Shown here piece by piece: positions 1 through 64,000 of a DNA stretch of 64,000 nucleotides. The first letter of the stretch is position 1, and each line of letters begins with the position of its first letter. The translations under genes and the position numbers were made by a program. The notes beneath the pieces are model-generated. The model was given only the letters and a program-made list of their open reading frames with translations, was not told the origin of the DNA and did not search any database. The DNA is from SAR116 cluster bacterium AG-447-A06 (GTDB lineage Bacteria > Pseudomonadota > Alphaproteobacteria > Puniceispirillales > Puniceispirillaceae): NCBI GenBank assembly GCA_003212345.1, contig QCPZ01000006.1, positions 1 to 64,000 on the forward strand, given 5' to 3'.

Positions 1-432
1 CTAATTGCTGATAAAGCCGTTGCAGAAGGCGCTGCTTACGTTATCGTGTCGGCAGCTATCGAGTCTGAAATTGCTCAGTTGGAAGAGACTGATAAAATTG
101 GATTTCTTTCTGAGTTGGGACTTGAGGAGCCTGGATTGGCACGTCTCATTCGCGCGGGTTACAGCTTGCTCGATCTTGTAACCTTTTTCACTGCCGGTCC
201 AAAGGAAGCCCGTGCGTGGACGGTTGCCGCCGGCTCCAGCGCACCAGAGGCCGCAGGCGTTATCCACACCGACTTCCAGCGCGGTTTCATTAGGGCTGAA
301 ACCATCGCTTACCATGATTATATCACCTTTAAGGGCGAAATTGGCGCCAAAGAAGCTGGAAAATTACGTATCGAAGGTAGCGACTATAAAGTAGTTGACG
401 GCGATGTGTTTCACTTTCGTTTCAATGTTTAG
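1..432 (+). CDS. ychF: Redox-regulated ATPase YchF, C-terminal part
   Basis: The frame is open from the window edge and ends in TAG, giving the last 143 residues of YchF, an Obg-related P-loop ATPase that binds ribosomes in the cytoplasm. The visible part holds the end of the helical region ([13 protein letters not shown]) and the TGS domain: a stretch around [14 protein letters not shown], then [15 protein letters not shown] and the terminal [11 protein letters not shown], which are conserved in the family. The G domain lies outside the window. A short GGCCA/TGGCC hairpin directly follows the stop but has no T-tract. Identification is firm; the 5' end is missing only because of the window. 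Confidence 0.95.
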
Positions 433-593
433 AGGCCATGTGGCCCACCCAAACATCCAACAACCATTTAAAGCTACTTGAAAGGACCTTTAATCACCGG
501 ACTAGTCATCATCAGTAAAAAATTGGTTGCACTAGTTAAGCTGCGTCTAATTTTGCTTCTATAAGCCTCTCTTATCATTTTTATTTTGAATGC

Positions 594-621
594 AGACAAA
601 GAGACCCGCCTAATGGCGGGC
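594..621 (-). terminator. Intrinsic terminator after the cytochrome bc1 operon
   Basis: On the minus strand a CCCGCC stem, a four-base loop and GGCGGG are followed by TCTCTTTGTC. It lies about 30 bases beyond the petC stop, so it most likely ends petABC transcription. On the plus strand the same stem is followed by CCTTTC and could also help stop ychF readthrough. Confidence 0.7.
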
Positions 622-649
622 CTTTCAAGCGTTTACTTTATGGAGGCGC

Positions 650-1405
650 TCAATGAACATCCGCCCAAATGCGGCGTTTTGCGAGATAGGAGAAGATCAC
701 AAAAATACTCAGGAAAAACACAGCCGCGACACCAATTCGTTTACGCACCTCCATCTTTGGCTCGGCAGCCCACATGAGGAACTGGGTAAGATCTGCCGAT
801 AAAGCCTCTATCGAAGTTGGTGCTCCATCACTGAACTCAACATCATCTCCGTATAATGGTTGTGGCATTGCAATTAGGTGTCCAGGATACGCAGTATTGT
901 AATACATACCATCCGGCACCTCTTTGCCGTTTGGGGCATCACCGTAACTGGAGAGTAGGCTGTACAAATAGTTTGGACCGTTGGGACGTGCCTTGGCGAT
1001 CAGTGATAAGTCTGGTGGTAACGCTCCGTTGTTTCCCGCTCTAGCGGCGTTATCATTTGCATAAGGAGATGGCATTCGGTCCGCTGGGATCGCAGGACGC
1101 ATAAACATTTCACCATCATCGTTTGGTCCGTCTTGCACCTCATATTGCGCGGCCAACGCTTTGATTTCAGCTGCGCTATATCCCAAATCTGCAAAGTTAC
1201 GAAAAGCAATTAGCTTCATGGAATGACAACCCGCGCATACCTCGTTATATACCTGAAAGCCTCGTTGCATCGCAGCTTTGTCAAAAGTTCCAAATGGACC
1301 AGAAAAACTCCAGTCACGAGTTTTGAGAGCCACATCGCTACTGGCCCCCCAAGCTGGACTTGAGAGGACCCCAAATAACAACACTGCTCCTATCCGGCTT
1401 AACAT
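650..1405 (-). CDS. petC: Cytochrome c1 of the cytochrome bc1 complex
   Basis: Cytochrome c1 passes electrons from the Rieske protein to soluble or membrane cytochrome c on the periplasmic side of complex III. The 251-residue product has a signal peptide (cleavage near AWGA, residue 20), the haem c motif CAGCH at about residues 57-61, a probable axial-ligand methionine region (MPQPLYGDDV, about residue 180) and one C-terminal membrane anchor. The ATG at 1405 is preferred over an upstream in-frame TTG: it shares one base with the petB stop (TGATG) and has GGAGG five bases upstream. It is the last gene of petABC. Length is usual for alphaproteobacteria. Confidence 0.96.
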   Translation of the reverse strand: MLSRIGAVLLFGVLSSPAWGASSDVALKTRDWSFSGPFGTFDKAAMQRGFQVYNEVCAGCHSMKLIAFRNFADLGYSAAEIKALAAQYEVQDGPNDDGEMFMRPAIPADRMPSPYANDNAARAGNNGALPPDLSLIAKARPNGPNYLYSLLSSYGDAPNGKEVPDGMYYNTAYPGHLIAMPQPLYGDDVEFSDGAPTSIEALSADLTQFLMWAAEPKMEVRKRIGVAAVFFLSIFVIFSYLAKRRIWADVH

Positions 1406-2661
1406 CAAGACCTCCGCGGGGCGGCATAAGCTTGCTTTGGGGTGGAGGAAAATCCACCAAGCACAGGCTCTGCTATCGATTTAGGTAAAGGTTTAGTAGT
1501 CTCAAACGTACTTAATATCGGCAAGATAATTAGAAAATGTATGAAATACCATGCGGTTGCCACCCGCGAGAGTATTACGTAGATTCCCTCAGCGGGCTTT
1601 CCTCCCAGATATCCAAGCGCAATAGCGTTTACAAAAAAGATCCAAAAGAAGATGCGGAACAATGGACGAAAGCGCGCTGAACGGACTGGGGATTTGTCTA
1701 GCCATGGCAAAATGAAAAGCACGGCAATAGCGCCAAACATCAACAGCACACCCCCTAGCTTATCAGGCACGGCTCTCAAAATTGCGTAAAATGGCAGAAA
1801 ATACCATTCTGGTACGATATGCGCCGGGGTCTGCATTGCATTCGCTGGTATGTAATTATCAGGATGACCCATAGCATTTGGAAAAAAGAACACGACAACT
1901 GCAAGCAACAAAAGAAATACGGCAATACCGAACACATCTTTAATTGTGTAGTAGGGGTGGAAGGATATGGTGTCTTGTGGACCTCTTGTATCAATACCAA
2001 TTGGGTTGTTCGATCCAAACCTGTGCAAAGCTACAATATGAAGCACCACCACTCCAGCAATGATGAATGGCATCAAGTAATGTAGTGAGAAGAACCTGTT
2101 CAACGTCGCGTTGTCAACAGAGAATCCTCCCCACAACAAGGTCACAATACTTTCACCAACATAAGGGATAGCGGAAAACAGGTTGGTAATCACAGTGGCA
2201 CCCCAAAAACTCATTTGTCCCCAAGGCAACACATACCCCATGAACGCTGTGGCCATCATTAAAAGGAATATTACAACTCCAAGTATCCAAAGCAGTTCAC
2301 GTGGTGCTTTATAGGACCCATAATAAAGCCCCCTAAACATGTGAAGGTAAACAACAATAAAGAAAAAGCTTGCTGTATTCATGTGGATATAACGGATCAT
2401 CCACCCATGGTTCACATCGCGCATTATTCTCTCAACCGATGAAAACGCATAATCGACATGGGCTGTATAGCTCATGGCTAAAACAATCCCAGTAACAATC
2501 ATGATTGCAAGCGAGAGCCCAGCAAGACTTCCAAAATTCCACATATAGTTCAGGTTTTTTGGCGTTGGATAATCATGAGCAGTGTGATGCAACATTGAAA
2601 AGACAGGAAGCCGATGATCAATCCATCTTACTACCGGGCTTTTGAACTGGTTTGCGGACAT
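1405..2661 (-). CDS. petB: Cytochrome b of the cytochrome bc1 complex
   Basis: This 418-residue integral membrane subunit carries the two b haems and the quinol-oxidising (Qo) and quinone-reducing (Qi) sites of complex III. Eight hydrophobic segments are visible, with the haem-ligand histidine pairs in the second and fourth helices (for example [17 protein letters not shown]) and the Qo motif PEWY in [12 protein letters not shown]. It is a full-length mitochondrial-type cytochrome b, not the split b6/subunit IV form and not the fused b/c1 form. It sits 29 bases after petA and overlaps petC by one base, so translation is probably coupled. Confidence 0.97.
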
Positions 2662-2690
2662 TGTTTATTTACCCCTAGTTAAAGAATCAT

Positions 2691-3251
2691 TTACCCGATA
2701 CGAATCACTGTGTCGGACAGAAAATCATATGGCGGGACTTCAAGATTTGTTGGAGCCGGCCCCTTGCGGATACGGCCAGATGTGTCGTAATGCGAACCAT
2801 GACACGGGCAGAACCAACCATCATAATCACCCTTCACCTCGCCGGTTTTTTGACCAAGCGGCACACAACCGAGATGCGTACAAACACCAACCAAAACCAA
2901 ATATTCAGGCTTTTCCGCCCGTGCTTTGTCCATCTGAGGGTCTCGTAAGTCCATGAGATCCGTTGCATTGGCTCGGGCAATTTCATCAGTGGTTCGGTGC
3001 CGGATAAAAACAGGTTTGCCACGCCATTTCACGGTAATTGACTGGCCAACTGCAATCTTCGAGATATCAACTTCAATATTGGCAAGGGCTAGCGTGTCAG
3101 CTGCTGGGTTCAGTTGATCAATGAGCGGCCAAGCAACCGAAGCAGCGCCAAGACCCATCATCGCATAAGTCGCCACCACCATGAAATCGCGACGTCCCGG
3201 TTCTTCTGCACCTTCCGGCATAGATTTTTCATTGGTATCCAGTTTAGCCAT
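2691..3251 (-). CDS. petA: Ubiquinol-cytochrome c reductase Rieske iron-sulfur subunit
   Basis: The 186-residue protein has the two Rieske cluster-binding boxes CTHLGC and CPCHGSHYD, which ligate a [2Fe-2S] cluster through two Cys and two His. The N-terminus carries a twin-arginine motif (GRRDFMVV) before one hydrophobic anchor, as expected for a folded Tat substrate held in the inner membrane. The ATG at 3251 is preceded by GAGGAAAAT, a good ribosome-binding site. It is the first gene of petABC; the 204 bases between it and hemF should hold the operon promoter, though I could not identify convincing -35/-10 boxes. Confidence 0.96.
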
Positions 3252-3455
3252 ATTTTCCTCTTCAACAAAGCTGTGCGCACAAGGATTGCGATGCTATGCG
3301 GGGTTCTTCCCACTATGGTCAAATGTGCCAACAGCTAATATCAACTGTGAGGTTCCTAGCATGTTCAGACACTGTTTTCCTACCCTATTTTTGTAGTTTT
3401 CCGGCATATTTTTATCAATTTCAACACTTCTCGCAGATTTCCAGCAACAAAACAG

Positions 3456-4325
3456 TTATGGCCAACGAACTTCGGGTGGCAAACTCATTAAAATTGCCTC
3501 AATATTTCCACCCGTTTTCAAGCCGAATAGCGTGCCACGGTCATGTAAAAGATTAAATTCGACATAGCGGCCACGACGCACTAGTTGCGCATGACGGTCT
3601 TCCTCAGTCCATGGCAAGCCCATCCGCTGTCTCACAATATCAACATAGACATCCCTGAATGCTGTGCCCACACCGCGAGTAAAGGTGAAATCGTCATCCC
3701 AATCACCACTGTCAAGATTATCAAAGAAAATACCGCCGGCTCCACGTGGCTCGTTACGATGTGGTAAATAAAAATATTCATCACACCATTTCTTGTATTT
3801 TGGATAATAATGTCGGTCATGTTTGTCACATGCTGCTTTCATTGCCTTGTGAAAAGCCCCACCAGCCGTTTCATCGGGCAATAGCGGAGTCAAATCACCA
3901 CCGCCGCCAAACCAGCTTTTCGAAGTAACGATAAACCGTGTGTTGAGATGGGCCGCTGGCACGTGCGGGTTACGCATGTGCGCCACCAGCGAGATACCCG
4001 AGGCCCAGAACTGACCGTCATTTTCAGCCCCAAAAATTTGGGCTTTAAATTCATCGGAGAATACGCCATGCACGGTTGAGATATTCACCCCTACCTTTTC
4101 AAACACTCGCCCATGCATGAGGCTCATCTCGCCCCCACCACCGCCATCGCGCAGCCACGATTTACGCGTAAACCGGACGGCAGGATCATCAGTTGAGTTC
4201 ACTGAGTCCTCAACCTCTTCAAAAACGGTACAAATCTGGTCACGGAGAGTGCGAAACCAATCCTCTGTTTTTCGCTTTTTTTGCGCCAACGATGGTTCGG
4301 TTTGGCTTGCCGTCCTGGACATCAT
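3456..4325 (-). CDS. hemF: Oxygen-dependent coproporphyrinogen III oxidase
   Basis: HemF converts coproporphyrinogen III to protoporphyrinogen IX using O2, a late step of haem synthesis. The 289-residue product is of usual length and shows family stretches such as [58 protein letters not shown] and [20 protein letters not shown]. The oxygen-dependent type, together with bc1, points to aerobic life. It begins nine bases after the upstream CCA transferase gene, so it probably belongs to that operon; it also supplies haem-pathway function beside the haem-containing bc1 complex. Confidence 0.96.
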
Positions 4326-4334
4326 GGCTTCGAC

Positions 4335-5579
4335 CTAACTCCCAAATAACCATTCGAGCAGCGCAGCTTTTTTCAGCGTAAAATCTGACTCAACCCACCG
4401 CTCTTCCGCTCTCCTCAACATGTGACCGATCGCCCGGCCATTGTCAACGCCGTGCGACAATAAGTCTGTCCCACAAATTGGTATTTTTGGCGGCATCCAG
4501 GCTGCCAGCTCATCACACCGCCGCCTATCTATAACTGTTAGATTCCGCCATGATTGCACGGCATAAAGCATAGATGCCCAATCACCGAGATAATACGCCC
4601 CCTGCTGCCATTTGGGCCCGTTCAATTTCGCCAGCTCATCATCATTGACGCCAACGTCAAGACGGGCAAGGCAGCGACCTTCAACCCGGCTCAGCCTCAG
4701 CCGTTTTGCAAGACGTTTGGCAGACCCAACCGGCATGATCGTTGCGAGGCCAGTAAGCCAACCCAATTGCGCCAGCACTTCGTCAAAATTTTTATCAATG
4801 CCAAGCGGCAAAAGATTGAACTTAATGCCAAGGGTGAAACAGTCAATTTGCGCACTTCTCATGAGTTCCACCACAACAGCAACTTCGTTCCCAACCATAA
4901 TCTGGCGCAATTCCTGAGCGATGCGCTCTCCCGATAAGTCAGCGCAAAGCGGCGCATTATCTCGCAGCAAATTAACCATTTCAGTATTTGCACCTGCTTT
5001 TTCAAAGCGAGGTAGAAAACGGCAATAGCGTATAATGCGCAGGGAGTCTTCTTTCATGCGCTGTACAGCGTCACCGACAAACTGTAATCTGCCTGCCTGC
5101 AGATCCGATTGTCCGCCCAACGGGTCAAAGATCACACCATCCGCATCCAGATAAATAGCATTTATGGTAAAATCTCGCCTTGCCGCGTCACTCGACCAGT
5201 CACTATCATATGCAACTACCGCATGCCTTCCATCGGTTTCAATATCGACCCGCGTTTGCGTCAACTCAATCGAATCATCAGCACAACAAAGTGTAATTGT
5301 ACCGTGCTGCAAACCAGTTTCAACAACACGTACATCACTACTTGAAAAGTAGCTTGCCAAAGTTTCGATCGGCAGATTAACCGCCATATCAATATCACCA
5401 ATTGGATGACCAGTAATCCAATCACGAACTGCGCCTCCAACAATTCGTGCCTCTCCACCCAGCATTTTGGCCGCAGAAAAAATCTGCTTCACAAGTGGGC
5501 GGCAAGCCCATTCCGGCAGAGTGCTATCTCGGAGGTCAGTCAACTCGTTGCTCAAATCCACCCTCGATGATTGTACCAT
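4335..5579 (-). CDS. cca: CCA tRNA nucleotidyltransferase / poly(A) polymerase family
   Basis: Adds or repairs the 3' CCA of tRNA in the cytoplasm. The class II nucleotidyltransferase head is clear: GGAVRDWITG, then GDIDMAV with the catalytic carboxylates, the NTP-binding RRDFTINAIYLDADG, and the RNA-binding ERIAQELRQIM region. The start is unsettled: the frame is open to 5621; ATG at 5579 gives 414 residues, while a TTG at 5555 has GAGGG seven bases upstream and overlaps the preceding DUF6111 gene less. Any of these keeps the whole catalytic domain. No HD phosphohydrolase domain is visible at the C-terminus. Confidence 0.9.
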   Translation of the reverse strand: MVQSSRVDLSNELTDLRDSTLPEWACRPLVKQIFSAAKMLGGEARIVGGAVRDWITGHPIGDIDMAVNLPIETLASYFSSSDVRVVETGLQHGTITLCCADDSIELTQTRVDIETDGRHAVVAYDSDWSSDAARRDFTINAIYLDADGVIFDPLGGQSDLQAGRLQFVGDAVQRMKEDSLRIIRYCRFLPRFEKAGANTEMVNLLRDNAPLCADLSGERIAQELRQIMVGNEVAVVVELMRSAQIDCFTLGIKFNLLPLGIDKNFDEVLAQLGWLTGLATIMPVGSAKRLAKRLRLSRVEGRCLARLDVGVNDDELAKLNGPKWQQGAYYLGDWASMLYAVQSWRNLTVIDRRRCDELAAWMPPKIPICGTDLLSHGVDNGRAIGHMLRRAEERWVESDFTLKKAALLEWLFGS

Positions 5580-5814
5580 TCTTAATTTTTGCTGGTACAT
5601 ACGTTGTATTTGGTGCCGCACTGTCTAACTCTAGCCAAAACGCACCAATCGCAAAAACCACCAAACCAACAAATGCACCCAGAATATAATTATTATCGAC
5701 CGCCTCAGCTGGCGAGCCGCTTTTAACCGCCTTTCTTATTTGCCAGCCTCTAACAAAACTCATTACCAGAAACGCAGCCCCAAGGGCTGACAATATCACC
5801 AATAAAGCGCGCAT
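5536..5814 (-). CDS. Small membrane protein, DUF6111 family
   Basis: A 92-residue protein with an N-terminal hydrophobic helix (LLVILSALGAAFLVMSFV), a basic linker (RGWQIRKAVKSG) and a second helix (ILGAFVGLVVFAIGAFW), then a polar tail. It is likely an inner-membrane protein of unknown function. Its position immediately before cca, in a string with a CoA pyrophosphatase and a DUF1285 gene, matches the conserved alphaproteobacterial neighbourhood in which DUF6111 proteins occur. The 3' end overlaps the start region of cca, which suggests coupled translation. No role can be assigned from sequence. Confidence 0.75.
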   Translation of the reverse strand: MRALLVILSALGAAFLVMSFVRGWQIRKAVKSGSPAEAVDNNYILGAFVGLVVFAIGAFWLELDSAAPNTTYVPAKIKNGTIIEGGFEQRVD

Positions 5815-5919
5815 TTTTTACCTACTCCGTCGTTGATACATTTCATATACAACATCAATTGCCACTGAAGCCACCAGCTCTTTTAACACTTTGTTATATG
5901 GGGACAATTATACCTCAGG

Positions 5920-6591
5920 TCAAACCGCCTTTTTAACGCGTCGGCGAAGATCATTCAGCACCCGTGCAGATAATCCCCAAATGAGGTGCTTATCATGTTC
6001 AACAACCCAATAATCATTGCGCCTACCATCGGTTCTGCGCTGCACCAAACGAAAATTATTAGGATCAGCGAGGTGCTTAAGGGGAAGCGTGAAAATCGAC
6101 TCCACTTCAGCTGGGTCAGAAACAAGGCTATCTAGGGCATTTTCACCGCGAACGATACCGACAACGGGTTGAACGAGAAATCCCGCCGGACTAAGCACCC
6201 TATCAAGCAACCCTACCACTTGAACCAGACAAGGTTTCAACCGAACTTCCTCGAAGGCCTCACGCAAAGCCGCTTCGACTGGACTGGCATCAAAAGGTTC
6301 CATCTTGCCACCCGGGAAGCTAACCTGTCCGGCATGGTGCACAAGATGGGCGGCTCTCTTTGTCATTAGGATATGCCAATCGAATTGCAAGCGCAGCAAT
6401 GGTACAAGAATAGCAGCTGGGCGATAGGACGTTGCTTTTTCAAGCGGTGGCATCGTGAGCTCGCGATGGCTAGTGTCAAGCAAATTGGGCAATGGATTAA
6501 GGCGACAACCAAGACGTTTCTGTAATTCAACGTGATTGAGCTTCCCTAGATCCGACAGAAAATAATTTGAGTTACCAGAAATTTTGGACAT
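5920..6591 (-). CDS. CoA pyrophosphatase, NUDIX hydrolase
   Basis: Predicted to hydrolyse coenzyme A or its oxidised derivatives to phosphopantetheine and 3',5'-ADP. The 223-residue product has the CoA-pyrophosphatase signature (LMTKRAAHLVHHAGQVSFPG) immediately before a Nudix box with the metal-binding REAFEEV core (about residues 118-140); the final Gly of the canonical box is Arg here. The ATG shares one base with the DUF1285 stop (TAATG), so the two are translationally coupled. It is followed by the DUF6111 and cca genes. The first 50 residues are a family-typical extension without catalytic motifs. Confidence 0.93.
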   Translation of the reverse strand: MSKISGNSNYFLSDLGKLNHVELQKRLGCRLNPLPNLLDTSHRELTMPPLEKATSYRPAAILVPLLRLQFDWHILMTKRAAHLVHHAGQVSFPGGKMEPFDASPVEAALREAFEEVRLKPCLVQVVGLLDRVLSPAGFLVQPVVGIVRGENALDSLVSDPAEVESIFTLPLKHLADPNNFRLVQRRTDGRRNDYWVVEHDKHLIWGLSARVLNDLRRRVKKAV

Positions 6592-7112
6592 TATAACTCA
6601 AGCGCAAAAAACTGCTTGTGGCTCCAAACCCCAAGTCGGCCATCCGGTCCCTTTTCAACATGCTTGGCAAGCTCATAGTAGACAGGACGCGATAATTTTG
6701 CCACCAGCCCATTGCGCACTTCTACGTATGGTCGAAAATCCTGGGAGTCGTCGCCAGGGCTTAACAATATAGGATGTGCAGCGTCAAGGGCTATATTCTC
6801 ATCAAGATTGGTACGGAAACGAATTTCGTTTGATTGAGAGTCGGCGCCTGATGCAACCAACATCTCGCATACGATGAAGGGTGCATCATCGACGATGATT
6901 CGGCCTTTTTCAACCGGAGTAACCAGCCAATAGTCACCGGTCTTGTCTCGCATTAAGACCGATGCGAACAGTCTTACAATTTCAATCCGACGAATTTCAT
7001 TACCTTCATGAAACCAACGGCCGTCAGTGGCAATGCGGATATCAAACTGCTGTTCGTCTACGAGACGTAAACGATCAAAATTGATTTGTGGCAAATCTAA
7101 ATGTTTCATCAA
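6591..7112 (-). CDS. DUF1285 domain-containing protein
   Basis: A 173-residue soluble protein matching the DUF1285 family: the DGRWFHEGNEIRR segment, the RDKTGDYWLVTPVEKGRIIVDDAPF core and a C-terminal GRLGVWSHKQFFAL. No catalytic motif or signal peptide is visible. It opens the operon DUF1285 - CoA pyrophosphatase - DUF6111 - cca - hemF and overlaps the NUDIX gene by one base. The family is widely conserved in alphaproteobacteria but its function is not known to me. Confidence 0.88.
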   Translation of the reverse strand: MMKHLDLPQINFDRLRLVDEQQFDIRIATDGRWFHEGNEIRRIEIVRLFASVLMRDKTGDYWLVTPVEKGRIIVDDAPFIVCEMLVASGADSQSNEIRFRTNLDENIALDAAHPILLSPGDDSQDFRPYVEVRNGLVAKLSRPVYYELAKHVEKGPDGRLGVWSHKQFFALEL

Positions 7113-7471
7113 ACTAACCTAGCAAGACTTGGCCAAAGACCAAAGGGGAATGCAGAAAGTCAATTTGGGGCAAACAAACCGCCCCAATGGACAAGTGAAA
7201 GAGTTGACTAATGGCACACCAATACCGTATGTCAGTTTATATCAGATCAGTGAAGAGTTGCTGAGCTTGATTGACGAAAAACATGAAATAAATCTAATTG
7301 TGCTCAGTACCGGCACCAAGACAGATGTTGCTGGCCACTTGATTACTTTTCTAATGGCACGTGGAGCGTCACGATGCCTTAGTTCCATTACCGTCGTAGC
7401 TAGAATCTTGGCGGACCAACAACTAAGTGCGTTGTTTTATCGAAGCCGGTTCTTTTTAAAGGGATTTTGTG
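7113..7471. other. Intergenic stretch with one doubtful open frame
   Basis: Between the DUF1285 gene and the cyclophilin gene lie about 360 bases. They contain one open frame on the plus strand (7129-7524, from TTG; first ATG at 7150) of up to 131 codons. The translation shows no known domain, has no good ribosome-binding site and runs 50 bases into the cyclophilin gene in another frame. I regard it as probably non-coding. The stretch must hold the promoters of both flanking genes. The cyclophilin ribosome-binding site, AAAGGG, is at 7458-7463. Confidence 0.4.
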
Positions 7472-7987
7472 ATGAGGTCTTTTCTATTACGTTGTTTAGG
7501 AGTTGGATTTTTAATTATGAGTGAAACGAGTGTTGCCGCGACAGGCAAGACGTTGCTTCTTGAGACGTCTCAAGGGCAAGTCGAAATCAAATTATTGCCC
7601 GATGTGGCCCCAAACCATGTGGCACGCATTATTGAGCTTGCAGAATCAGGCTTTTATGACGGGATTGTCTTTCACCGTGTTATTCCTGGCTTTATGGCAC
7701 AAACTGGTGATCCAACAGGGACTGGCATGGGTGGATCAGGAAAAAATCTGGACGCAGAATTTAGCGACTATGAATATCGCGAGGGGACCGTTGGTATGGC
7801 CCGCGCTATGAGCCCAAATAGCGCCGACAGCCAATTTTTTATCTGTTTCGACGGCTGCGGGCATCTAACTGGGCAATATACCGTCTGGGGCCAAGTTGAA
7901 AACGGCATGGAAGTCGTTGAAAAACTTGCCATCGGCGAACCGCCTACTGACCCTGATCAGATTATCTCAGCAAAATTGGTCAATTAA
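7472..7987 (+). CDS. Peptidyl-prolyl cis-trans isomerase, cyclophilin type, probably periplasmic
   Basis: A 171-residue cyclophilin that catalyses prolyl isomerisation during protein folding. Visible family motifs are the active-site stretch FHRVIPGFMAQTGDPTGTG, NSADSQFFICF and GQYTVWGQVENGMEVVEKL. The N-terminus (MRSFLLRCLGVGFLIMSETSVAA) looks like a signal peptide with a cleavage site near VAA, so the mature enzyme should be in the periplasm. ATG at 7472 is chosen over the overlapping GTG at 7469; AAAGGG lies eight bases upstream. A cytosolic PpiB-like form is less likely given the leader. Confidence 0.93.
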   Translation: MRSFLLRCLGVGFLIMSETSVAATGKTLLLETSQGQVEIKLLPDVAPNHVARIIELAESGFYDGIVFHRVIPGFMAQTGDPTGTGMGGSGKNLDAEFSDYEYREGTVGMARAMSPNSADSQFFICFDGCGHLTGQYTVWGQVENGMEVVEKLAIGEPPTDPDQIISAKLVN

Positions 7988-8050
7988 TCCCCAAACGATT
8001 GTGGCGCTTGCACATCACAAATGCGAAGTGTCATCGAGACTTACAACACA

Positions 8051-8087
8051 TAAAATCAAGGAATTGGGTGTAATTACCCACCCTTGA
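8051..8087 (-). terminator. Hairpin between ppi and rarD, likely rarD terminator
   Basis: An outer 6-bp stem (TCAAGG/CCTTGA), a small internal loop and an inner 5-bp stem (TGGGT/ACCCA) form a two-part hairpin. On the minus strand the hairpin is followed by TTTTA, which fits termination of rarD. On the plus strand there is no T-tract. Confidence 0.5.
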
Positions 8088-8139
8088 TAGTGTGCTTTGA
8101 TCGTTCTCAGTCATCACGCCTATTTTTCAACACTGTTTT

Positions 8140-9042
8140 TTAGGAACCAGTATTCATTTGACGAGCAACGCGTCGCCTAGTCATGAAATAGACAGCAATA
8201 CCAATCCATATGAGGCCGAAGGAAATTAGGTCAGTGACCAAAAATTGCTCAGAAAAAGCAACGACTCCAAGCAAAAGCTGCGCTGTTGGGTTGCTGTAAA
8301 ACAGTAGACTTGCCATTGTCAAACTCAGCAATCGATTACCCTTGTGAAAAAAGATTAGTGGTACAACAGTTATTACGCCTGCAAAAATTGCAAGAAATAC
8401 ATTTGTTACTCCCCCACCAAAGAACAGAACTTGCCCATCCATTGCCATCCAAATCAGAAAGGTAAGAGCAAATGGCAGCACCAGCATTGTTTCCACAAAT
8501 AATCCCTGTATCGGTTCAAAACCAATCCCTTTACGCAAGACTGCGTATAGAGAAAAGGTGCCAGCTAGTGCTAGCGATACCCATGGAATTTCCATAAGCA
8601 TCATCGCCTTGGCTATAACACCGAAACAAACAAGTCCAATAGCTACGCCAGCCCACCAGTCAAGTGTCTCCCTCAGAAAAATAATGCTCAACATAACCGT
8701 ACATAATGGATAAATAAAATAACCAAACGCCGCGGCTACGACCTGTGCGGTCTGAACTGAGTAGACGTAAATCCCCCAATTAAGCAACAAAAGGCCAGCT
8801 GTCAAAAAAAATTTGTAAAAGTTACCCTGCGTTTTTACCAATGCACATATGCTACCGAGTTGGCCTCCAATCCAACATATCAAAAAGAGCAACGCGGCCG
8901 ACCATATCGACCGATGAGCAACGACCTCGTAGGGATCTTCAACATCAATAATATAAATATAAACAGGAACAATTCCCCATAAAATTCCTGCACTTAGCGA
9001 ACAGTAAATTCCAAAAACCCTGTTTTGACTGGAGTTTTTCAT
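8140..9042 (-). CDS. rarD: RarD-family EamA transporter
   Basis: A 300-residue inner-membrane protein of the drug/metabolite transporter superfamily with about ten hydrophobic helices arranged as two EamA repeats. The RarD subgroup is indicated by the N-terminal GIYCSLSAGILWGIVPVYI, the VVAHRSIWSA segment, the LNWGIYVYSV stretch and the FLRETLDWW region between repeats. Substrates of RarD proteins are not settled. The gene stands alone, convergent with the cyclophilin gene and divergent from the cold-shock gene. Confidence 0.9.
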   Translation of the reverse strand: MKNSSQNRVFGIYCSLSAGILWGIVPVYIYIIDVEDPYEVVAHRSIWSAALLFLICWIGGQLGSICALVKTQGNFYKFFLTAGLLLLNWGIYVYSVQTAQVVAAAFGYFIYPLCTVMLSIIFLRETLDWWAGVAIGLVCFGVIAKAMMLMEIPWVSLALAGTFSLYAVLRKGIGFEPIQGLFVETMLVLPFALTFLIWMAMDGQVLFFGGGVTNVFLAIFAGVITVVPLIFFHKGNRLLSLTMASLLFYSNPTAQLLLGVVAFSEQFLVTDLISFGLIWIGIAVYFMTRRRVARQMNTGS

Positions 9043-9342
9043 TGTCCATCAAATCTCGTTAAGCCTTCTCGTCGTCTATTGTATTTCGTGGTATTTATCA
9101 CCGGCCAATGCCGCTGTGTGGAACAACTATGCGCAAAACAATACATCTGAAGTTCCAGATTAGTAAGCCCCCGGTATCATTTAATGTTTGACTTTATAAA
9201 CTGCTGTTACCATATCTATCTAGCCGGAAGAGCTTTGTGAGATCATTCTCGAATCAATGTTTGACGTCTCGCAGAAGCCGCGTTCAGAAATGATGGGTCT
9301 TGATGACCGGCAAATCGGGGCTGCAGTTGGAGACTAGACAAT
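9043..9342. promoter_or_regulatory. Upstream and leader region of the cold-shock gene
   Basis: About 300 bases separate rarD from the cold-shock gene. No open frame of note is present. The part next to the gene probably includes a long 5' untranslated leader, as is common for csp mRNAs, ending in a GGAG ribosome-binding site at 9329-9332. I could not assign a specific fold or promoter boxes. Confidence 0.35.
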
Positions 9343-9552
9343 ATGGCACAGGGTACTGTGAAGTGGTTTAACACTCAAAAAGGGTACGGTTTTATCAATC
9401 CAGACGAAGAAGGTAGCGACGTGTTCGTTCATATCACTGCCGTACAAAATTCGGGCCTCAATGGTTTGAATGAGGGCCAGAAAGTGACCTACGACCTGGA
9501 AGAACAGCGTAACGGTAAAATGGCAGCTGTGGGTCTGGCTGTTGTTGAGTGA
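9343..9552 (+). CDS. Cold-shock protein, CspA family
   Basis: A 69-residue single cold-shock domain that binds single-stranded RNA and DNA and acts as an RNA chaperone. Both nucleic-acid-binding motifs are present: RNP1 as KGYGFINPD and RNP2 as DVFVHITAV, preceded by the canonical GTVKWFN. The length matches a complete CspA-type protein. It is a single-gene unit with its own leader and a strong downstream terminator. Confidence 0.97.
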   Translation: MAQGTVKWFNTQKGYGFINPDEEGSDVFVHITAVQNSGLNGLNEGQKVTYDLEEQRNGKMAAVGLAVVE

Positions 9553-9617
9553 GATCTCATTGCATTCAATGTAGTGAATCGTACTTTAGCCATGTTGCGC
9601 ATGGACTGAATACGGTT

Positions 9618-9650
9618 AGGCCGCCCAAGCATCCGGGGCGGCCTTTTTTA
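9618..9650 (+). terminator. Strong intrinsic terminator of the cold-shock gene
   Basis: A perfect 9-bp stem AGGCCGCCC / GGGCGGCCT with a nine-base loop is followed directly by TTTTTA, 65 bases after the cold-shock stop codon. Confidence 0.9.
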
Positions 9651-9720
9651 TAAGATTCTTAACAAAAATATTTCAAAAATAATTACTTAATTTGCACAGG
9701 CCAATAAAAAGTCCTGTAAA

Positions 9721-10863
9721 CTAAAGTGCTGTCCGAGACGTTATCTGGCCTCCCCAATTAAAGGGCAATGAGACAGCCTCAACGTGACGTATCTTCTCTG
9801 TGTCCTGCATACTAATTGGATCTCTTGATCTCAAAGCTTCGAGGGAGATCATGCCCACACCAATATTTTTTCCGAACCGAGGCGAATAACCACACGCACT
9901 AACATAACCCACGACGTTCCCGCTTTGTAAAAGTCTTAGTCTATGTTCATTTGGTTTGCTTTGACGCGGACCATCAAGAAAAAAACCCGTAAATTTTCTA
10001 TCAATACCATTTCCTTTGAGATGGATTAATGCATCCTTCCCGACAAAATCATTTTCTTGATTTAAGTCGACAAATCTATCCATACCAAGTTCAAAAGGAT
10101 TAGTTTTAGCATCGGTATCAGCACCAAAAGAGATTAGACCGCTCTCTAGCCTTTCAATGTAATTTGGAGTTCCAGGGCCAATATCATCATCTTTGCCAGC
10201 TTCAAAAACACGCTTCCAAAGATCATATCCACGGGTTCCGTCACGGAGGTATAACTCGTAGCCTCCTTGCTTTGACCAACCAGACTTAGACACAATCAGC
10301 GGAATGCCATCAAGGCTTGCCTCACAAAACTCAAAATATTTTAGTTCTTTGACCCATTCGCCAAATAAATTTGAGACAACGCTCGTTGCCTTTGGTCCCT
10401 GCACAGCCAGCGGCGAAACATCTGGCTCAAACACTTCCACGTCCATGCCAAGCGCGCCAGCAATCGCAGACACCCATAGATATAAATCACTATCCGCAAT
10501 TGAGAACCAGACCTCGTTGTCTGCGATTTGCAATAAAACTGGATCATTTATGATTGATCCATCATGCTTACAGATTGGAACATATTTGCCTTGACCGATT
10601 GCAAGCCCATCAAGATTTCTAGGTGTCAAGTATTTGGCAAGCTTAATTGCATCCGGTCCTTTTACAGCCACCTGTCTCTCAACAGCTACATCCCAAACGG
10701 CAACTCCATTGATTAATCGATCATACTCAGCATCCGGATCACCGTAACTTGTTGGCATATACATGTGATTATAAACACTGGCAGCCGCAAGACCTGACTC
10801 AACGCTCGCTTCAAAAAAAGGGCTTTTACGAACTCTTGCACCGAATGACAGTTGAATACTCAT
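9721..10863 (-). CDS. DmdA-like tetrahydrofolate-dependent demethylase (GcvT family)
   Basis: The 380-residue protein belongs to the GcvT/aminomethyltransferase fold and, beyond that, resembles dimethylsulfoniopropionate (DMSP) demethylases: the N-terminal SVYNHMYMPTSYG, the VAVWDVAVERQV segment, the INDPVLLQIADNEVWFSIA strand, SKSGWSKQGGYELYL, and YIERLESGLISFG followed by NPFELGMDRFVDL. DmdA transfers a methyl group from DMSP to tetrahydrofolate. ATG at 10863 is preferred over TTG at 10875; GGGAATTGT precedes it. I cannot separate true DmdA from DmdA-like paralogues acting on other methylated compounds by eye, and no other DMSP gene is nearby. It ends close to an AT-rich gap after the csp terminator. 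Confidence 0.82.
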   Translation of the reverse strand: MSIQLSFGARVRKSPFFEASVESGLAAASVYNHMYMPTSYGDPDAEYDRLINGVAVWDVAVERQVAVKGPDAIKLAKYLTPRNLDGLAIGQGKYVPICKHDGSIINDPVLLQIADNEVWFSIADSDLYLWVSAIAGALGMDVEVFEPDVSPLAVQGPKATSVVSNLFGEWVKELKYFEFCEASLDGIPLIVSKSGWSKQGGYELYLRDGTRGYDLWKRVFEAGKDDDIGPGTPNYIERLESGLISFGADTDAKTNPFELGMDRFVDLNQENDFVGKDALIHLKGNGIDRKFTGFFLDGPRQSKPNEHRLRLLQSGNVVGYVSACGYSPRFGKNIGVGMISLEALRSRDPISMQDTEKIRHVEAVSLPFNWGGQITSRTAL

Positions 10864-10979
10864 TACAATTCCCAACGACTAACAAAGAGCCTGATTGATT
10901 CCGCCAAATATTGCCATAAGGGTTACTCACGAGTATTCTCATTTCGCCAACTATCACCTATTTCTTGCCTAAAATCGCC

Positions 10980-12029
10980 TTATCCAAAGAAATTTCTAAT
11001 TTCGATCGCCAATTTATCAACCGCATCAACATCAATATCAAGATGGGTTACGAGGCGAATGGTAGGCTCACCGCCACCCAACAAGATACCTCTTTCAGCA
11101 AGATATTTACGTAAAGGCTTTGCTGATCCATCCGGGAGCTTCATAAACACCATATTGGTTTCCACCAGATCTTCTTTTACCTCCACCTTGTCAATACGAT
11201 TTAATTGATCCGCGAGTCTTAATGCGTTGGTGTGATCTACGGCGAGACGCTCAATATGATGATCCAGCGCATAAAGCCCTGCCGCAGCTAAAATACCCAC
11301 TTGGCGCATCCCACCCCCAACAAGTTTTCGCATACGGCGCGCCCGCTCAATGAACGCCTCAGACCCAACCAACACTGATCCTGCTGGCGTCCCAAGTCCC
11401 TTGGAAAGACAGAGTGACACGCTATCAACGGCGTTAACTATAAGGCGTGCTGGCACGCCCAGCTTGACGGCAGCATTCATAAGGCGCGCTCCATCCAGAT
11501 GAACAAACAACTCTCGAGCCTTTGCGGCTGTAGCTAGAGCGTTGATATGCTCAGCGTCGTGCACGTGTCCATATACTGTGTTTTCAAGACACAGGAGACG
11601 GCTGATCGGACAATGCAAATCATCTGGCTTGATCGCAGCGGTAATATCTGATGTTCGCATTGCGCCGCGGTGGTCAGTTGCAAGCGCACCCATCATCACA
11701 CCGCCAAGGACTGAAACACCGCCGGCTTCATATCGGTGGATGTGAAAACAGTCACCAACCAATAATTCATCACCGCGCTGACAATGCGACAGTAACGCCA
11801 CAAGGTTGGACTGGGTTCCACTGGCAACGAATAGGCCAGCTTCCTTTCCAAGCAATTGAGCAGCCCGCTCTTGCAATGCGTTCACCGTAGGGTCATCCCC
11901 ATACACATCATCACCAACTTCAGCATTTGCCATGGCGTCCCGCATTGCCCTTGTTGGCTGGGTTACGGTATCACTTCGCATATCAATATGTGCCAACTCA
12001 TTCCTTTGGATCGTATCTTGACACACCAT
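10980..12029 (-). CDS. ltaE: Low-specificity threonine aldolase
   Basis: A PLP enzyme cleaving L-threonine or L-allo-threonine to glycine and acetaldehyde. The 349-residue product shows the family N-terminus [20 protein letters not shown], the [15 protein letters not shown] stretch, [20 protein letters not shown], a conserved LENTVYG, and the PLP-lysine in [18 protein letters not shown] (about residue 206). The start codon shares one base with the stop of the upstream flavoprotein gene (TAATG), so the two are translated as a unit. The metabolic link between the two is not obvious. Confidence 0.93.
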
Positions 12030-13261
12030 TACGCCGCTCCACTTGCGACAAAACCCTTTAAGTCAAAATCAGCATTGCCAATATCTGAGGGAGGTGGCGA
12101 CAGGCCTAAATCAAGGCATTTTTTACCTAGCATGTAGGCCGCAGGATCGCCCACTGCTTCAATCGCTGCAAGCTTTCCAAAAACATCATAGCTCCAAACC
12201 GATAGGCCTCCCTCGCGCTTGCCGCGCCTCACCACATATTGCACAGCAGCAGCTTCTTGCGGAACAATTCCAGCTGACTGCAATCGCACATCAAACTGCT
12301 CAGACCAAAACCATGGTGCCGCTTTTGGTGGCTGGCTGGAACCACAAATCGCCGCCGCCGCCCGTGCTGCTGTATTTTGCGCGTTGTCAACCGACTCAAT
12401 TCGAGACATGGCTCCATCTACAAGTGCCACATCGCCAATTGCATAAATATCTGCATCCGAACTCTGCATCATCCCATCCACAATAATACCGTCACCGGTA
12501 GTAAGACCAGCATCTTTGGCATTACCCAATTCTGGCAAAACGCCTATCCCTAACAACAGCAATTCAGCGTGAATGGTTCTGTCATTATTTATCCGGATAC
12601 CCGAGAACAGACCATCTTTTTGCAAGATTTCCTGATTGATCACCCCAGTATAAATCCCAACATCATTAATTTCATGAAGGTTAGCAAAAAAAGCTGATAT
12701 GTTTGGACTTGCCACCCTTGCTAGAAGGCGTTCCGTCATTTCAATTACATCAACATGTATACCAGCCTTGGTTAGACTGGCGGCAACCTCAAGCCCGATA
12801 TATCCACCCCCAATAACGATCGCACTTTTTCGGCCTTTCATAGCAGAGCGCAGCTCATAGGCATTTCTAGCATGGCGGAGGACAAACACATTTTGAAGAT
12901 TGTTAGCATCATCAAGCTGACGTGGAAAAGCACCGGTAGCCAGTACCAACTTATCATATCTGCAGCATTGTCCATCATCTAGTTGCAACTGTTTCGACTC
13001 TCGATCTATAGCAGTTACCTCCCTACCATCAATCAAGGTAATCTCATGTGAGGTAAACCAATCACTCCGTCGCAATAGAAATTTTTCGTCGTCGCTCCCG
13101 TCAGCCTGCAAAAATCCTTTTGACAATGGAGGACGCTCAAATGGAACTCCAGAAAGCCGGTCAATAAGCTGAATCTGACCGGAAAAGCCATTTGCTCGCA
13201 GCTTTTCTGCGCAAGAAACCCCAGCATGGCTGGCTCCGATAATAATTATAGGATCTGACAT
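12029..13261 (-). CDS. NAD(P)/FAD-dependent oxidoreductase, ferredoxin reductase-like
   Basis: A 410-residue flavoprotein of the putidaredoxin/rhodocoxin reductase type, which moves electrons from NAD(P)H to a small iron-sulfur protein. The FAD-binding GASHAGVSCAEKLR is at the N-terminus, the NAD(P)-binding GGGYIGLEVAASL near residues 152-164, and YAIGDVAL near residue 275. A C-terminal reductase domain follows (APWFWSEQFDVRLQSAGI). No partner ferredoxin is encoded within the neighbouring genes. It overlaps the threonine aldolase gene by one base. The physiological partner is unknown. Confidence 0.88.
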   Translation of the reverse strand: MSDPIIIIGASHAGVSCAEKLRANGFSGQIQLIDRLSGVPFERPPLSKGFLQADGSDDEKFLLRRSDWFTSHEITLIDGREVTAIDRESKQLQLDDGQCCRYDKLVLATGAFPRQLDDANNLQNVFVLRHARNAYELRSAMKGRKSAIVIGGGYIGLEVAASLTKAGIHVDVIEMTERLLARVASPNISAFFANLHEINDVGIYTGVINQEILQKDGLFSGIRINNDRTIHAELLLLGIGVLPELGNAKDAGLTTGDGIIVDGMMQSSDADIYAIGDVALVDGAMSRIESVDNAQNTAARAAAAICGSSQPPKAAPWFWSEQFDVRLQSAGIVPQEAAAVQYVVRRGKREGGLSVWSYDVFGKLAAIEAVGDPAAYMLGKKCLDLGLSPPPSDIGNADFDLKGFVASGAA

Positions 13262-13310
13262 AATGAGCCTGTCCTTCGCCTTATGTCCTCTGTTTTGACA
13301 CTTGGTCCAA

Positions 13311-14060
13311 TCACGGTAATCCAGCCATGTGCCGCTCCATTAATGCTGGCAGTTGATCAATCCTACTTATGACCTTTTTTTGGTCTATGTTTTCATGAGG
13401 CCGATCTTTTGCACTATCAGCAACACAGATAAAATCACCCGCATTTGCCGCAAGTGCAACACCGTAATCCGCCATTGTATCACCCACCATAACACTTGCC
13501 GCAGGAGCGACGCCAGTGACCTTACAACAATGCAAAAACCCATTAGGGTCTGGCTTTGATCCAAACCCACTATCGGCACCAACTACCACTCGAAAGAGAT
13601 CAAGAACACCAATATCCCGCATGTTTTTTTTAGCGCTTTCCTCATTATCATTAGTCAAAATGGCAAGCGCATAACCCTTGGCGTAAAGCTGGCGAAGGGG
13701 CGTTTCAACATCCCCCTTTGGCACAGTCTGATTTCGTCCATGACGGTTTACCAACTCTTTAACATCATATTGATAGCGCTCGTCATCATCCAGTGAGATC
13801 ATATGGCTTGGGAGCATCTTTTGCCAGCAGGCCCGAATATCAGCAAAAGAGCCAGCGGCAAAAATACCTCGAGAATTAATGTGGCCGGTTTTATCATTTA
13901 CCCCAATTGCAGCCAACAAATCCGGGGCGCCAACATTACCATCCCAATCATTGGGAATACAACTTGCCGTATATTGGGCAACCGCGCGCGCGACCGGCAG
14001 CCACGTTGCCTCTAAATCAAGGATTACGCCGTCCTTATCAAAAACAATCAAATCCGTCAT
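13311..14060 (-). CDS. HAD-family phosphatase, phosphoglycolate phosphatase-like
   Basis: A 249-residue haloacid-dehalogenase-type hydrolase. The nucleophile motif is FDKDGVILD at residues 7-15, motif II is the ILTND segment, and the C-terminal metal-binding motif is MVGDTMADYGVALAA. A cap domain lies between motifs I and II. The closest type is the Gph/CbbY group acting on small sugar or glycolate phosphates, but the substrate cannot be read from sequence. It is on the same strand as the flavoprotein and aldolase genes, 49 bases upstream. Confidence 0.85.
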   Translation of the reverse strand: MTDLIVFDKDGVILDLEATWLPVARAVAQYTASCIPNDWDGNVGAPDLLAAIGVNDKTGHINSRGIFAAGSFADIRACWQKMLPSHMISLDDDERYQYDVKELVNRHGRNQTVPKGDVETPLRQLYAKGYALAILTNDNEESAKKNMRDIGVLDLFRVVVGADSGFGSKPDPNGFLHCCKVTGVAPAASVMVGDTMADYGVALAANAGDFICVADSAKDRPHENIDQKKVISRIDQLPALMERHMAGLP

Positions 14061-14238
14061 TTTCGCCTATGGCACCGTAAAAATAGAAAAAGGTTTTATT
14101 CGTGTTCAAACTGACCGATATGCATGCTCCAACCAAGCAGCTTTTTACAATTTTTCTATGTTCATTTATTTTTTTAAAGGGATTAACCATGATTCACTCA
14201 GTTAATCGATAACTTAGATGATCGTTTTATCGCATCAG

Positions 14239-15213
14239 CTATTGCCGGCCAACCATAAAACTGCGTCCTTGAAGACGGGCATATACCGCAGCAATTTGCC
14301 CTTCCTCATACATCGCGTTAGCAAGACTGGAACCTGCAGCCAATGCCCGATAAATCTCATCATCGGTTAGAAAGCCAACCGCAACTGTCACCAGCCGGTC
14401 TTGCAAATCACTATCGGGAGCAAGCTCATTAGCCGGCTGGCGCAATATAGCTGGTGAAGATACGGAAATTGCGTTGGCAATCAATGTAGCAGCCACGTCT
14501 GCATCTGCTGCAGTCTTTGCTAACACAGTCACCGAGTCCGCAATGCCAAGTGAATGGCTGCGACCGCGCCACCCGCTCGTGGCGACACCGCCGATTTTAT
14601 CTTCATGGCCAAGCCTGATTTGGCCTTTTAGTGGCATATTGCCTCCAAGTTTTACGCTCGCTTTTTTGGCAAAGCCACTAAAATACACATCCCGATCATC
14701 AGCAATACCGATATCGAAAAAGGCTCCCTTGCTTAGGTGGAGCGCAATATCTCCACCATTATTTACAATAGCACGATCGAGCCCACCACCCATGGTATAC
14801 AGAATATAATCGGCTACGCTGCCAGCAACTGCTACCATTGGGGTGATAAAATCACCGCTTTCATAACGGTGCAAATGTGGACGAATAGCCTCATCCATGC
14901 GTTTTGCAACCAAACCTTCTAAATTTGGTGGCGGGAGCGCATTTGCCGGCGCACGCAATATTGGCAATTCCTCAACGAGGGCCGCAAGAAGACCGTCAAA
15001 GGCAACAGCTGCCCGTGCAAAAGCATTCATCACGACATCTGTTGCGCCATCAGCACTGATAATCAGATCAATCGGCCCGTGCTGTAAATGCAACCGCTGA
15101 TCAAGCCAATTTGCCACAGCTCCCCCTGGCATTTGCAAAGGCACACCCGCCACCAATGGCAAATTGGCCATATTTGAAGCAAGTATATCTGTTTTGCTTT
15201 TGACCTGCAGCAT
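14239..15213 (-). CDS. UPF0280 family protein (ApbE-like)
   Basis: A 324-residue soluble protein of the UPF0280 family, distantly related to the ApbE flavin-transferase fold. Family features include the Gly/Ala-rich MVAVAGSVADYILYTMGGG segment, NNGGDIALHL, and VATSGWRGRSHSLGIADSVTVLA. It starts three bases after the 6-hydroxynicotinate reductase gene, so it is co-transcribed and probably works with it. ApbE itself attaches FMN covalently; whether this protein modifies the reductase or handles a cofactor is inference. It is the last gene of the cluster. Confidence 0.8.
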   Translation of the reverse strand: MLQVKSKTDILASNMANLPLVAGVPLQMPGGAVANWLDQRLHLQHGPIDLIISADGATDVVMNAFARAAVAFDGLLAALVEELPILRAPANALPPPNLEGLVAKRMDEAIRPHLHRYESGDFITPMVAVAGSVADYILYTMGGGLDRAIVNNGGDIALHLSKGAFFDIGIADDRDVYFSGFAKKASVKLGGNMPLKGQIRLGHEDKIGGVATSGWRGRSHSLGIADSVTVLAKTAADADVAATLIANAISVSSPAILRQPANELAPDSDLQDRLVTVAVGFLTDDEIYRALAAGSSLANAMYEEGQIAAVYARLQGRSFMVGRQ

Positions 15214-15216
15214 ACC

Positions 15217-16716
15217 CTACCGCCCGGTTGGCCATGGATTTTGCGGTCGCTGTACAACGCGCTTCTTACCTGCAAGCTTGTGATCATTTTGCGGACCGAT
15301 TTTGCCAGCCAACACATCATCAATCGACATCACATGATCGAGATGCCCACCCAGTGCCATGTAATCACTTTTCCGAAGGGTAAATTCAATCGGGGCAACT
15401 AACGCCGGGGTGGGTACGTAGCCAAAGGCATTTTCTGGAAGATTGGTAACATCCACCATCACCGTAATGCCGCCACCGGGCCAAATATAGGCAGGCGCCC
15501 CGCCACAAGTTACTCGGGTCAACGCATCCTTAACTGACCGTGTTAACATGACCGGATTTTCTGTTACGCCAGCTCGGAGCGAACCACCAGCTCCACCCAT
15601 AAAATTGATCGAAGTTAGTGCCGGTTCACAATTTTCTTCAATACGTTGGATTGAAGGCTGGAGACGTTGCGGCATTTTTTTTGCCACCGGCATCAGACCA
15701 TCGTCCAGCTCGTAATATGCAAATTGTTCGCCGGTAGTTGAAACCATCAATAATGATTGACCGGGCTTAGCAACTTTTGGATCAAACGGCCCAAGAATTG
15801 TCAGAGGATTGGTTAAATTAGTTCCACCCCAGCCAGTACCAGGTTCCGCCACCTGAAAATAACGACCAGGGGTCGATCGGCGACCAATGATCTTTATTCC
15901 GCTTGGTTCCCAGCCGATCACTTTCCCAGCTTGATGTTCGGACATTACACCAGTAATGTGATCGTCGACAATCACCACCTCATCAACAAGGCCATGCCAT
16001 TGGGCCGCGAACATTCCCACCGTTGCCGAACCACAGCCAACACGCATACGTGACTCAACAACATTGTTAATCACCGGCGGCTTACCAGCCTGAAGTACAA
16101 GACTGGATCCGTCATCAACCTGCATGTCGACCGCATCTCCATTGCACAATGCCAGCAAAGTGGCACACGTCACTCGTCCTTCTTTTTTGCTACCACCAGT
16201 AAGATGGTGGACCCCACCGAGGGACAGCATCTGCGAGCCATACTCACCGGTTGTTACATGCCCAACAGGCTCCCCATCGACCCTTACAAAAGCGCGTTCA
16301 GGCCCAATATGGCGATCTGTATCAATTTTTATTTTGGCGCCGCAATAGCTAAAAATGCCCTCGGATACCACGGTGACCATATCAACGCCGTCAACAACGC
16401 TGCCCACAATAAAGGGTGCTGGTTTATAATCTGGATAGGTGGTGCCGGCACCAATAGCCGTAACAAACGCATCTTGTGGGGCAACAAGTTCACCATCCCA
16501 GTCATCCGCACCGTCAAGAAATCGCACCAGTTCGCCACCTTTATCAACGCGGCGCTGCATGACTAACAATGGATCTAGGCGCAAAAGCTGGCCATTTTCA
16601 TTTGCATAACGATCGCACGCACCCGATTTGCCATCAGCTATGAAGCACATCACTGGACAGGCATCGCAGCGGATCTTTTCTTCGATCCGCTTATCGCGAT
16701 TAGTTTTTGTTGTCAT
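15217..16716 (-). CDS. hnr: 6-hydroxynicotinate reductase
   Basis: Predicted to reduce 6-hydroxynicotinate to 1,4,5,6-tetrahydro-6-oxonicotinate with electrons from reduced ferredoxin (EC 1.3.7.1). The 499-residue protein begins with a cysteine cluster, CDACPVMCFIADGKSGACD, suited to a [4Fe-4S] centre, followed by a long conserved body with INFMGGAGGSLRAGVTE and GGAPAYIWPGGGITVMVD. ATG at 16716 is chosen over an open frame to 16764 because it avoids overlapping the hydroxylase gene and has GGGGG upstream. Identification rests on the family pattern and the enamidase and hydroxylase genes in the same cluster. Confidence 0.82.
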   Translation of the reverse strand: MTTKTNRDKRIEEKIRCDACPVMCFIADGKSGACDRYANENGQLLRLDPLLVMQRRVDKGGELVRFLDGADDWDGELVAPQDAFVTAIGAGTTYPDYKPAPFIVGSVVDGVDMVTVVSEGIFSYCGAKIKIDTDRHIGPERAFVRVDGEPVGHVTTGEYGSQMLSLGGVHHLTGGSKKEGRVTCATLLALCNGDAVDMQVDDGSSLVLQAGKPPVINNVVESRMRVGCGSATVGMFAAQWHGLVDEVVIVDDHITGVMSEHQAGKVIGWEPSGIKIIGRRSTPGRYFQVAEPGTGWGGTNLTNPLTILGPFDPKVAKPGQSLLMVSTTGEQFAYYELDDGLMPVAKKMPQRLQPSIQRIEENCEPALTSINFMGGAGGSLRAGVTENPVMLTRSVKDALTRVTCGGAPAYIWPGGGITVMVDVTNLPENAFGYVPTPALVAPIEFTLRKSDYMALGGHLDHVMSIDDVLAGKIGPQNDHKLAGKKRVVQRPQNPWPTGR

Positions 16717-16735
16717 CCTTTGCGCCCCCTGATTC

Positions 16736-19477
16736 TTATGCCTTTGTCGCCGCAATCGCTGCACAAATTTTATCTGGCGTTGCAGGCAAGTCCGTAATGC
16801 TGGCCCCAGTCGCGTGCCGGATCGCGTTCAGAATTGCCGGGGCTGTTGGAATGAGAACATGCTCACCAAGACCTTTCGCCCCATATGGCCCCTCATCGTC
16901 TGGAACCTCAACAATCACATGGTGGAATTCAGGCACATCACCGATTGTGGGTATAAGGTAATCATGTAGGTTTTCAGTGCGGCCAGGTCGATAATCCTCC
17001 ATTAATGCCAGCCCAATACCTTGAGCAACACCACCCTCAATCTGTCCCTCGACGAGTAGAGGATTGATCGCTCGGCCAACATCATGCGCGGTAGTTATTG
17101 TCTTAAGCTTCACAATGCCAAGCACGCAATCAACTTGGAGTTCTATCATCTGGGCGCCATATCCAAACACCGCATAAGGTTTGCCTTGGCCTTTACTATC
17201 AAGCGCACTTGTTGGCGGATCATAGGTTTCCTCAGCCATAAAGACATAGCCATAATCATTAACTGGCAGCCCTCTCAGGTCAATGCGAGCAAAACCACCA
17301 GAATCATCTCTGAGGTTTAGGCTAGTCCCATCAATAGTAATCTTGGCATTGCCATCAACATTACCTTGGCGCAGCAGCATTTCTCGCAAAGCCTGTCCGG
17401 ATAGTAAAGCTGCCTTCCCTGAAACAAAGGTCTGGCGAGACGCTGACGTTTTTCCACAATCAGGCGTCAAGTCTGTGTCGCAATCAACAAGTGTTAAGTC
17501 GTGAACTGAGACGCCAAACGCGTCGGCAGCGATCTGAGAAATCACGGTATTTGAACCTTGGCCAATATCCATTGCGCCTTGATGAAGGACAATTTCACCC
17601 TCTGGGGTAATGCCCATGCGAATTGTAGACGGATTAGGCAATGACGTGTTTCCGCATCCATACCAACAGCTTGCAATCCCGACCCCACTTCGCCATGGAC
17701 TGCCATTCGCAATTGCCTCCTCATTAAAATCAGCTGCTCTCGAAAGTGCATTTTTCCAGGGTCGCTCTAATGCGGCAAAACAATCATCGATACCAACACC
17801 GTTTTTAAAAACCTGTCCAGTAACGGTTGGCACCCCATTTTTGAGAGCGTTACTCCTACGAAATGCGAGCCTGTCCATTCCAATTTCATCAGCCAAAAGA
17901 TCATAGGCGCATTCCTGTGCGATTGCAGATTGTGGCACCCCAAATCCGCGAAAGGCACCAGCTGGCGGTGCATTAGTATGAACCGCCACACTAGTCGCAC
18001 GATAGTGATCAGTTTTATAAGGGCCACAGGCATGAATCGGTACGCGATTCGCAACTGTTGGTCCCCAACTGGCATAAGCACCAGTATTAAAAATACCATC
18101 AAACACAAAACCACTAATCTGGCCCTTTTCATCGCATCCAACTCGTAAATGAATATCAGACGGATGACGTTTTGTTGATGCGCGCATCGACTCGCCACGG
18201 CTGTAGCATATCCGGGCAGGCCGATCTAAATTCCAAGCAGCAAGTGCTACATAAGGCTGGAATGAAATATCAATTTTTGACCCAAATCCGCCGCCACATG
18301 CAGTCGGCATCACCCGAATAGCCTCTGGATCAACATCCATTATCTCAGCAAGGCTCTCGCGGTCCATTTGACTTGCCTGCGTACAACCGCGAATAACAAT
18401 TCTATTGCCCTCGCGCACAGCGTACCCAGCCTCAGGTTCAATATAGGCATGTTCAATAAAAGGTGTTTTAGTTCGAATCTCCACCTTATGTTTAGCAGCG
18501 GCAAGCGCAGAGTCAGCATCCCCACATTCGACATAGCCGCGCACCAGAATATTGCCATCACGACTTTCATGTAAATTCGGTGCATTAACACTCATCGCAG
18601 CTTCAGGGGTCAGTATAGTGTCATGAGGGTCCCAAGTAATAGGAAAATCAGCTTCATCAAATCTGGTTATAACATCGGCCTCTCCAACGATAGCCGCGAC
18701 GGCATCACCGCGATACAACGCCGTTTCCTCGGCAAACACTGGTTGGTCAGCAAAAGGTGGTATCACCCCAAAGCAGTTACGACCGGGAATATCACTGGCG
18801 TCCAGAACTGCCAAAATTTTGGGGTGCTTTGATAAAAATGCGGCCTTATCGCCAATTTTAAAACTAGCATAATGGTGGGGGCTCCGGATAACTCTGACCA
18901 TCAACGAATCTTGGGGTGCAGCGTCATCACCATAAACCAGACTGGCATCCACCTTTGACTGACCATCAAGATGCCTAATTGGAATGCCAACACTACATCC
19001 TAATTGTGGTAAGGGCTTTATCGGCCTATCCAAATTAACCGCCAATACCGCATCAATAATTTTTCCATATCCCGTACAGCGGCACAAAACACCGCCAAGT
19101 GCATCCTCAACATCGCACCTATTTGGGGTTGGGTTTTTTAGAAGCAAAGCATGTGCGGCAACCAACATGCCTGGTGTACAAATCCCACATTGAGCAGCAC
19201 CATGGGCCAAAAAACTCTCTTGCAGATTTGAAATTATGTTTTCGGCATTAAGGCCCTCGATGCTCGTAACTTTTGCCCCAGCAACCTGGGCAACCGTAGT
19301 CAAGCAACTACAGATCGGCTCGCCGTCCAGAAGTACACTACACGCCCCACAATCGCCAGCATTACATCCAATCTTCGTCCCAGAGAGCCCCATTTCACTG
19401 CGGAGTACCTCGCTTAATCGTGTGCTGGGCAAAGACTGGCTGATTACGGCCTTTCCATTCAATGTAAAACAGGTCAT
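16736..19477 (-). CDS. Molybdenum hydroxylase, fused [2Fe-2S] and Mo-binding subunits (nicotinate dehydrogenase-like)
   Basis: A 913-residue xanthine-dehydrogenase-family protein in which the small iron-sulfur subunit is fused ahead of the molybdopterin subunit. Residues 1-155 carry both [2Fe-2S] sites (CNAGDCGACSVLLDGEPIC and CGICTPGM ... CRCTGYG). The remainder is the Mo domain, with GGGFGSKID, GAFRGFGVPQ and the catalytic Glu in GAKGLGEHVL near the C-terminus. In context it should hydroxylate a pyridine-carboxylate ring at C6 using water. It overlaps the FAD-subunit gene by four bases (ATGA). Xanthine or other heterocycle activity cannot be excluded from sequence. Confidence 0.88.
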   Translation of the reverse strand: MTCFTLNGKAVISQSLPSTRLSEVLRSEMGLSGTKIGCNAGDCGACSVLLDGEPICSCLTTVAQVAGAKVTSIEGLNAENIISNLQESFLAHGAAQCGICTPGMLVAAHALLLKNPTPNRCDVEDALGGVLCRCTGYGKIIDAVLAVNLDRPIKPLPQLGCSVGIPIRHLDGQSKVDASLVYGDDAAPQDSLMVRVIRSPHHYASFKIGDKAAFLSKHPKILAVLDASDIPGRNCFGVIPPFADQPVFAEETALYRGDAVAAIVGEADVITRFDEADFPITWDPHDTILTPEAAMSVNAPNLHESRDGNILVRGYVECGDADSALAAAKHKVEIRTKTPFIEHAYIEPEAGYAVREGNRIVIRGCTQASQMDRESLAEIMDVDPEAIRVMPTACGGGFGSKIDISFQPYVALAAWNLDRPARICYSRGESMRASTKRHPSDIHLRVGCDEKGQISGFVFDGIFNTGAYASWGPTVANRVPIHACGPYKTDHYRATSVAVHTNAPPAGAFRGFGVPQSAIAQECAYDLLADEIGMDRLAFRRSNALKNGVPTVTGQVFKNGVGIDDCFAALERPWKNALSRAADFNEEAIANGSPWRSGVGIASCWYGCGNTSLPNPSTIRMGITPEGEIVLHQGAMDIGQGSNTVISQIAADAFGVSVHDLTLVDCDTDLTPDCGKTSASRQTFVSGKAALLSGQALREMLLRQGNVDGNAKITIDGTSLNLRDDSGGFARIDLRGLPVNDYGYVFMAEETYDPPTSALDSKGQGKPYAVFGYGAQMIELQVDCVLGIVKLKTITTAHDVGRAINPLLVEGQIEGGVAQGIGLALMEDYRPGRTENLHDYLIPTIGDVPEFHHVIVEVPDDEGPYGAKGLGEHVLIPTAPAILNAIRHATGASITDLPATPDKICAAIAATKA

Positions 19478-20358
19478 GCCTTCGCCTCACTTGCAAAATA
19501 CTTTTGCTGACCGGCCAACAAACGCCGAACAACCTCAACTGAGGCGTCACGCCGGTATTGGGCAGGGGCGCGAACATCATCAATCGGTGCTAATTCGGTG
19601 AACAGATCCTTCGTAATTCGCTCGCAGGCATTGGCCAATGGTGTTCCACACAAGGCTGACTCAACACGCTCCATTCGTATTGCAACCTCACTGCATGCGC
19701 CAATTGACAGGGCAACAGTTGAGATCATTCCAGCCTTGTCAACATCTAAACGAAGAGCAGCCATGCTAATCGAAATTACCAGATAAGACCGTGCACCAAG
19801 TTTTAAAAAACTAGATTGGCCAGTAGTTGATGTTGATGGAATACGGAGCGCACTGACCATTTCACCGGTTTCCAGCGCCGTTTTTCTGTTTCCTAGAATA
19901 AACTTAGATAATGGCAGATAGCGAAAGCCTGACGTGGAAGCAATTTCTAACTCTGCATCAAGTGTCAGTAATGGCGGCACCCCATCTGCCGCTGGTGATG
20001 CGTTACACAGGTTTCCAACAACTGTAGCGCGGTTCTGGATCTGGATTGACCCCACCTCGCCTGCCGCTTCTTTCAGCCCGTCAAATGCAGGCGGTAAATC
20101 AGCATTAATCACAGCTCGCCAGCTTGTGGCGGCACCAATGCGAAAATAGCTCCCGTCAAAATCTATTGTCCTAAGCGCAGGGATCCCCGAAATATCAAGC
20201 ACTGGCCCTAACAATGGTCTATCTTGAAGTCCAGGAAACACATCAGTTCCCCCTGCCAGAATTACCCTCGGCCCAGCAGCAAGAGCAGAAACCGCCGTTT
20301 CCAGGCTCGCGGGACGTACATAATCTGCCTCTAATTTTTCGTTCAGCCCCTTCTGCAT
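19474..20358 (-). CDS. FAD-binding subunit of the molybdenum hydroxylase
   Basis: A 294-residue member of the FAD-binding subunit family of xanthine-dehydrogenase-type enzymes (CoxM/CutM type); it passes electrons from the iron-sulfur clusters to the acceptor. Visible motifs are the FAD-pyrophosphate loop VILAGGTDVFPGL and NRATVVGNLCNASPAADG, then LPLSKFILGNRKTAL. ATG at 20358 with CAGGGA upstream is preferred to a TTG at 20412. The gene starts about 57 bases after the aldehyde oxidoreductase stop and overlaps the catalytic subunit gene by four bases, supporting one complex. Confidence 0.88.
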   Translation of the reverse strand: MQKGLNEKLEADYVRPASLETAVSALAAGPRVILAGGTDVFPGLQDRPLLGPVLDISGIPALRTIDFDGSYFRIGAATSWRAVINADLPPAFDGLKEAAGEVGSIQIQNRATVVGNLCNASPAADGVPPLLTLDAELEIASTSGFRYLPLSKFILGNRKTALETGEMVSALRIPSTSTTGQSSFLKLGARSYLVISISMAALRLDVDKAGMISTVALSIGACSEVAIRMERVESALCGTPLANACERITKDLFTELAPIDDVRAPAQYRRDASVEVVRRLLAGQQKYFASEAKA

Positions 20359-20415
20359 AACAATCCCTGTGATGCTGCCTTTATTCGCAATCCAGCCTCC
20401 ACTGAAACCCAAACA

Positions 20416-22137
20416 CTAGCCACTGTGTGCATCAAGAAGATTTTGCATCGCAGCGTTCACTTCACTGCTGCGTAGTCGAGCCATTTTGCCAGTTGGTGGC
20501 AAAGGCTCGTCAAGAAAAAAGGAGGGTAGTTCATCGTCATCTTCATCGAATCCAGCCGCGTTGTTGAAAGCTGCCTCAAGACGCAATGTCTCAAGGCCAA
20601 TATTGCGGATGAAATCCGGTGTTACCCCGGCATCAAAAGCATCGTTGATGGCATTGGAGATTAATTCGAGATTGTCGTCGGTAACTGATCTGCCAAACAC
20701 ACAAAGTCCCAATGAGTCCGCGACAGCAGCATTAATCTGCATACGGAGACTTTCAGCCACCAACTCTTCAATATTTTTGTCATCACATTTGAATGTCGCA
20801 TTATTTCCAACAGTGTGGTCTGCACCCTGAGCAGTCACCATCATTGAGATTCCAGTCACTTCAATAAGCCGGGGATCATACGCACTAATTGCTTGTTTTT
20901 TGATTACTGGAACGCGTTTGAAATTTAAGTTTTCACCAACTCTCGCAGTCCCACTCGCATAGAATTTGCCAATTTCACTTCCAGCCATCATTTCCGACGT
21001 TACCTCCTTCATGAAAGAAACGTCTCCAAAGCCACCCTTCCCCGCGTCCATTAAAACAGCTATGGTAGCTCCGAGTTCTATACTGTCCACGCCAAGATCA
21101 TTTGCTATTTCATTCATTCTCGCTACGTCATCCGGATCTTCTAACCCACAATTTGTGCCGAGAAGGCAAATTGTTTCATATTCCATAGGTGAAACAATTT
21201 CTCTTCCAGTATCATCAACATAAACATTGCTACATTTTATCAAGCAACCTGGCATACAGGCGTGCTCCGTTTGCCCGCCACGACTAGTGTTTAATTCTCG
21301 AATGAAAGTGCCACCCATTTTGAAAGCACCACCGTCCTCCGAGGGTTGATGGCCCGAGGTAAAGTTACGAGTTGGCATCGCACCAACATGATTTGTTATA
21401 TCCGCCATCATCGCTGTGCCAGTCGTCCGCAATGTTTGGACAGGCGCAGACTCACCAAGCTTTTTGCCGTACTCTTTTATGGCACCCATGACCTTTTTCC
21501 TGTCATTAACAGGTGGCATCCTATCTTTATCTATTACTATGGCTTTAACCCTCTTGGCGCCCATAACTGCGCCAACACCACCACGTGCCGCGATGCGCGA
21601 TGGTCGGTTGTCTGTATCCGAGAATGTTACACCAGCCATTAGGCCTTCGTATTCTCCTACGGGCCCACAAATACCGAGAGAAGTTTTCTCTCCATACACA
21701 GAATGCAGCTTGGAAGCACACTCAAAATTGCCTAAACCCAAATATGGTTTTGCATCGTCAAAAGTAATACCATTATCCTTGGTAATACGAATGATTACCC
21801 ACTCATCACTAGCTCCACGCAGAGTAATACCAGCAATTTGCAATTGCCCCATTGCAAATCCAAAAGTGCCACCGCTGTTGGCCTCTTTAACTCCACCAGT
21901 CAAAGGGCTTTTACAGCCCACACTGAGCCTATTCGCATTAGAAAAATTAGTTCCTGCAAACGGCCCAACCGAGAAAATTAACGGATTTTCGGGAGCAAGT
22001 GGCTCAACATCAGCAATTTTTTGTTCGAGCAGCATTTTAGCTATCAAATAACGTCCGCATTCAGCAATCTCACGACCATGCAATTCGCGACTACTTACTG
22101 ATCTTTCACCCAAATTTATATCAATATATTTTCGCAT
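20416..22137 (-). CDS. Aldehyde:ferredoxin oxidoreductase family protein (tungsten type)
   Basis: A 573-residue member of the AOR family, whose enzymes oxidise aldehydes to acids with ferredoxin as acceptor using a tungsten (or molybdenum) bis-pterin. The N-terminal domain has GPFAGTNFSNANRLSVGCKS and the pterin-binding ARGGVGAVMGAKRVKAIVI; cysteines for a [4Fe-4S] cluster are in CMPGCLIKC with a further Cys in DSLGLCVFG. It sits between the amidohydrolase and the hydroxylase genes. By context it may oxidise the aldehyde formed by ring opening. AOR enzymes are usually associated with low-oxygen metabolism, so its presence here is notable. Metal and substrate are inferred. Confidence 0.85.
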   Translation of the reverse strand: MRKYIDINLGERSVSSRELHGREIAECGRYLIAKMLLEQKIADVEPLAPENPLIFSVGPFAGTNFSNANRLSVGCKSPLTGGVKEANSGGTFGFAMGQLQIAGITLRGASDEWVIIRITKDNGITFDDAKPYLGLGNFECASKLHSVYGEKTSLGICGPVGEYEGLMAGVTFSDTDNRPSRIAARGGVGAVMGAKRVKAIVIDKDRMPPVNDRKKVMGAIKEYGKKLGESAPVQTLRTTGTAMMADITNHVGAMPTRNFTSGHQPSEDGGAFKMGGTFIRELNTSRGGQTEHACMPGCLIKCSNVYVDDTGREIVSPMEYETICLLGTNCGLEDPDDVARMNEIANDLGVDSIELGATIAVLMDAGKGGFGDVSFMKEVTSEMMAGSEIGKFYASGTARVGENLNFKRVPVIKKQAISAYDPRLIEVTGISMMVTAQGADHTVGNNATFKCDDKNIEELVAESLRMQINAAVADSLGLCVFGRSVTDDNLELISNAINDAFDAGVTPDFIRNIGLETLRLEAAFNNAAGFDEDDDELPSFFLDEPLPPTGKMARLRSSEVNAAMQNLLDAHSG

Positions 22138-22343
22138 TTGTATTCCTATTCAACAATGAATGACGTGACGCTATGGCAGATTCTCTTTACTATCTAATTC
22201 ATTTGTATACTAACAATAATACATCTTGTAAACACTGCAAGACCAACGTCTTTCTGTGCCATAATGCCTCAGTAAACACTAATCAGACTATCCATCACTC
22301 TCAGAGTTAACTTTTTCTGTCCAACCAAATCGTGCAATTTTTT
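22138..22343. promoter_or_regulatory. Intergenic region between enamidase and AOR genes
   Basis: About 206 AT-rich bases with no open frame. It should carry a promoter for the AOR - hydroxylase - hnr - UPF0280 unit on the minus strand. I see scattered TTGTATACT-like half sites near 22204-22212 but no dyad as clear as the one beside the MarR gene. Confidence 0.3.
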
Positions 22344-23516
22344 TTACTGGACAATTTCTGGTAACCTTGTTGCTGGTGGAGTATTACGACTGCGCGCTGT
22401 GCGCACAATACCGTCAATCACAGTCATTCCAACACCCGGCAGATTACCCTGATGAATACTTTCCAGCATATTTTTTCCGGGCGCGTGCTGCGCAGTATCC
22501 ATCAACACAAAATCCGCACTTCGGCCAACTTCAATGATACCAGTATCAAGGTCACGCATTCGCGCCGTGTTACCTGTTGCAAAACAGAACGCAATTTCTG
22601 GAGGAACGTCACCAAGGCTGGATAGTAAGGCAATCATCCGCAAAATACCAAGCGGCTGAACACCTGACCCAGCTGGCGAGTCTGTGCCAAGGATCACTCG
22701 TTCCGGCTGCTTAATCTCAAACGCAGTCCGCATTGCCAGTAATCCAGCCCTTTCATTACCGTTGTGAACAATTTCAATGCCACGACTGCAGTTCTCACAA
22801 AGGCAAGTAATCTGGTCATCAGGAAGTGCCGTATGGCCACCATTGATGTGCCCTATAATATCTGCATCGGCTTCCAGCACAACGTCCTTGTCAATCAGTC
22901 CAGACCCCGGAATTGATGGACCACCCGTGTGAATTGTGGATTGAATGCCATATTTACGTGCCCATTTAACCATTTGCGCCGCGGTTTCGCCAGCTTTCAC
23001 CGATCCCAGGCCAACCTCGCCAAGCAATTTTACGCCAGCATCAGCGAGTTCTTTGAAATCAGACTCCACCATGCCATCCTCTAGCACTGGCGCCCCAGCA
23101 AGCATTTTCACACCTGATGGACGAAAATTTTCGTACCAGCGTTGAGAAGCAATTGCCATAGCCTTAAGCCCAACAATATCTTTGGGCCGGCCAGGCGCAT
23201 GCACTTCACCAGCAGAAATCATTGTTGTCACACCGCCATGCAGGCAGGAATCTATCCAGTTCAATTGCTGCTGACGCGGCGTGTAATCACCAATCACCGG
23301 ATGTACGTGGCTATCAATCAGGCCAGGTGTCAACGTGACACCATGCGCGTGGACATGCACAGTGGCATTATCAAGCTCCATATCCTTAGCATAGCCGATA
23401 CCAGTAATTCGGCCATCAACAGCGATTACGCAATCACCGTCAAGAATTGGCGCCTCAAGCTTGCCCGATAGGATCTGTCCAATATTAGTGATCACAAGTT
23501 TTGCTGACGCCATCAT
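22344..23516 (-). CDS. ena: Enamidase-type amidohydrolase
   Basis: Predicted to open the ring of 1,4,5,6-tetrahydro-6-oxonicotinate to 2-formylglutarate and ammonia. The 390-residue protein has the amidohydrolase metal motif LIDSHVHP, and stretches I recognise from clostridial enamidase: LHGGVTTMISAGEVHAPGRP, GEVGLGSVK, IHTGGPSIPGSG, IGHINGGHTAL, RVILGTDSPAGSGVQPLGI and SRNTPPATR. The double ATG at 23516 follows GGGAGTAAAG, a good ribosome-binding site. It is on the same strand as the hydroxylase and reductase genes and directly downstream of the MarR gene. A dihydroorotase- or hydantoinase-like role is a weaker alternative. Confidence 0.85.
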   Translation of the reverse strand: MMASAKLVITNIGQILSGKLEAPILDGDCVIAVDGRITGIGYAKDMELDNATVHVHAHGVTLTPGLIDSHVHPVIGDYTPRQQQLNWIDSCLHGGVTTMISAGEVHAPGRPKDIVGLKAMAIASQRWYENFRPSGVKMLAGAPVLEDGMVESDFKELADAGVKLLGEVGLGSVKAGETAAQMVKWARKYGIQSTIHTGGPSIPGSGLIDKDVVLEADADIIGHINGGHTALPDDQITCLCENCSRGIEIVHNGNERAGLLAMRTAFEIKQPERVILGTDSPAGSGVQPLGILRMIALLSSLGDVPPEIAFCFATGNTARMRDLDTGIIEVGRSADFVLMDTAQHAPGKNMLESIHQGNLPGVGMTVIDGIVRTARSRNTPPATRLPEIVQ

Positions 23517-23643
23517 CTTTACTCCCACATGTTTACAAGACCCCAAAATCACATTTTGTGATACGGCGAACCATTATCATTAGCAAAAAAACTGACTATC
23601 CAGTCAAGTCACTCGTATATAAAACCCCTTTAAAAGCCGGTCA

Positions 23644-24093
23644 CTATAACTTATCCAATAACGCTAAAAGCCTTGCCAACTCCCGGGGCGTAAGGCGTTC
23701 AGTTGTCTCGCTCGTAATAGCCTGCGCCTTTTCAATAGCAGCTTTAACCACCTTCTGCCCTTCATCGGTTAACGAAATCTGTAACCGACGCAAATCTTCA
23801 CCGTCTTGGCGCGATTGCACCAACCCACGATCAATCAAACGAGTAACAACGCCCTTTGTTGTAGCCGCATCCATCGCAACCAAACGTCCAAGCTGGTTCT
23901 GCGACACCTCACCAATCTCAGAAAGCCGCACAAGAATGGAAAACTGTGTTGGCGTCATTTCAGGAAGGTGGCGCGAAAAAATCTCTAAGTGTCGTTGGCT
24001 GGCCAGCCGAAGCTTATACCCTACCTGATCATCAAGCTGATAGGTGGAAGCATGGGTTTGCGCAAAGGAAAGGTCTAATTCTCTAAATGTCAT
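23644..24093 (-). CDS. MarR-family transcriptional regulator
   Basis: A 149-residue winged-helix regulator. The DNA-binding part is visible as LSEIGEVSQNQLGRLVAMDAATTKGVVTRL (quoted here in two overlapping pieces: LSEIGEVSQNQLGRLVAMD and DAATTKGVVTRLIDRGLV), with the wing in QDGEDLRRLQISLTDEG. MarR proteins bind palindromes as dimers and release on small aromatic ligands, which suits control of an aromatic-acid cluster. ATG at 24093 is preferred over TTG at 24105. It is divergent from the DUF1185 gene and precedes the catabolic genes; two inverted repeats lie in the divergent gap. Confidence 0.9.
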   Translation of the reverse strand: MTFRELDLSFAQTHASTYQLDDQVGYKLRLASQRHLEIFSRHLPEMTPTQFSILVRLSEIGEVSQNQLGRLVAMDAATTKGVVTRLIDRGLVQSRQDGEDLRRLQISLTDEGQKVVKAAIEKAQAITSETTERLTPRELARLLALLDKL

Positions 24094-24127
24094 AACCTTG
24101 ACCAACCTAAATTAAACATCAAAAGAT

Positions 24128-24162
24128 AGAATGTTCTTGACTGATCCTACATGTAACATTCT
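24128..24162. promoter_or_regulatory. Inverted repeat AGAATGTT-N19-AACATTCT upstream of marR
   Basis: Two perfect 8-base arms separated by 19 bases, starting about 35 bases before the MarR start codon. The spacing allows two helical turns between half-sites. It may be an autoregulatory operator or a leader hairpin. Confidence 0.4.
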
Positions 24163-24254
24163 CAAAGAGAAATTACTACTTTTCAAATTTTTACTTTTAA
24201 TTCAATTAGTAATATTTTTAGTAAGCAATAATAGGTATTTGCCTGATACGCAAT

Positions 24255-24278
24255 ATATTGTTTGACAGCAAACAATAT
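24255..24278. promoter_or_regulatory. Perfect 24-bp dyad, likely MarR operator
   Basis: ATATTGTTTG, four bases (ACAG), then CAAACAATAT: two perfect 10-base arms. It lies in the divergent gap, 57 bases before the DUF1185 start. Size and symmetry fit a MarR dimer site. Binding is inferred. Confidence 0.6.
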
Positions 24279-24334
24279 TTATTTTTTGATCAAAAAGCTA
24301 ACTTATTACAAATACGGTACTGAAGGGGACTAGC

Positions 24335-24922
24335 ATGGGATTGGCAAAAATTCGAAAAATTGTAACCGTTGTTGAGGGTACATTTGAAGAAGGCGGTCAA
24401 GAAATATTGCCACCGACGCGCCGCGCCGCAGCCATTGCGGTAATTGAAAACCCTTTTGCTGGCGTATATCTGGAGGACCTCGAGGCACTGATGGCCATTG
24501 GAGAAGAACTTGGCAGCTTGCTCGGTGACAAGTGTGTTGCGGCCTTGGGCGTTGCCCCAGAAGCAGTTCAAAGTTATGGAAAGGCAGCTCTTGTTGGAGA
24601 AAATGGTGAGTTGGAGCACGCCGCGGCAATTCTCCATCCCCGCCTCGGAAAACCATTGCGCTCTTCCGTTGAGAGGGGTGCGGCACTTGTGCCCTCAAAT
24701 AAGAAACGCGGTGGCATGGGTAGTCCACTTGATGTGCCTTTGGGCCATAAAGATGCTGCTTATGTCAGATCACACTTTGATGGAATGGAGGTTCGTATTA
24801 ACGATGCGCCAAAAGCGAACGAAATATTAGTTGCGATTGCAGTTGCTGATTCTGGAAGGCCCTTGCCTCGCGTTGGGGGCCTTACGCATGAGGATGCTGA
24901 GGGCAGAGATGGTTTACGTTAA
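24335..24922 (+). CDS. Amino acid synthesis family protein (DUF1185)
   Basis: A 195-residue protein of the AA_synth/DUF1185 family, with the family segments RKIVTVVEGTFEEGGQ, AVIENPFAGVYLEDLEAL, AALGVAPEAVQSYGKAALVG and HKDAAYVRSHFDGMEVRI. No catalytic mechanism is known to me. ATG at 24335 has GGGGA upstream. It is divergent from marR across a gap carrying a strong dyad, so it is probably part of the same regulon. Relatives occur beside amide-ring hydrolases for heterocyclic compounds, which agrees with the neighbouring enamidase. Confidence 0.85.
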   Translation: MGLAKIRKIVTVVEGTFEEGGQEILPPTRRAAAIAVIENPFAGVYLEDLEALMAIGEELGSLLGDKCVAALGVAPEAVQSYGKAALVGENGELEHAAAILHPRLGKPLRSSVERGAALVPSNKKRGGMGSPLDVPLGHKDAAYVRSHFDGMEVRINDAPKANEILVAIAVADSGRPLPRVGGLTHEDAEGRDGLR

Positions 24923-24984
24923 ACAAAATCAAAATGGTTCAGGGTGATACTCGATGCCTAATAAAAACTCTTGATTCAACGATT

Positions 24985-25440
24985 TCATTTTCCATTTGCA
25001 ACTTGAGTAATAATCAACCCGACTAACAACATAACAGCACCAAGTGCCTGTAAAAGATTAATTGGCCGAATTGGCGCTCCAAAAAGGCCAAAGTGATCGA
25101 TTATCATCGACGACATAATTTGTCCCGTAACAGCCATTAAAATAAAATTAGCAACCCCAATCTTCCCAGCCAGAACAGTGGCACTCAAAACATAAAATGC
25201 AACGACAAAGCCGGCAAAATATTCAATCCCTTTGAGTTGCCCATAACTTTGGAAATCGGGAATTCCTCTTCCAGTAAAGGCAGTTACTGCTAGTGCCAAA
25301 ACAAGGCCCACAAAAAAAACCAGCACGCACGCAAAAAGAGGATCGCCAAGAACCCTACCCGCGCGGCCATTCAAAATCCCTACAAGAGGAATAAAAGATC
25401 CAGCGATAAGCGCCCAAATAAATAGCTTTAAATTAACCAC
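24985..25440 (-). CDS. Small DMT-family membrane protein (DUF606/YdcZ)
   Basis: A 151-residue hydrophobic protein with five predicted helices, matching the DUF606/YdcZ group of the drug/metabolite transporter superfamily: IPLVGILNGRAGRVLGDPLF near the N-terminus and FILMAVTGQIMSSMIIDHFG in the middle. Start is GTG at 25440 with only a weak ribosome-binding site. Members often work as paired small proteins; no second copy is adjacent. Substrate unknown. Confidence 0.8.
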   Translation of the reverse strand: MVNLKLFIWALIAGSFIPLVGILNGRAGRVLGDPLFACVLVFFVGLVLALAVTAFTGRGIPDFQSYGQLKGIEYFAGFVVAFYVLSATVLAGKIGVANFILMAVTGQIMSSMIIDHFGLFGAPIRPINLLQALGAVMLLVGLIITQVANGK

Positions 25441-25479
25441 ACTGAAATCTAACCAACAATTCCATTATCATCCAAAGAT

Positions 25480-25803
25480 TCAGGGATGCGGCCCCCAAGG
25501 CGCGGCATTGAGTAATTGGTTTTGTTGACTGAGTAACAGTGGACGCAGTTCACCCGCAAAACTCATAAAATCCTCATTTGAAAACAGGCTATCCCAATGA
25601 TTACGGCGGTCCGCATCATCGTCAAATTTCCATAAATGTATAATTTGATGCAATCCTCCAGTATCGGAAATAAAATAGCCAACCAGCTTTTTATCGTAAC
25701 CGCCCTTCTTTAACGCAGGCCAGCCTTTGTTGTTGTAGGCCGAAACTGCATCTTTCATTTTCCCGACTACAACCTGATAAGTCCGTAATTCATATACAGC
25801 CAT
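25480..25803 (-). CDS. NIPSNAP family protein
   Basis: A 107-residue ferredoxin-like (dimeric alpha-beta barrel) protein of the NIPSNAP family: YELRTYQVVVGKMKDAVSAY at the start and GGLHQIIHLWKFDDDADRR in the core. NIPSNAP proteins in bacteria are often encoded with catabolic enzymes but have no assigned reaction. It lies between the DMT gene and a DapA-family aldolase on the same strand, downstream of an ABC importer, so it probably belongs to the same catabolic unit. Confidence 0.85.
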   Translation of the reverse strand: MAVYELRTYQVVVGKMKDAVSAYNNKGWPALKKGGYDKKLVGYFISDTGGLHQIIHLWKFDDDADRRNHWDSLFSNEDFMSFAGELRPLLLSQQNQLLNAAPWGPHP

Positions 25804-25892
25804 AGTTATTTTCCCGTTCTAGCTCCAAATATAATGCCTGTTCCCAAAACTTTTAGGACACCAAATAAGAAAGCCATTAAGTCAAAACTTAT

Positions 25893-26840
25893 TTATCCAA
25901 ATCTGCGCGTTGCCTCACCAAGTAGCCCAGCATCAACAAGCGCCTCCTCCAGAAATAAAATTTCAGTCTCTTCCAACTTTTGCAATGGTGGCCTTACGAC
26001 CGCTTCTTCAAGTCGTCCTAAAAGTACAAGGCATTCTTTCATCCGATTATGCATATCAAGGAATGGAGCGCGGTAAAAAGCCTGAGCTAGGGGGTAAATT
26101 CGATCGTTAATAGTTCGCGCCGATGCCAGGTCATTGCGCTGCATCGCATTGAATAATTCCACCTGCAAATCAGCAATTACACTGCCGGCCCCAGACAACA
26201 AGCCAGCTGGTCCCATCGATAAAGACGCCATCAGCCATGAGGAATGTGTCGAGAGCACATTGACCCTACGTGGTAAGGATTGAAAGGTGCGAATGTGTCG
26301 CTCATGCAACATTGGATCATTGCACCAATCTTTAATCGCAACAACGCTAGGCACCGCCTTAAATATACGCAGCAGTGTCTCAAACGGATAGCCTAGACCC
26401 GTGCTAGCTGGGTATTGAAATAGGATCAATGGCAAGTCTGTGGCAGAGGCGATCATACTGAAATGATTGATTGCCATTTCTGGACATAATTGCCCACCCA
26501 TGCTCATGCTATTTGGCGGAAACACCAAAAGCGCGCTAGCTCCCTCAGTTGTCGACATTTTAGCAACAGCAACGGCGGCGTGACTGCCGTCAGCATAAAC
26601 GCCATTCACCAATGGCAAGCTGTCGCCCACCTCCTCAAGTGACTCAGCCAAAAGGCGTTGTTGTTCGTTTAGGGTGAAGGCATGGATCTCCGATGCGTGA
26701 CCATTGACCGTGATAGCGTTGAGTCCATCTACAGCCGCAACATCACGCAAATGCTTACGCGATGCCTCGACATCAATTTCGTAATCCTGATGAAATGCAA
26801 CAAGGGTCGCCGGAATCACACCTTCAGCTATAAATGGCAT
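25893..26840 (-). CDS. Dihydrodipicolinate synthase/N-acetylneuraminate lyase family protein
   Basis: A 315-residue TIM-barrel class I aldolase. The Schiff-base lysine is in VVAIKDW (about residue 166), and the catalytic tyrosine region is LFQYPASTGLGY (about residue 139). The GxxGE-type pyruvate-binding loop is replaced by NGHASEIHA, a common variation in catabolic members, so it is unlikely to be biosynthetic DapA. It follows livF by 22 bases, suggesting that the importer brings in its substrate or a precursor. The reaction (retro-aldol or dehydratase) is not defined. Confidence 0.85.
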   Translation of the reverse strand: MPFIAEGVIPATLVAFHQDYEIDVEASRKHLRDVAAVDGLNAITVNGHASEIHAFTLNEQQRLLAESLEEVGDSLPLVNGVYADGSHAAVAVAKMSTTEGASALLVFPPNSMSMGGQLCPEMAINHFSMIASATDLPLILFQYPASTGLGYPFETLLRIFKAVPSVVAIKDWCNDPMLHERHIRTFQSLPRRVNVLSTHSSWLMASLSMGPAGLLSGAGSVIADLQVELFNAMQRNDLASARTINDRIYPLAQAFYRAPFLDMHNRMKECLVLLGRLEEAVVRPPLQKLEETEILFLEEALVDAGLLGEATRRFG

Positions 26841-26862
26841 AGCGCCCTCCGATACCTCTAAA

Positions 26863-27507
26863 TCAATTTTCTACTATCGATCCCCGTTCGATGACATATG
26901 TTCTGTCAATCACATCAGCAACATGCGCGTCATTAGACTCAGCAATTATTATTGACACCCCTTCTTTTTTCAAGGAGGCCAGAATTTCACCCATCCGTTG
27001 GGCAAGAACAGGTGCAATACCCTCCGTCGGCTCATCTAACAAGAGTAGAGTCTTGCCAACCATGAGAGCTCGGGCTAATGCGACCAGCTTTTGCTGTCCA
27101 CCAGAAAGTGATGTTGCTGGCATTTCCCTGAACTTTTCACATTCGGGGATGATTTTGTAAATCCACTTAAGGCGGGTCTCATACCCCTCAATATTAGTCG
27201 ACCAAACTGGCACAAGAATATTCTGCTCCGCAGTCATTTCTGGCACCAAACGGCGATCCTCAGGCATGTAACCAAAGCCCATGTGAGCTCTTCGGTAACC
27301 CGGCAAATCTCTCAACTCCTGGTCTTTGTGAAGGATGCTACCATTAAGGAAAGGCAGTAGTCCCATTACCGACCTGAGAAAAGTTGTTTTCCCAGCACCA
27401 TTTCTTCCAATCAAACCAACAATTTCACCAGTGTTTATTTCCAACTGGATACCCCTTAGTATCGGAGTACTGTTTATGTCGACATCAAGAGCGTTAACAG
27501 CAAGCAT
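26863..27507 (-). CDS. livF: Branched-chain-type ABC transporter ATP-binding protein
   Basis: A 214-residue ATPase of the LivF type that powers uptake at the cytoplasmic face. Walker A is GRNGAGKTTF, the ABC signature is SLSGGQQ, and Walker B is LLLLDEPTEGIAP. At 214 residues it is slightly shorter than the usual 230 or so. It starts nine bases after livG and is the last importer gene before the DapA-family gene. The liv name refers to the family; the ligand need not be an amino acid. Confidence 0.92.
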   Translation of the reverse strand: MLAVNALDVDINSTPILRGIQLEINTGEIVGLIGRNGAGKTTFLRSVMGLLPFLNGSILHKDQELRDLPGYRRAHMGFGYMPEDRRLVPEMTAEQNILVPVWSTNIEGYETRLKWIYKIIPECEKFREMPATSLSGGQQKLVALARALMVGKTLLLLDEPTEGIAPVLAQRMGEILASLKKEGVSIIIAESNDAHVADVIDRTYVIERGSIVEN

Positions 27508-27516
27508 AATAAGTTC

Positions 27517-28290
27517 CTATTTCTTTTTCTTATGGTGCTCTTTTCCAATTACGAACTCTTGCACCTTTTTGTCAGCCAAGGCTTTCTTCGGCGGCATGTC
27601 AGCAATTATTTCACCCTGATAAAACGCAAGAACACGATTGACATACCTTGCAACAATTTCCATGTCATGCTCAACAAACAGGACTGTAACACCGTCTTCT
27701 TTCAAAGCACCCATGACGATGTCCATAAAATCAAACTTTTCCTCAACGCTGATGCCACTTGTCGGCTCATCCAAGAGAAGTATGCGGGGCTTACTAACAA
27801 CAGCCATTGCAATATCAAGCAGCTTTCTTACTCCTTGCGCGAGAGCACTAACCGTTGAGTCTTTGTGATCCTCCAGCTTATATCGGTCAAGAACCCCATC
27901 GAGCTGTCGTCTAAGCTCAGGTGTGTCCATTAAGCTAAGCGCCTGCGCACCCTTATTGTTAGCTATAGCCAGCGCAATCATCAAATTCTCAGAAACTGTC
28001 ATGGAGTGGAAGACCTGAGACACTTGGAAAGAACGCGATATACCAGCATGGGTGATTTTTCTTGTTTCTAGCCCTATTAACTCTTTGCCTTCAAACTTTA
28101 TACTGCCTTCAGTCGGCGCAAGGTAACCGGTAACCATGTTTACAAAACACGTTTTTCCAGCGCCGTTCGCACCGATAATGCCAACAACTTCTCCTTTTGA
28201 AATGTCGACATTAATGTCTTTCGCAGCAACAACCGCGCCAAAAGTTTTGAGTAGATCGCGAACTTCAAGGATCGGTGGATTATTTTGCAT
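27517..28290 (-). CDS. livG: Branched-chain-type ABC transporter ATP-binding protein
   Basis: A 257-residue ATPase of the LivG type. Walker A is GANGAGKTCF and Walker B is ILLLDEPTSGIS. The ABC signature is unusual: SALAQGVRKLLDIAMAV, where most LivG proteins have a clearer LSxGxQ. ATG at 28290 is preferred over an upstream start inside livM, and overlaps the livM stop by about ten bases. It should form a heterodimer with the LivF-type subunit. Confidence 0.9.
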   Translation of the reverse strand: MQNNPPILEVRDLLKTFGAVVAAKDINVDISKGEVVGIIGANGAGKTCFVNMVTGYLAPTEGSIKFEGKELIGLETRKITHAGISRSFQVSQVFHSMTVSENLMIALAIANNKGAQALSLMDTPELRRQLDGVLDRYKLEDHKDSTVSALAQGVRKLLDIAMAVVSKPRILLLDEPTSGISVEEKFDFMDIVMGALKEDGVTVLFVEHDMEIVARYVNRVLAFYQGEIIADMPPKKALADKKVQEFVIGKEHHKKKK

Positions 28291-29221
28291 TTTTCTTACC
28301 TCCCAACTTCTCCAGCAGACTCCATATCCCACCCGGCACAAAGAAGATGATTGTTAAGAAAGTCGCCCCCATGATTAGCTGCCAAGCTTGAGGCGCCAAT
28401 TCGAAAGCGTATGTCCTGAGAACCTCAAAAACTAGGGATCCGATGAATGGCGCAATGACATTACCAGGACCAGAAAGGATTGTAACGAATACAAGCTCTC
28501 CTGATACAGTCCAGTTAATCATCGACTCTGGATCCACCTGGCCAAGCGACATTGCCATCAAAGCACCGGCACCACCAGCCAGAATAGTTGAAATAGTGTA
28601 TTTCAAGTGTATTGCATGGGCGACCGAAAAACCAAGATACTCAACCCTGATCTCGTTGTCTCTGATAGCTGTGGTTAATTTTCCAACGGTCGTTTTCAAA
28701 TAAAAATTAACCAGTAGCGCAGACGTTAACCCAATCAGAGTAATAATGACAAATAGTGGATATTTAGACTCAGGAGCGAACCCCAGTATTGTAGACATTG
28801 ATATAGCAAAACCATCCGTTGAACCTAAGGACTCTGTTTTCACCACGATGCCAAACAACACCATCGATATAGCAGTATTGAGCATTGCAAAAAATATATC
28901 TCTGTAATTTCGCATAATAAAGCCAACCAGGAAACCAGCCGTGCCAGCCACTACTGCACCCGCCAATAGTCTCAAAAATACATCTGTCACGCCTAGCTCG
29001 ATGTCTAGGATCGCGACCGCGTACGCTCCTAATCCAAAATAAAAGGCATGGCCAAAAGAGACCAAGCCTGTGCGCCACAAGACCATAAGACCAAGAATTG
29101 CAAGCGCCCTGGCAAATCCAAACATAAATTGGTTCACAATCCAATTGGGAGCAAAAGCGCCACCAATACAAAGGACCAGCCCCGCCAACAGTATAAATTT
29201 CGCGGTTTTATCGTTAAACAT
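28280..29221 (-). CDS. livM: Branched-chain-type ABC transporter permease
   Basis: A 313-residue permease with about nine hydrophobic helices. The family pattern is visible in VLWRTGLVSFGHAFYFGLGAY (two pieces: VLWRTGLVSFGHAFYF and the GLGAY turn) and in the cytoplasmic loop RVEYLGFSVAHAIHLKY, which contacts the ATPases. ATG at 29221 follows the livH stop by one base, so an upstream in-frame start is unlikely. The C-terminus ends in KLGGKKNAK and overlaps livG. Confidence 0.91.
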   Translation of the reverse strand: MFNDKTAKFILLAGLVLCIGGAFAPNWIVNQFMFGFARALAILGLMVLWRTGLVSFGHAFYFGLGAYAVAILDIELGVTDVFLRLLAGAVVAGTAGFLVGFIMRNYRDIFFAMLNTAISMVLFGIVVKTESLGSTDGFAISMSTILGFAPESKYPLFVIITLIGLTSALLVNFYLKTTVGKLTTAIRDNEIRVEYLGFSVAHAIHLKYTISTILAGGAGALMAMSLGQVDPESMINWTVSGELVFVTILSGPGNVIAPFIGSLVFEVLRTYAFELAPQAWQLIMGATFLTIIFFVPGGIWSLLEKLGGKKNAK

Positions 29222-29222
29222 C

Positions 29223-30137
29223 TTAAATTTTCCTTGGTTTGGCTGGAGCGAACAGCCCTTCCGGCCGAAACACCAGAACCACTGCCATAACAGCAAAGAC
29301 AACGAACAATTCCACTTGTGGAAGCTCATGGACAGCTATTGCCCTCAATATGCCAATTATGAGAGACCCTATTGCAGCACCAGCGATTGAGCCCATTCCT
29401 CCAACAACAACAACTGCAAATGACAGAACTATAACTTCAGTGCCAAGCCCCGGTGCAACGGAGATTGTTGGTGCGATGTAAGCACCGCCGAGCCCTCCCA
29501 AAATAGCTCCACCAATGAAAGTTAATGTGTACACAAGTGGTACATTAATGCCCATGGCAATGCCCACTTCGCGATCAAAAATAACCGCTTTTAGGAGTGT
29601 TCCCCATTTCGTTTTGTTTAATAACCACCAGCATCCAACAGCAACCAGAGCGGCAACCCCTATAAGGGTTAGTCCATAAACATCTCTGACTATTCCTCCC
29701 ATTTCAACAGCGTCTAAAAGCGCCATCGGCTGGTACGCAAAATATGGATCGGTCCCAAAGGCTATCAGAATGATGTCTTCTAAAACGAGGAAAAGCCCAA
29801 ACGTAGCCAAAACGATCAAGACCTCATCTCGATGATACATATATTTTAAGATGCCTTGCTCAATAATAAAACCAAGGATAACGCCAACTATTATGGCTGC
29901 CGCTATAATTATTAAAAAGCCCATCGCATCAGGCAAACCCATGTCCGAGAATTTTCCTATAAAAAACGCAGCGGTATATGCACCCCAAGCATAGAAGCTG
30001 CCGTGCGCGACGTTCAAAATCTTCATAACACCGAAGATGATGGTAAGTCCTGCAGAAACAATAAATAAATATGACGAAAATTGAAGCCCGTCGAGAAGAA
30101 TAGTCAGAGCCGCTTCCACAACAGATCCCCCCACCAT
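29223..30137 (-). CDS. livH: Branched-chain-type ABC transporter permease
   Basis: A 304-residue inner-membrane permease with eight or nine helices. The start of the conserved region reads FIVSAGLTIIFGVMKILNVA followed by HGSFYAWGAY, typical of LivH, and the C-terminal part has VVVVGGMGSIAGAAIGSLII. It lies downstream of livK after a strong hairpin, so its level is probably lower than that of the binding protein. Confidence 0.92.
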   Translation of the reverse strand: MVGGSVVEAALTILLDGLQFSSYLFIVSAGLTIIFGVMKILNVAHGSFYAWGAYTAAFFIGKFSDMGLPDAMGFLIIIAAAIIVGVILGFIIEQGILKYMYHRDEVLIVLATFGLFLVLEDIILIAFGTDPYFAYQPMALLDAVEMGGIVRDVYGLTLIGVAALVAVGCWWLLNKTKWGTLLKAVIFDREVGIAMGINVPLVYTLTFIGGAILGGLGGAYIAPTISVAPGLGTEVIVLSFAVVVVGGMGSIAGAAIGSLIIGILRAIAVHELPQVELFVVFAVMAVVLVFRPEGLFAPAKPRKI

Positions 30138-30161
30138 GAATTGAAATTAAAAAGAGACTAA

Positions 30162-30199
30162 ACAAAAATTTCACCAGCAGGCAAAACCTGCTGGTGAAA
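30162..30199 (-). terminator. Attenuating hairpin between livK and livH
   Basis: TTTCACCAGCAGG and CCTGCTGGTGAAA form perfect 13-bp arms around a five-base loop. On the minus strand it is followed by TTTTTGTTT. It starts ten bases after the livK stop. It can act as a partial terminator or 3' stabiliser that keeps binding-protein mRNA in excess over the permease message. Confidence 0.8.
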
Positions 30200-30209
30200 G
30201 ATTACTAAA

Positions 30210-31502
30210 TTAGCACTTTGCGCCTTTCATGCCGCCCTTGATCCAGTCAACACTATTCTGGCCCTCGGGAGGTAAGACACAAGAAGCAGGATAGAACTTG
30301 ACGTCTTTAACCACATTTTCACCATTTTCAGCGTCATACTCAGTAATACCATAACCATTTTCAGTGATGGCCTGATGACCATTACCCAACTTCATCTCTA
30401 TTGTAGTTGAGAAAGACTCAAATGTAGCTCCCCGCAACGCATCAGCAAGCTGCTCATTGGTCGCATCACTACCCGCTTTATCATAGGCGATCTTAGTAGC
30501 TAAAATTGCTTGTCCATATTGATAAGCTGGGCCAGATGGATATGTGCCGTAGAGATTTTTGTAGGTGCTAACGAACCAGTTATTTAGGGCCGTATCGCGA
30601 TCTCTTACAAGAATCCCGTATGGCCCACGAGCTCCAAGAACCAGCCCGTTAGGCAGTTTCTTCCCGAGACGATATGCTGCCGTTCCACCAACGGTAAAGA
30701 CACCAATTTTCTTTTTAAACAATCCACGAGCATTTCCTTGGAATATAAAAGCCTCAAGATCTCCACCCCAAAAGCTGGTGTGAATCAGTTCAGCTTTGTC
30801 AAGCGACATTGCAGAAATCTCTGATCCATACTGCCCAGCAAAAATCTTTGGGAATTGTGTTTTGTCTGATGGGCTGGACCCGGGCATGATTTGTTTCAGC
30901 GTTAGATCAAAATCGCGCCAAGAGTCTTGTCCCCAAGCATAATTTTGGTTAATGCCTGTGTAGCCTTTCAAATTGGGATATTTTTCTTTTACGTACATAG
31001 CTGCAGCGACATTGTCGGCAGTCGCATGACCCATTGTCCGGAAAACATATTTCCTAGCCGCCTCCTCAAAAATGCGGGGTGTGCCACAGGTCGCAAAAAT
31101 GGTAAATTGTTTGAGCTCTTCAGCAACTGGCGCCAGAGCCTGACAATTGCCAGAGGAAATATAGCCAACAACCGCGTCGACATTTCTTTTTTCGACAAGG
31201 TTTCTATATTCAGCAACCTGCTTTGTGGCTCCTCCACCTTCATCAAGAGGAATGATCGTTGCGCTGGCTCCTCCAAAACCTTTGGTATTATAAGGCGCAG
31301 GCAGCTTTCCTGCATTAATCGCGTCCGCAACCATTTTTGCACCATTCATGGCGGGAATGCCAAATGGTCCAGCCGCGCCACCGGTCAAAAACGACGGAAC
31401 AGCAATTGAAATGGCGTCTTTGGCAAAAGCCATTCCACCAGATAATGTAATCGCTGACACGGCCGCAAAGCCCACAGCTCCTCTGATAAACTTGTTATTC
31501 AT
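30210..31502 (-). CDS. livK: ABC transporter substrate-binding protein, branched-chain type
   Basis: A 430-residue periplasmic type I binding protein. ATG at 31502 is chosen: GGGAGG lies upstream and a clear signal peptide follows (RGAVGFAAVSAITLSGGMA, cleavage near FAK). The mature part has the family features ISIAVPSFLTGGAAGPFGIP and GYISSGNCQALAPVAEEL. The two-lobed fold binds small amides, amino acids or aromatic acids; the ligand is not readable from sequence. It is the first gene of the importer operon. Confidence 0.92.
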   Translation of the reverse strand: MNNKFIRGAVGFAAVSAITLSGGMAFAKDAISIAVPSFLTGGAAGPFGIPAMNGAKMVADAINAGKLPAPYNTKGFGGASATIIPLDEGGGATKQVAEYRNLVEKRNVDAVVGYISSGNCQALAPVAEELKQFTIFATCGTPRIFEEAARKYVFRTMGHATADNVAAAMYVKEKYPNLKGYTGINQNYAWGQDSWRDFDLTLKQIMPGSSPSDKTQFPKIFAGQYGSEISAMSLDKAELIHTSFWGGDLEAFIFQGNARGLFKKKIGVFTVGGTAAYRLGKKLPNGLVLGARGPYGILVRDRDTALNNWFVSTYKNLYGTYPSGPAYQYGQAILATKIAYDKAGSDATNEQLADALRGATFESFSTTIEMKLGNGHQAITENGYGITEYDAENGENVVKDVKFYPASCVLPPEGQNSVDWIKGGMKGAKC

Positions 31503-31776
31503 TAAAACCTCCCTGATTTTAATATTTTTCTGCTCGGTGTCATCACCACGTCTGATCGGCGTTAGCACCGTTAAAGACACCACCATAAGACTGAATGAAA
31601 AGCTATTGGTCAAGAGCAGACTTTGATCAGGATGTATAAATTAACGTCCTTTTAATTTCATTCAAAAAAAACTTCAATTTTGGGACTGGAAGGTTATATT
31701 TTTAAAGATGTTCTCAGCGACAAAGAAATGTTTCATCATTCCATGTGTCAAAATTAGATAAAAGGCGGGTGTAGGT

Positions 31777-31932
31777 GTGACTGAGCAGAAGCCTATTTTT
31801 AATCATACAGACAATGTAGAGGCTTGGCTCTCTCATTTTAACGCCGCTATATAGGTTAGTCCAAATAATTCAGGGGAGTGCAGAAAGAATCTTGAGCAGC
31901 TGTTTTTAGAGGAAAGCTACTGGAAGGACGCA
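31777..31932 (+). pseudogene. Interrupted 5' end of the flavin monooxygenase gene (in-frame TAG)
   Basis: From GTG at 31777 the reading frame of the downstream monooxygenase encodes TEQKPIFNHTDNVEAWLSHF then NAAI, and stops at TAG 31852-31854. The same frame then continues open into the gene, with LFLEESYWKDALALTW matching the family's N-terminal domain. So both sides of the stop encode conserved sequence. About six codons more than usual lie between the conserved blocks. In the second frame 31868-31891 reads IQGSAERI, which fits the family spacing better and suggests an insertion plus a compensating indel. Either this is a recent lesion, a sequencing or assembly error, or translation restarts downstream. 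Confidence 0.6.
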
Positions 31933-33585
31933 TTGGCATTGACTTGGTGCTTAGAGACTTATTGTGGCGCCAGTTTGATTGCTGAAAAACTGCAACATAC
32001 CACAGCAGAAAATTCAATTGGAAAACTCGAGCTTGACAAAAATGCCACACCACCATCCTTAGTCAACCGTGCGGGTACAGATGTAATTGAAGCCTTTTTA
32101 ACCTTCAACACTTCGGTCGCGAGATGTCGCGGTATACTAAGGCTTAGCCCAGATAACGGAGAGCCTGCCGGACTGAGAGCATGGACTTTCTTCACCGCAA
32201 TCGATGCCCTGGCGGGATTTGAGGAGAAAACCTACCGTAATCGGCCAACCGGCGAGTCTTACTCACGCGATTTCCAGGGCCCAAACTGGCTGGATAAACG
32301 TATTGCTGCTGTTGGCTACACAGACCGAGAGCCAGATGTTCTTGTGGTTGGTGGCGGGCAAGCTGGCTTGTCTATTGCGGCCCGCCTCACTCAACTCGGA
32401 GTTGATACATTGATCGTGGATCGGAACAAACGAGTTGGAGATAATTGGCGCAACCGATACCATGCCTTGACCTTGCATAATCAACTGCATGTAAACCATC
32501 TACCATACATGCCATTTCCGCCGACATGGCCGACGTATATTCCAAAAGACATGTTAGCGCTTTGGTTCGAGTCATACGCTGCTGCCATGGAATTGAATTT
32601 TTGGTGTGACATGGATGTTACTAGTGCCAGCTTCGATGACGAACAGCAGCGGTGGCTGGTTGATCTAAGTAAAGCTGACGGCACCCAACGAAAAATATCG
32701 CCGCGTCATATGGTTATGGCAACCGGTGTGAGCGGTATCCCAAATCTGCCAGATATCGAGGGTCTATCCTCATTTGCCGGACCAAAAATCCATTCTAGCC
32801 AATATAAAGATGGTGATGACTGGTCAGGCAAGCGTGCCATCGTGATTGGTTGCGGAAATAGCGGCCATGACATCGCTCAAGATCTTCACTCAAGTGGAGC
32901 ATCGGTAACCATGATCCAACGTAACCCTAGTCTTGTAGTCAATATTGAGCCAAGCGCCCAATTCCCGTATAAGCTGTATGATGAGGGCCGCAGTAATGAT
33001 GAATGTGATTTTATTACAACATCAATGCCAACCCCACTCGTAAAGCAGGCTCATCGTCACTTCACCAAGGCAGCTCAAAGCGCAGATAAAACCCTACTTG
33101 AAGGACTCAAAAATATAGGTTTCAAGCTTGACTTTGGTGACGATAATACGGGCTGGCAGTTCAAATATCTGACCCGAGGTGGTGGCTACTATTTTAATGT
33201 TGGCTGCTCAAACCTACTAGTTGATGGCAAAATTGACCTCGTTCAATTTGGACAAATAGACCATTTTACTCAATCTGGTATGACAATGTCTGATGGAAAA
33301 AAGATTGAGGCCGATATCATCATACTTGCGACCGGCTATAAACCGCAGGAGGTTCTGGTTAAAAAAATATTTGGTGACGACGTTGCTACACGCGTCGGAC
33401 CTATCTGGGGCTTTGGCGAAGGGTTTGAATTAAGAAATATGTATTGCCAGACGGGACAGCCGGGCCTGTGGTTTATCGCAGGCAGCTTTGCACAATGTCG
33501 GATCAACTCAAAGTACCTGGCCTTGCAAATTAAAGCAGTTGAGGAGGGCATTTTGTCTCCACATAAACGGACAAATAACTCATAG
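31933..33585 (+). CDS. Flavin-containing monooxygenase, body of the gene
   Basis: The open body of 550 codons (from TTG 31933) encodes an NAD(P)/FAD-dependent monooxygenase of the Baeyer-Villiger/FMO-like type. An NTF2-like N-terminal domain is followed by the FAD motif VVGGGQAGLSIAARL (about residue 137), the NADPH motif VIGCGNSGHDIAQDL (about residue 299) and the conserved ILATGYKPQE near residue 476. The catalytic two-Rossmann part is complete. The start is uncertain because the natural N-terminus appears to be cut by an in-frame TAG upstream. The next gene is an enol-lactonase-like hydrolase, which could act on a ring ester produced by such an enzyme. Confidence 0.8.
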   Translation: MALTWCLETYCGASLIAEKLQHTTAENSIGKLELDKNATPPSLVNRAGTDVIEAFLTFNTSVARCRGILRLSPDNGEPAGLRAWTFFTAIDALAGFEEKTYRNRPTGESYSRDFQGPNWLDKRIAAVGYTDREPDVLVVGGGQAGLSIAARLTQLGVDTLIVDRNKRVGDNWRNRYHALTLHNQLHVNHLPYMPFPPTWPTYIPKDMLALWFESYAAAMELNFWCDMDVTSASFDDEQQRWLVDLSKADGTQRKISPRHMVMATGVSGIPNLPDIEGLSSFAGPKIHSSQYKDGDDWSGKRAIVIGCGNSGHDIAQDLHSSGASVTMIQRNPSLVVNIEPSAQFPYKLYDEGRSNDECDFITTSMPTPLVKQAHRHFTKAAQSADKTLLEGLKNIGFKLDFGDDNTGWQFKYLTRGGGYYFNVGCSNLLVDGKIDLVQFGQIDHFTQSGMTMSDGKKIEADIIILATGYKPQEVLVKKIFGDDVATRVGPIWGFGEGFELRNMYCQTGQPGLWFIAGSFAQCRINSKYLALQIKAVEEGILSPHKRTNNS

Positions 33586-33681
33586 ATATCGAGTGAACTT
33601 TAAGTACCAATCGCAACTAATAAAAATTTTTTAAAATTCTATCACACAATTGTGGTCCTAATAAAGAAACGAGAAACAACG

Positions 33682-34470
33682 ATGAAATTTGCAGCAATCA
33701 ACGGTACATCAATTCACTATAAGCTTGAAAATAGCGGTTTAGGAAAACCGCTGATCGTTTTTTCAAACTCACTCGCTACCGATTTTCGCATCTGGCAAGA
33801 CTGTGTCGATAATCTATCAGCTGATTACAGTATACTGCGATACGACAAGCGCGGACATGGCCTGTCCGGTATGGGAAATCCACCTTACAAGATCAGCGAT
33901 CACGTGAATGACCTTGTGGCATTGATGGACCATCTTAACCTATCTGGAGCTTTAGTAGTTGGCCTATCTGTTGGAGGGCTGATTGCACAAGGCCTCTATC
34001 ATGCCCGACCTGATCTCGCCAGAGGGCTAATTCTTTGTGATACTGCTGCAAAAATTGGCAGCGCAGAAATGTGGGATGAACGTATCAATATCGCCCGGCA
34101 AGGGGGAATGGGAGCCCTTGTTGATGCCAATATGCAGCGATGGTTTTCACCGGCCTTTCACCGTGATCGCAAAACTGATCTCAATGGCTTCATCGCCATG
34201 TTCACTCGAACGCCAGTGGAGGGTTATATTGGCACCGGCATGGCAATTCGCGACGCTGACTTTCGTGACAAGGCATGCAAAATTTCTGTGCCAACAATTT
34301 GCGTTGTAGGAGATCAAGACGGAGCAACACCCCCTGATCTGGTTCGCGACACCGCAGAAATGATTCCAGGGGCAAGTTTTGAACTTGTCAAGGATGCAGG
34401 TCATATCCCCTGCGCTGAACAACCTGCTGCTATTGTCAAAATCATTCGAGGGATGATGGAAGCTCTCTAG
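33682..34470 (+). CDS. Alpha/beta hydrolase, 3-oxoadipate enol-lactonase-like
   Basis: A 262-residue alpha/beta hydrolase. The nucleophile elbow is GLSVGG (about residue 97), the acid is probably in VVGDQDGATPPDL, and the histidine is in DAGHIPCAEQP near the end. The overall pattern (YDKRGHGLS, LSGALVVGLSVGGLIAQGL) is that of PcaD, which opens enol-lactones in aromatic catabolism. No other protocatechuate genes are present, so the substrate may be another lactone or ester. ATG at 33682 is chosen over an upstream GTG. It follows the monooxygenase gene on the same strand by 96 bases. Confidence 0.83.
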   Translation: MKFAAINGTSIHYKLENSGLGKPLIVFSNSLATDFRIWQDCVDNLSADYSILRYDKRGHGLSGMGNPPYKISDHVNDLVALMDHLNLSGALVVGLSVGGLIAQGLYHARPDLARGLILCDTAAKIGSAEMWDERINIARQGGMGALVDANMQRWFSPAFHRDRKTDLNGFIAMFTRTPVEGYIGTGMAIRDADFRDKACKISVPTICVVGDQDGATPPDLVRDTAEMIPGASFELVKDAGHIPCAEQPAAIVKIIRGMMEAL

Positions 34471-34488
34471 GAACCATCATCCAGTTCT

Positions 34489-35139
34489 TTATTTGCCGAT
34501 TGTCAAACCAAGACCCTTATCTGGTTTAGCACGAGGCGGTTGAGCGGCGATCACCGCATCAACCGACGGTCGAGCGCGGATTTCATCCAGTAAAGCGTTA
34601 AGTTTTGGGCGACCTTCCCGCATCGCGGCTTTATCTAAATCCCAACGGCTCAACATATAGAAATAAAAATCAGCAGCGGTTAGGTCTTTTCCACAAATAT
34701 AGGGATCAAGGATATCTTCCAGGTGATTAAAAATTATCTGCTGCTCGGCCTGTGCCATGAGCTGGATTGACGGTGCCGCAGTCAAATCACCATAATATTT
34801 TGTGTGATGCTGTCGGTGATAAGCCGAATATACAGATGTTGCCAAAAGCGCCATATATTGGTGGTATCGATCACTCTGCCGCGTGCCGGCTTGTGGAGCT
34901 AGCCCGCTAAATCGACTAGTAATATGATTGATGATCGCCAGCGTCTCAAAAACCTGCTCTCCGTCAGGACAAATCAAAATTGGTATGCGCCCCAGAGGGT
35001 TGGCAGCATAAAAGTCCGGGCTTTTTACCTCATCTGATGTTGGAAATGATATAGCATAACCGACATTTGCCTCGCGTAATAAAAACTCGGCAATTAATGA
35101 CCCCGCTCCCGACCGGCCAACGATGTGATATTGTCCCAT
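34489..35139 (-). CDS. Glutathione S-transferase family protein
   Basis: A 216-residue protein with an N-terminal thioredoxin-like domain (VGRSGAGSLIAEFLLREANV, then NPLGRIPILICPDGEQVFET with the cis-proline and the Glu-Thr glutathione contact in place of the usual ES) and a C-terminal all-helical domain (LTAADFYFYMLSRWDLD). Start is taken at ATG 35139; in-frame ATG 35145 and an upstream codon at 35178 are alternatives. It is convergent with the hydrolase gene (18 bases between stops). Substrate unknown. Confidence 0.85.
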   Translation of the reverse strand: MGQYHIVGRSGAGSLIAEFLLREANVGYAISFPTSDEVKSPDFYAANPLGRIPILICPDGEQVFETLAIINHITSRFSGLAPQAGTRQSDRYHQYMALLATSVYSAYHRQHHTKYYGDLTAAPSIQLMAQAEQQIIFNHLEDILDPYICGKDLTAADFYFYMLSRWDLDKAAMREGRPKLNALLDEIRARPSVDAVIAAQPPRAKPDKGLGLTIGK

Positions 35140-35336
35140 TGTCATCCACTCTCTAAATTGAGTTTGCCACCCAGCCACCCAAACTTGTCTCCTCCCTAGA
35201 AAAGAGGTTCGAGCAATAGCCCTTCCCTAGGGGCTGGCGTGGATTTTATCTTATCTCAAATCTGCCTTGTCTGGTTCCAGATCTGTGGTTACTCTTTGTG
35301 TATTCTCACCGCAGTTTTAAAACCAAGGCAAGCCTC

Positions 35337-36500
35337 ATGTTCAATTCTGCTGTTGCAGCTCTCAATGCTCCACCTGTCTCAACCGTGCTGGACTGGAAGT
35401 CGTCGTATGACGATACCAAGGGGCCACTTATTGATATGAGTCAGGCTGTCCCTGGCTATGCGGCACATGATGACATTCTTACCTCATTGGCAGTTGCGGC
35501 AGTAGATCCAACCCTTGCTCGTTATGGGCCAGTTGAAGGTGATCCAGAATTTCGCACCGCTTACGCCAATCATGTAGGCCAAATTTATGATGCCAAGATC
35601 ATGGCAGACGAGGTTCAGGTCACATCGGGCTGTAATCAAGCGTTTGTTGCGTCAGTGCTGGCAATTGCCGGCCATGGTGACAGCATCATGATGATGCGGC
35701 CGTGCTATTTTAACCATGAGTCAGCTCTCAGTATGCTGGGGATCGGGATTGATTATGTTGACTGTGACGCCGATGCTAATCTACTCCCAAAACTCAGTGA
35801 CATCGATGCGAGCATTAAACCAACCACCCGAGCGGTAGCACTTGTCAGCCCAAACAATCCAGCCGGGAGCATTTATCCAACCGAGCTTCTCGATGATATT
35901 TTGACCTTATGCCAACACCACGGTATCTGGCTAATCATCGATGAAACCTATCGTGATTTTCTGCCACTAAACATGCGTTTACCTCACCGCCTGTTTGCAA
36001 GAGATAACTGGCAATCTAATCTGATCCAATTATATAGCTTTTCCAAATCCTACTGCCTACCGGGACACCGGCTTGGCGCTATTATTGCAGGGCGTGAGGT
36101 TATTAACCAATTAGCCAAAATTATTGATAATATCCAGATCTGTGCCCCTCGCATCGTTCAGAAAGCCTTAACCCCAATGCTGGCATCAATGGCCGAGTGG
36201 CGACAAAAAAATCGGGAAAAAATTGCAGCGCGAGCAACTATATTTAGGGCAATTATGGCTGACACACCCGGCTGGGATTTACTTAGCAGCGGTGCCTATT
36301 TCGGCTATGTGCGTCATCCTTATAAAAATGTTGACTCAATCCAAATCGCCAAAAACCTAGCCAGCAAGGCCGGTGTTCTGGTTATTCCGGGGGCTTTTTT
36401 TGGGGCCGGACAGGGTGATGCTTTACGCTTTGCTTTTGCTAATGCTGGACGCGAAGTCATTTCCCAACTTGGCGACCGGTTAAAAGGTGTACCGCTCTAG
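35337..36500 (+). CDS. PLP-dependent aminotransferase, class I/II
   Basis: A 387-residue fold-type I aminotransferase. Visible are YGPVEGDPEFRTAYANHVG, TSGCNQAFVASVLAIAG, LVSPNNPAGSIYP, DETYRDF with the PLP-binding Asp and Tyr, and the Schiff-base lysine in SFSKSYCLPGHRLG. A C-terminal Arg for the substrate carboxylate is likely in LRFAFAN. ATG at 35337 follows weak upstream signals; the frame is open to 35298. It is convergent with the GH84 gene. The amino donor and acceptor cannot be deduced. Confidence 0.85.
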   Translation: MFNSAVAALNAPPVSTVLDWKSSYDDTKGPLIDMSQAVPGYAAHDDILTSLAVAAVDPTLARYGPVEGDPEFRTAYANHVGQIYDAKIMADEVQVTSGCNQAFVASVLAIAGHGDSIMMMRPCYFNHESALSMLGIGIDYVDCDADANLLPKLSDIDASIKPTTRAVALVSPNNPAGSIYPTELLDDILTLCQHHGIWLIIDETYRDFLPLNMRLPHRLFARDNWQSNLIQLYSFSKSYCLPGHRLGAIIAGREVINQLAKIIDNIQICAPRIVQKALTPMLASMAEWRQKNREKIAARATIFRAIMADTPGWDLLSSGAYFGYVRHPYKNVDSIQIAKNLASKAGVLVIPGAFFGAGQGDALRFAFANAGREVISQLGDRLKGVPL

Positions 36501-36606
36501 AAATGTAAAAATTGCGTTAATGAGATTGTTCAACCAGTCATTGTAATTAAAGTTGGCCGAACTCCAAAAATTATTGAAATAAAATTGGCGGATAATCCTC
36601 GCAAGG

Positions 36607-37776
36607 TTAACTATTTACGGTGAGACTATTAACCCTGCTTACGAGTGGCTGAAGCTGGGTTTTTTCAAGTCTTTCCAATGAAAATTGTCCATCAGACAGC
36701 AAAATATCCTGTTTCAGCCCCATCAAACAGCTATACCATTCGCGCTGGAGCGGAGCTTTCCAACGCCATAATAAAATTTCCAATGCAGCCAGTGCATCAT
36801 CGGTCGATGGCCTAACAAAATTCATTGGAAAACCATGGGGCGTGTCAAAATAATAGGAAATAACAAAAAATTCGTCCGGGACGCCCCTTTTGCTAATCGC
36901 TTTGCGCCACGAGGCCAAATGCTCTGGACACAGAAGGCCTTCGTTTTTTTGCCTCTTGTTTTTGAAAAGAGACATCAAATCGAGGAGCAGCAAATCTGTT
37001 TCGATCATGCCAGTTGGATTCAACATCACATCAGGCAGATTTACCGCCCGCCATGGCCCGAGAAACAGCCGTCTAGGACAATAGTCATTGGCATAAAAAT
37101 TATCCCAAATAATTACTTTTGAAGGATGGAGACATCCATCCCTATCATTACCTGGCTGCACAGCAACAATGTCGTCGCCACAATAAACCACTTTGTGATG
37201 CGGCTCAAGATCACGTGCAAGGTCCTTGAGATAGGTTTTCGATTGCGGGTCATCGCTCTTGATCAGGCTATCAGCATAAATGCGCGGCACCAAAATAATT
37301 GGTGCATTGAGGGCTGCTCCCAGCCGGTTGGTTAGAACTGCATGTGCGGTGCCTTCACTGGTAAAGCTGCCCGCTCGCAGATCAAAATCAGCGGCAATAT
37401 CATCCATCAGCAAGGCAATAACATTAGCCCCATCAGCCAAAAGCATTAGCGCCTTATCCAGCAAAATGGTGAAATCCTCTCCCGCGGCATCAGCCTGATC
37501 TAGACTAGCAAAATCAAAATCCAAACCGGGGGAAATGCCGGCAATAATCTGAATATCTTTTGTCGCAGCTTTGCCGGTAAATCGTTTAAAGGCTCGCCGC
37601 CAAGCCGCATCATAGGTTTGGCGCCAGAATTGACGATGACAAACATCATCTTTTGGCGCATAGAAATAGCTGGTCATACCCGCCGCCTCCAAACCATCTA
37701 ACAGGCGATCGCGATCTTGCCATTCCAGAAGTTTCCCATAATAGCCTTCAATATAGCCGGTAAAAAACTGCATCAT
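36607..37776 (-). CDS. Beta-N-acetylglucosaminidase, GH84 (NAGidase) family
   Basis: A 389-residue protein with the GH84 catalytic domain. The start FTGYIEGYYGKLLEWQDR and the FYAPKDD loop (residues 39-44) are family hallmarks, and the catalytic Asp pair is in ALLMDDIAADFD (residues 125-126), which supports substrate-assisted hydrolysis of GlcNAc. No signal peptide is visible, so it should be cytoplasmic. It is far shorter than the secreted hyaluronidase-like members. Beside anmK, murQ and ampG it is well placed to remove GlcNAc from imported muropeptides, the role normally held by GH3 NagZ; that is inference. Confidence 0.85.
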   Translation of the reverse strand: MMQFFTGYIEGYYGKLLEWQDRDRLLDGLEAAGMTSYFYAPKDDVCHRQFWRQTYDAAWRRAFKRFTGKAATKDIQIIAGISPGLDFDFASLDQADAAGEDFTILLDKALMLLADGANVIALLMDDIAADFDLRAGSFTSEGTAHAVLTNRLGAALNAPIILVPRIYADSLIKSDDPQSKTYLKDLARDLEPHHKVVYCGDDIVAVQPGNDRDGCLHPSKVIIWDNFYANDYCPRRLFLGPWRAVNLPDVMLNPTGMIETDLLLLDLMSLFKNKRQKNEGLLCPEHLASWRKAISKRGVPDEFFVISYYFDTPHGFPMNFVRPSTDDALAALEILLWRWKAPLQREWYSCLMGLKQDILLSDGQFSLERLEKTQLQPLVSRVNSLTVNS

Positions 37777-37996
37777 ACTTTCCTAGTTCGAAGTGTGTCT
37801 GGAACCACTTGTAAAATTATCATTTTGCAATTGCTTTGCTTTCGCTATCATTAACGCATTAAAACCTATTTCCTAGTGAATGCAAAAATATCGCACCCAT
37901 TCATTATCGCGATCTATCAGCGAGATGGAAGCAGGCCAAACAAATAAAAGCTGGCTAAGTGCTGTAAAGCCAGCGGGATAAAGCGAGGCAATGCAG

Positions 37997-38686
37997 ATGA
38001 ATATTGTGGCACTTGGCGCACATCCCGATGATCTGGAAATTTTCACCTTTGGGTTTCTAGCGGCAGCATCTGCTCGCGGGGACACTCTCTACCTAGGCGT
38101 TGCGACAGATGGGGCGGCTGGTGGTGAAAATCCGGGTCCGGCACTAGCGACGCAACGCGCCAACGAAACCTCAGTTGGACTAGCCCCGCTTGGCACACCA
38201 ACACTTCTTGGCCTTCCCGATGGTAGACTTGCCGACGCGCCCGAAGCCCGAGAACAAATTACCGACTTCATTCGCGCTGCCACTCCTGATCTTGTGATCA
38301 CCCATGCGCCAGAAGACTATCACCCTGATCATCGTGCTTTGTCTTCATTTGTTACCGATGCTGTTGGGTTTATATGCCCAGTGTTATTTTGTGACACGTT
38401 AATGGGTGTTGGCTTCACCCCAGATTATTATATTGATATCAGCGAGCATTTTACTGCAAAGCAAAATGCCATCATGGCACATAACAGTCAGGATCCATCA
38501 CGTTTCGTTAGCGCTAGCAAAATCATGAACCGGTTTCGGGCCGCACAATGCAATGCACCAGACGGGCATTATGCTGAGGCCTATCGTATAAATAATCGTT
38601 TCCCCTTTGCTGATGTTCGTGATCTCCTGCCCAAGCCACCCCCCTTTCGACCATTTTATATTTCCGGTTCAGATGCTCTTATCTAG
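37997..38686 (+). CDS. PIG-L family deacetylase
   Basis: A 229-residue zinc-dependent deacetylase of the LmbE/PIG-L fold, which removes acetyl groups from GlcNAc-type sugars. Zinc motif AHPDD is at residues 8-12, with the third ligand in DYHPDHRALS. ATG at 37997 is eight bases from GAGG; ATG 37991 is an in-frame alternative. It is divergent from the GH84 gene and its 3' end overlaps anmK by eight bases. In this setting it may deacetylate free GlcNAc or an anhydro-sugar. The specific substrate is not known. Confidence 0.85.
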   Translation: MNIVALGAHPDDLEIFTFGFLAAASARGDTLYLGVATDGAAGGENPGPALATQRANETSVGLAPLGTPTLLGLPDGRLADAPEAREQITDFIRAATPDLVITHAPEDYHPDHRALSSFVTDAVGFICPVLFCDTLMGVGFTPDYYIDISEHFTAKQNAIMAHNSQDPSRFVSASKIMNRFRAAQCNAPDGHYAEAYRINNRFPFADVRDLLPKPPPFRPFYISGSDALI

Positions 38687-39815
38687 TCGGTTCCGCCAGC
38701 TTACCACCGCATACAGGATGACTGCAGCCTGTTGTTGAGGGGAAAGATGTTGGCAATCCAGCCAGGTGACGAGCAGCCAGAAATGCCATCAATTCTGCCT
38801 CCAGAGTGTCAGGCCGAAACAAAGATTCGCCCTCACAAAAATTACCATCGTGAAGGGCTGTCCCAAACTGGTACCGCAGGATTGATTGCAGGCAAAGGTT
38901 CCGAGCACCGCCACCAGCAATCAGAATGGTTTGCGGGGCCGCCGGCAACTGGTCAATTGCCGCTGCAATACTCTTTGCAGTGAATAGAGCAAGACTTGCC
39001 ATCGCATCTGCAACTGGTTTTGCAAGCAGGCGCGGATCATCAAGACAATGATGAAAGGCAAGCCGATCCAGAGACTTTGGCCAATTGGTTGCAAAAAATG
39101 GCATCCTCAGCCAGTCATGAACGAGTTGCCAATCTGCAATACCACTTGCTGCTAGCTCGCCATTTTTATCAAAAGCTGCGTCACAATGCTTACGCATGTA
39201 ATCATCCATAAGTGCATTGCCGGGCCCAGTATCAAACCCAATCAACCCATCATGCCCATCAAACCATGTCAAATTGGCAATTCCACCAACATTTACCAAC
39301 ACAGCTGGCAAACCCACATCGAGACGACCAAGCATCGCAGCATGAAACACTGGAGCCAATGGTGCACCTTCTCCACCAGCGGCCATATCGGCGCTGCGCA
39401 CATCATAAACAACCGGCAGATTTGTTATTTGTGCTAACAGTGATGCATTACCAAGTTGTATTGTGTCACGGCCAAGCGGGTGTTCAATTTGACCGGCTGG
39501 ATTGTGATATATCGTTTGCCCATGGAAACCAATCAATGTTGGGTTAAAGCCGCCCGCATCAATCAGCTTTAGCGCAGCGCGCGCGTGATCCTCAGCAATG
39601 AGCCGATCAAGATTAACGCGCATGAATTCGTCGCGCATAAGAGCATCAGGATTCGCCACGGCAGTCCAAATCGCATCCCTGGTTTCATCCCGGTAGTCAT
39701 AAACACTGGGGCAACCAAGTGTCTGAAAGTTTTGGCCATCAGTTTTTAAAACCGCAGCGTCAATTCCATCAACACTGGTTCCCGACATCAAGCCAATTAC
39801 GACCAATCCCGTCAT
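38679..39815 (-). CDS. anmK: Anhydro-N-acetylmuramic acid kinase
   Basis: AnmK hydrolyses the 1,6-anhydro ring and phosphorylates anhydro-MurNAc to MurNAc-6-phosphate with ATP. The 378-residue product has the N-terminal phosphate motif GLMSGTSVDGIDAAVL, then IGFHGQTIYH, VNVGGIANLTW, GFDTGPGNALMD and a C-terminal ILIAGGGARN. Length matches the family. It is divergent from murQ, whose product uses the MurNAc-6P, with only 39 bases between the two starts. Confidence 0.96.
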   Translation of the reverse strand: MTGLVVIGLMSGTSVDGIDAAVLKTDGQNFQTLGCPSVYDYRDETRDAIWTAVANPDALMRDEFMRVNLDRLIAEDHARAALKLIDAGGFNPTLIGFHGQTIYHNPAGQIEHPLGRDTIQLGNASLLAQITNLPVVYDVRSADMAAGGEGAPLAPVFHAAMLGRLDVGLPAVLVNVGGIANLTWFDGHDGLIGFDTGPGNALMDDYMRKHCDAAFDKNGELAASGIADWQLVHDWLRMPFFATNWPKSLDRLAFHHCLDDPRLLAKPVADAMASLALFTAKSIAAAIDQLPAAPQTILIAGGGARNLCLQSILRYQFGTALHDGNFCEGESLFRPDTLEAELMAFLAARHLAGLPTSFPSTTGCSHPVCGGKLAEPTR

Positions 39816-39854
39816 GCGTATCTTCTCTTTTTGCTTGCCTGAGCCTATAGTGAC

Positions 39855-40622
39855 GTGATGAACAAAAAAAATCGAGACTCAAATCACAGCACCACTGAAG
39901 ATTTGCCAGATACTGATCTGCATATTGATAAACTGCAAACATCTGTTGCGCTTTCACTGATGCTAGATAGTCAGGCAGCTGCGATACCTGCCCTAACAAC
40001 TGCTTTGCCTGCGATTGAAGCTGCCGCCACGGCGGCGCATGACCGGCTTTTAGCAAGTTCTGCTGGACGACTTATTTATGCCGGAGCGGGCACATCGGCA
40101 CGTATTGGTGTCCAAGATGGCGCCGAATTGCCACCAACCTTTAATTGGCCAAAAAAACGTCTGGCATTCCTGATTGCAGGTGGGCCATCCGCACTTCTTG
40201 GCGCGATTGAAAATGCCGAGGATGATAAAGAAGCCGGCGTTGCTGATGCTAATAAAATCAAGATAGGAAAACATGATGTTGTCATTGGCCTGGCAGCCAG
40301 CGGTCAAACCCCCTACACCCATGGCGTCATTTTAGCGGCGCGGGCGGCTAGTGCTTTGACGATTGGCATTGCTAACAACCCTGATACACCTCTTCTAACC
40401 GCTGCCAGCTATCCTATTCTTTTGGAAACTGGCGGTGAAATTATTGCTGGATCAACGCGGCTAAAAGCTGGAACAGCTCAGAAAATATGTTTGAACCTAA
40501 TTTCAAACATGATCATGGTCAAAATGGGGTTTGTTGCGGACGGCATGATGGTTGCTATGGTACCGACTAATGAAAAGCTTCGACGTCGTCGAGAACAAAT
40601 CGATTTACGGCTAAAAAAGTAA
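39855..40622 (+). CDS. murQ: N-acetylmuramic acid 6-phosphate etherase, short form
   Basis: MurQ cleaves the lactyl ether of MurNAc-6P to give GlcNAc-6P and lactate. The 255-residue product keeps the SIS domain: RLIYAGAGTSARIGVQDGAE, PPTFNW, IAGGPSALLGAIENAEDD, VIGLAASGQTPYTHGVI and AGSTRLKAGTAQKICLNLIS. It ends soon after VPTNEKLRRR, so the helical C-terminal extension present in about 300-residue relatives is missing. The first 30 residues are polar and variable. It overlaps the convergent YkuD gene by 12 bases. Confidence 0.94.
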   Translation: MMNKKNRDSNHSTTEDLPDTDLHIDKLQTSVALSLMLDSQAAAIPALTTALPAIEAAATAAHDRLLASSAGRLIYAGAGTSARIGVQDGAELPPTFNWPKKRLAFLIAGGPSALLGAIENAEDDKEAGVADANKIKIGKHDVVIGLAASGQTPYTHGVILAARAASALTIGIANNPDTPLLTAASYPILLETGGEIIAGSTRLKAGTAQKICLNLISNMIMVKMGFVADGMMVAMVPTNEKLRRRREQIDLRLKK

Positions 40623-41144
40623 AGTAGCATCAATGTCTAGACATTGATCAATATCCGAGTGCCGCAATAAGACTAATAAATCTGCACGGGCCAGAGCCAC
40701 ACAACCAGCAGTGTAGGCTTTTCCCGAAGCGGTGCAGTGCAAAAAAATTGCACTTCCCCGACCCGGTTCTGGCGGGGCATCGTTATACCCTAGCGGGACA
40801 ACCAGATCATAAGCACCATCATCACGCCACATCATTTCATGGCTGGCGGAAAATGGTAATTTCACAAGACGATTATATTCATCGTGTGCTGGATCATCGC
40901 ACCAGCCGCATTGGGGAGTAATAGGGCTTTTTGGAATGACACATTCAACCTCACCCAATAAATCCTGCCGATAATAGAGGTGACGAAAGGCCCACCGGCC
41001 AACTGGAGTTGCCATATCCCCCTCGCGTTTTCTTGCCCCCGCAATTAGCCCAGCCTTGCCAATAATCGCAGGAAAAACCCCTATACCTTCCGCCTTCAGC
41101 CAATATTGACAGTTCTGATCGCGTTCAATATGCCAATCTGCCAT
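40611..41144 (-). CDS. YkuD-domain protein without signal peptide, likely cytoplasmic L,D-carboxypeptidase
   Basis: A 177-residue protein with an L,D-transpeptidase (YkuD) catalytic motif: His in IFLHCTASGKAY and Cys in TAGCVALARADL. ATG at 41144, with GAGG nine bases upstream, leaves no signal peptide or membrane anchor, unlike periplasmic crosslinking enzymes. Cytoplasmic YkuD enzymes such as ElsL of Acinetobacter remove the terminal D-Ala from recycled tetrapeptides in place of LdcA. The neighbours (murQ, anmK, ampG, amidase) strongly favour that role here. A GTG at 41159 is an in-frame alternative. Confidence 0.82.
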   Translation of the reverse strand: MADWHIERDQNCQYWLKAEGIGVFPAIIGKAGLIAGARKREGDMATPVGRWAFRHLYYRQDLLGEVECVIPKSPITPQCGWCDDPAHDEYNRLVKLPFSASHEMMWRDDGAYDLVVPLGYNDAPPEPGRGSAIFLHCTASGKAYTAGCVALARADLLVLLRHSDIDQCLDIDATLLF

Positions 41145-41252
41145 GTGGAATGTCCTCACAAAAGACTACAACTGTTAAAATCATGAAATTATCTTTTGCC
41201 ATACGAATGAATGAAGTTAGCATAACCTGCAAAGTAGGCAGGAGCTAATCAA

Positions 41253-42614
41253 ATGAGTGATTTTAGAGCAAGCATTGCGGTATATCGCGATCGCCGCATG
41301 TTTCGCATTTTGCTGTTGGGTGCAATGAGCGGCTTTCCCTGGGTACTCATTGGTTCATCTTTATCGCTCTGGTTGAGTGAAGATGGACTCAGCCGATCTG
41401 CAGTTGGCTGGGCCGGATTGATTTTCAGCATCTATGCGATCAATTTTTTGTGGGCACCGTTAATTGACCGAATTCGTATTCCGGGCCTTGCTCATAAGAT
41501 TGGTCAGCGCAAAGCATGGATCATTTGTTTTCAAGTAGTAATTTTGCTGGCGCTTCTGGGATGGAGCCTGTTACGCCCCGCTGAAGATATTTGGCTTGTT
41601 ATGGCCATCGGCCTTGTTATTGCCACGGCATCGGCCTCACAGGACATCACCATTGATGCGTTGCGTATTGAACAGATTAACTCCTCGGAAAAAAGCTCAA
41701 TGGCAGCAGCAGCGGCTGTTCATGTTACTGGCTGGTGGAGCGGTTATAAAATTGGCGGCATTGCCGCATTTTTCGCTGCGGATGTGCTACAAAATGCCGG
41801 ATTTTCAAATTACTGGCAATTAACATTTGTCGGTCTTAGCGGGTTTGTTTTTCTCGCTAATATTGGGCTTTTATTCATTCCTGAAGTCAGCGCCGATGCT
41901 CGTATTAAAGCTCAGAACAAAGAACAGGAAACACTAGCACAACATATTGGCGCGAATAACGGATTTGCGCGATTAGTTGCGTTTCTTGCCAGCACCATTT
42001 GGGGACCGCTGGTCAGTTTTTTTCGGCAAAACGGCATCGTAATTGGACTTGGCATTCTTGGGTTCGTGCTTTTGTTTAAAGTGGGTGAAGCTTTTATGGG
42101 TAAAATGTCATTGATTTTCTATTCCGAAATAGGCTTTTCAAAATCTGATATTGCTCTTTACTCTAAAGGCCTCGGTTGGATAACAACGGTTGCTTTCACT
42201 CTCCTTGGTGGGTTTTTTGCAATCCGCTCAGGAGCGGTTCGTGCCCTTTTCATTGCTGGCATTGCGATGGCAGCAACAAATATTATGTTTAGTATTCTGG
42301 CATGGACTGGAAAATCTGAATGGCTTTTTGCGGTTGCTGTCCTGCTTGATGACATTGCCGCGGCATTTGCCACGGTCGCTTTTGTGACCTTCATTTCCCT
42401 GCTGGTTGATCGGACGTACACGGCCACGCAATATGCGCTTCTTGCCTCGATTGGAACAATTGGAAGGACAACGCTGGCTGCATCATCAGGGGCCTTAGTT
42501 GATGGTCTTGGTGGCGATTGGGGATTGTTCTTTGTGATAACTGCACTGATGGTATTGCCGTCACTTGGCTTGTTATGGATATTGCGGCATAAAATTCAGC
42601 TAAGCGCTGACTAA
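41253..42614 (+). CDS. ampG: AmpG-type muropeptide permease (MFS)
   Basis: A 453-residue inner-membrane MFS protein with about 12 to 14 helices. AmpG-type features are the N-terminal LLGAMSGFPWVLIGSSLSLW, INFLWAPLIDR, ASASQDITIDALRIE (Asp-rich loop), GWWSGYKIGG and the C-terminal ATQYALLASIGTIGRTTLAA. AmpG imports GlcNAc-anhydro-MurNAc-peptides. The gene lies inside the recycling island between the YkuD and NlpC/P60 genes and is convergent with the latter, with 20 bases between stops. Confidence 0.92.
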   Translation: MSDFRASIAVYRDRRMFRILLLGAMSGFPWVLIGSSLSLWLSEDGLSRSAVGWAGLIFSIYAINFLWAPLIDRIRIPGLAHKIGQRKAWIICFQVVILLALLGWSLLRPAEDIWLVMAIGLVIATASASQDITIDALRIEQINSSEKSSMAAAAAVHVTGWWSGYKIGGIAAFFAADVLQNAGFSNYWQLTFVGLSGFVFLANIGLLFIPEVSADARIKAQNKEQETLAQHIGANNGFARLVAFLASTIWGPLVSFFRQNGIVIGLGILGFVLLFKVGEAFMGKMSLIFYSEIGFSKSDIALYSKGLGWITTVAFTLLGGFFAIRSGAVRALFIAGIAMAATNIMFSILAWTGKSEWLFAVAVLLDDIAAAFATVAFVTFISLLVDRTYTATQYALLASIGTIGRTTLAASSGALVDGLGGDWGLFFVITALMVLPSLGLLWILRHKIQLSAD

Positions 42615-42634
42615 ACTAGGCTATTACTTGCAGC

Positions 42635-43438
42635 CTAAAATAGAGGGCGGCGAAGCGCTGTTATCGGTCCAGCAATTGGAGACATGCGTGTGACTGCATC
42701 TTCTAAAGGTTCACTCACAACGGCCATATGATAGGCATTGGCATGCAGCAACCGATGGTGATCCTGCATAATACCGACATGTCCCTGCCAAAACACCAGA
42801 TCACCGCGACGTAAATTTGATTTTGAAAGGCGGGACTCAATATCTAAGTGGGCGCCAATCTCATGTTGCGGGCCAGAGTCACGCGGCACGTCAAGCCCGG
42901 TAGCAGCCAATGATAATTGCACGAGGGCTGAGCAATCAAGCCCCCAAGCCGTGCGTCCTCCCCATTTATAGGGGGCATTAATAAGGCGTTCAGCAAATCC
43001 AACCCAATCAATGTCAACTAGCTCATTTTCAGCACTAGGTTTTTTTTTAACATTAGCAAGAAGCTGAACATGGCGACGGGGCAAAAAAGCATGGCCCGTA
43101 GCTGTGGCAATCTTAGCGCGGTCACCTTTAGTATTGATAACGTTCAACACGGCTCTAAAAGACAAGGAGAAACAGCTTGGGCTTTTTACGCTCGCACAGA
43201 GCGTTACGTGCGTCATTGGCGCAATCACCCGTGCGTTGGGAACAGGAAGATCTCCGAGACAATTTTTTGGAATCCAGCCCTCATACCCGTCGGCAATCAA
43301 ACTCCCAAAAAGGAAACCATTTTTTGTGCCAGTTACCTTAAAGGTTTCACCAAATAACCCCTCGTTATCTAGCGAGGCATCACTATTAGGGCCAGAATGT
43401 AACGGCGCTGATGGGGTAATTATTCGAAGTTCTGTCAT
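42635..43438 (-). CDS. NlpC/P60 (C40) peptidase with SH3-like domains
   Basis: A 267-residue endopeptidase of the dipeptidyl-peptidase VI-like class. Two SH3-like repeats occupy roughly residues 1-125 (for example DGYEGWIPKNCLGDL), followed by the NlpC/P60 domain with catalytic Cys in WGLDCSALVQ, His in QGHVGIM and a third polar residue in HANAYHM. No signal peptide is seen, so it probably acts on recycled stem peptides (gamma-D-Glu-mDAP bonds) in the cytoplasm. ATG at 43438 starts five bases after the amidase stop, so they form one operon. An earlier codon at 43468 would overlap the amidase gene. Confidence 0.88.
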   Translation of the reverse strand: MTELRIITPSAPLHSGPNSDASLDNEGLFGETFKVTGTKNGFLFGSLIADGYEGWIPKNCLGDLPVPNARVIAPMTHVTLCASVKSPSCFSLSFRAVLNVINTKGDRAKIATATGHAFLPRRHVQLLANVKKKPSAENELVDIDWVGFAERLINAPYKWGGRTAWGLDCSALVQLSLAATGLDVPRDSGPQHEIGAHLDIESRLSKSNLRRGDLVFWQGHVGIMQDHHRLLHANAYHMAVVSEPLEDAVTRMSPIAGPITALRRPLF

Positions 43439-43443
43439 CTGAC

Positions 43444-43848
43444 CTATAAACCTATTTTCTGACACCAATTCGCCACATCAAAATTCGGACAGGTTTTATC
43501 TGTATAGTCAAAATCACGGTGACCACAGATATCTGCTTGCGGATATGCCTTTTTCCAAGTTCGCAAAACATTTTCCAGTGCTGTGAATTGTGCATTGGTG
43601 AATTCACTGCGACCGATCAGACAAACACCAAGACTGACATCATTAAAACCTTTTACATGCGCCCCTATCCAGAAATCAGGACGTCCTTGCTGAATGAGCC
43701 CATCACGACAAATTACCCTGTGATAGCCAATGCCATGCCAGCCAAACCCAAGATGCATCTGATGGATATCACGAGCATCAAGCGCTTGATCATCAGGCGT
43801 GTCAGCGCAATGCACAACAAGGTAACGAATTTTAGCTGCCGCAAGCAT
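43444..43848 (-). CDS. AmpD-like N-acetylmuramoyl-L-alanine amidase
   Basis: A 134-residue amidase_2/PGRP-fold zinc enzyme that cuts between MurNAc and L-Ala. Metal ligands are His in LVVHCAD (residue 13), His in ICGHRDFDYTDKTCPNFD, with the Cys of the same segment and the catalytic His/Tyr region WHGIGYHRVI. It lacks a signal peptide and is shorter than E. coli AmpD (about 180), closer to minimal peptidoglycan-recognition amidases. It is the first gene of an operon with the NlpC/P60 peptidase. Cytoplasmic recycling is the best fit. Confidence 0.88.
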   Translation of the reverse strand: MLAAAKIRYLVVHCADTPDDQALDARDIHQMHLGFGWHGIGYHRVICRDGLIQQGRPDFWIGAHVKGFNDVSLGVCLIGRSEFTNAQFTALENVLRTWKKAYPQADICGHRDFDYTDKTCPNFDVANWCQKIGL

Positions 43849-44060
43849 TTGAAATTCACTCCATCAATCTTAAGGCCATAATTTCCAATTCAACCTTATT
43901 TTACACCATTATAAAGGCCTGACAGGCTGGATTAACGCTACCGACAATGCAAACAACTGTATCATATTTTCCTTTGTTGGTAATTCATGCCATAGTCTTC
44001 TCAACATTGCCCATTGCGAATTATTGCACACGTAAAATCCCCATTTCTAGGTAAATATTA

Positions 44061-44768
44061 ATGCCGTTATCCCTGGCAAAATCAATATCTGAAACCCATC
44101 AAATAAAAGCCATCATTTTTGATATGGATGGGCTTTTGCTTGATACTGAAACACTATCATTTGAGTCTTTTGTTACAACGGCAAAACGCTATGATATCGC
44201 AGTAGGCATTGATCTTTATCAAGATATGATTGGGCTAAATGCGGCTACCGGAATTGAAATCCTTCGAAGAATCCTGCCGTCCAACATGGATGCCGTCACC
44301 TTTAAAAATGAATGGCTTGACGTCTACCAAGAACTGCTAGCTGGCGATGTACCAACAAAGAGGGGGGCGCACACTTTTTTAGCTCGCCTGCACGAATTGA
44401 ATTTACCACGCGCGGTAGCCACATCATCATCTGGTGCAAAGGCCCGCAGGCTTTTACAAAAAACTGGTCTGATGCGGTTTATTCAGCATGTCACTGGCGG
44501 CGATGAGGTAAATGCTGGCAAACCCGCTCCCGATGTTTATATTGATGCCGCCAAAAAACTGGGTATTGACCCAAAACATTGTCTTGCGTTTGAGGACTCT
44601 AACAACGGAGCTACCGCCGCGCTTGCAGCGGGGATGTGGGTTATCCAAATTCCTGACCTCGCACCATCAAATCGGCTCCCTAACCCGCCTGATTTTAATA
44701 TCTGCTCAAGCCTCCGGGAAGCTGCTTCCCTAATTGGCTTATCACTTGATGATCATCTCGAAACTTAA
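44061..44768 (+). CDS. HAD-family phosphatase, beta-phosphoglucomutase-like
   Basis: A 235-residue HAD subfamily IA protein. The nucleophile motif is IFDMDGLLLDTE (about residues 19-30), motif II is VATSSSGAKARRLL, and the metal motif is FEDSNNGATAALAAG. A four-helix cap sits after motif I. Such proteins dephosphorylate small sugar phosphates. It stands alone after a 210-base gap that follows the divergent amidase gene, so a role in sugar-phosphate handling for the recycling island is possible but not shown. Confidence 0.88.
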   Translation: MPLSLAKSISETHQIKAIIFDMDGLLLDTETLSFESFVTTAKRYDIAVGIDLYQDMIGLNAATGIEILRRILPSNMDAVTFKNEWLDVYQELLAGDVPTKRGAHTFLARLHELNLPRAVATSSSGAKARRLLQKTGLMRFIQHVTGGDEVNAGKPAPDVYIDAAKKLGIDPKHCLAFEDSNNGATAALAAGMWVIQIPDLAPSNRLPNPPDFNICSSLREAASLIGLSLDDHLET

Positions 44769-44927
44769 ACCAACATAGAACCAATTGCGATGCGCCCATA
44801 GCTTTGCAGATACCCATTATCTCAAACGTGACATCAGGCTAGACAGCAACTTGACTTGGGGCTTATCATAAGTGTTTCCTGCGTCGTCAATGAAAGCGAC
44901 GCAATTCTCATGGGAGTAGCAATCAAA

Positions 44928-45368
44928 ATGCGGTTTCTTCATACAATGGTTCGAGTACGTGACATTGAAGAGTCACTCGACTTCTACTGCAATAAATTTG
45001 GCCTTGTTGAAATGCGTCGCAAGGATGTGCCAGCAGGGCGATTCACCCTAATTTTTCTTGCAGCCCCAAAAGACAAGAATAGCAGCGAGATAAATGGCGC
45101 ACCAGAACTTGAGCTCACATTTAATTGGGATCCTGAAGAATATGACTCTGGCCGAAACTTTGGCCATCTAGCATTTAAGGTCGATAACATTTACGAAAAA
45201 TGTCAACAATTGATGGATGCTGGAGTTGTAATTAATCGTCCACCAAGAGATGGACGCATGGCCTTTGTGAAGTCGCCAGACAATGTATCGATCGAACTTT
45301 TACAAGAAGGTGAGCCATTAGCTGCGGTAGAACCATGGTTGTCAATGGAAAATACGGGTAGCTGGTAA
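44928..45368 (+). CDS. gloA: Lactoylglutathione lyase (glyoxalase I)
   Basis: A 146-residue VOC-fold metalloenzyme that isomerises the methylglyoxal-glutathione hemithioacetal to S-lactoylglutathione. The metal ligands lie in MRFLHTMVRV (His5), ELELTFNWD (Glu), FGHLAFKV (His) and SIELLQEG (Glu). ATG at 44928 fits the family N-terminus and has GGGAG ten bases upstream; ATG 44910 is an in-frame alternative. It precedes gloB by 32 bases, giving the complete glutathione-dependent detoxification pair. Confidence 0.93.
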   Translation: MRFLHTMVRVRDIEESLDFYCNKFGLVEMRRKDVPAGRFTLIFLAAPKDKNSSEINGAPELELTFNWDPEEYDSGRNFGHLAFKVDNIYEKCQQLMDAGVVINRPPRDGRMAFVKSPDNVSIELLQEGEPLAAVEPWLSMENTGSW

Positions 45369-45400
45369 AACACACTAGTAGCATTCAGGAGATCAGCGCG

Positions 45401-46168
45401 ATGACTTTTCAAACACATCAATTTCCTTATGGGGATGATAACTACGGTCTTTTAATGCATTGCACTGAGAGTGGACTCACAGCCTGTGTTGACGCTGGGG
45501 ATGCGGGTGCAACTGAAGCCGCGCTGGCCGAGACGGGATGGCGTCTTACCCACATTTTTATCACTCATCATCATGGTGATCACACAGCTGGCCTTGATAA
45601 CCTAAAAAAAAGTCACGACGCCAGCATTCTGGGCCCAACAACCGATAGCGCGGTAAGTGCGCTTTATGATATCCGGCTGAGTGATGGTGATGAATTTGAA
45701 TTCGCTGGCCGAAAGGTTGCGGTAATTGCAACACCCGGTCACACGCTGGATATGTTGAATTTTTATATTCCGGAAGAAGATATAGTTTGCACTGGTGACA
45801 CGCTATTTGTGATGGGGTGTGGCCGTATTTTTGAAGGTGATTCAGATATGATGTGGGCTTCTCTGGAAAAACTGTTAGCCCTGCCTGATCATACAGTGAT
45901 CTATTGCAGCCATGAATATACTCTTGCAAATGCTAATTTTGCGCGCTCAATTGATCCTGATAATACATCGCTAGCTGCACGCCAGGGCGCGGTCATTGAG
46001 TTGCGGGATAATGACCTGCCAACAGTGCCAACACGCCTTGATCTAGAAAAGGCAACTAACCCGTTTTTGCGGGTAGATAATGCCAAAATCCGTGCGCATC
46101 TGGGGATGGAACAGGCGAGCAATGCCGAAGTGTTTGCTGAAATACGCCGTCGCAAAGATAATTTCTAA
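45401..46168 (+). CDS. gloB: Hydroxyacylglutathione hydrolase (glyoxalase II)
   Basis: A 255-residue metallo-beta-lactamase-fold enzyme that hydrolyses S-lactoylglutathione to D-lactate and glutathione. The binuclear zinc motif is THHHGDHTAGL (about residues 53-63), with further ligands in TPGHTLDMLNFY, FTGDTLF-type CTGDTLFVMGCG, and CSHEYTLANA. The C-terminal HAGH domain contains NPFLRVDN. Together with gloA it removes methylglyoxal. Confidence 0.95.
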   Translation: MTFQTHQFPYGDDNYGLLMHCTESGLTACVDAGDAGATEAALAETGWRLTHIFITHHHGDHTAGLDNLKKSHDASILGPTTDSAVSALYDIRLSDGDEFEFAGRKVAVIATPGHTLDMLNFYIPEEDIVCTGDTLFVMGCGRIFEGDSDMMWASLEKLLALPDHTVIYCSHEYTLANANFARSIDPDNTSLAARQGAVIELRDNDLPTVPTRLDLEKATNPFLRVDNAKIRAHLGMEQASNAEVFAEIRRRKDNF

Positions 46169-46419
46169 AAAACGAAATCTAGCATACCCCTTTTGGCTAC
46201 GGGTTTACAATTGTCCACATAAATAGTCTGGTTGTGCAACCAAATAGCCTCTCCAAATATTGACAAGCACAGCTTATCTGCGTTGCCTTCTGATGAACAG
46301 AACCGTCAACTAACAATCAATATCCACTATTTTAAGCCTTGGTCTCTCAACCAAGACATCAATCTGGGTGGAAGTGTCAATTGGTTTGGAAATAGAAAAA
46401 CCGATCGCTTTTTTTTTTA
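46169..46419. other. Intergenic region between convergent gloB and zinc dehydrogenase
   Basis: About 250 bases with no gene. It holds a short inverted repeat CTTGGT/ACCAAG near 46339-46356 and a run of ten T near 46409-46418 after a weak GGTTT...AAACC pair, which may terminate gloAB. Confidence 0.3.
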
Positions 46420-47406
46420 CTATAAAGTCTGTAGAATAATTTTTGGTGGCGCATTGCCCTCATGAATATCAACAAACGATTGGGCACCGGCATCAAGCGG
46501 TCTAACCTCAGCCCAGCCCCGTCCACTAATCTTACCCTCTGATAATAATGCTAGAGCCTCAGCAAAATCACCATTCCGATAACAATATGTGCCCTGAAAT
46601 TTAATTTCCTGCAATGTTAAGCGACGAGTATCAAGTCCAAGTTCATTGTCCTGCAATCCAATATGAACAATAGTTCCACCCGGGTTAATAAGCTGGCTGG
46701 CCACTTTGCGCGTCACTCCTGATCCAACGGCATCAATGATAATGTCAATTGGTTTTTTGTCCATTGCCCTATCACGTGGGTCATAGGCCCGCATATTACC
46801 AATACCCTCCAGCATCTTGCGACGCAAAGGATTGGTCTCAGCAATCCAAATATCACTGTAGCCATATGCCTCAAAAACCAACGCCGCTAGCAAACCGATC
46901 GCTCCTCCCCCTAGCACAGCGATCGTCATATTTTTGTCTTGACCAGCAAGCTCGATCGCAAGACGAACAGAATGAACCGAACAAGCTAGCGGTTCCGCAA
47001 GAGCTGCTTCGGTGAATGACAAATCATCATTGATAACGGTTAAATTACGTTTATTGATTGCCAGAACTTCGGCCAATGCACCGGGCACTCGCATTCCGAT
47101 CAATTCTCGGCTTGCACAAAGATGTTCGTTACCACCATTACAGAATTGGCAATTACCACATGACATTAGGGGGTTGATCGCCACCCGCTTTCCCGCTAGT
47201 TCACCGCCGCGCACTGTACCAACAGCTTCATGTCCAAGCACCAATGGTGGAATTCGCCGTTCATCATGCCCGTGCCATGCGTGCATATCTGAACCGCAAA
47301 TGCCACAATACGCGATATCAACCAAGACCTGCGCCGCGCCAGCAATAGGTTCATCAAGATCTTGGATTTCTGACATTTGTGTCCCAGTGTAAACGAGACC
47401 TCTCAT
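46420..47406 (-). CDS. Zinc-dependent alcohol dehydrogenase (MDR family)
   Basis: A 328-residue medium-chain dehydrogenase. The catalytic zinc site is in YCGICGSDMHAWHGH and LGHEAVGTV; the structural zinc site is CGNCQFCNGGNEHLC; the NAD-binding motif is AVLGGGAIGLLAAL. The start overlaps the SDR stop (ATGA). The order HpsN-like dehydrogenase, SDR, MDR resembles hpsNOP, where two extra dehydrogenases are thought to interconvert DHPS enantiomers through a ketone. Assigning HpsO or HpsP to this gene is inference. Confidence 0.85.
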   Translation of the reverse strand: MRGLVYTGTQMSEIQDLDEPIAGAAQVLVDIAYCGICGSDMHAWHGHDERRIPPLVLGHEAVGTVRGGELAGKRVAINPLMSCGNCQFCNGGNEHLCASRELIGMRVPGALAEVLAINKRNLTVINDDLSFTEAALAEPLACSVHSVRLAIELAGQDKNMTIAVLGGGAIGLLAALVFEAYGYSDIWIAETNPLRRKMLEGIGNMRAYDPRDRAMDKKPIDIIIDAVGSGVTRKVASQLINPGGTIVHIGLQDNELGLDTRRLTLQEIKFQGTYCYRNGDFAEALALLSEGKISGRGWAEVRPLDAGAQSFVDIHEGNAPPKIILQTL

Positions 47407-48146
47407 TTTGCTGTAAACCCTCCATCCACCGCAATTGATTGGCCCGTCACATAGCCACTGGCATTAGACGCCAGAAACAAGAGTGGGCCACGCATGTCTT
47501 CAAGCGCACCATTTCGACCCATGGCGGTACAATCTGCAAGTCTTTGAGCCGCTGCCTCATCAGCAAAAAGTGGAGCTGTTAATTCAGTTGGGAAAAAACC
47601 GGGAGCAAGGGCATTGGCGGTAACTCCAAATCGTGACCATGCCTCAGCCATCGCACGTGTCAATTGTAAGACACCACCTTTTGCCGCGCCATAAGAAATA
47701 CCATTTTCAAATGCCCGACTTGATTGTAATGACGTTATGTTTATGATCCGACCCCAACCAGCCTGTTTCATATGAGGAACAAATTTTTGGCTAACCAAAA
47801 ATGGAACATTCAGATTAAGATCCACTGAATAATGCCAATCAGCTTCAGAAATTTCATCAGCATGTCGTCGCGGATTGACGCCGGCCGCATTGACAATAAT
47901 ATCTGGCTGAGACGACTGAGCTGCAACCAAGGCAAAAAGTCGATCAGTAGAGCCACGCTCTACCAAGTCAAGTGGAAACACTACACCATCATGATCACCA
48001 AGTGTTTCCCGCAGTCTGTCCTCGCGCCGTCCAACAAGATAAATTCTTACCCCCGCCTCAGCCAACGCTTTGGCCATGAATTGACCAAGACCGCTGCCGC
48101 CACCGGTTACTAGGGCCGTTTTTCCTGAGACGTCAAATAAACTCAT
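47403..48146 (-). CDS. SDR-family oxidoreductase
   Basis: A 247-residue short-chain dehydrogenase. The cofactor motif is VTGGGSGLGQFMA, the NAAG motif is IVNAAGVNPRR, and the catalytic Ser, Tyr and Lys are in INITSLQSS and ISYGAAKGG. ATG at 48146 with GAGGTG five bases upstream is chosen over TTG 48161. It starts seven bases after the HpsN-like gene and overlaps the zinc dehydrogenase gene. Related to gluconate 5-dehydrogenase-type SDRs; in this context it may act on a C3 sulfonate polyol. Confidence 0.87.
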   Translation of the reverse strand: MSLFDVSGKTALVTGGGSGLGQFMAKALAEAGVRIYLVGRREDRLRETLGDHDGVVFPLDLVERGSTDRLFALVAAQSSQPDIIVNAAGVNPRRHADEISEADWHYSVDLNLNVPFLVSQKFVPHMKQAGWGRIINITSLQSSRAFENGISYGAAKGGVLQLTRAMAEAWSRFGVTANALAPGFFPTELTAPLFADEAAAQRLADCTAMGRNGALEDMRGPLLFLASNASGYVTGQSIAVDGGFTAK

Positions 48147-48153
48147 GTCCACC

Positions 48154-49446
48154 TCAGCCAAGGTTTTCTCCCGGAAAATATTTTCGCAATCTCACATCAG
48201 CCGCACGGGCATGGCCTTCCATCCCTTCAAGTCGAGAAATACGAGCTGCAGCCTGTCCGACTTCACGGTTTGCATCTTTAGTCATACGTTGCGTGGTAAC
48301 AATCTTTAAAAATTTATGAACTGACAAACCACCTGTGTAATGAGCCGCGCCTTTAGTTGGCAAGATATGGTTGGTGCCCGAACATTTATCACCGTAAGTC
48401 ACAGTTGTTTCCTCACCGATAAATAGCGAGCCATAATTTTTGAGGCGCGCAGTATACCATTCATCCTTATTGGTATGAACTTCAAGATGCTCGGCAGCAT
48501 ATTCATCAGAAATCTGGGCTGCCTCTTCATCGGTATCACACAAAATCACTTCGCCATAATCTTGCCATGCAAGGGTTGCGGCATTCCTGGCAATTTCGGG
48601 CAGAGCGTTTATATGCCGATCCATCTGTGCTATCACATCATCAGCAATTTTCCGTGATGTTGTGATGAGCCAAGCTGGTGAGTCAGGTCCATGCTCAGCT
48701 TGACTGACTAGATCTTCAGCTACCACGGCGGCATCAGCACTTTCATCAGCAATTACAGCAATTTCGGTTGGACCAGCAAACATATCAATTCCAACACGCC
48801 CGTACAGCATTCGTTTAGCCTCGGCAACAAAGCGGTTTCCCGGACCCACAAGTATGCGGGCGGGCTTTCCAGTGAAGAGGCCATTTGCCATCGATGCGAT
48901 ACCTTGAACCCCTCCCAAGGATAAAATTGTATCAGCCCCACACAGGTTCATCGCATAAATAATGCCCGGATTTGGCCCCTCTTTTCCGTTTGGTGCAGTA
49001 CAAGCAATAACATTAGTAACGCCGGCCACCTTGGCTGTTGCTATCGACATGATTGCTGATGCCACATGGGCGTACCGGCCACCTGGAACATAACAGCCAG
49101 CCGTTTCTATCGGTATTGTTTTTTGCCCCGCCCAAAGCCCAGGCGAAAGTTCCGTTTCAAACTCGGATATTGACGCTAATTGTGCCTCGGCAAATTTTGT
49201 TACCCTGTCATAGGCAAACTGGATATCCGCTTTTAACTGTGATGACACTCTCTCAGCAGAAGCGGCAATAATCTCTTCACTCACAATTGCATCACCATCA
49301 TAGCCGTCGAGGTCACGACCGTAGGCAAGTGCAGTCTCCTCACCGCCAACTTCAATCTTAGCAAGCATATCTGCGACAATCCTGCGAGTTTCATCACTGC
49401 CAGATTGTGGGGTCTTTTTTGCTTTTTTTAGATAAGAAATTGTCAT
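48154..49446 (-). CDS. hpsN: Histidinol dehydrogenase-like enzyme, probable sulfopropanediol 3-dehydrogenase
   Basis: A 430-residue member of the histidinol dehydrogenase superfamily. Family motifs are VPGGRYAHVASAIMSIATAK, GPGNRFVAEAKRMLYGRVGI, DMFAGPTEIAVIADE and SGTNHILPTKGAAHYTGGLS, with a C-terminal RISRLEGMEGHARAAD. The start (MTISYLKKA) and C-terminus look like HpsN, which oxidises (R)-2,3-dihydroxypropane-1-sulfonate to sulfolactate, rather than HisD. No his genes are near, while an SDR, a zinc dehydrogenase and an IclR regulator are. ATG at 49446 has AGGA upstream. Absence of sulfolactate genes in the window leaves the substrate open. Confidence 0.75.
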   Translation of the reverse strand: MTISYLKKAKKTPQSGSDETRRIVADMLAKIEVGGEETALAYGRDLDGYDGDAIVSEEIIAASAERVSSQLKADIQFAYDRVTKFAEAQLASISEFETELSPGLWAGQKTIPIETAGCYVPGGRYAHVASAIMSIATAKVAGVTNVIACTAPNGKEGPNPGIIYAMNLCGADTILSLGGVQGIASMANGLFTGKPARILVGPGNRFVAEAKRMLYGRVGIDMFAGPTEIAVIADESADAAVVAEDLVSQAEHGPDSPAWLITTSRKIADDVIAQMDRHINALPEIARNAATLAWQDYGEVILCDTDEEAAQISDEYAAEHLEVHTNKDEWYTARLKNYGSLFIGEETTVTYGDKCSGTNHILPTKGAAHYTGGLSVHKFLKIVTTQRMTKDANREVGQAAARISRLEGMEGHARAADVRLRKYFPGENLG

Positions 49447-49550
49447 TTTAGTTCCTATGAATAGTGAATGAAGTTTGGACGCCAAATAGAAATTTGAGGA
49501 AGCAAAAAATCTGCGTGGGTCCAACCGCTCTCCGACAAAAGTATATTTTT

Positions 49551-49565
49551 GAGACTTTTAGTCTC
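49551..49565. repeat. Short inverted repeat in the hpsN-iclR gap
   Basis: GAGACT, three T, AGTCTC: perfect 6-bp arms followed by TTTTG on the plus strand. It lies in the divergent regulatory gap and could be an operator half-site pair or a small hairpin. Confidence 0.3.
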
Positions 49566-49590
49566 TTTTGATATATAATCATTAAAATAA

Positions 49591-49609
49591 AATGCATGAA
49601 ACATGCATT
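49591..49609. promoter_or_regulatory. Dyad AATGCATG-AAA-CATGCATT, likely IclR-type operator
   Basis: Perfect 8-bp arms around three bases, centred about 75 bases before the regulator's ATG and in the gap shared with the HpsN-like operon. Position and symmetry fit an operator for the divergent IclR protein; binding is inferred. Confidence 0.5.
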
Positions 49610-49674
49610 CGATCAAGTGAAATGTGTGTTTAAAGAAACGAATTTGTTGAATTAAATATGATTTGGAAAAAGTT

Positions 49675-50424
49675 ATGAGTGATACAACTCCACCAAACTT
49701 GCGCATTTTAAAAATTTTTGAAGTCATTGCTGATGCGGGCCGTCCACTGACGCCCACAGAAATTAACGAGCAGCTTTGCTGGCCAAAACAGAGTCTCCAC
49801 CGTCTCTGCCAAACACTGATTATTGAGGGCTATCTTGTAAAGCAAGCGCGTCGACTACATCCAACAAAACGGCTATTGGTGCTGGCGGCGGGGTTAACCC
49901 AACATGCTGCAGGCCAGACAACGCGCCATCAAATTTTGCAAAATATAGCCCGTGAAACTGGAGAAACGGTCAATTTTGTCAGACCCGAAATCCAGGGAAT
50001 GTTTTACGCTGATCGTGTTGAAACAGATTGGCCGTTTAGAGTTTTATTACCAGTTGGAACGCACGTCCCATTTCATTGTACCGCTAGTGGCAAAACCTAT
50101 CTTGCTAGCCTGCCAGCTGCAAAACGGCGAACCATGTTAGCGGGCCTCGACTTGCACCAATACACTGAAACCACTCACACAAGCGCTGCAACGCTGGAAC
50201 AAGAATTAAAACAAGTCGCCCGAGATGGTTACGCACTTGATCGTGAAGAATTCCACGAGGGAATGGTAGCGATTGCTGTTCCAGTTTTCGACTCAAGAAG
50301 GCGATATGTTGCTGCATTAGCGACGCATGGACCAAAACAGAGGTTTAATGTTGAAGACGCGATGACTAGGCGCAGTCTGTTAGTTGAGTCTGCCAAAATC
50401 ATTACGGAGACCTTTGGGTATTAG
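49675..50424 (+). CDS. IclR-family transcriptional regulator
   Basis: A 249-residue regulator with an N-terminal winged helix (ILKIFEVIADAGRPLTPTEI, then QSLHRLCQTLIIEGYL) and a C-terminal ligand-binding domain (VPFHCTASGKTYLASL, and YALDREEFHEGMVAIAVPVF). ATG at 49675 is preferred to TTG 49663. It is divergent from the HpsN-like operon across a gap with a clear dyad, so it most likely controls that operon in response to the substrate. The 3' end is close to tcuB (six bases). Confidence 0.92.
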   Translation: MSDTTPPNLRILKIFEVIADAGRPLTPTEINEQLCWPKQSLHRLCQTLIIEGYLVKQARRLHPTKRLLVLAAGLTQHAAGQTTRHQILQNIARETGETVNFVRPEIQGMFYADRVETDWPFRVLLPVGTHVPFHCTASGKTYLASLPAAKRRTMLAGLDLHQYTETTHTSAATLEQELKQVARDGYALDREEFHEGMVAIAVPVFDSRRRYVAALATHGPKQRFNVEDAMTRRSLLVESAKIITETFGY

Positions 50425-50430
50425 ACAGGA

Positions 50431-51588
50431 CTAGCCACGGCGTGTCTCGCCAGCACTCGCGAGTAATGCAGCAAACCTATAGAGCCCATGCACAAATTTT
50501 GAATATGGCAGAATTAGAAAAAAGCCATAAACAAGGCCAAGATGCACTGCAAGGGTCAACCCCATTAAGCTGGTCTCACGCACTGCTAACAATAGCAAAC
50601 CAGTGAAGCTGACCAAAAATAGCGACACGATGAAAGCATAATCCATACCAAGGCCGCTCTCATGTTTTACTGCAGGATGAAGGCGTCGCTTTTCAAAGAA
50701 CAAGCCAGCAGTCCCAATACATAAAATAATACCACCGACCGTTCCTAAAACCACTGGCAATTCGAAATAACCATACGGGGCCTCCCGACCAAACCCATAA
50801 TGATAGATCGTACCAACCGATGTCGAGGCAAAACACAACAGGAAGCCATACATCGTCAATTGATGATAAATACGCCGTAAATTACTTGACTGATCATCCC
50901 CACTGGGACAACCAGGTGCAGATATAACATCACTGGCAGAATCACCGCCAAGGTGGCGCATACTGGCCGATGCCTTTACCGCATCAACCAAATCCCGCAT
51001 TCCGCTCCATTTTGCACCCGTGTGATGCCAATAGCGACGCCACCCCATCACAAACGCCACAATGACAAAAGCTGAAATCACAATCGGAATAGTTGCCATC
51101 ACCGTATGTGGCATGATCTTGTAGAATGCCCCCTCACCGAGGTGCACTCCCCAGAATAGTGAGGGTGCAATCATTGCAAGCATCAGACCGACAGTCAGCG
51201 CGAGGCCGCCTGAAATACCAAGCGTAACAAAGAGGCCATTTTGGCGAAATAAGCCAGCCAATGGACCAGGCCAAGCATAGGCCGCGTAACTGTCATTGCG
51301 AGCTGCAGCAAATGCTTGCGGGACATTCACGCCAAATTCATGTGGTGGCGCATATTGGCAGGCATGATAGCATGCGCCACAGTTGTGACACAGATTCGAC
51401 AAGTAGCCGACATCGCCTTCGTTAAAATGGCGGCGGCGTGTCATCGCTGGAAAGACAGCACAAAAGCCCTCGCAATATCGACACGCATTACAAATCTGCA
51501 TAACCCTAGCCACCTCTTGGGAGGCCTTGGGGTCTAATAATGTCTTGAGGTCAAAGCCGTCAGCCTCAAGATTATCGATTAAGGACAC
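50431..51588 (-). CDS. tcuB: Tricarballylate utilisation iron-sulfur membrane protein TcuB
   Basis: TcuB re-oxidises the flavoprotein TcuA and passes electrons to the quinone pool. The 385-residue product has two cysteine clusters near the N-terminus (CNACRYCEGFCAVFP and CHNCGACYHACQYAP) for [4Fe-4S] centres, followed by about six membrane helices with histidines for haem. GTG at 51588, with GGAGG six bases upstream, is chosen; an earlier in-frame codon at 51630 would overlap tcuA by 59 bases. Overlap with tcuA is 17 bases, so they form an operon. Confidence 0.92.
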   Translation of the reverse strand: MSLIDNLEADGFDLKTLLDPKASQEVARVMQICNACRYCEGFCAVFPAMTRRRHFNEGDVGYLSNLCHNCGACYHACQYAPPHEFGVNVPQAFAAARNDSYAAYAWPGPLAGLFRQNGLFVTLGISGGLALTVGLMLAMIAPSLFWGVHLGEGAFYKIMPHTVMATIPIVISAFVIVAFVMGWRRYWHHTGAKWSGMRDLVDAVKASASMRHLGGDSASDVISAPGCPSGDDQSSNLRRIYHQLTMYGFLLCFASTSVGTIYHYGFGREAPYGYFELPVVLGTVGGIILCIGTAGLFFEKRRLHPAVKHESGLGMDYAFIVSLFLVSFTGLLLLAVRETSLMGLTLAVHLGLVYGFFLILPYSKFVHGLYRFAALLASAGETRRG

Positions 51589-52987
51589 GTGCTGCCTCCG
51601 CTCCTGCAATGCGGCCAAAAACGCCACCAATTGTCATACCAATGCCACCAAGATAGCCCTGACCTAAAATATTGCCAGCCATAATCTCGCCAGCCGCAAA
51701 CAGATTTGCTGCTGGTTTTCCATCCTGCATTACAACCTGAGCACGGTCATTCACCGCAACCCCCATATAAGTAAAGGTAATGCCGGGTCGCAATGGGAAT
51801 CCATAAAAGGGTGGCTTTATAATAGGGGCCGCCCAATTTGTTTTGTTGATTTTTAGACCGGTTGTTGCCTTGCCATCAAGAATCATCTGATCAATTGGAC
51901 CATCTGGGCAGACCGCGTTAAACTCATCAATAGTTGCCAACACGCTTGCTGGATCAAGATCTAACTGACCCGCTAACCCATTTATTGTATCATCAACAAT
52001 GGGCGTAAAAACAGATGGCATGAAGCGCTTCACTGCATCCCTATCAATAATAGCGTAGGCAATCTGATCTGGTTGAGCTGCCACAAGCCTACCCCAGATC
52101 GCATATCTTTTTGGCCAGAAATCCTCCCCTTCATCATAAAAACGTTTTCCATCTTTGTTTAGCACAACGGCAAATGGAACCGCGTCAACTCGACTGGCAA
52201 TGCCACCATCGTATTTTGGGGCACGGGCATCGATAGCAACTGCATGGCATTGATCAATCGCACCCACTGGCTGTGCACCACGATCAAGCAACACCTTCAA
52301 CACCCGGCCTCGATTATAAGGTGTACCGCGAACCAAGAAATTCTTTGCAGCATCACCCCACCCCTCAGCAAGCCAATCGAGATCTGCCTCAAATCCACCA
52401 GCGGCGGTAATAACCTGTTTAAATTTTAGCTTATACTGATTGTCTTCCCAGTTGACACTAATGGCGTTGCAAAAACCATCTTCCATTTCAATGTCGGTGA
52501 CATCAGCATCATAAAGGAACGTTATACCAACTGTCTCTGCGTATCTGCACAAGCTGTTCAACATGGCCCGACCCCCACCCAAAAAAAAGGCGTTTGTTCG
52601 GCCCAAATTCAATGTCCCCGACAGGGCTGACTGGAACCTAACGCCTCGCTCTTCAAGCCATCTTGGCAACAGCTCTGATCCACGTAGTGCAATTTCAGCA
52701 AGATGTTCGTTTGTCACCCCCTTGGTGACGCGCATGAGGTCTTCCCAATATTCATCAAAGCTATAGCGTTCAGTCATTACATCGGTTGGCGAATCATGCG
52801 CCGCACGTAAATTTCGAGTATGACGTGTGTTGCCGCCCCGCATGTCGCGCGGGGCCGTATCAATTACCAAAACTGAACAAAACCGTTCGGCAGCAGTTAT
52901 GGCAGCAGTGATGCCAGCATTGCCACCTCCAATAACAATAACATCCCATGGTGTTTCAACGATGGATTGGATAAAAGTTTTCGGCAT
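51572..52987 (-). CDS. tcuA: FAD-dependent tricarballylate dehydrogenase TcuA
   Basis: A 471-residue flavoprotein of the fumarate reductase/succinate dehydrogenase type. The FAD motif is VIVIGGGNAGITAAI near residue 15; RGGNTRHTRNLR, VLNKDGKRFYDEGEDFWPKR and FAAGEIMAGNILGQGYLGGI are family segments. TcuA oxidises tricarballylate to cis-aconitate. ATG at 52987 is preferred to an upstream start at 53047, which would overlap the divergent regulator. It shares with the GntR gene a 58-base gap containing two near-palindromes. A related tricarboxylate or enoate could be the real substrate. Confidence 0.9.
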   Translation of the reverse strand: MPKTFIQSIVETPWDVIVIGGGNAGITAAITAAERFCSVLVIDTAPRDMRGGNTRHTRNLRAAHDSPTDVMTERYSFDEYWEDLMRVTKGVTNEHLAEIALRGSELLPRWLEERGVRFQSALSGTLNLGRTNAFFLGGGRAMLNSLCRYAETVGITFLYDADVTDIEMEDGFCNAISVNWEDNQYKLKFKQVITAAGGFEADLDWLAEGWGDAAKNFLVRGTPYNRGRVLKVLLDRGAQPVGAIDQCHAVAIDARAPKYDGGIASRVDAVPFAVVLNKDGKRFYDEGEDFWPKRYAIWGRLVAAQPDQIAYAIIDRDAVKRFMPSVFTPIVDDTINGLAGQLDLDPASVLATIDEFNAVCPDGPIDQMILDGKATTGLKINKTNWAAPIIKPPFYGFPLRPGITFTYMGVAVNDRAQVVMQDGKPAANLFAAGEIMAGNILGQGYLGGIGMTIGGVFGRIAGAEAARVLNR

Positions 52988-53003
52988 AAGACCGCCTTGA
53001 TAT

Positions 53004-53025
53004 ATTGTATACAATTGCATACAGT
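53004..53025. promoter_or_regulatory. Tandem GntR-type operators between tcuA and the regulator
   Basis: ATTGTATACAAT (perfect 12-base palindrome, 53004-53015) is followed, ten bases centre to centre, by ATTGCATACAGT (53014-53025), which differs at two positions. A TACAAT box reading toward tcuA overlaps the first site. The ten-base spacing puts both sites on one helix face. Confidence 0.65.
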
Positions 53026-53045
53026 ATAGAGAGAAGGAGGCCTTC

Positions 53046-53759
53046 ATGTCAACGGATTGGGCGGCACACGATGTGTCAGTTCGTGCACATTATGGGGCAA
53101 ATTTGTCAGCCACGTCGCGGATCAGACACGTCTTAACGGCAGCGATAACAGCTGGTGAGATTGCCCCTGGTGTCCGATTGAAAGAGATGGATCTTGGCCA
53201 GCAGCTTGGTGTTAGCCGTACACCCCTTCGCGAAGCGATCGCCTCCCTGAAAGCCGAAGGCATTTTATCAACCGGTGAGGATGGGGGATTGCGGGTTCGG
53301 GTTCTGGCCTATCACGACATTCACACGCTCTATGAATTGCGTGCCGAGTTGGAGTCAATGGCAGCAGGACTCGCAGCAACACACGCCAGCCCAGCCGAGC
53401 GAGAGTTTATCGCGGATATAAGAACCAAAGAGGCTGCTCTTGTTGATAAGGGGGCTAGCCCAGTCGCACTCGCCAAGCTAAATGGGCAGTTTCATCAGTC
53501 AATTGCCCTTGCTAGCGATAATCCATTTTTGATTGAGGCCTTACAGCGTCTCAGCATGCTAATGGTACTTTTGGGGCCAACCGCCTATAGCCTATCCTCC
53601 CGTGTTCGTGAAATTGGCACCGAGCATGATGCAATCAACCATGCTATTCAGAGCAGCGACCCAGCAGCAGCTAGACAAGCAGCGCAAACCCACCTGCAAA
53701 ATGCGGTAAAGGCCCGTTTACACATCATTGCGGCCGGATACAAAGAAAATTTGGACTAG
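53046..53759 (+). CDS. GntR-family regulator with FCD domain
   Basis: A 237-residue FadR-subfamily regulator. The winged helix is visible as VRLKEMDLGQQLGVSRTPLR with EAIASLKAEGIL; the C-terminal helical FCD domain has YELRAELESMAAGLAA, NGQFHQSIALASDNPF and the metal-binding HDAINHAI. GGAGG lies upstream of ATG 53046. It is divergent from tcuA with tandem operators between them, so it probably represses both itself and tcuAB. Known TcuR proteins are LysR type, so this is a different regulator in the same position. Confidence 0.92.
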   Translation: MSTDWAAHDVSVRAHYGANLSATSRIRHVLTAAITAGEIAPGVRLKEMDLGQQLGVSRTPLREAIASLKAEGILSTGEDGGLRVRVLAYHDIHTLYELRAELESMAAGLAATHASPAEREFIADIRTKEAALVDKGASPVALAKLNGQFHQSIALASDNPFLIEALQRLSMLMVLLGPTAYSLSSRVREIGTEHDAINHAIQSSDPAAARQAAQTHLQNAVKARLHIIAAGYKENLD

Positions 53760-53830
53760 CGCCCTCCACCTTTTATCAAACAAAACAAAGCTATCAACTA
53801 ACGGCAACCCTCTTAAATAAAGGAACCTTA

Positions 53831-54934
53831 ATGCGGCCCATTCTATCAGACATCCAGAATATTCTGGCCACTGCCAGCCTGGCGTTTGCCACAGGCATTG
53901 TTTTTCGCATGTTTGGCCTGCCTGCTCCTTTTCTACTTGGCGCTCTTTTTGGTATTTGGATAACTGGCGCCGCCATTGCTCCCATCCGTAAGAGGCTTGG
54001 AGTTCCGCGTTGGCTTCACGTACCGGTGATCTTAGGGCTTGGCACAGTAATTGGTAGTAACTTTCGTCCTGATGTTTTGGCTCACATCGGGTCATCGGCA
54101 ATTACCGTTGTCGCCATGTTTATTGCAACAATAATAGCAACCCTTGCCGGGCTTACCTATTTGGTGCGGGTTCGCAAATACAGTTTTATCATGGCCCTAC
54201 TAAGCTGCATTCCTGGTGGCCAAGCCGAGGTGACTGCAATAAGCCGCGATCTTGTCCAAAAAGATTACGTTGTAGCACTTTTTCATCTTTTACGGGTTGC
54301 GCTTGTGTTTTGCTCGACACCATTGATACTTGCCTTTGTTGAGGGTGACGCGGCGGTAATAAGATCCAATGACGCTCTCGCTAGCATGCCAGGCATTGCT
54401 GATATTGATCTAAACAGCATGCTTTTATTTTTAATGATTTCGATTTTCAGTCTTCCGGTGGCAATACTTGTCCGATTGCCAATGCCGCATCTTCTTGGCC
54501 CATTACTGACCAGCTCAGCCTTTCATATTTTGGGCCTTGTAGAAATTCCAAGAATTAGCGAATTTGTCATTGTGGCACAGATTGTCATTGGTGCGTCAGT
54601 TGGAGCGCGGCTTGCCTGCGTTCCATTTCGTGAACTTGCGATGTACATCCGGGATGCCACTGTCAACTCAGCCATTGTCCTATCAACATATGGTGTTGTC
54701 GCCTATTGTCTCGCTTTACTGACCGGTATTGATTTCATTAAAATGCTATTGGCATTTGTCCCGGGGGGACTCTACGAAGTAACATTACTGGCACTAATTT
54801 TTGGATTTGATATCGCCTTTGTTGCCTTTCACCACACAATTAGGGTGATGATGGTGTTTTTAGGACTTCCGTTTATCATAACCTTTGCCGAGCGACGTAA
54901 TCTAATAAACCGAAATATTAAATCACCTCATTAA
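53831..54934 (+). CDS. AbrB-family membrane protein
   Basis: A 367-residue inner-membrane protein of the AbrB/AmoA (pfam05145) family with about ten helices in two repeats; FGLPAPFLLGALFGIWITGA and LPMPHLLGPLLTSSAFHILG are the repeated signature, and CIPGGQAEVTAI pairs with FVPGGLYEVTLLAL. The function is not established; it was once mis-annotated as ammonia monooxygenase. It follows the GntR gene by 70 bases with an AGGA ribosome-binding site, so it may be the carrier for the tricarballylate-type substrate. Confidence 0.85.
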   Translation: MRPILSDIQNILATASLAFATGIVFRMFGLPAPFLLGALFGIWITGAAIAPIRKRLGVPRWLHVPVILGLGTVIGSNFRPDVLAHIGSSAITVVAMFIATIIATLAGLTYLVRVRKYSFIMALLSCIPGGQAEVTAISRDLVQKDYVVALFHLLRVALVFCSTPLILAFVEGDAAVIRSNDALASMPGIADIDLNSMLLFLMISIFSLPVAILVRLPMPHLLGPLLTSSAFHILGLVEIPRISEFVIVAQIVIGASVGARLACVPFRELAMYIRDATVNSAIVLSTYGVVAYCLALLTGIDFIKMLLAFVPGGLYEVTLLALIFGFDIAFVAFHHTIRVMMVFLGLPFIITFAERRNLINRNIKSPH

Positions 54935-54970
54935 CCTCTTTACGGGCCTAAAAAGCAAGGGGACACTTTC

Positions 54971-55927
54971 ATGAAAATTGCAGTGCTGGATGATTGGGTT
55001 GAGTGTGCCCGGGATTGTTGCGATTGGAACCGCCTCGGAACAAATCAAGCAGGCACGAAAATCGTGGTTGACATATTCCATGATACAATATCAGGAAAAA
55101 CTTTAGTCAAGAGGCTACAGCCATATGATATTATCTGCATAATGCGTGAGCGCACCCCAATTGATGCGCGATTAATGGATCAGTTGCCAAATTTGAGGGG
55201 CATTATTACCAGCGGCATGCGTAACGCCGCACTTGATATTGCAGCTGCCAAAACACGCGGTATCATGCTTTCTGGGACCGAGTCCCCAGGTCACGCAACG
55301 GCTGAACTTGCTTTTACCCTGATTGCGATGCAGGCGCGCCAGCTGTTTTCCGCCGCGCAGTCAATGGCTGATGGTGGCTGGCAAACCCATCTAGGCCGAG
55401 ACCTACGCGGTGCAAGGCTAGGTATTTTAGGGCTTGGTCGCCTTGGCGGAGCACTTGCAAAATATGGCGCGGCATTTGGTATGAATGTACAGGCATGGTC
55501 TCAAAATCTAACAAAAGACCGCTGTGCTGAAGTCGGAGTTGATTATGTTGATCGTGAAACCCTTTTTCGCACTTCCGATTTCATTTCAATCCACCTTAAA
55601 TTATCTGACCGTGTTCGTCATCTGGTTGGGGTTGATGAATTGGCTATGATGCAGCGCGACTCCTACCTTGTAAACACATCACGCGCTCCAATTATCGATA
55701 TGCACGCCCTGACCGCCGCACTAAAAACAAAAAAAATTGCTGGCGCAGCAATTGATGTTTACGACCTAGAACCTCTACCAAGCAGCGACCTATTACGCGG
55801 AACGACCAACCTTTTAATGACACCGCATATTGGTTATGTGACACGCGAAACAATGAAGATTTTTTACAGCCAGACTTTAGAAGCAATCGAAGCGATGATC
55901 GCTGGCAGGCCAATCCGTCAGCTTTAG
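54971..55927 (+). CDS. D-2-hydroxyacid dehydrogenase family protein
   Basis: A 318-residue NAD-dependent dehydrogenase. The NAD motif is GILGLGRLGGALAKYG, with catalytic Arg in LVNTSRAPIID (about residue 238), Glu in the DVYDLEPLPSS region and His in MTPHIGYVT. Such enzymes interconvert 2-oxoacids and D-2-hydroxyacids. ATG at 54971 follows GGGGACAC. It is on the same strand as the AbrB gene, 36 bases away, so it may finish the catabolism of the same substrate. The specific substrate is not clear. Confidence 0.88.
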   Translation: MKIAVLDDWVECARDCCDWNRLGTNQAGTKIVVDIFHDTISGKTLVKRLQPYDIICIMRERTPIDARLMDQLPNLRGIITSGMRNAALDIAAAKTRGIMLSGTESPGHATAELAFTLIAMQARQLFSAAQSMADGGWQTHLGRDLRGARLGILGLGRLGGALAKYGAAFGMNVQAWSQNLTKDRCAEVGVDYVDRETLFRTSDFISIHLKLSDRVRHLVGVDELAMMQRDSYLVNTSRAPIIDMHALTAALKTKKIAGAAIDVYDLEPLPSSDLLRGTTNLLMTPHIGYVTRETMKIFYSQTLEAIEAMIAGRPIRQL

Positions 55928-56051
55928 AGTTAACATATGGCTCTGATATGACCCAACTCACATATTTGTTGACGAAGACGAAATTTGTAACAAAAATGCA
56001 ATCAATGACCGTCATCAATATCTATTTTTAAGGGCAGAGAGAAGACCATAG

Positions 56052-56900
56052 ATGCGCTTCGACACCTTAACACCTCCCGACGCTCAACCTATTTTCTCAT
56101 TCGCAAATGGTGAAATGGGGTTTATATCTAATTACATCATAAGAATACTCGAAAAACTCACTGGGCAGCCGCGAATACGAAAGCTATATTTTGAATATGT
56201 GAACGACGACTTACCACCGAAGAATTTCTGGTCTGACGCGCTTGATAGGCTAGACATAACAATTAACCTGACCAGGGATGTCAAAGATGGAGTTGCGGTC
56301 ACAATTCCAAAAACCGGTCGAGTTTTGGCCATTTCAAACCACCCTTATGGCGTAATTGACGGCCTAGCGCTATGCGCATCGATGGCTGAAGTCCGAGACG
56401 ATTACAAGATCATCACCCATAGAGTACTTCGTCAAGCGCCAGCAGTGATGGATAAAATCTTGCCCATTGATTTTGATGAAACTGAGGCGGCATTACTCAA
56501 TAATTTGAAAACAAGGGCTGATGCAAAAAAACACCTTAAAAATGGAGGGGCGGTTATTATCTTTCCGGCAGGGGCTATTTCGCTCGCATCAAATTTCTTT
56601 GGTAATGCTGAGGACTCTGAATGGAAAACATTTGCTGCAAAGCTGGCGCAAGTGCCAAACACAACAACCATTCCATTTTATTTTGATGGGCGTAATTCAT
56701 TGATTTATCAGATGGCTCGTCGCATCAGCGTCACTCTCGGCTATTCACTGATGTTTCGCGAAATTTGCAAAAAGATGGGACAAACCGTTTCTTTGCAGAT
56801 GCGCCAACCTATTCAGGCAGAAACATTATCTAAATACAGCAACAGAACCGAAATAACGGAATATTTACGCCACTGCACCTACGGCCAGAAAGCATCTTAA
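56052..56900 (+). CDS. 1-acyl-glycerol-3-phosphate acyltransferase-like protein
   Basis: A 282-residue membrane-associated acyltransferase. The PlsC motif I is ISNHPYGVIDGL (NHx4D, about residues 97-102), and the phosphate-binding motif is GGAVIIFPAGAIS, in place of the usual FPEGTRS. Motif IV is weak. It may acylate lysophosphatidate or a related lipid. It is convergent with the DUF3604 gene, with 15 bases between the stops. The replaced motif III suggests a divergent specificity. Confidence 0.8.
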   Translation: MRFDTLTPPDAQPIFSFANGEMGFISNYIIRILEKLTGQPRIRKLYFEYVNDDLPPKNFWSDALDRLDITINLTRDVKDGVAVTIPKTGRVLAISNHPYGVIDGLALCASMAEVRDDYKIITHRVLRQAPAVMDKILPIDFDETEAALLNNLKTRADAKKHLKNGGAVIIFPAGAISLASNFFGNAEDSEWKTFAAKLAQVPNTTTIPFYFDGRNSLIYQMARRISVTLGYSLMFREICKKMGQTVSLQMRQPIQAETLSKYSNRTEITEYLRHCTYGQKAS

Positions 56901-56915
56901 TTCTGCTCAACCAAA

Positions 56916-59252
56916 TTAACGATAAAGGTAAATCGGGCTAGTCCAGCACAGTGTGCCATCTTCTAGAGTAACGCGGATGAAGACAGGGTTATCACCTTGA
57001 TCTTTAAGGGCAACAGAGCGTTGAAACTGCAATGACTGATGCGGATTGACAGTTGGTAGGCGGAACAGTTTTAAATAGCGAGGCAATACCCCACTATTGT
57101 CAAAAATCTCATCCTCATAACCAATATCTTCCAGAGGTACACCGGCTTTAATTAGCGGTGTTTCTAACTTTAGCGTGCCACGATAAGGGTCTGCAAGCAC
57201 CATGTCAAAACCACCAATATTTCCAGTGGTCAGCGCGCGCCAATTCAATTCGGACTTTGAGGGCTGGTTTAAAACTTTATCCTTATTGAAGAAATTGATT
57301 GCACGAGCGGAGAGGATTTCATTGTCCGACAAAAAAGCAGACCCATCCCAAATAACCTGCCGGAAACGGCCACGATATTCTGCCCCTTCCCACACGACAC
57401 GAATACGTGCACCGAGATCTTCCTGCTTGTAAGGACGAATGGTCTCAATTAGATCCAGCCCGTTGAAAATATCAACCCGTTCGATTGGCACGCTAGCCCG
57501 AATATCAACCCTAATTGACACCTCGCCCGATGGAAGATGAACGATATCACCCATCACGGCATTTTTGGAGGCAATGCCGTGATCGCGCCCATGACGGGGA
57601 TCATCATGAAATTTCGTTCCACCATCAGAAAATTCAGCATCAAACGTAATCAATGGGCGGCCATTTTCACCACCTGTTGTAGCATAGTGATGGCGCTTAC
57701 GAATTGCATCTAAAATAGATGCACGGCTCAAGGTGTCTTTTAAGAAGCATGTCAAGCCACCAACCGCACCAAACAGCGCGGCCCCCGGATAGCTTGCACC
57801 CGGACGGCCCTTGTGGCCATCAGAATTTGCAACAATTCCAACTCGATACCCCAAACGGAAAGCGTCTTGGATCAGCCATTCAAACGTGCCCCAGCTGGAG
57901 TGAATTTCCATCGCCTTTTCAAACCGGCCATCATGGGCCAGCTCAATATCCGCATATCGGCCGCCGCAATGCGCATAGACAACCACGTCATCCTCACCGT
58001 GATCAGCAAAAGCCGAAAACAGTTCACCAGCCGAATTGCAATCAGTTTCTATATCTGAATGATCACTAACCAACGCATGTGATGATCGACGAATGGTTCG
58101 CCCCTCGTTTGGAAAATAGATATTCCGATCACCACCAAGCCCCGTGTTGCCTGACCATTCATATCCCGGGATAGCAACAAATTTACCATCTTCATCAAAC
58201 TGTTTGCACAGTTTGTCCAGATGTGCCCAAAAATCTCCAGTAATCTGGAAATCGTTGCCCTGATGACCAGTTGCATCAACAAAGGCATAATCGCGTGCAA
58301 AGGAAAAATAGGCCTCAGCAGTGCCGGTTCCAATGGTTTCTTCTGATTGTCCATGAAGATCACCCCAGAAATGGCGCGATACGGGCGCAACCTCAATACG
58401 CATTGGGTTTGTGCGGAATACGACCACTCCATCATCATTCAGAAAATCGATATGCAAATCGGTTGGTTGAGCCACCGACAGATCATCAATAACGCCAAAA
58501 AACTCGCCTGGTGCCAGTGTTATTTTGTCGGGCAAGCCCTGTACCGGATGACTAGCTCGAGGGTAGAACACGGCATGACATTGGTTCGATGGGTTTCCCC
58601 ATTTATCCTCGCCCTTGAATTTGATTGAAAAGACCTCATTTACCGCGCGGATTGTTGGAGCAACCGCTAAATATCGATCTGGTTTTCCTGGCACGATTTT
58701 GATGACCGGCTGATTCGGCATTGGCTGATAATTATAGGTGGCAATTGGATCAATTAGAGTGTGAAATTCGTAACTATCTTCACAAAATGTCTGTAGCCGC
58801 ATTCCTGGTGAACCACCTGAGCGGTCACCAAATTTAATAGTAATGGAATCACCTTCACGAAGAAAACCACGAACAACCTTTATATAGAGTGTTCGGTCCC
58901 AGGGCCGCACGTTACCTTTTGGATCATAGTGATAGTTTAGCACCGCGCTGTTAGATGCGGTAATAGTGGTGTAATTCGGTCCAGCCGGATCTTCAAACTG
59001 AGGCCGGGTCTGATCACTAGCAAACCGGAAACACACCCGCATCGAACCGGAGTCATCAATGCCAAATTTACCAGCCGTGTAGGTTAGGATAAAGGTTTGA
59101 TAACTACCCGCCTCAAATTCGCCCGTTGGAGATAGTTCAATGGATCCAAGTTCATGCGATGGAACAGGAAATGTTACAGGTGAACTTGTTGTGCCCCCCG
59201 TCCCGCCACCAAGCAAAACGTCATCACGACTACCCATTGGTATTTCAGTCAT
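56916..59252 (-). CDS. DUF3604 family protein with PHP-like metal motifs
   Basis: A 778-residue protein. The first 300 residues are beta-rich; a PHP-like domain begins at FWGDLHGQSEETIGTG and has the candidate metal ligands in DLHGQS, DATGHQGNDFQ, PGYEWSG, YAHCGGRYADIEL and VANSDGHKGRP. It is the DUF3604 family, which has no reaction I know. No signal peptide is seen from ATG 59252 (GGGG upstream). It lies 96 bases after a TauE/SafE gene on the same strand, suggesting one operon and a link to export or import of an organic anion. Phosphoesterase-like chemistry is only an inference from the motifs. Confidence 0.83.
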   Translation of the reverse strand: MTEIPMGSRDDVLLGGGTGGTTSSPVTFPVPSHELGSIELSPTGEFEAGSYQTFILTYTAGKFGIDDSGSMRVCFRFASDQTRPQFEDPAGPNYTTITASNSAVLNYHYDPKGNVRPWDRTLYIKVVRGFLREGDSITIKFGDRSGGSPGMRLQTFCEDSYEFHTLIDPIATYNYQPMPNQPVIKIVPGKPDRYLAVAPTIRAVNEVFSIKFKGEDKWGNPSNQCHAVFYPRASHPVQGLPDKITLAPGEFFGVIDDLSVAQPTDLHIDFLNDDGVVVFRTNPMRIEVAPVSRHFWGDLHGQSEETIGTGTAEAYFSFARDYAFVDATGHQGNDFQITGDFWAHLDKLCKQFDEDGKFVAIPGYEWSGNTGLGGDRNIYFPNEGRTIRRSSHALVSDHSDIETDCNSAGELFSAFADHGEDDVVVYAHCGGRYADIELAHDGRFEKAMEIHSSWGTFEWLIQDAFRLGYRVGIVANSDGHKGRPGASYPGAALFGAVGGLTCFLKDTLSRASILDAIRKRHHYATTGGENGRPLITFDAEFSDGGTKFHDDPRHGRDHGIASKNAVMGDIVHLPSGEVSIRVDIRASVPIERVDIFNGLDLIETIRPYKQEDLGARIRVVWEGAEYRGRFRQVIWDGSAFLSDNEILSARAINFFNKDKVLNQPSKSELNWRALTTGNIGGFDMVLADPYRGTLKLETPLIKAGVPLEDIGYEDEIFDNSGVLPRYLKLFRLPTVNPHQSLQFQRSVALKDQGDNPVFIRVTLEDGTLCWTSPIYLYR

Positions 59253-59348
59253 AATCAACCCCATAAAGTTTTTATATAATCTAATGTAATTAAGTAATGC
59301 CCACTCCAAGATAGTTGAGAGCAGCGTCACCGGGCACTGATATCTAAA

Positions 59349-60095
59349 CTATAGCCTAGCACTTATCTCGCGCCCGGCAAGTACAAGCCCCGACAAAAAA
59401 ATCAGCCAAATTAATAGACGCTGAAAATGGTGATCACTCAACTGCCGAAATGCAAAAATGCCGCTTTGCGTCCCGATGATCGAAAAAGGGAATGCTATCG
59501 CGACAGTCAACCAGATATGTGGTGCCAGCAGTCCGCGCAAGCCCATCAATATCAGCACCGTTCCAAGCACAATCATATTGAAGGGTTGAACGAGCGCCCG
59601 GCGTTGAGCCTTAGTCCAAGCATACAAAGAACAGCCCATCGTCAAAATCACACCAGACATCCCAGTCATCATACCGGACAGGCCCCCAATAAAGCCAACG
59701 AGAACATCTACCGCAAGATAACGTTTTTTCAAATTTGGTAGCTTTTTTCGAAAAGCAAAAAATCCACCAAACATAAGTAGCAAGCCTGCTACCAACAGCT
59801 TGAGCAATATTATATTGATTAATTCAAGACATAGGTAGCCAATTACAATGCCAATTGATGCTGGCACTAAAAATCGAATTTGATCCCTAAATTCAATTGC
59901 GTTGCGCACCGCATAAAGCCCCTGCAACCCGCCAATCAACGACATTATGACAACTGTTACCACTGCATCTATTGGGGGCATTGCGGCCAGCCACCAGCCA
60001 AGAGCAAATAATCCAGTTCCAAAACCGGCGAGCCCATTGGCAAATCCTCCAGCTAGCGCACCAGCTGCAATTAGTAAAAAAACATCAACACTCAT
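59349..60095 (-). CDS. TauE/SafE family membrane protein
   Basis: A 248-residue inner-membrane protein with seven to eight helices and the TauE/SafE repeat: LAGGFANGLAGFGTGLFALG at the N-terminus and LVGFIGGLSGMMTGMSGVIL in the second half. Members export sulfite or organic anions such as sulfoacetate. ATG at 60095 is preferred to TTG 60110. It precedes the DUF3604 gene and is divergent from a second TauE/SafE gene. Substrate not known. Confidence 0.88.
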   Translation of the reverse strand: MSVDVFLLIAAGALAGGFANGLAGFGTGLFALGWWLAAMPPIDAVVTVVIMSLIGGLQGLYAVRNAIEFRDQIRFLVPASIGIVIGYLCLELINIILLKLLVAGLLLMFGGFFAFRKKLPNLKKRYLAVDVLVGFIGGLSGMMTGMSGVILTMGCSLYAWTKAQRRALVQPFNMIVLGTVLILMGLRGLLAPHIWLTVAIAFPFSIIGTQSGIFAFRQLSDHHFQRLLIWLIFLSGLVLAGREISARL

Positions 60096-60424
60096 TACCG
60101 CGTGCGCCAAACAAAATGTTCAAAGGAAATTAACCTCGCTAACAATCTAAAAATGAACTGCCCGGCCTGATGCACAACTGCTTATCGTTCAGGCTTATCT
60201 TACTAATGCGCATTGACAGATATTTAATGTTTTTTGAATACTACCCAAGATACCGAACGGCTTTACGAATATTTTTTAGGACATAAAAAATTTATGTTAC
60301 CCCTGTGACACCCAAGTAGTTACAAAAATTCTTAAGAAAATTTTTGCGCAAAAATCAGAAGTGCAAATCTCGACCAACAGTTGAAACTTGCTAACTATTA
60401 CCACCCACACTAGGGCCATAACAG
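60096..60424. promoter_or_regulatory. Gap between the two divergent TauE/SafE genes
   Basis: About 330 AT-rich bases with no gene. An AT-only inverted repeat ACATAAA-AAA-TTTATGT sits at 60281-60297. The gap must contain the two opposite promoters; I could not place them. Confidence 0.3.
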
Positions 60425-61201
60425 ATGATAATCGATCATTTCTTAACTGCTGATGCACTCTTTATTTTAATGGCTGTATTTCTCGGCTGTTTTGTTAAGG
60501 GTACATTAGGCTTTGGGCTACCCCTGATTGCAACACCGATTATGATGTTTGTTCTACCACTTCCCGAAATCGTTGCCATTCTTGTACTGCCAATCGCGAT
60601 TGCAAATCTTTATCAAATCTGGCTGAACCGTGCGCACTGGCGAGTCTTACAAAAATTCTGGCCGCTAATTGCAGCATCAACCTTAATTATGCTCTTAGGA
60701 GCGCCAATAATGGTGTTCATGGATGGTGATTTTCTTGGGATTTTAATTGGACTGATGATTTTCCTACATGCGTTGTTATCGGGATTGCCACCGTCACTAC
60801 TGCAAGCTCCATCGCTAACCCCCGGGACCATGCAGAAAATGATCATCCCCGCAGGGGTTGTATCTGGCCTACTTGGAAGCCTTACTAGCATGTATTCATT
60901 TCCGAGCTTGCAACTAATGATGATGATGCGGGTTCCCAAGGATGACCTTAACCTATTGCTTGGAGCATTCTTATCGCTTGGCTATATTGCGCTATGGATT
61001 GGCATTTTGAAAACCGGTTTTCCTGTTGGTAATACTCTTACCCTATCCGCTTTGATGATGATTCCAGCGGTTGCAGCGCAACAGGTCGGTCATATAGCGC
61101 GCCGAAACATCAGTGAGGCAGCCTTTAGACATTTTGTACATTTTGCGTTGGCCTGCGCCGGCCTGATGCTTATGGTGAAGGGCTCAAGTGGGTTAATCTA
61201 A
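60425..61201 (+). CDS. TauE/SafE family membrane protein (second copy)
   Basis: A 258-residue inner-membrane protein with about eight helices. The TauE/SafE pattern is CFVKGTLGFGLPLIATPIMM near residue 20 and GVVSGLLGSLTSMYSFPSLQ in the second half. It is only distantly similar to the divergent neighbour, so not a recent duplicate. It is followed by a GMC oxidoreductase, a cupin and an RraA-family gene on the same strand, which suggests a separate catabolic unit. Confidence 0.88.
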   Translation: MIIDHFLTADALFILMAVFLGCFVKGTLGFGLPLIATPIMMFVLPLPEIVAILVLPIAIANLYQIWLNRAHWRVLQKFWPLIAASTLIMLLGAPIMVFMDGDFLGILIGLMIFLHALLSGLPPSLLQAPSLTPGTMQKMIIPAGVVSGLLGSLTSMYSFPSLQLMMMMRVPKDDLNLLLGAFLSLGYIALWIGILKTGFPVGNTLTLSALMMIPAVAAQQVGHIARRNISEAAFRHFVHFALACAGLMLMVKGSSGLI

Positions 61202-61270
61202 CGAGAAGCGCTCTTATCAAAGACAGAGCAGTTTTCAAATTGCTGAAACTATTTCTTAGGAGAATGGGCG

Positions 61271-62905
61271 ATGGCATCTGCTGGCAATCAACCAGATTAT
61301 ATTATCATTGGCGGTGGGTCTGCGGGATGTGTTTTAGCGGCTCGCTTGAGTACAGATCCTTCTTGCCATGTTGTGCTGCTTGAAGCTGGTGGCGAGGACT
61401 ATAACCCGTTAATTCATATTCCAGCGGGTTATATTAAAACCATGGTGAACCCAGAAATGAACTGGATGTTCGAGACGGAACCAGAAGAGGGCACTGGCAA
61501 TCGGCGTATTGCTATTCCACGCGGCAAGGTTCTTGGCGGTTCGTCGGCAATCAATGCCATGTTATATGTGCGCGGCCAATCAGCTGATTATGATGACTGG
61601 GCCCAACGAGGCAACCGCGGTTGGTCCTATGACGATGTACTACCCTATTTTCGCAAGGCCGAGCATTGTGAACCATTAGCTAATGGCAATGATGATTTTG
61701 ACGATAATCTTCACGGTGTTGGTGGGCCTTTAAATGTTGCTCAGGTTCGGACACGCTACGAAGCTCTAGATAGATTGATAGAAGCGGCTGAAACAATAGG
61801 ATACCCGCATAATAAAGATTATAATGGTGCCACTCAGGATGGGTTTGGTTATTATCAGGTCACACAAAAGAATGGTCTGCGCTTTTCGGCAAAAAAAGCC
61901 TATCTACAACCAAATCGCAAACGGCAAAATTTGCGCATAATAACAAATGCTCACGTTACTGCCATCAGTCTTGATGGGAAGCATGCAACAGGCGTTCGCT
62001 ACCAAAAGCATGGAAAATCTTTTGAAATAATGGCTGGCCGTGAAGTCATCTTATCTGCAGGCGCTATCCAATCACCACAAATTTTAGAACTATCCGGTAT
62101 TGGTGAAGCGGAGCGTTTAAAGGAGTATGGCATTAACGTTCAACATGATCTACCGGGTGTTGGAAGTAACCTTGCTGATCATTATATCTCCCGTCTCTCG
62201 TGGCGACTTCGCCGTGACATTTCATTAAACAATCGGGCCCGCGGACTCGGCCTTGTTGGAGAAATTCTAAGGTACGGCCTAACGCGGCGCGGCCTTCTTA
62301 GCCTCCCTGCAGGCATTCTTAGCGGTTTTGTGCGCTCACGGGAGGGACTTGCAGGACCAGATATACAATACCATATCGCTCATGCCAGTTTTGCCAACCC
62401 AGCTAAACGGGTTTTTGACAAATTTCCTGGCATGACATTTGGCCCTTGCCAATTACGTCCTGAAAGTCGCGGAACTGTTCACATTAAATCAACCAATCCT
62501 TTAGATGCTCCAAAAATCCTTCAGAACTATCTCAGTACTGAAGAAGATTGCAGGGTTCATGTTGCAGGCATGAAAATCGCCCGAAACATAATGCAAAGCG
62601 AGCATATGGCACCACTGGTCGAATCTGAAATGCGACCCGGAAAAGAACTTGATAGTGATGATGCCCTGCTTGCATATGCCCGCGAGACCGGCGTTACGCT
62701 ATATCATCCGGTTTCAACCTGCCGCATGGGGCCAAGCCCAAAGTCAGGTGATGTAGTCGATGCACGGTTGCGCGTTTACAGCATTGACAGGTTACGGGTA
62801 GTTGATGCCTCAATCATGCCAACGCTTGTATCCGGCAATACCAATGCACCGACCATTATGATTGCGGAAAAGGCAGCCGATATGATCATCGCCGATCAAC
62901 GATAG
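61271..62905 (+). CDS. GMC-family oxidoreductase (choline dehydrogenase-like)
   Basis: A 544-residue FAD enzyme that oxidises an alcohol. FAD binding is [16 protein letters not shown] at residues 12-27; the GMC signatures are [19 protein letters not shown] and [15 protein letters not shown]; the catalytic His is in [11 protein letters not shown] and the Asn/His partner in [23 protein letters not shown] lies upstream of ATG 61271. It is 69 bases after the TauE/SafE gene. No betaine aldehyde dehydrogenase is adjacent, so betaine synthesis is unlikely. Confidence 0.92.
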
Positions 62906-63179
62906 GAAATCCTGTAGTAAATTAATTTTTGTCTGTGCCTTGCTGTCGCCAAAAAAATATGATCACATTCCTGTTTGTTATTTCTATATTATCCCGGCTC
63001 AGAGATCCGGGCTGATTACCAAATATCCCTTTGGCTTTTTCATATTGTTAGTCTCCTTGATATAAGCACTCCTGCAACTCAACGATAAAAGAGAAATTTG
63101 ATTACGGCACCTAGTCTTGAATACCAAACTATATCATTAACAACCCGCCCTACGAATCAATTCTCCTGAAGAGGACATA
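62906..63179. other. Intergenic region between GMC and cupin genes
   Basis: About 270 bases without a gene. A CCCGG/CCGGG hairpin at 62994-63012 lacks a T-tract; a small CCAAA/TTTGG hairpin at 63020-63035 is followed by CTTTTTC and may be a weak terminator of the GMC gene. The cupin gene then needs its own promoter. Confidence 0.35.
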
Positions 63180-63554
63180 ATGAACCAAAAGAATACAAAC
63201 TTTTTCAATATTGACGCCATGGAGCAAGGCATCAAAAGAACCCTTGTTGACGGGATTACGACGCGCATTTTCCCCGGTGAACAGGCTATGCTGTCAGTTG
63301 TTAGGATTGCACCAAACGCAGTTGGAGCAATTCATAGTCACCCGCAGGAGCAATGGGGCATAATGCTGGAAGGCAGCGCAGTCCGTATCCAAGGTGGGGA
63401 AGAAATACCTGTCAAGAAAGGGGATTTTTGGTGCAGTCCCGGCAATATCGAACATGGTGTTATTGGCGGACCTGATGGCGCAGTCATTTTAGATGTTTTC
63501 AGCCCTCCACGCCCAGAATATACCCGTCCTGGAAGCGGATTTGAAGCGGAGTAA
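63180..63554 (+). CDS. Cupin-domain protein
   Basis: A 124-residue single cupin. Motif 1 is IHSHPQEQWGIMLEG with the HxH...E metal ligands, and motif 2 is KGDFWCSPGNIEHGV with the last His. GAGGA precedes ATG 63180. It is followed by the RraA-family gene after four bases, so the two form an operon. Small cupins of this kind act as isomerases, dioxygenases or ligand sensors; no specific role can be read. Confidence 0.88.
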   Translation: MNQKNTNFFNIDAMEQGIKRTLVDGITTRIFPGEQAMLSVVRIAPNAVGAIHSHPQEQWGIMLEGSAVRIQGGEEIPVKKGDFWCSPGNIEHGVIGGPDGAVILDVFSPPRPEYTRPGSGFEAE

Positions 63555-63558
63555 ATAA

Positions 63559-64000
63559 ATGCCAGTTCAAATTTTCAACAATGAATACACTGTCCTTCCT
63601 GCTAACGTTCTTGCAGAATGGGCCACCATTCCACCTGCAATTGCCGGCGATGCTATGAACCGTCAAAATGTCATGGCCGGGCGTATTTCGCCATTATCCT
63701 TCGGTATGAAGATGGCAGGTCAGGCCCGATGCGTTAGCACACTTGCTGGCGATAATGCAGCTCTTCATGCCGTTATCAACTATTTGCAGCCAAAAGAGGT
63801 ATTAGTAATTGATGCTGGCAATTATCCCGATCGCGCGGTTTGGGGCGGCATTCTAAACACTCGCGCAAAATTAAAGGGTATAAATGGTATCGTACTCGAT
63901 GGTGCCGGACGTGATGCTGCCGAAATGCGAGAAATGGGCTTACCTATTTATCTCAGCGCACTCTCTCCAGCAGGTCCGCATAAGGGTTGGGGCGGCTCAA
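63559..64000 (+). CDS. RraA-family protein, 5' part (aldolase/decarboxylase-like)
   Basis: The first 147 residues are visible; the window ends before the stop. The RraA fold is indicated by AGQARCVSTLAGDNAALHAV, VLVIDAGNYPDRAVWGGILN and GIVLDGAGRDAAEMREMGLP, where the R-D pair is the family's metal and substrate site. GGAG overlaps the cupin stop, seven bases from ATG 63559. In catabolic operons members are 4-hydroxy-4-methyl-2-oxoglutarate aldolase or oxaloacetate decarboxylase; RNase E regulation is less likely here. Confidence 0.87.
   Translation, partial: MPVQIFNNEYTVLPANVLAEWATIPPAIAGDAMNRQNVMAGRISPLSFGMKMAGQARCVSTLAGDNAALHAVINYLQPKEVLVIDAGNYPDRAVWGGILNTRAKLKGINGIVLDGAGRDAAEMREMGLPIYLSALSPAGPHKGWGGS

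Follow-up and report, generated by a model that had tools for sequence, protein, structure and literature searches.

A tungsten aldehyde:ferredoxin oxidoreductase subfamily encoded beside a predicted nicotinate ring-reduction pathway in a SAR116 alphaproteobacterium

Introduction

How does an aerobic bacterium obtain the low-potential electrons for reduction of a pyridine ring? A possible answer is offered by a locus of the marine SAR116 cluster bacterium AG-447-A06, which lies within the first 64,000 nucleotides of contig QCPZ01000006.1 (assembly GCA_003212345.1; this whole stretch is henceforth referred to as the window). The initial annotation of the interval 14239-24922 proposed a fermenter-type nicotinate pathway in an apparently aerobic organism, the latter on the basis of bc1 and oxygen-dependent HemF, both of which we also read from the open reading frame translations of the window. 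The parts of this pathway are indeed present, but a route of this kind was already known from aerobes: that through 1,4,5,6-tetrahydro-6-oxonicotinate (THON) has been published for the aerobic alphaproteobacteria Azorhizobium caulinodans and Bradyrhizobiaceae SG-6C, where it runs to glutarate, and nicotinate clusters also occur in Bradyrhizobium and Rhodopseudomonas (PMC3511419). The pathway core is thus ordinary and already known; what is new here is a subfamily of tungsten aldehyde:ferredoxin oxidoreductase (AOR), a short form of 6-hydroxynicotinate reductase (Hnr) and the link of the latter to UPF0280.

Results

The operon occupies positions 14239-23552 of the minus strand and encodes a molybdenum hydroxylase, homologues of Hnr and enamidase, an AOR and a UPF0280 protein (Table 1). 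Read from the operon start, the minus-strand order is MarR, enamidase, AOR, FAD subunit, fused Fe-S/Mo subunit, Hnr and UPF0280, and from AOR through UPF0280 the adjacent genes overlap or almost touch. The hydroxylase, Hnr-like protein and enamidase named in the initial annotation are all present and intact, far beyond chance, but AOR, UPF0280 and MarR had been missed; the end of the annotated interval coincides with that of the AA_synth gene on the plus strand.

Table 1. Features of the nicotinate-type locus and its surroundings (positions refer to the window)
Feature	Position	Strand	Evidence
bc1	650-3251		ORF translations
HemF	3456-4325		ORF translations
Ferredoxin reductase-like flavoprotein, alternative electron source	12029..13261	-	PF07992/PF14759; synteny
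UPF0280 protein, ApbE-fold, proposed flavin transferase for Hnr	14239..15213	-	NF003322; model compared with ApbE/Ftp/FmnB; motifs
Hnr homologue without N-terminal ferredoxin domain	15217..16764	-	Alignment with 40 enamidase-linked homologues; motif count; plasmid annotations
Fused [2Fe-2S]/Mo subunit, nicotinate-dehydrogenase-type hydroxylase	16736..19477	-	Pfam; PDB 3hrd chains A, B, D; tree
FAD subunit of Mo hydroxylase	19474..20412	-	PF00941; best PDB match 3hrd_C
Tungsten AOR, distinct subfamily	20416..22137	-	PF02730+PF01314; 1AOR E=8e-54; motifs; Hnr co-occurrence
Enamidase	22344..23552	-	2VUN E=1e-105; metal-site residues invariant
MarR-family regulator	23644..24105	-	PF01047
AA_synth (DUF1185) protein, divergent from operon, recurrent companion of enamidase and Hnr	24335..24922	+	PF06684; PDB 2qtp
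DapA-family lyase/aldolase, conserved in genus	25893..26840	-	PF00701; synteny
Branched-chain-type ABC importer: two ATPases, two permeases, binding protein	26863..31613	-	ORFs; PF13458

The enamidase is 45% identical to the solved enamidase of Eubacterium barkeri (2VUN; 357 bits, with the next structure at 29 bits), and the His/Glu/Asp residues that bind its binuclear metal centre are invariant. A genome scan with the E. barkeri enamidase as lead yielded 80 loci, whose hosts include clostridia, deltaproteobacteria and alpha/betaproteobacteria. At the 40 loci with full flanks we found Hnr (36), UPF0280 (36), AA_synth (39) and a Mo hydroxylase (34), with all four present at 32, and AA_synth accompanied 67 of the 80 loci overall. 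AOR was found at none of the 40 full-flank loci and at none of the 80 in this enamidase-led scan. The enamidase and reductase of AG-447-A06 do not fall outside this family but belong to it together with the clostridial and deltaproteobacterial Hnr/hydroxylase sets that are linked to enamidase.

The fused subunit of the hydroxylase is covered in three parts by chains of nicotinate dehydrogenase (NDH), and the best solved match of the FAD subunit is likewise the FAD subunit of that enzyme (Table 1). In a tree of Mo subunits the enzyme forms a fully supported clade with Hnr-linked alphaproteobacterial hydroxylases, apart from E. coli XdhA, the XDH-like enzyme of the genome itself and a CoxL-like protein, so that the xanthine or CO dehydrogenase grouping against which the initial annotation had cautioned is ruled out by tree and subunit matches together. 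These data support assignment to the nicotinate-dehydrogenase type, although the deep fork joining the enzyme to Hnr-linked anaerobe NDH, including that of Acetobacterium bakii, has weak support (80/37). Taken with Hnr and the enamidase, whose metal ligands are kept, the hydroxylase makes the first three steps of the THON route well supported, and the operon very probably encodes them for nicotinate or a close analogue, the substrate and activities being predicted from sequence. The Mo hydroxylase would place a water-derived oxygen at C6 to give 6-hydroxynicotinate, Hnr would carry out a two-electron reduction of the ring to 1,4,5,6-tetrahydro-6-oxonicotinate, and the enamidase would open the ring to yield 2-formylglutarate and ammonia.

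The Hnr homologue returned no match in Pfam, NCBIfam or PDB. It shares ~40-45% identity with the Hnr proteins encoded at enamidase-linked loci in anaerobes (a comparison set that is distinct from the E. barkeri Hnr itself) and 58-72% with proteins from plasmid records, most of them annotated as 6-hydroxynicotinate reductase; related clusters bearing this annotation lie on plasmids of Sulfitobacter, Sagittula and rhizobia. Two CxxCxxCxxxC motifs, forming an N-terminal ferredoxin domain, lie ahead of the common core in all 51 anaerobe Hnr sequences but in none of 43 from alpha/betaproteobacteria. By this motif pattern the Hnr of AG-447-A06 is the short alphaproteobacterial form and not the fermenter form, which qualifies the ‘fermenter-type’ label of the initial annotation. 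The E. barkeri enzyme purified by Alhapel in 2006 reportedly contains a covalently bound flavin together with two [4Fe-4S] clusters and one [2Fe-2S] cluster; the window Hnr would retain no more than the flavin and a single cysteine motif. A confident model of the protein (pLDDT 86) gave no convincing Foldseek match in PDB and stayed below Z 5 in a second look with VIA, which is no proof of a new fold.

A candidate for attaching the covalent flavin of Hnr is the adjoining UPF0280 protein, which has both the fold and the motifs of ApbE. It scores 315.7 bits against NF003322 (cutoff 290), and UPF0280 lies ≤900 nt from Hnr in 54 of the 57 loci that have both. Its model superimposes in VIA on the flavin transferases ApbE, Ftp and FmnB with Z of 13-15 (rmsd 3.2-3.9 over 204-215 residues) and on the DUF375 structure 2o34 with Z of 18.8, unrelated folds following at ~7.6. 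The three core motifs shared with the ApbE/Ftp/FmnB proteins take the form NNGGD, ATSG and ADxxAT, whereas sequence identity to these proteins is very low and the proposed target, Hnr, differs. UPF0280 is therefore a likely, model-based candidate for flavinylation of Hnr, attaching the covalent flavin that the reductase would need.

Both AFOR domains are present in the AOR, and among solved structures Pyrococcus AOR matches it best (Table 1). Residues equivalent to T243, E313, Y427 and H448, to which catalytic roles have been assigned (PMC12096430), are kept in the alignment, and the cluster cysteines are retained in the spacing CX3CX3C, which has one additional residue and is constant across the subfamily. 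The neighbours of the AOR gene are those of the hydroxylase FAD subunit and the enamidase, and no gene for a small or NAD-binding subunit adjoins it. A lone large subunit of this kind, with its AFOR domains, cluster cysteines and catalytic residues, would be a Class I enzyme. In these respects it resembles the Class I enzymes PfAOR and BmWOR, from which it differs in belonging to a distinct subfamily, in its cysteine spacing and in its co-occurrence with Hnr (PMC13328260). All characterised Class I tungsten oxidoreductases use ferredoxin, and one, from an obligate aerobe, is air-stable (PMC13328260).

Of 385 alphaproteobacterial genomes, 16 encode a member of the subfamily (57-79% identity), and classical AORs are set off from it at ≤34%. 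Hnr is present in 15 of these 16 genomes compared with 53 of the 369 others (Fisher p=1.8e-11, related genomes not being independent), and the association persists when the genus of AG-447-A06 is left out (12 of 13; p=3e-9) and when counted by family (9 of 9 AOR families compared with 24 of 165; p=1e-7, with ~174 family labels assumed and kin genomes not independent). Hnr occurs in 5 of the 16 genomes that have classical AORs only. A role of AOR in the pathway is also favoured by its physical linkage with the enamidase in three families, namely in the genus itself, at one locus with the order AOR-AA_synth-Ena (L166) and at two with the order Ena-AOR (L176/L177). Two observations count against such a role: in most AOR-positive genera outside the genus, AOR is unlinked to Hnr or the enamidase, and a close enamidase is missing in 5 of the 16 AOR-positive genomes. 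The unlinked genes have no common neighbours beyond the synteny of close relatives. In a further sample of 378 genomes of the phylum, AOR was detected at E≤1e-80 in the AG-447-A06 genome only. The genome also encodes a tungstate transporter, which from its TupA motif we take to be TupABC-like and which supports a tungsten content of the AOR indirectly. Overall, the co-occurrence suggests that the AOR probably acts in the nicotinate pathway. We found no published report of a tungsten AOR within a nicotinate ring-reduction pathway.

Reduction of 6-hydroxynicotinate to THON takes two electrons, and oxidation of an aldehyde to the acid by AOR gives two. The tungsten AOR would oxidise formylglutarate or, if CO2 is lost first, glutarate semialdehyde, leading to glutarate, and its two electrons would pass through ferredoxin to Hnr, so that one aldehyde oxidised would pay for one ring reduced. 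Counting against this, the operon has no ferredoxin gene, though several candidate ferredoxin domains are encoded in the genome. Feeding of Hnr by AOR through ferredoxin is a serious possibility that we stop short of calling probable. We offer more tentatively the fuller picture of a redox-balanced aerobic module, in which a dedicated AOR subfamily returns exactly two low-potential electrons to the short Hnr and a dedicated UPF0280 installs the flavin.

Somewhat unlikely, in our judgement, is a division of labour in which AOR removes the aldehyde(s) only, its electrons being used for other purposes, and NAD(P)H supplies Hnr via a ferredoxin reductase, either the flavoprotein in Table 1 or an unlinked one. 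Detoxification of aldehydes is the role assigned to most characterised Class I AORs (PMC13328260), a ferredoxin-NADP reductase (Fpr) adjoins Hnr in roseobacter clusters, and the ferredoxin reductase-like gene adjoins the operon in the genus, its product scoring below cutoff against NCBIfam dioxygenase ferredoxin reductase models. However, AOR tracks Hnr over nine families, which is unexpected under plain detoxification, and among Hnr genomes outside the genus, Fpr of the roseobacter-cluster type is found in 0 of 12 with AOR and 22 of 53 without it (p=0.005; by family p=0.01). This absence supports, without proving, a replacement of Fpr by AOR; strict complementarity of the two is rejected, since 4 of 15 genus members carry an Fpr homologue, which also speaks for feeding from NAD(P)H. 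On balance, we lean towards an operon that would break down nicotinate or a closely related carboxypyridine by the THON route and return electrons from AOR to Hnr.

Discussion

The route to glutarate in Azorhizobium and SG-6C offers the closest comparison. These aerobic alphaproteobacteria share with AG-447-A06 the first three steps, Hnr, an ABC importer and conserved proteins of unknown function, whereas AOR, present in the AG-447-A06 operon, is not described there, the comparison being one of descriptions (PMC3511419). The E. barkeri nicotinate cluster has the same enzyme families, with an enamidase of the identity given above, for the first three steps; it differs in that the Mo and Fe-S parts are fused and AOR is added in AG-447-A06, and in that the Hnr encoded at enamidase-linked anaerobe loci has the N-terminal double-cluster ferredoxin domain that the window Hnr is without. 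The analysis predicts a specific pathway, substrate and partner for the AOR subfamily in aerobic alphaproteobacteria, and it gives the placeholder-named families UPF0280 and AA_synth concrete, testable roles.

Within the genus, Hnr is present in 15 of 16 genomes and the gene order, wherever covered, is (GcvT-ThrAld-FdRed)-HAD-UPF0280-Hnr-MoFe-FAD-AOR-Ena-MarR-AA_synth, with FdRed missing at one locus. Other Hnr-bearing genera of the family and order combine Hnr with UPF0280 and MoFe and in most cases also with AA_synth or HydAB, and both AOR and enamidase are absent at their Hnr loci. This replacement of the enamidase by HydAB-like genes bears on the substrate: it agrees with use of the same chemistry on another pyridine carboxylate, such as picolinate or a marine N-methylpyridine after demethylation, as do the Rieske VanA-type oxygenases of related roseobacter clusters and the divergence of the hydroxylase from anaerobe NDH. 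We nevertheless regard this as improbable, as the enamidase architecture is specific to the THON family, genes of the NicA/NicB nicotinate dehydrogenase type accompany close parts of the cluster in further records, and the AG-447-A06 operon is without a Rieske gene. A Rieske demethylase in the operon is accordingly rejected; a 63% homologue is encoded on a different contig, next to DUF1688 and GTP-cyclohydrolase-like genes.

Ring reduction by the AOR itself, in the manner of the benzoyl-CoA reductase BamB, which belongs to the AOR family, is highly unlikely given that the BamB match is weak (53 bits over the N-terminal part only, against 186 bits for a classical AOR), the catalytic Glu and His of AOR are kept and Hnr is already there for the ring step. 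Equally far-fetched is a xanthine or aldehyde oxidoreductase in an operon for purine or aldehyde metabolism: the best sub-cutoff NCBIfam matches of the hydroxylase are xanthine dehydrogenase models and the single PDB chain that matches it best belongs to an aldehyde oxidoreductase, but every NCBIfam score lies far under cutoff, the tree sets the enzyme apart, the genome has a separate XDH-like enzyme and the neighbours are Hnr and the enamidase.

The surroundings of the proposed nicotinate operon recur as well. MarR homologues (41-58% identity) adjoin related clusters, as do importers similar to the branched-chain-type ABC importer, for which uptake of the pathway substrate is the likely role.

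Further genes within and outside the window

The second enamidase-like gene of this genome, at L183 on contig C12 and 39% identical, lies side by side with a second gene resembling AA_synth (PF06684), an arrangement which suggests that the enamidase and AA_synth proteins act together. Paired enamidase and AA_synth genes were also seen at two loci (L112 and L115) on contigs titled Candidatus Hecatellales archaeon; Hnr was not found in these contigs, all of them short. The predicted structure of Hnr (pLDDT 86) had no convincing match among solved structures, and the Hnr family may have an unsolved fold.

Near the operon, and in synteny with it across the genus, is a GcvT-family gene whose product scored 373 bits against DmdA, below the cutoff of 410. 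On contig C5 of this genome, the Rieske oxygenase at L190 is 63% identical to that of roseobacter Hnr clusters; its neighbours are of the URC uracil pathway type.

Gene sets and their locations
Location	Genes	Resemblance
L183:6914-8710 (contig C12)	second enamidase-like, second AA_synth-like (adjoining)	
Window 15217-16764	Hnr	
Window 9721-10875	GcvT-family	closest to DMSP demethylase DmdA
L190:9028-13351 (contig C5)	Rieske oxygenase, DUF1688, GTP-cyclohydrolase-like (neighbours)	
Window 46420-49524	histidinol-dehydrogenase-family, SDR, alcohol dehydrogenase	looks like HpsNOP-type sulfonate (DHPS) degradation
Window 36607-40622	glycosidase-like, AnmK-like, MurQ-like	looks like amino sugar recycling
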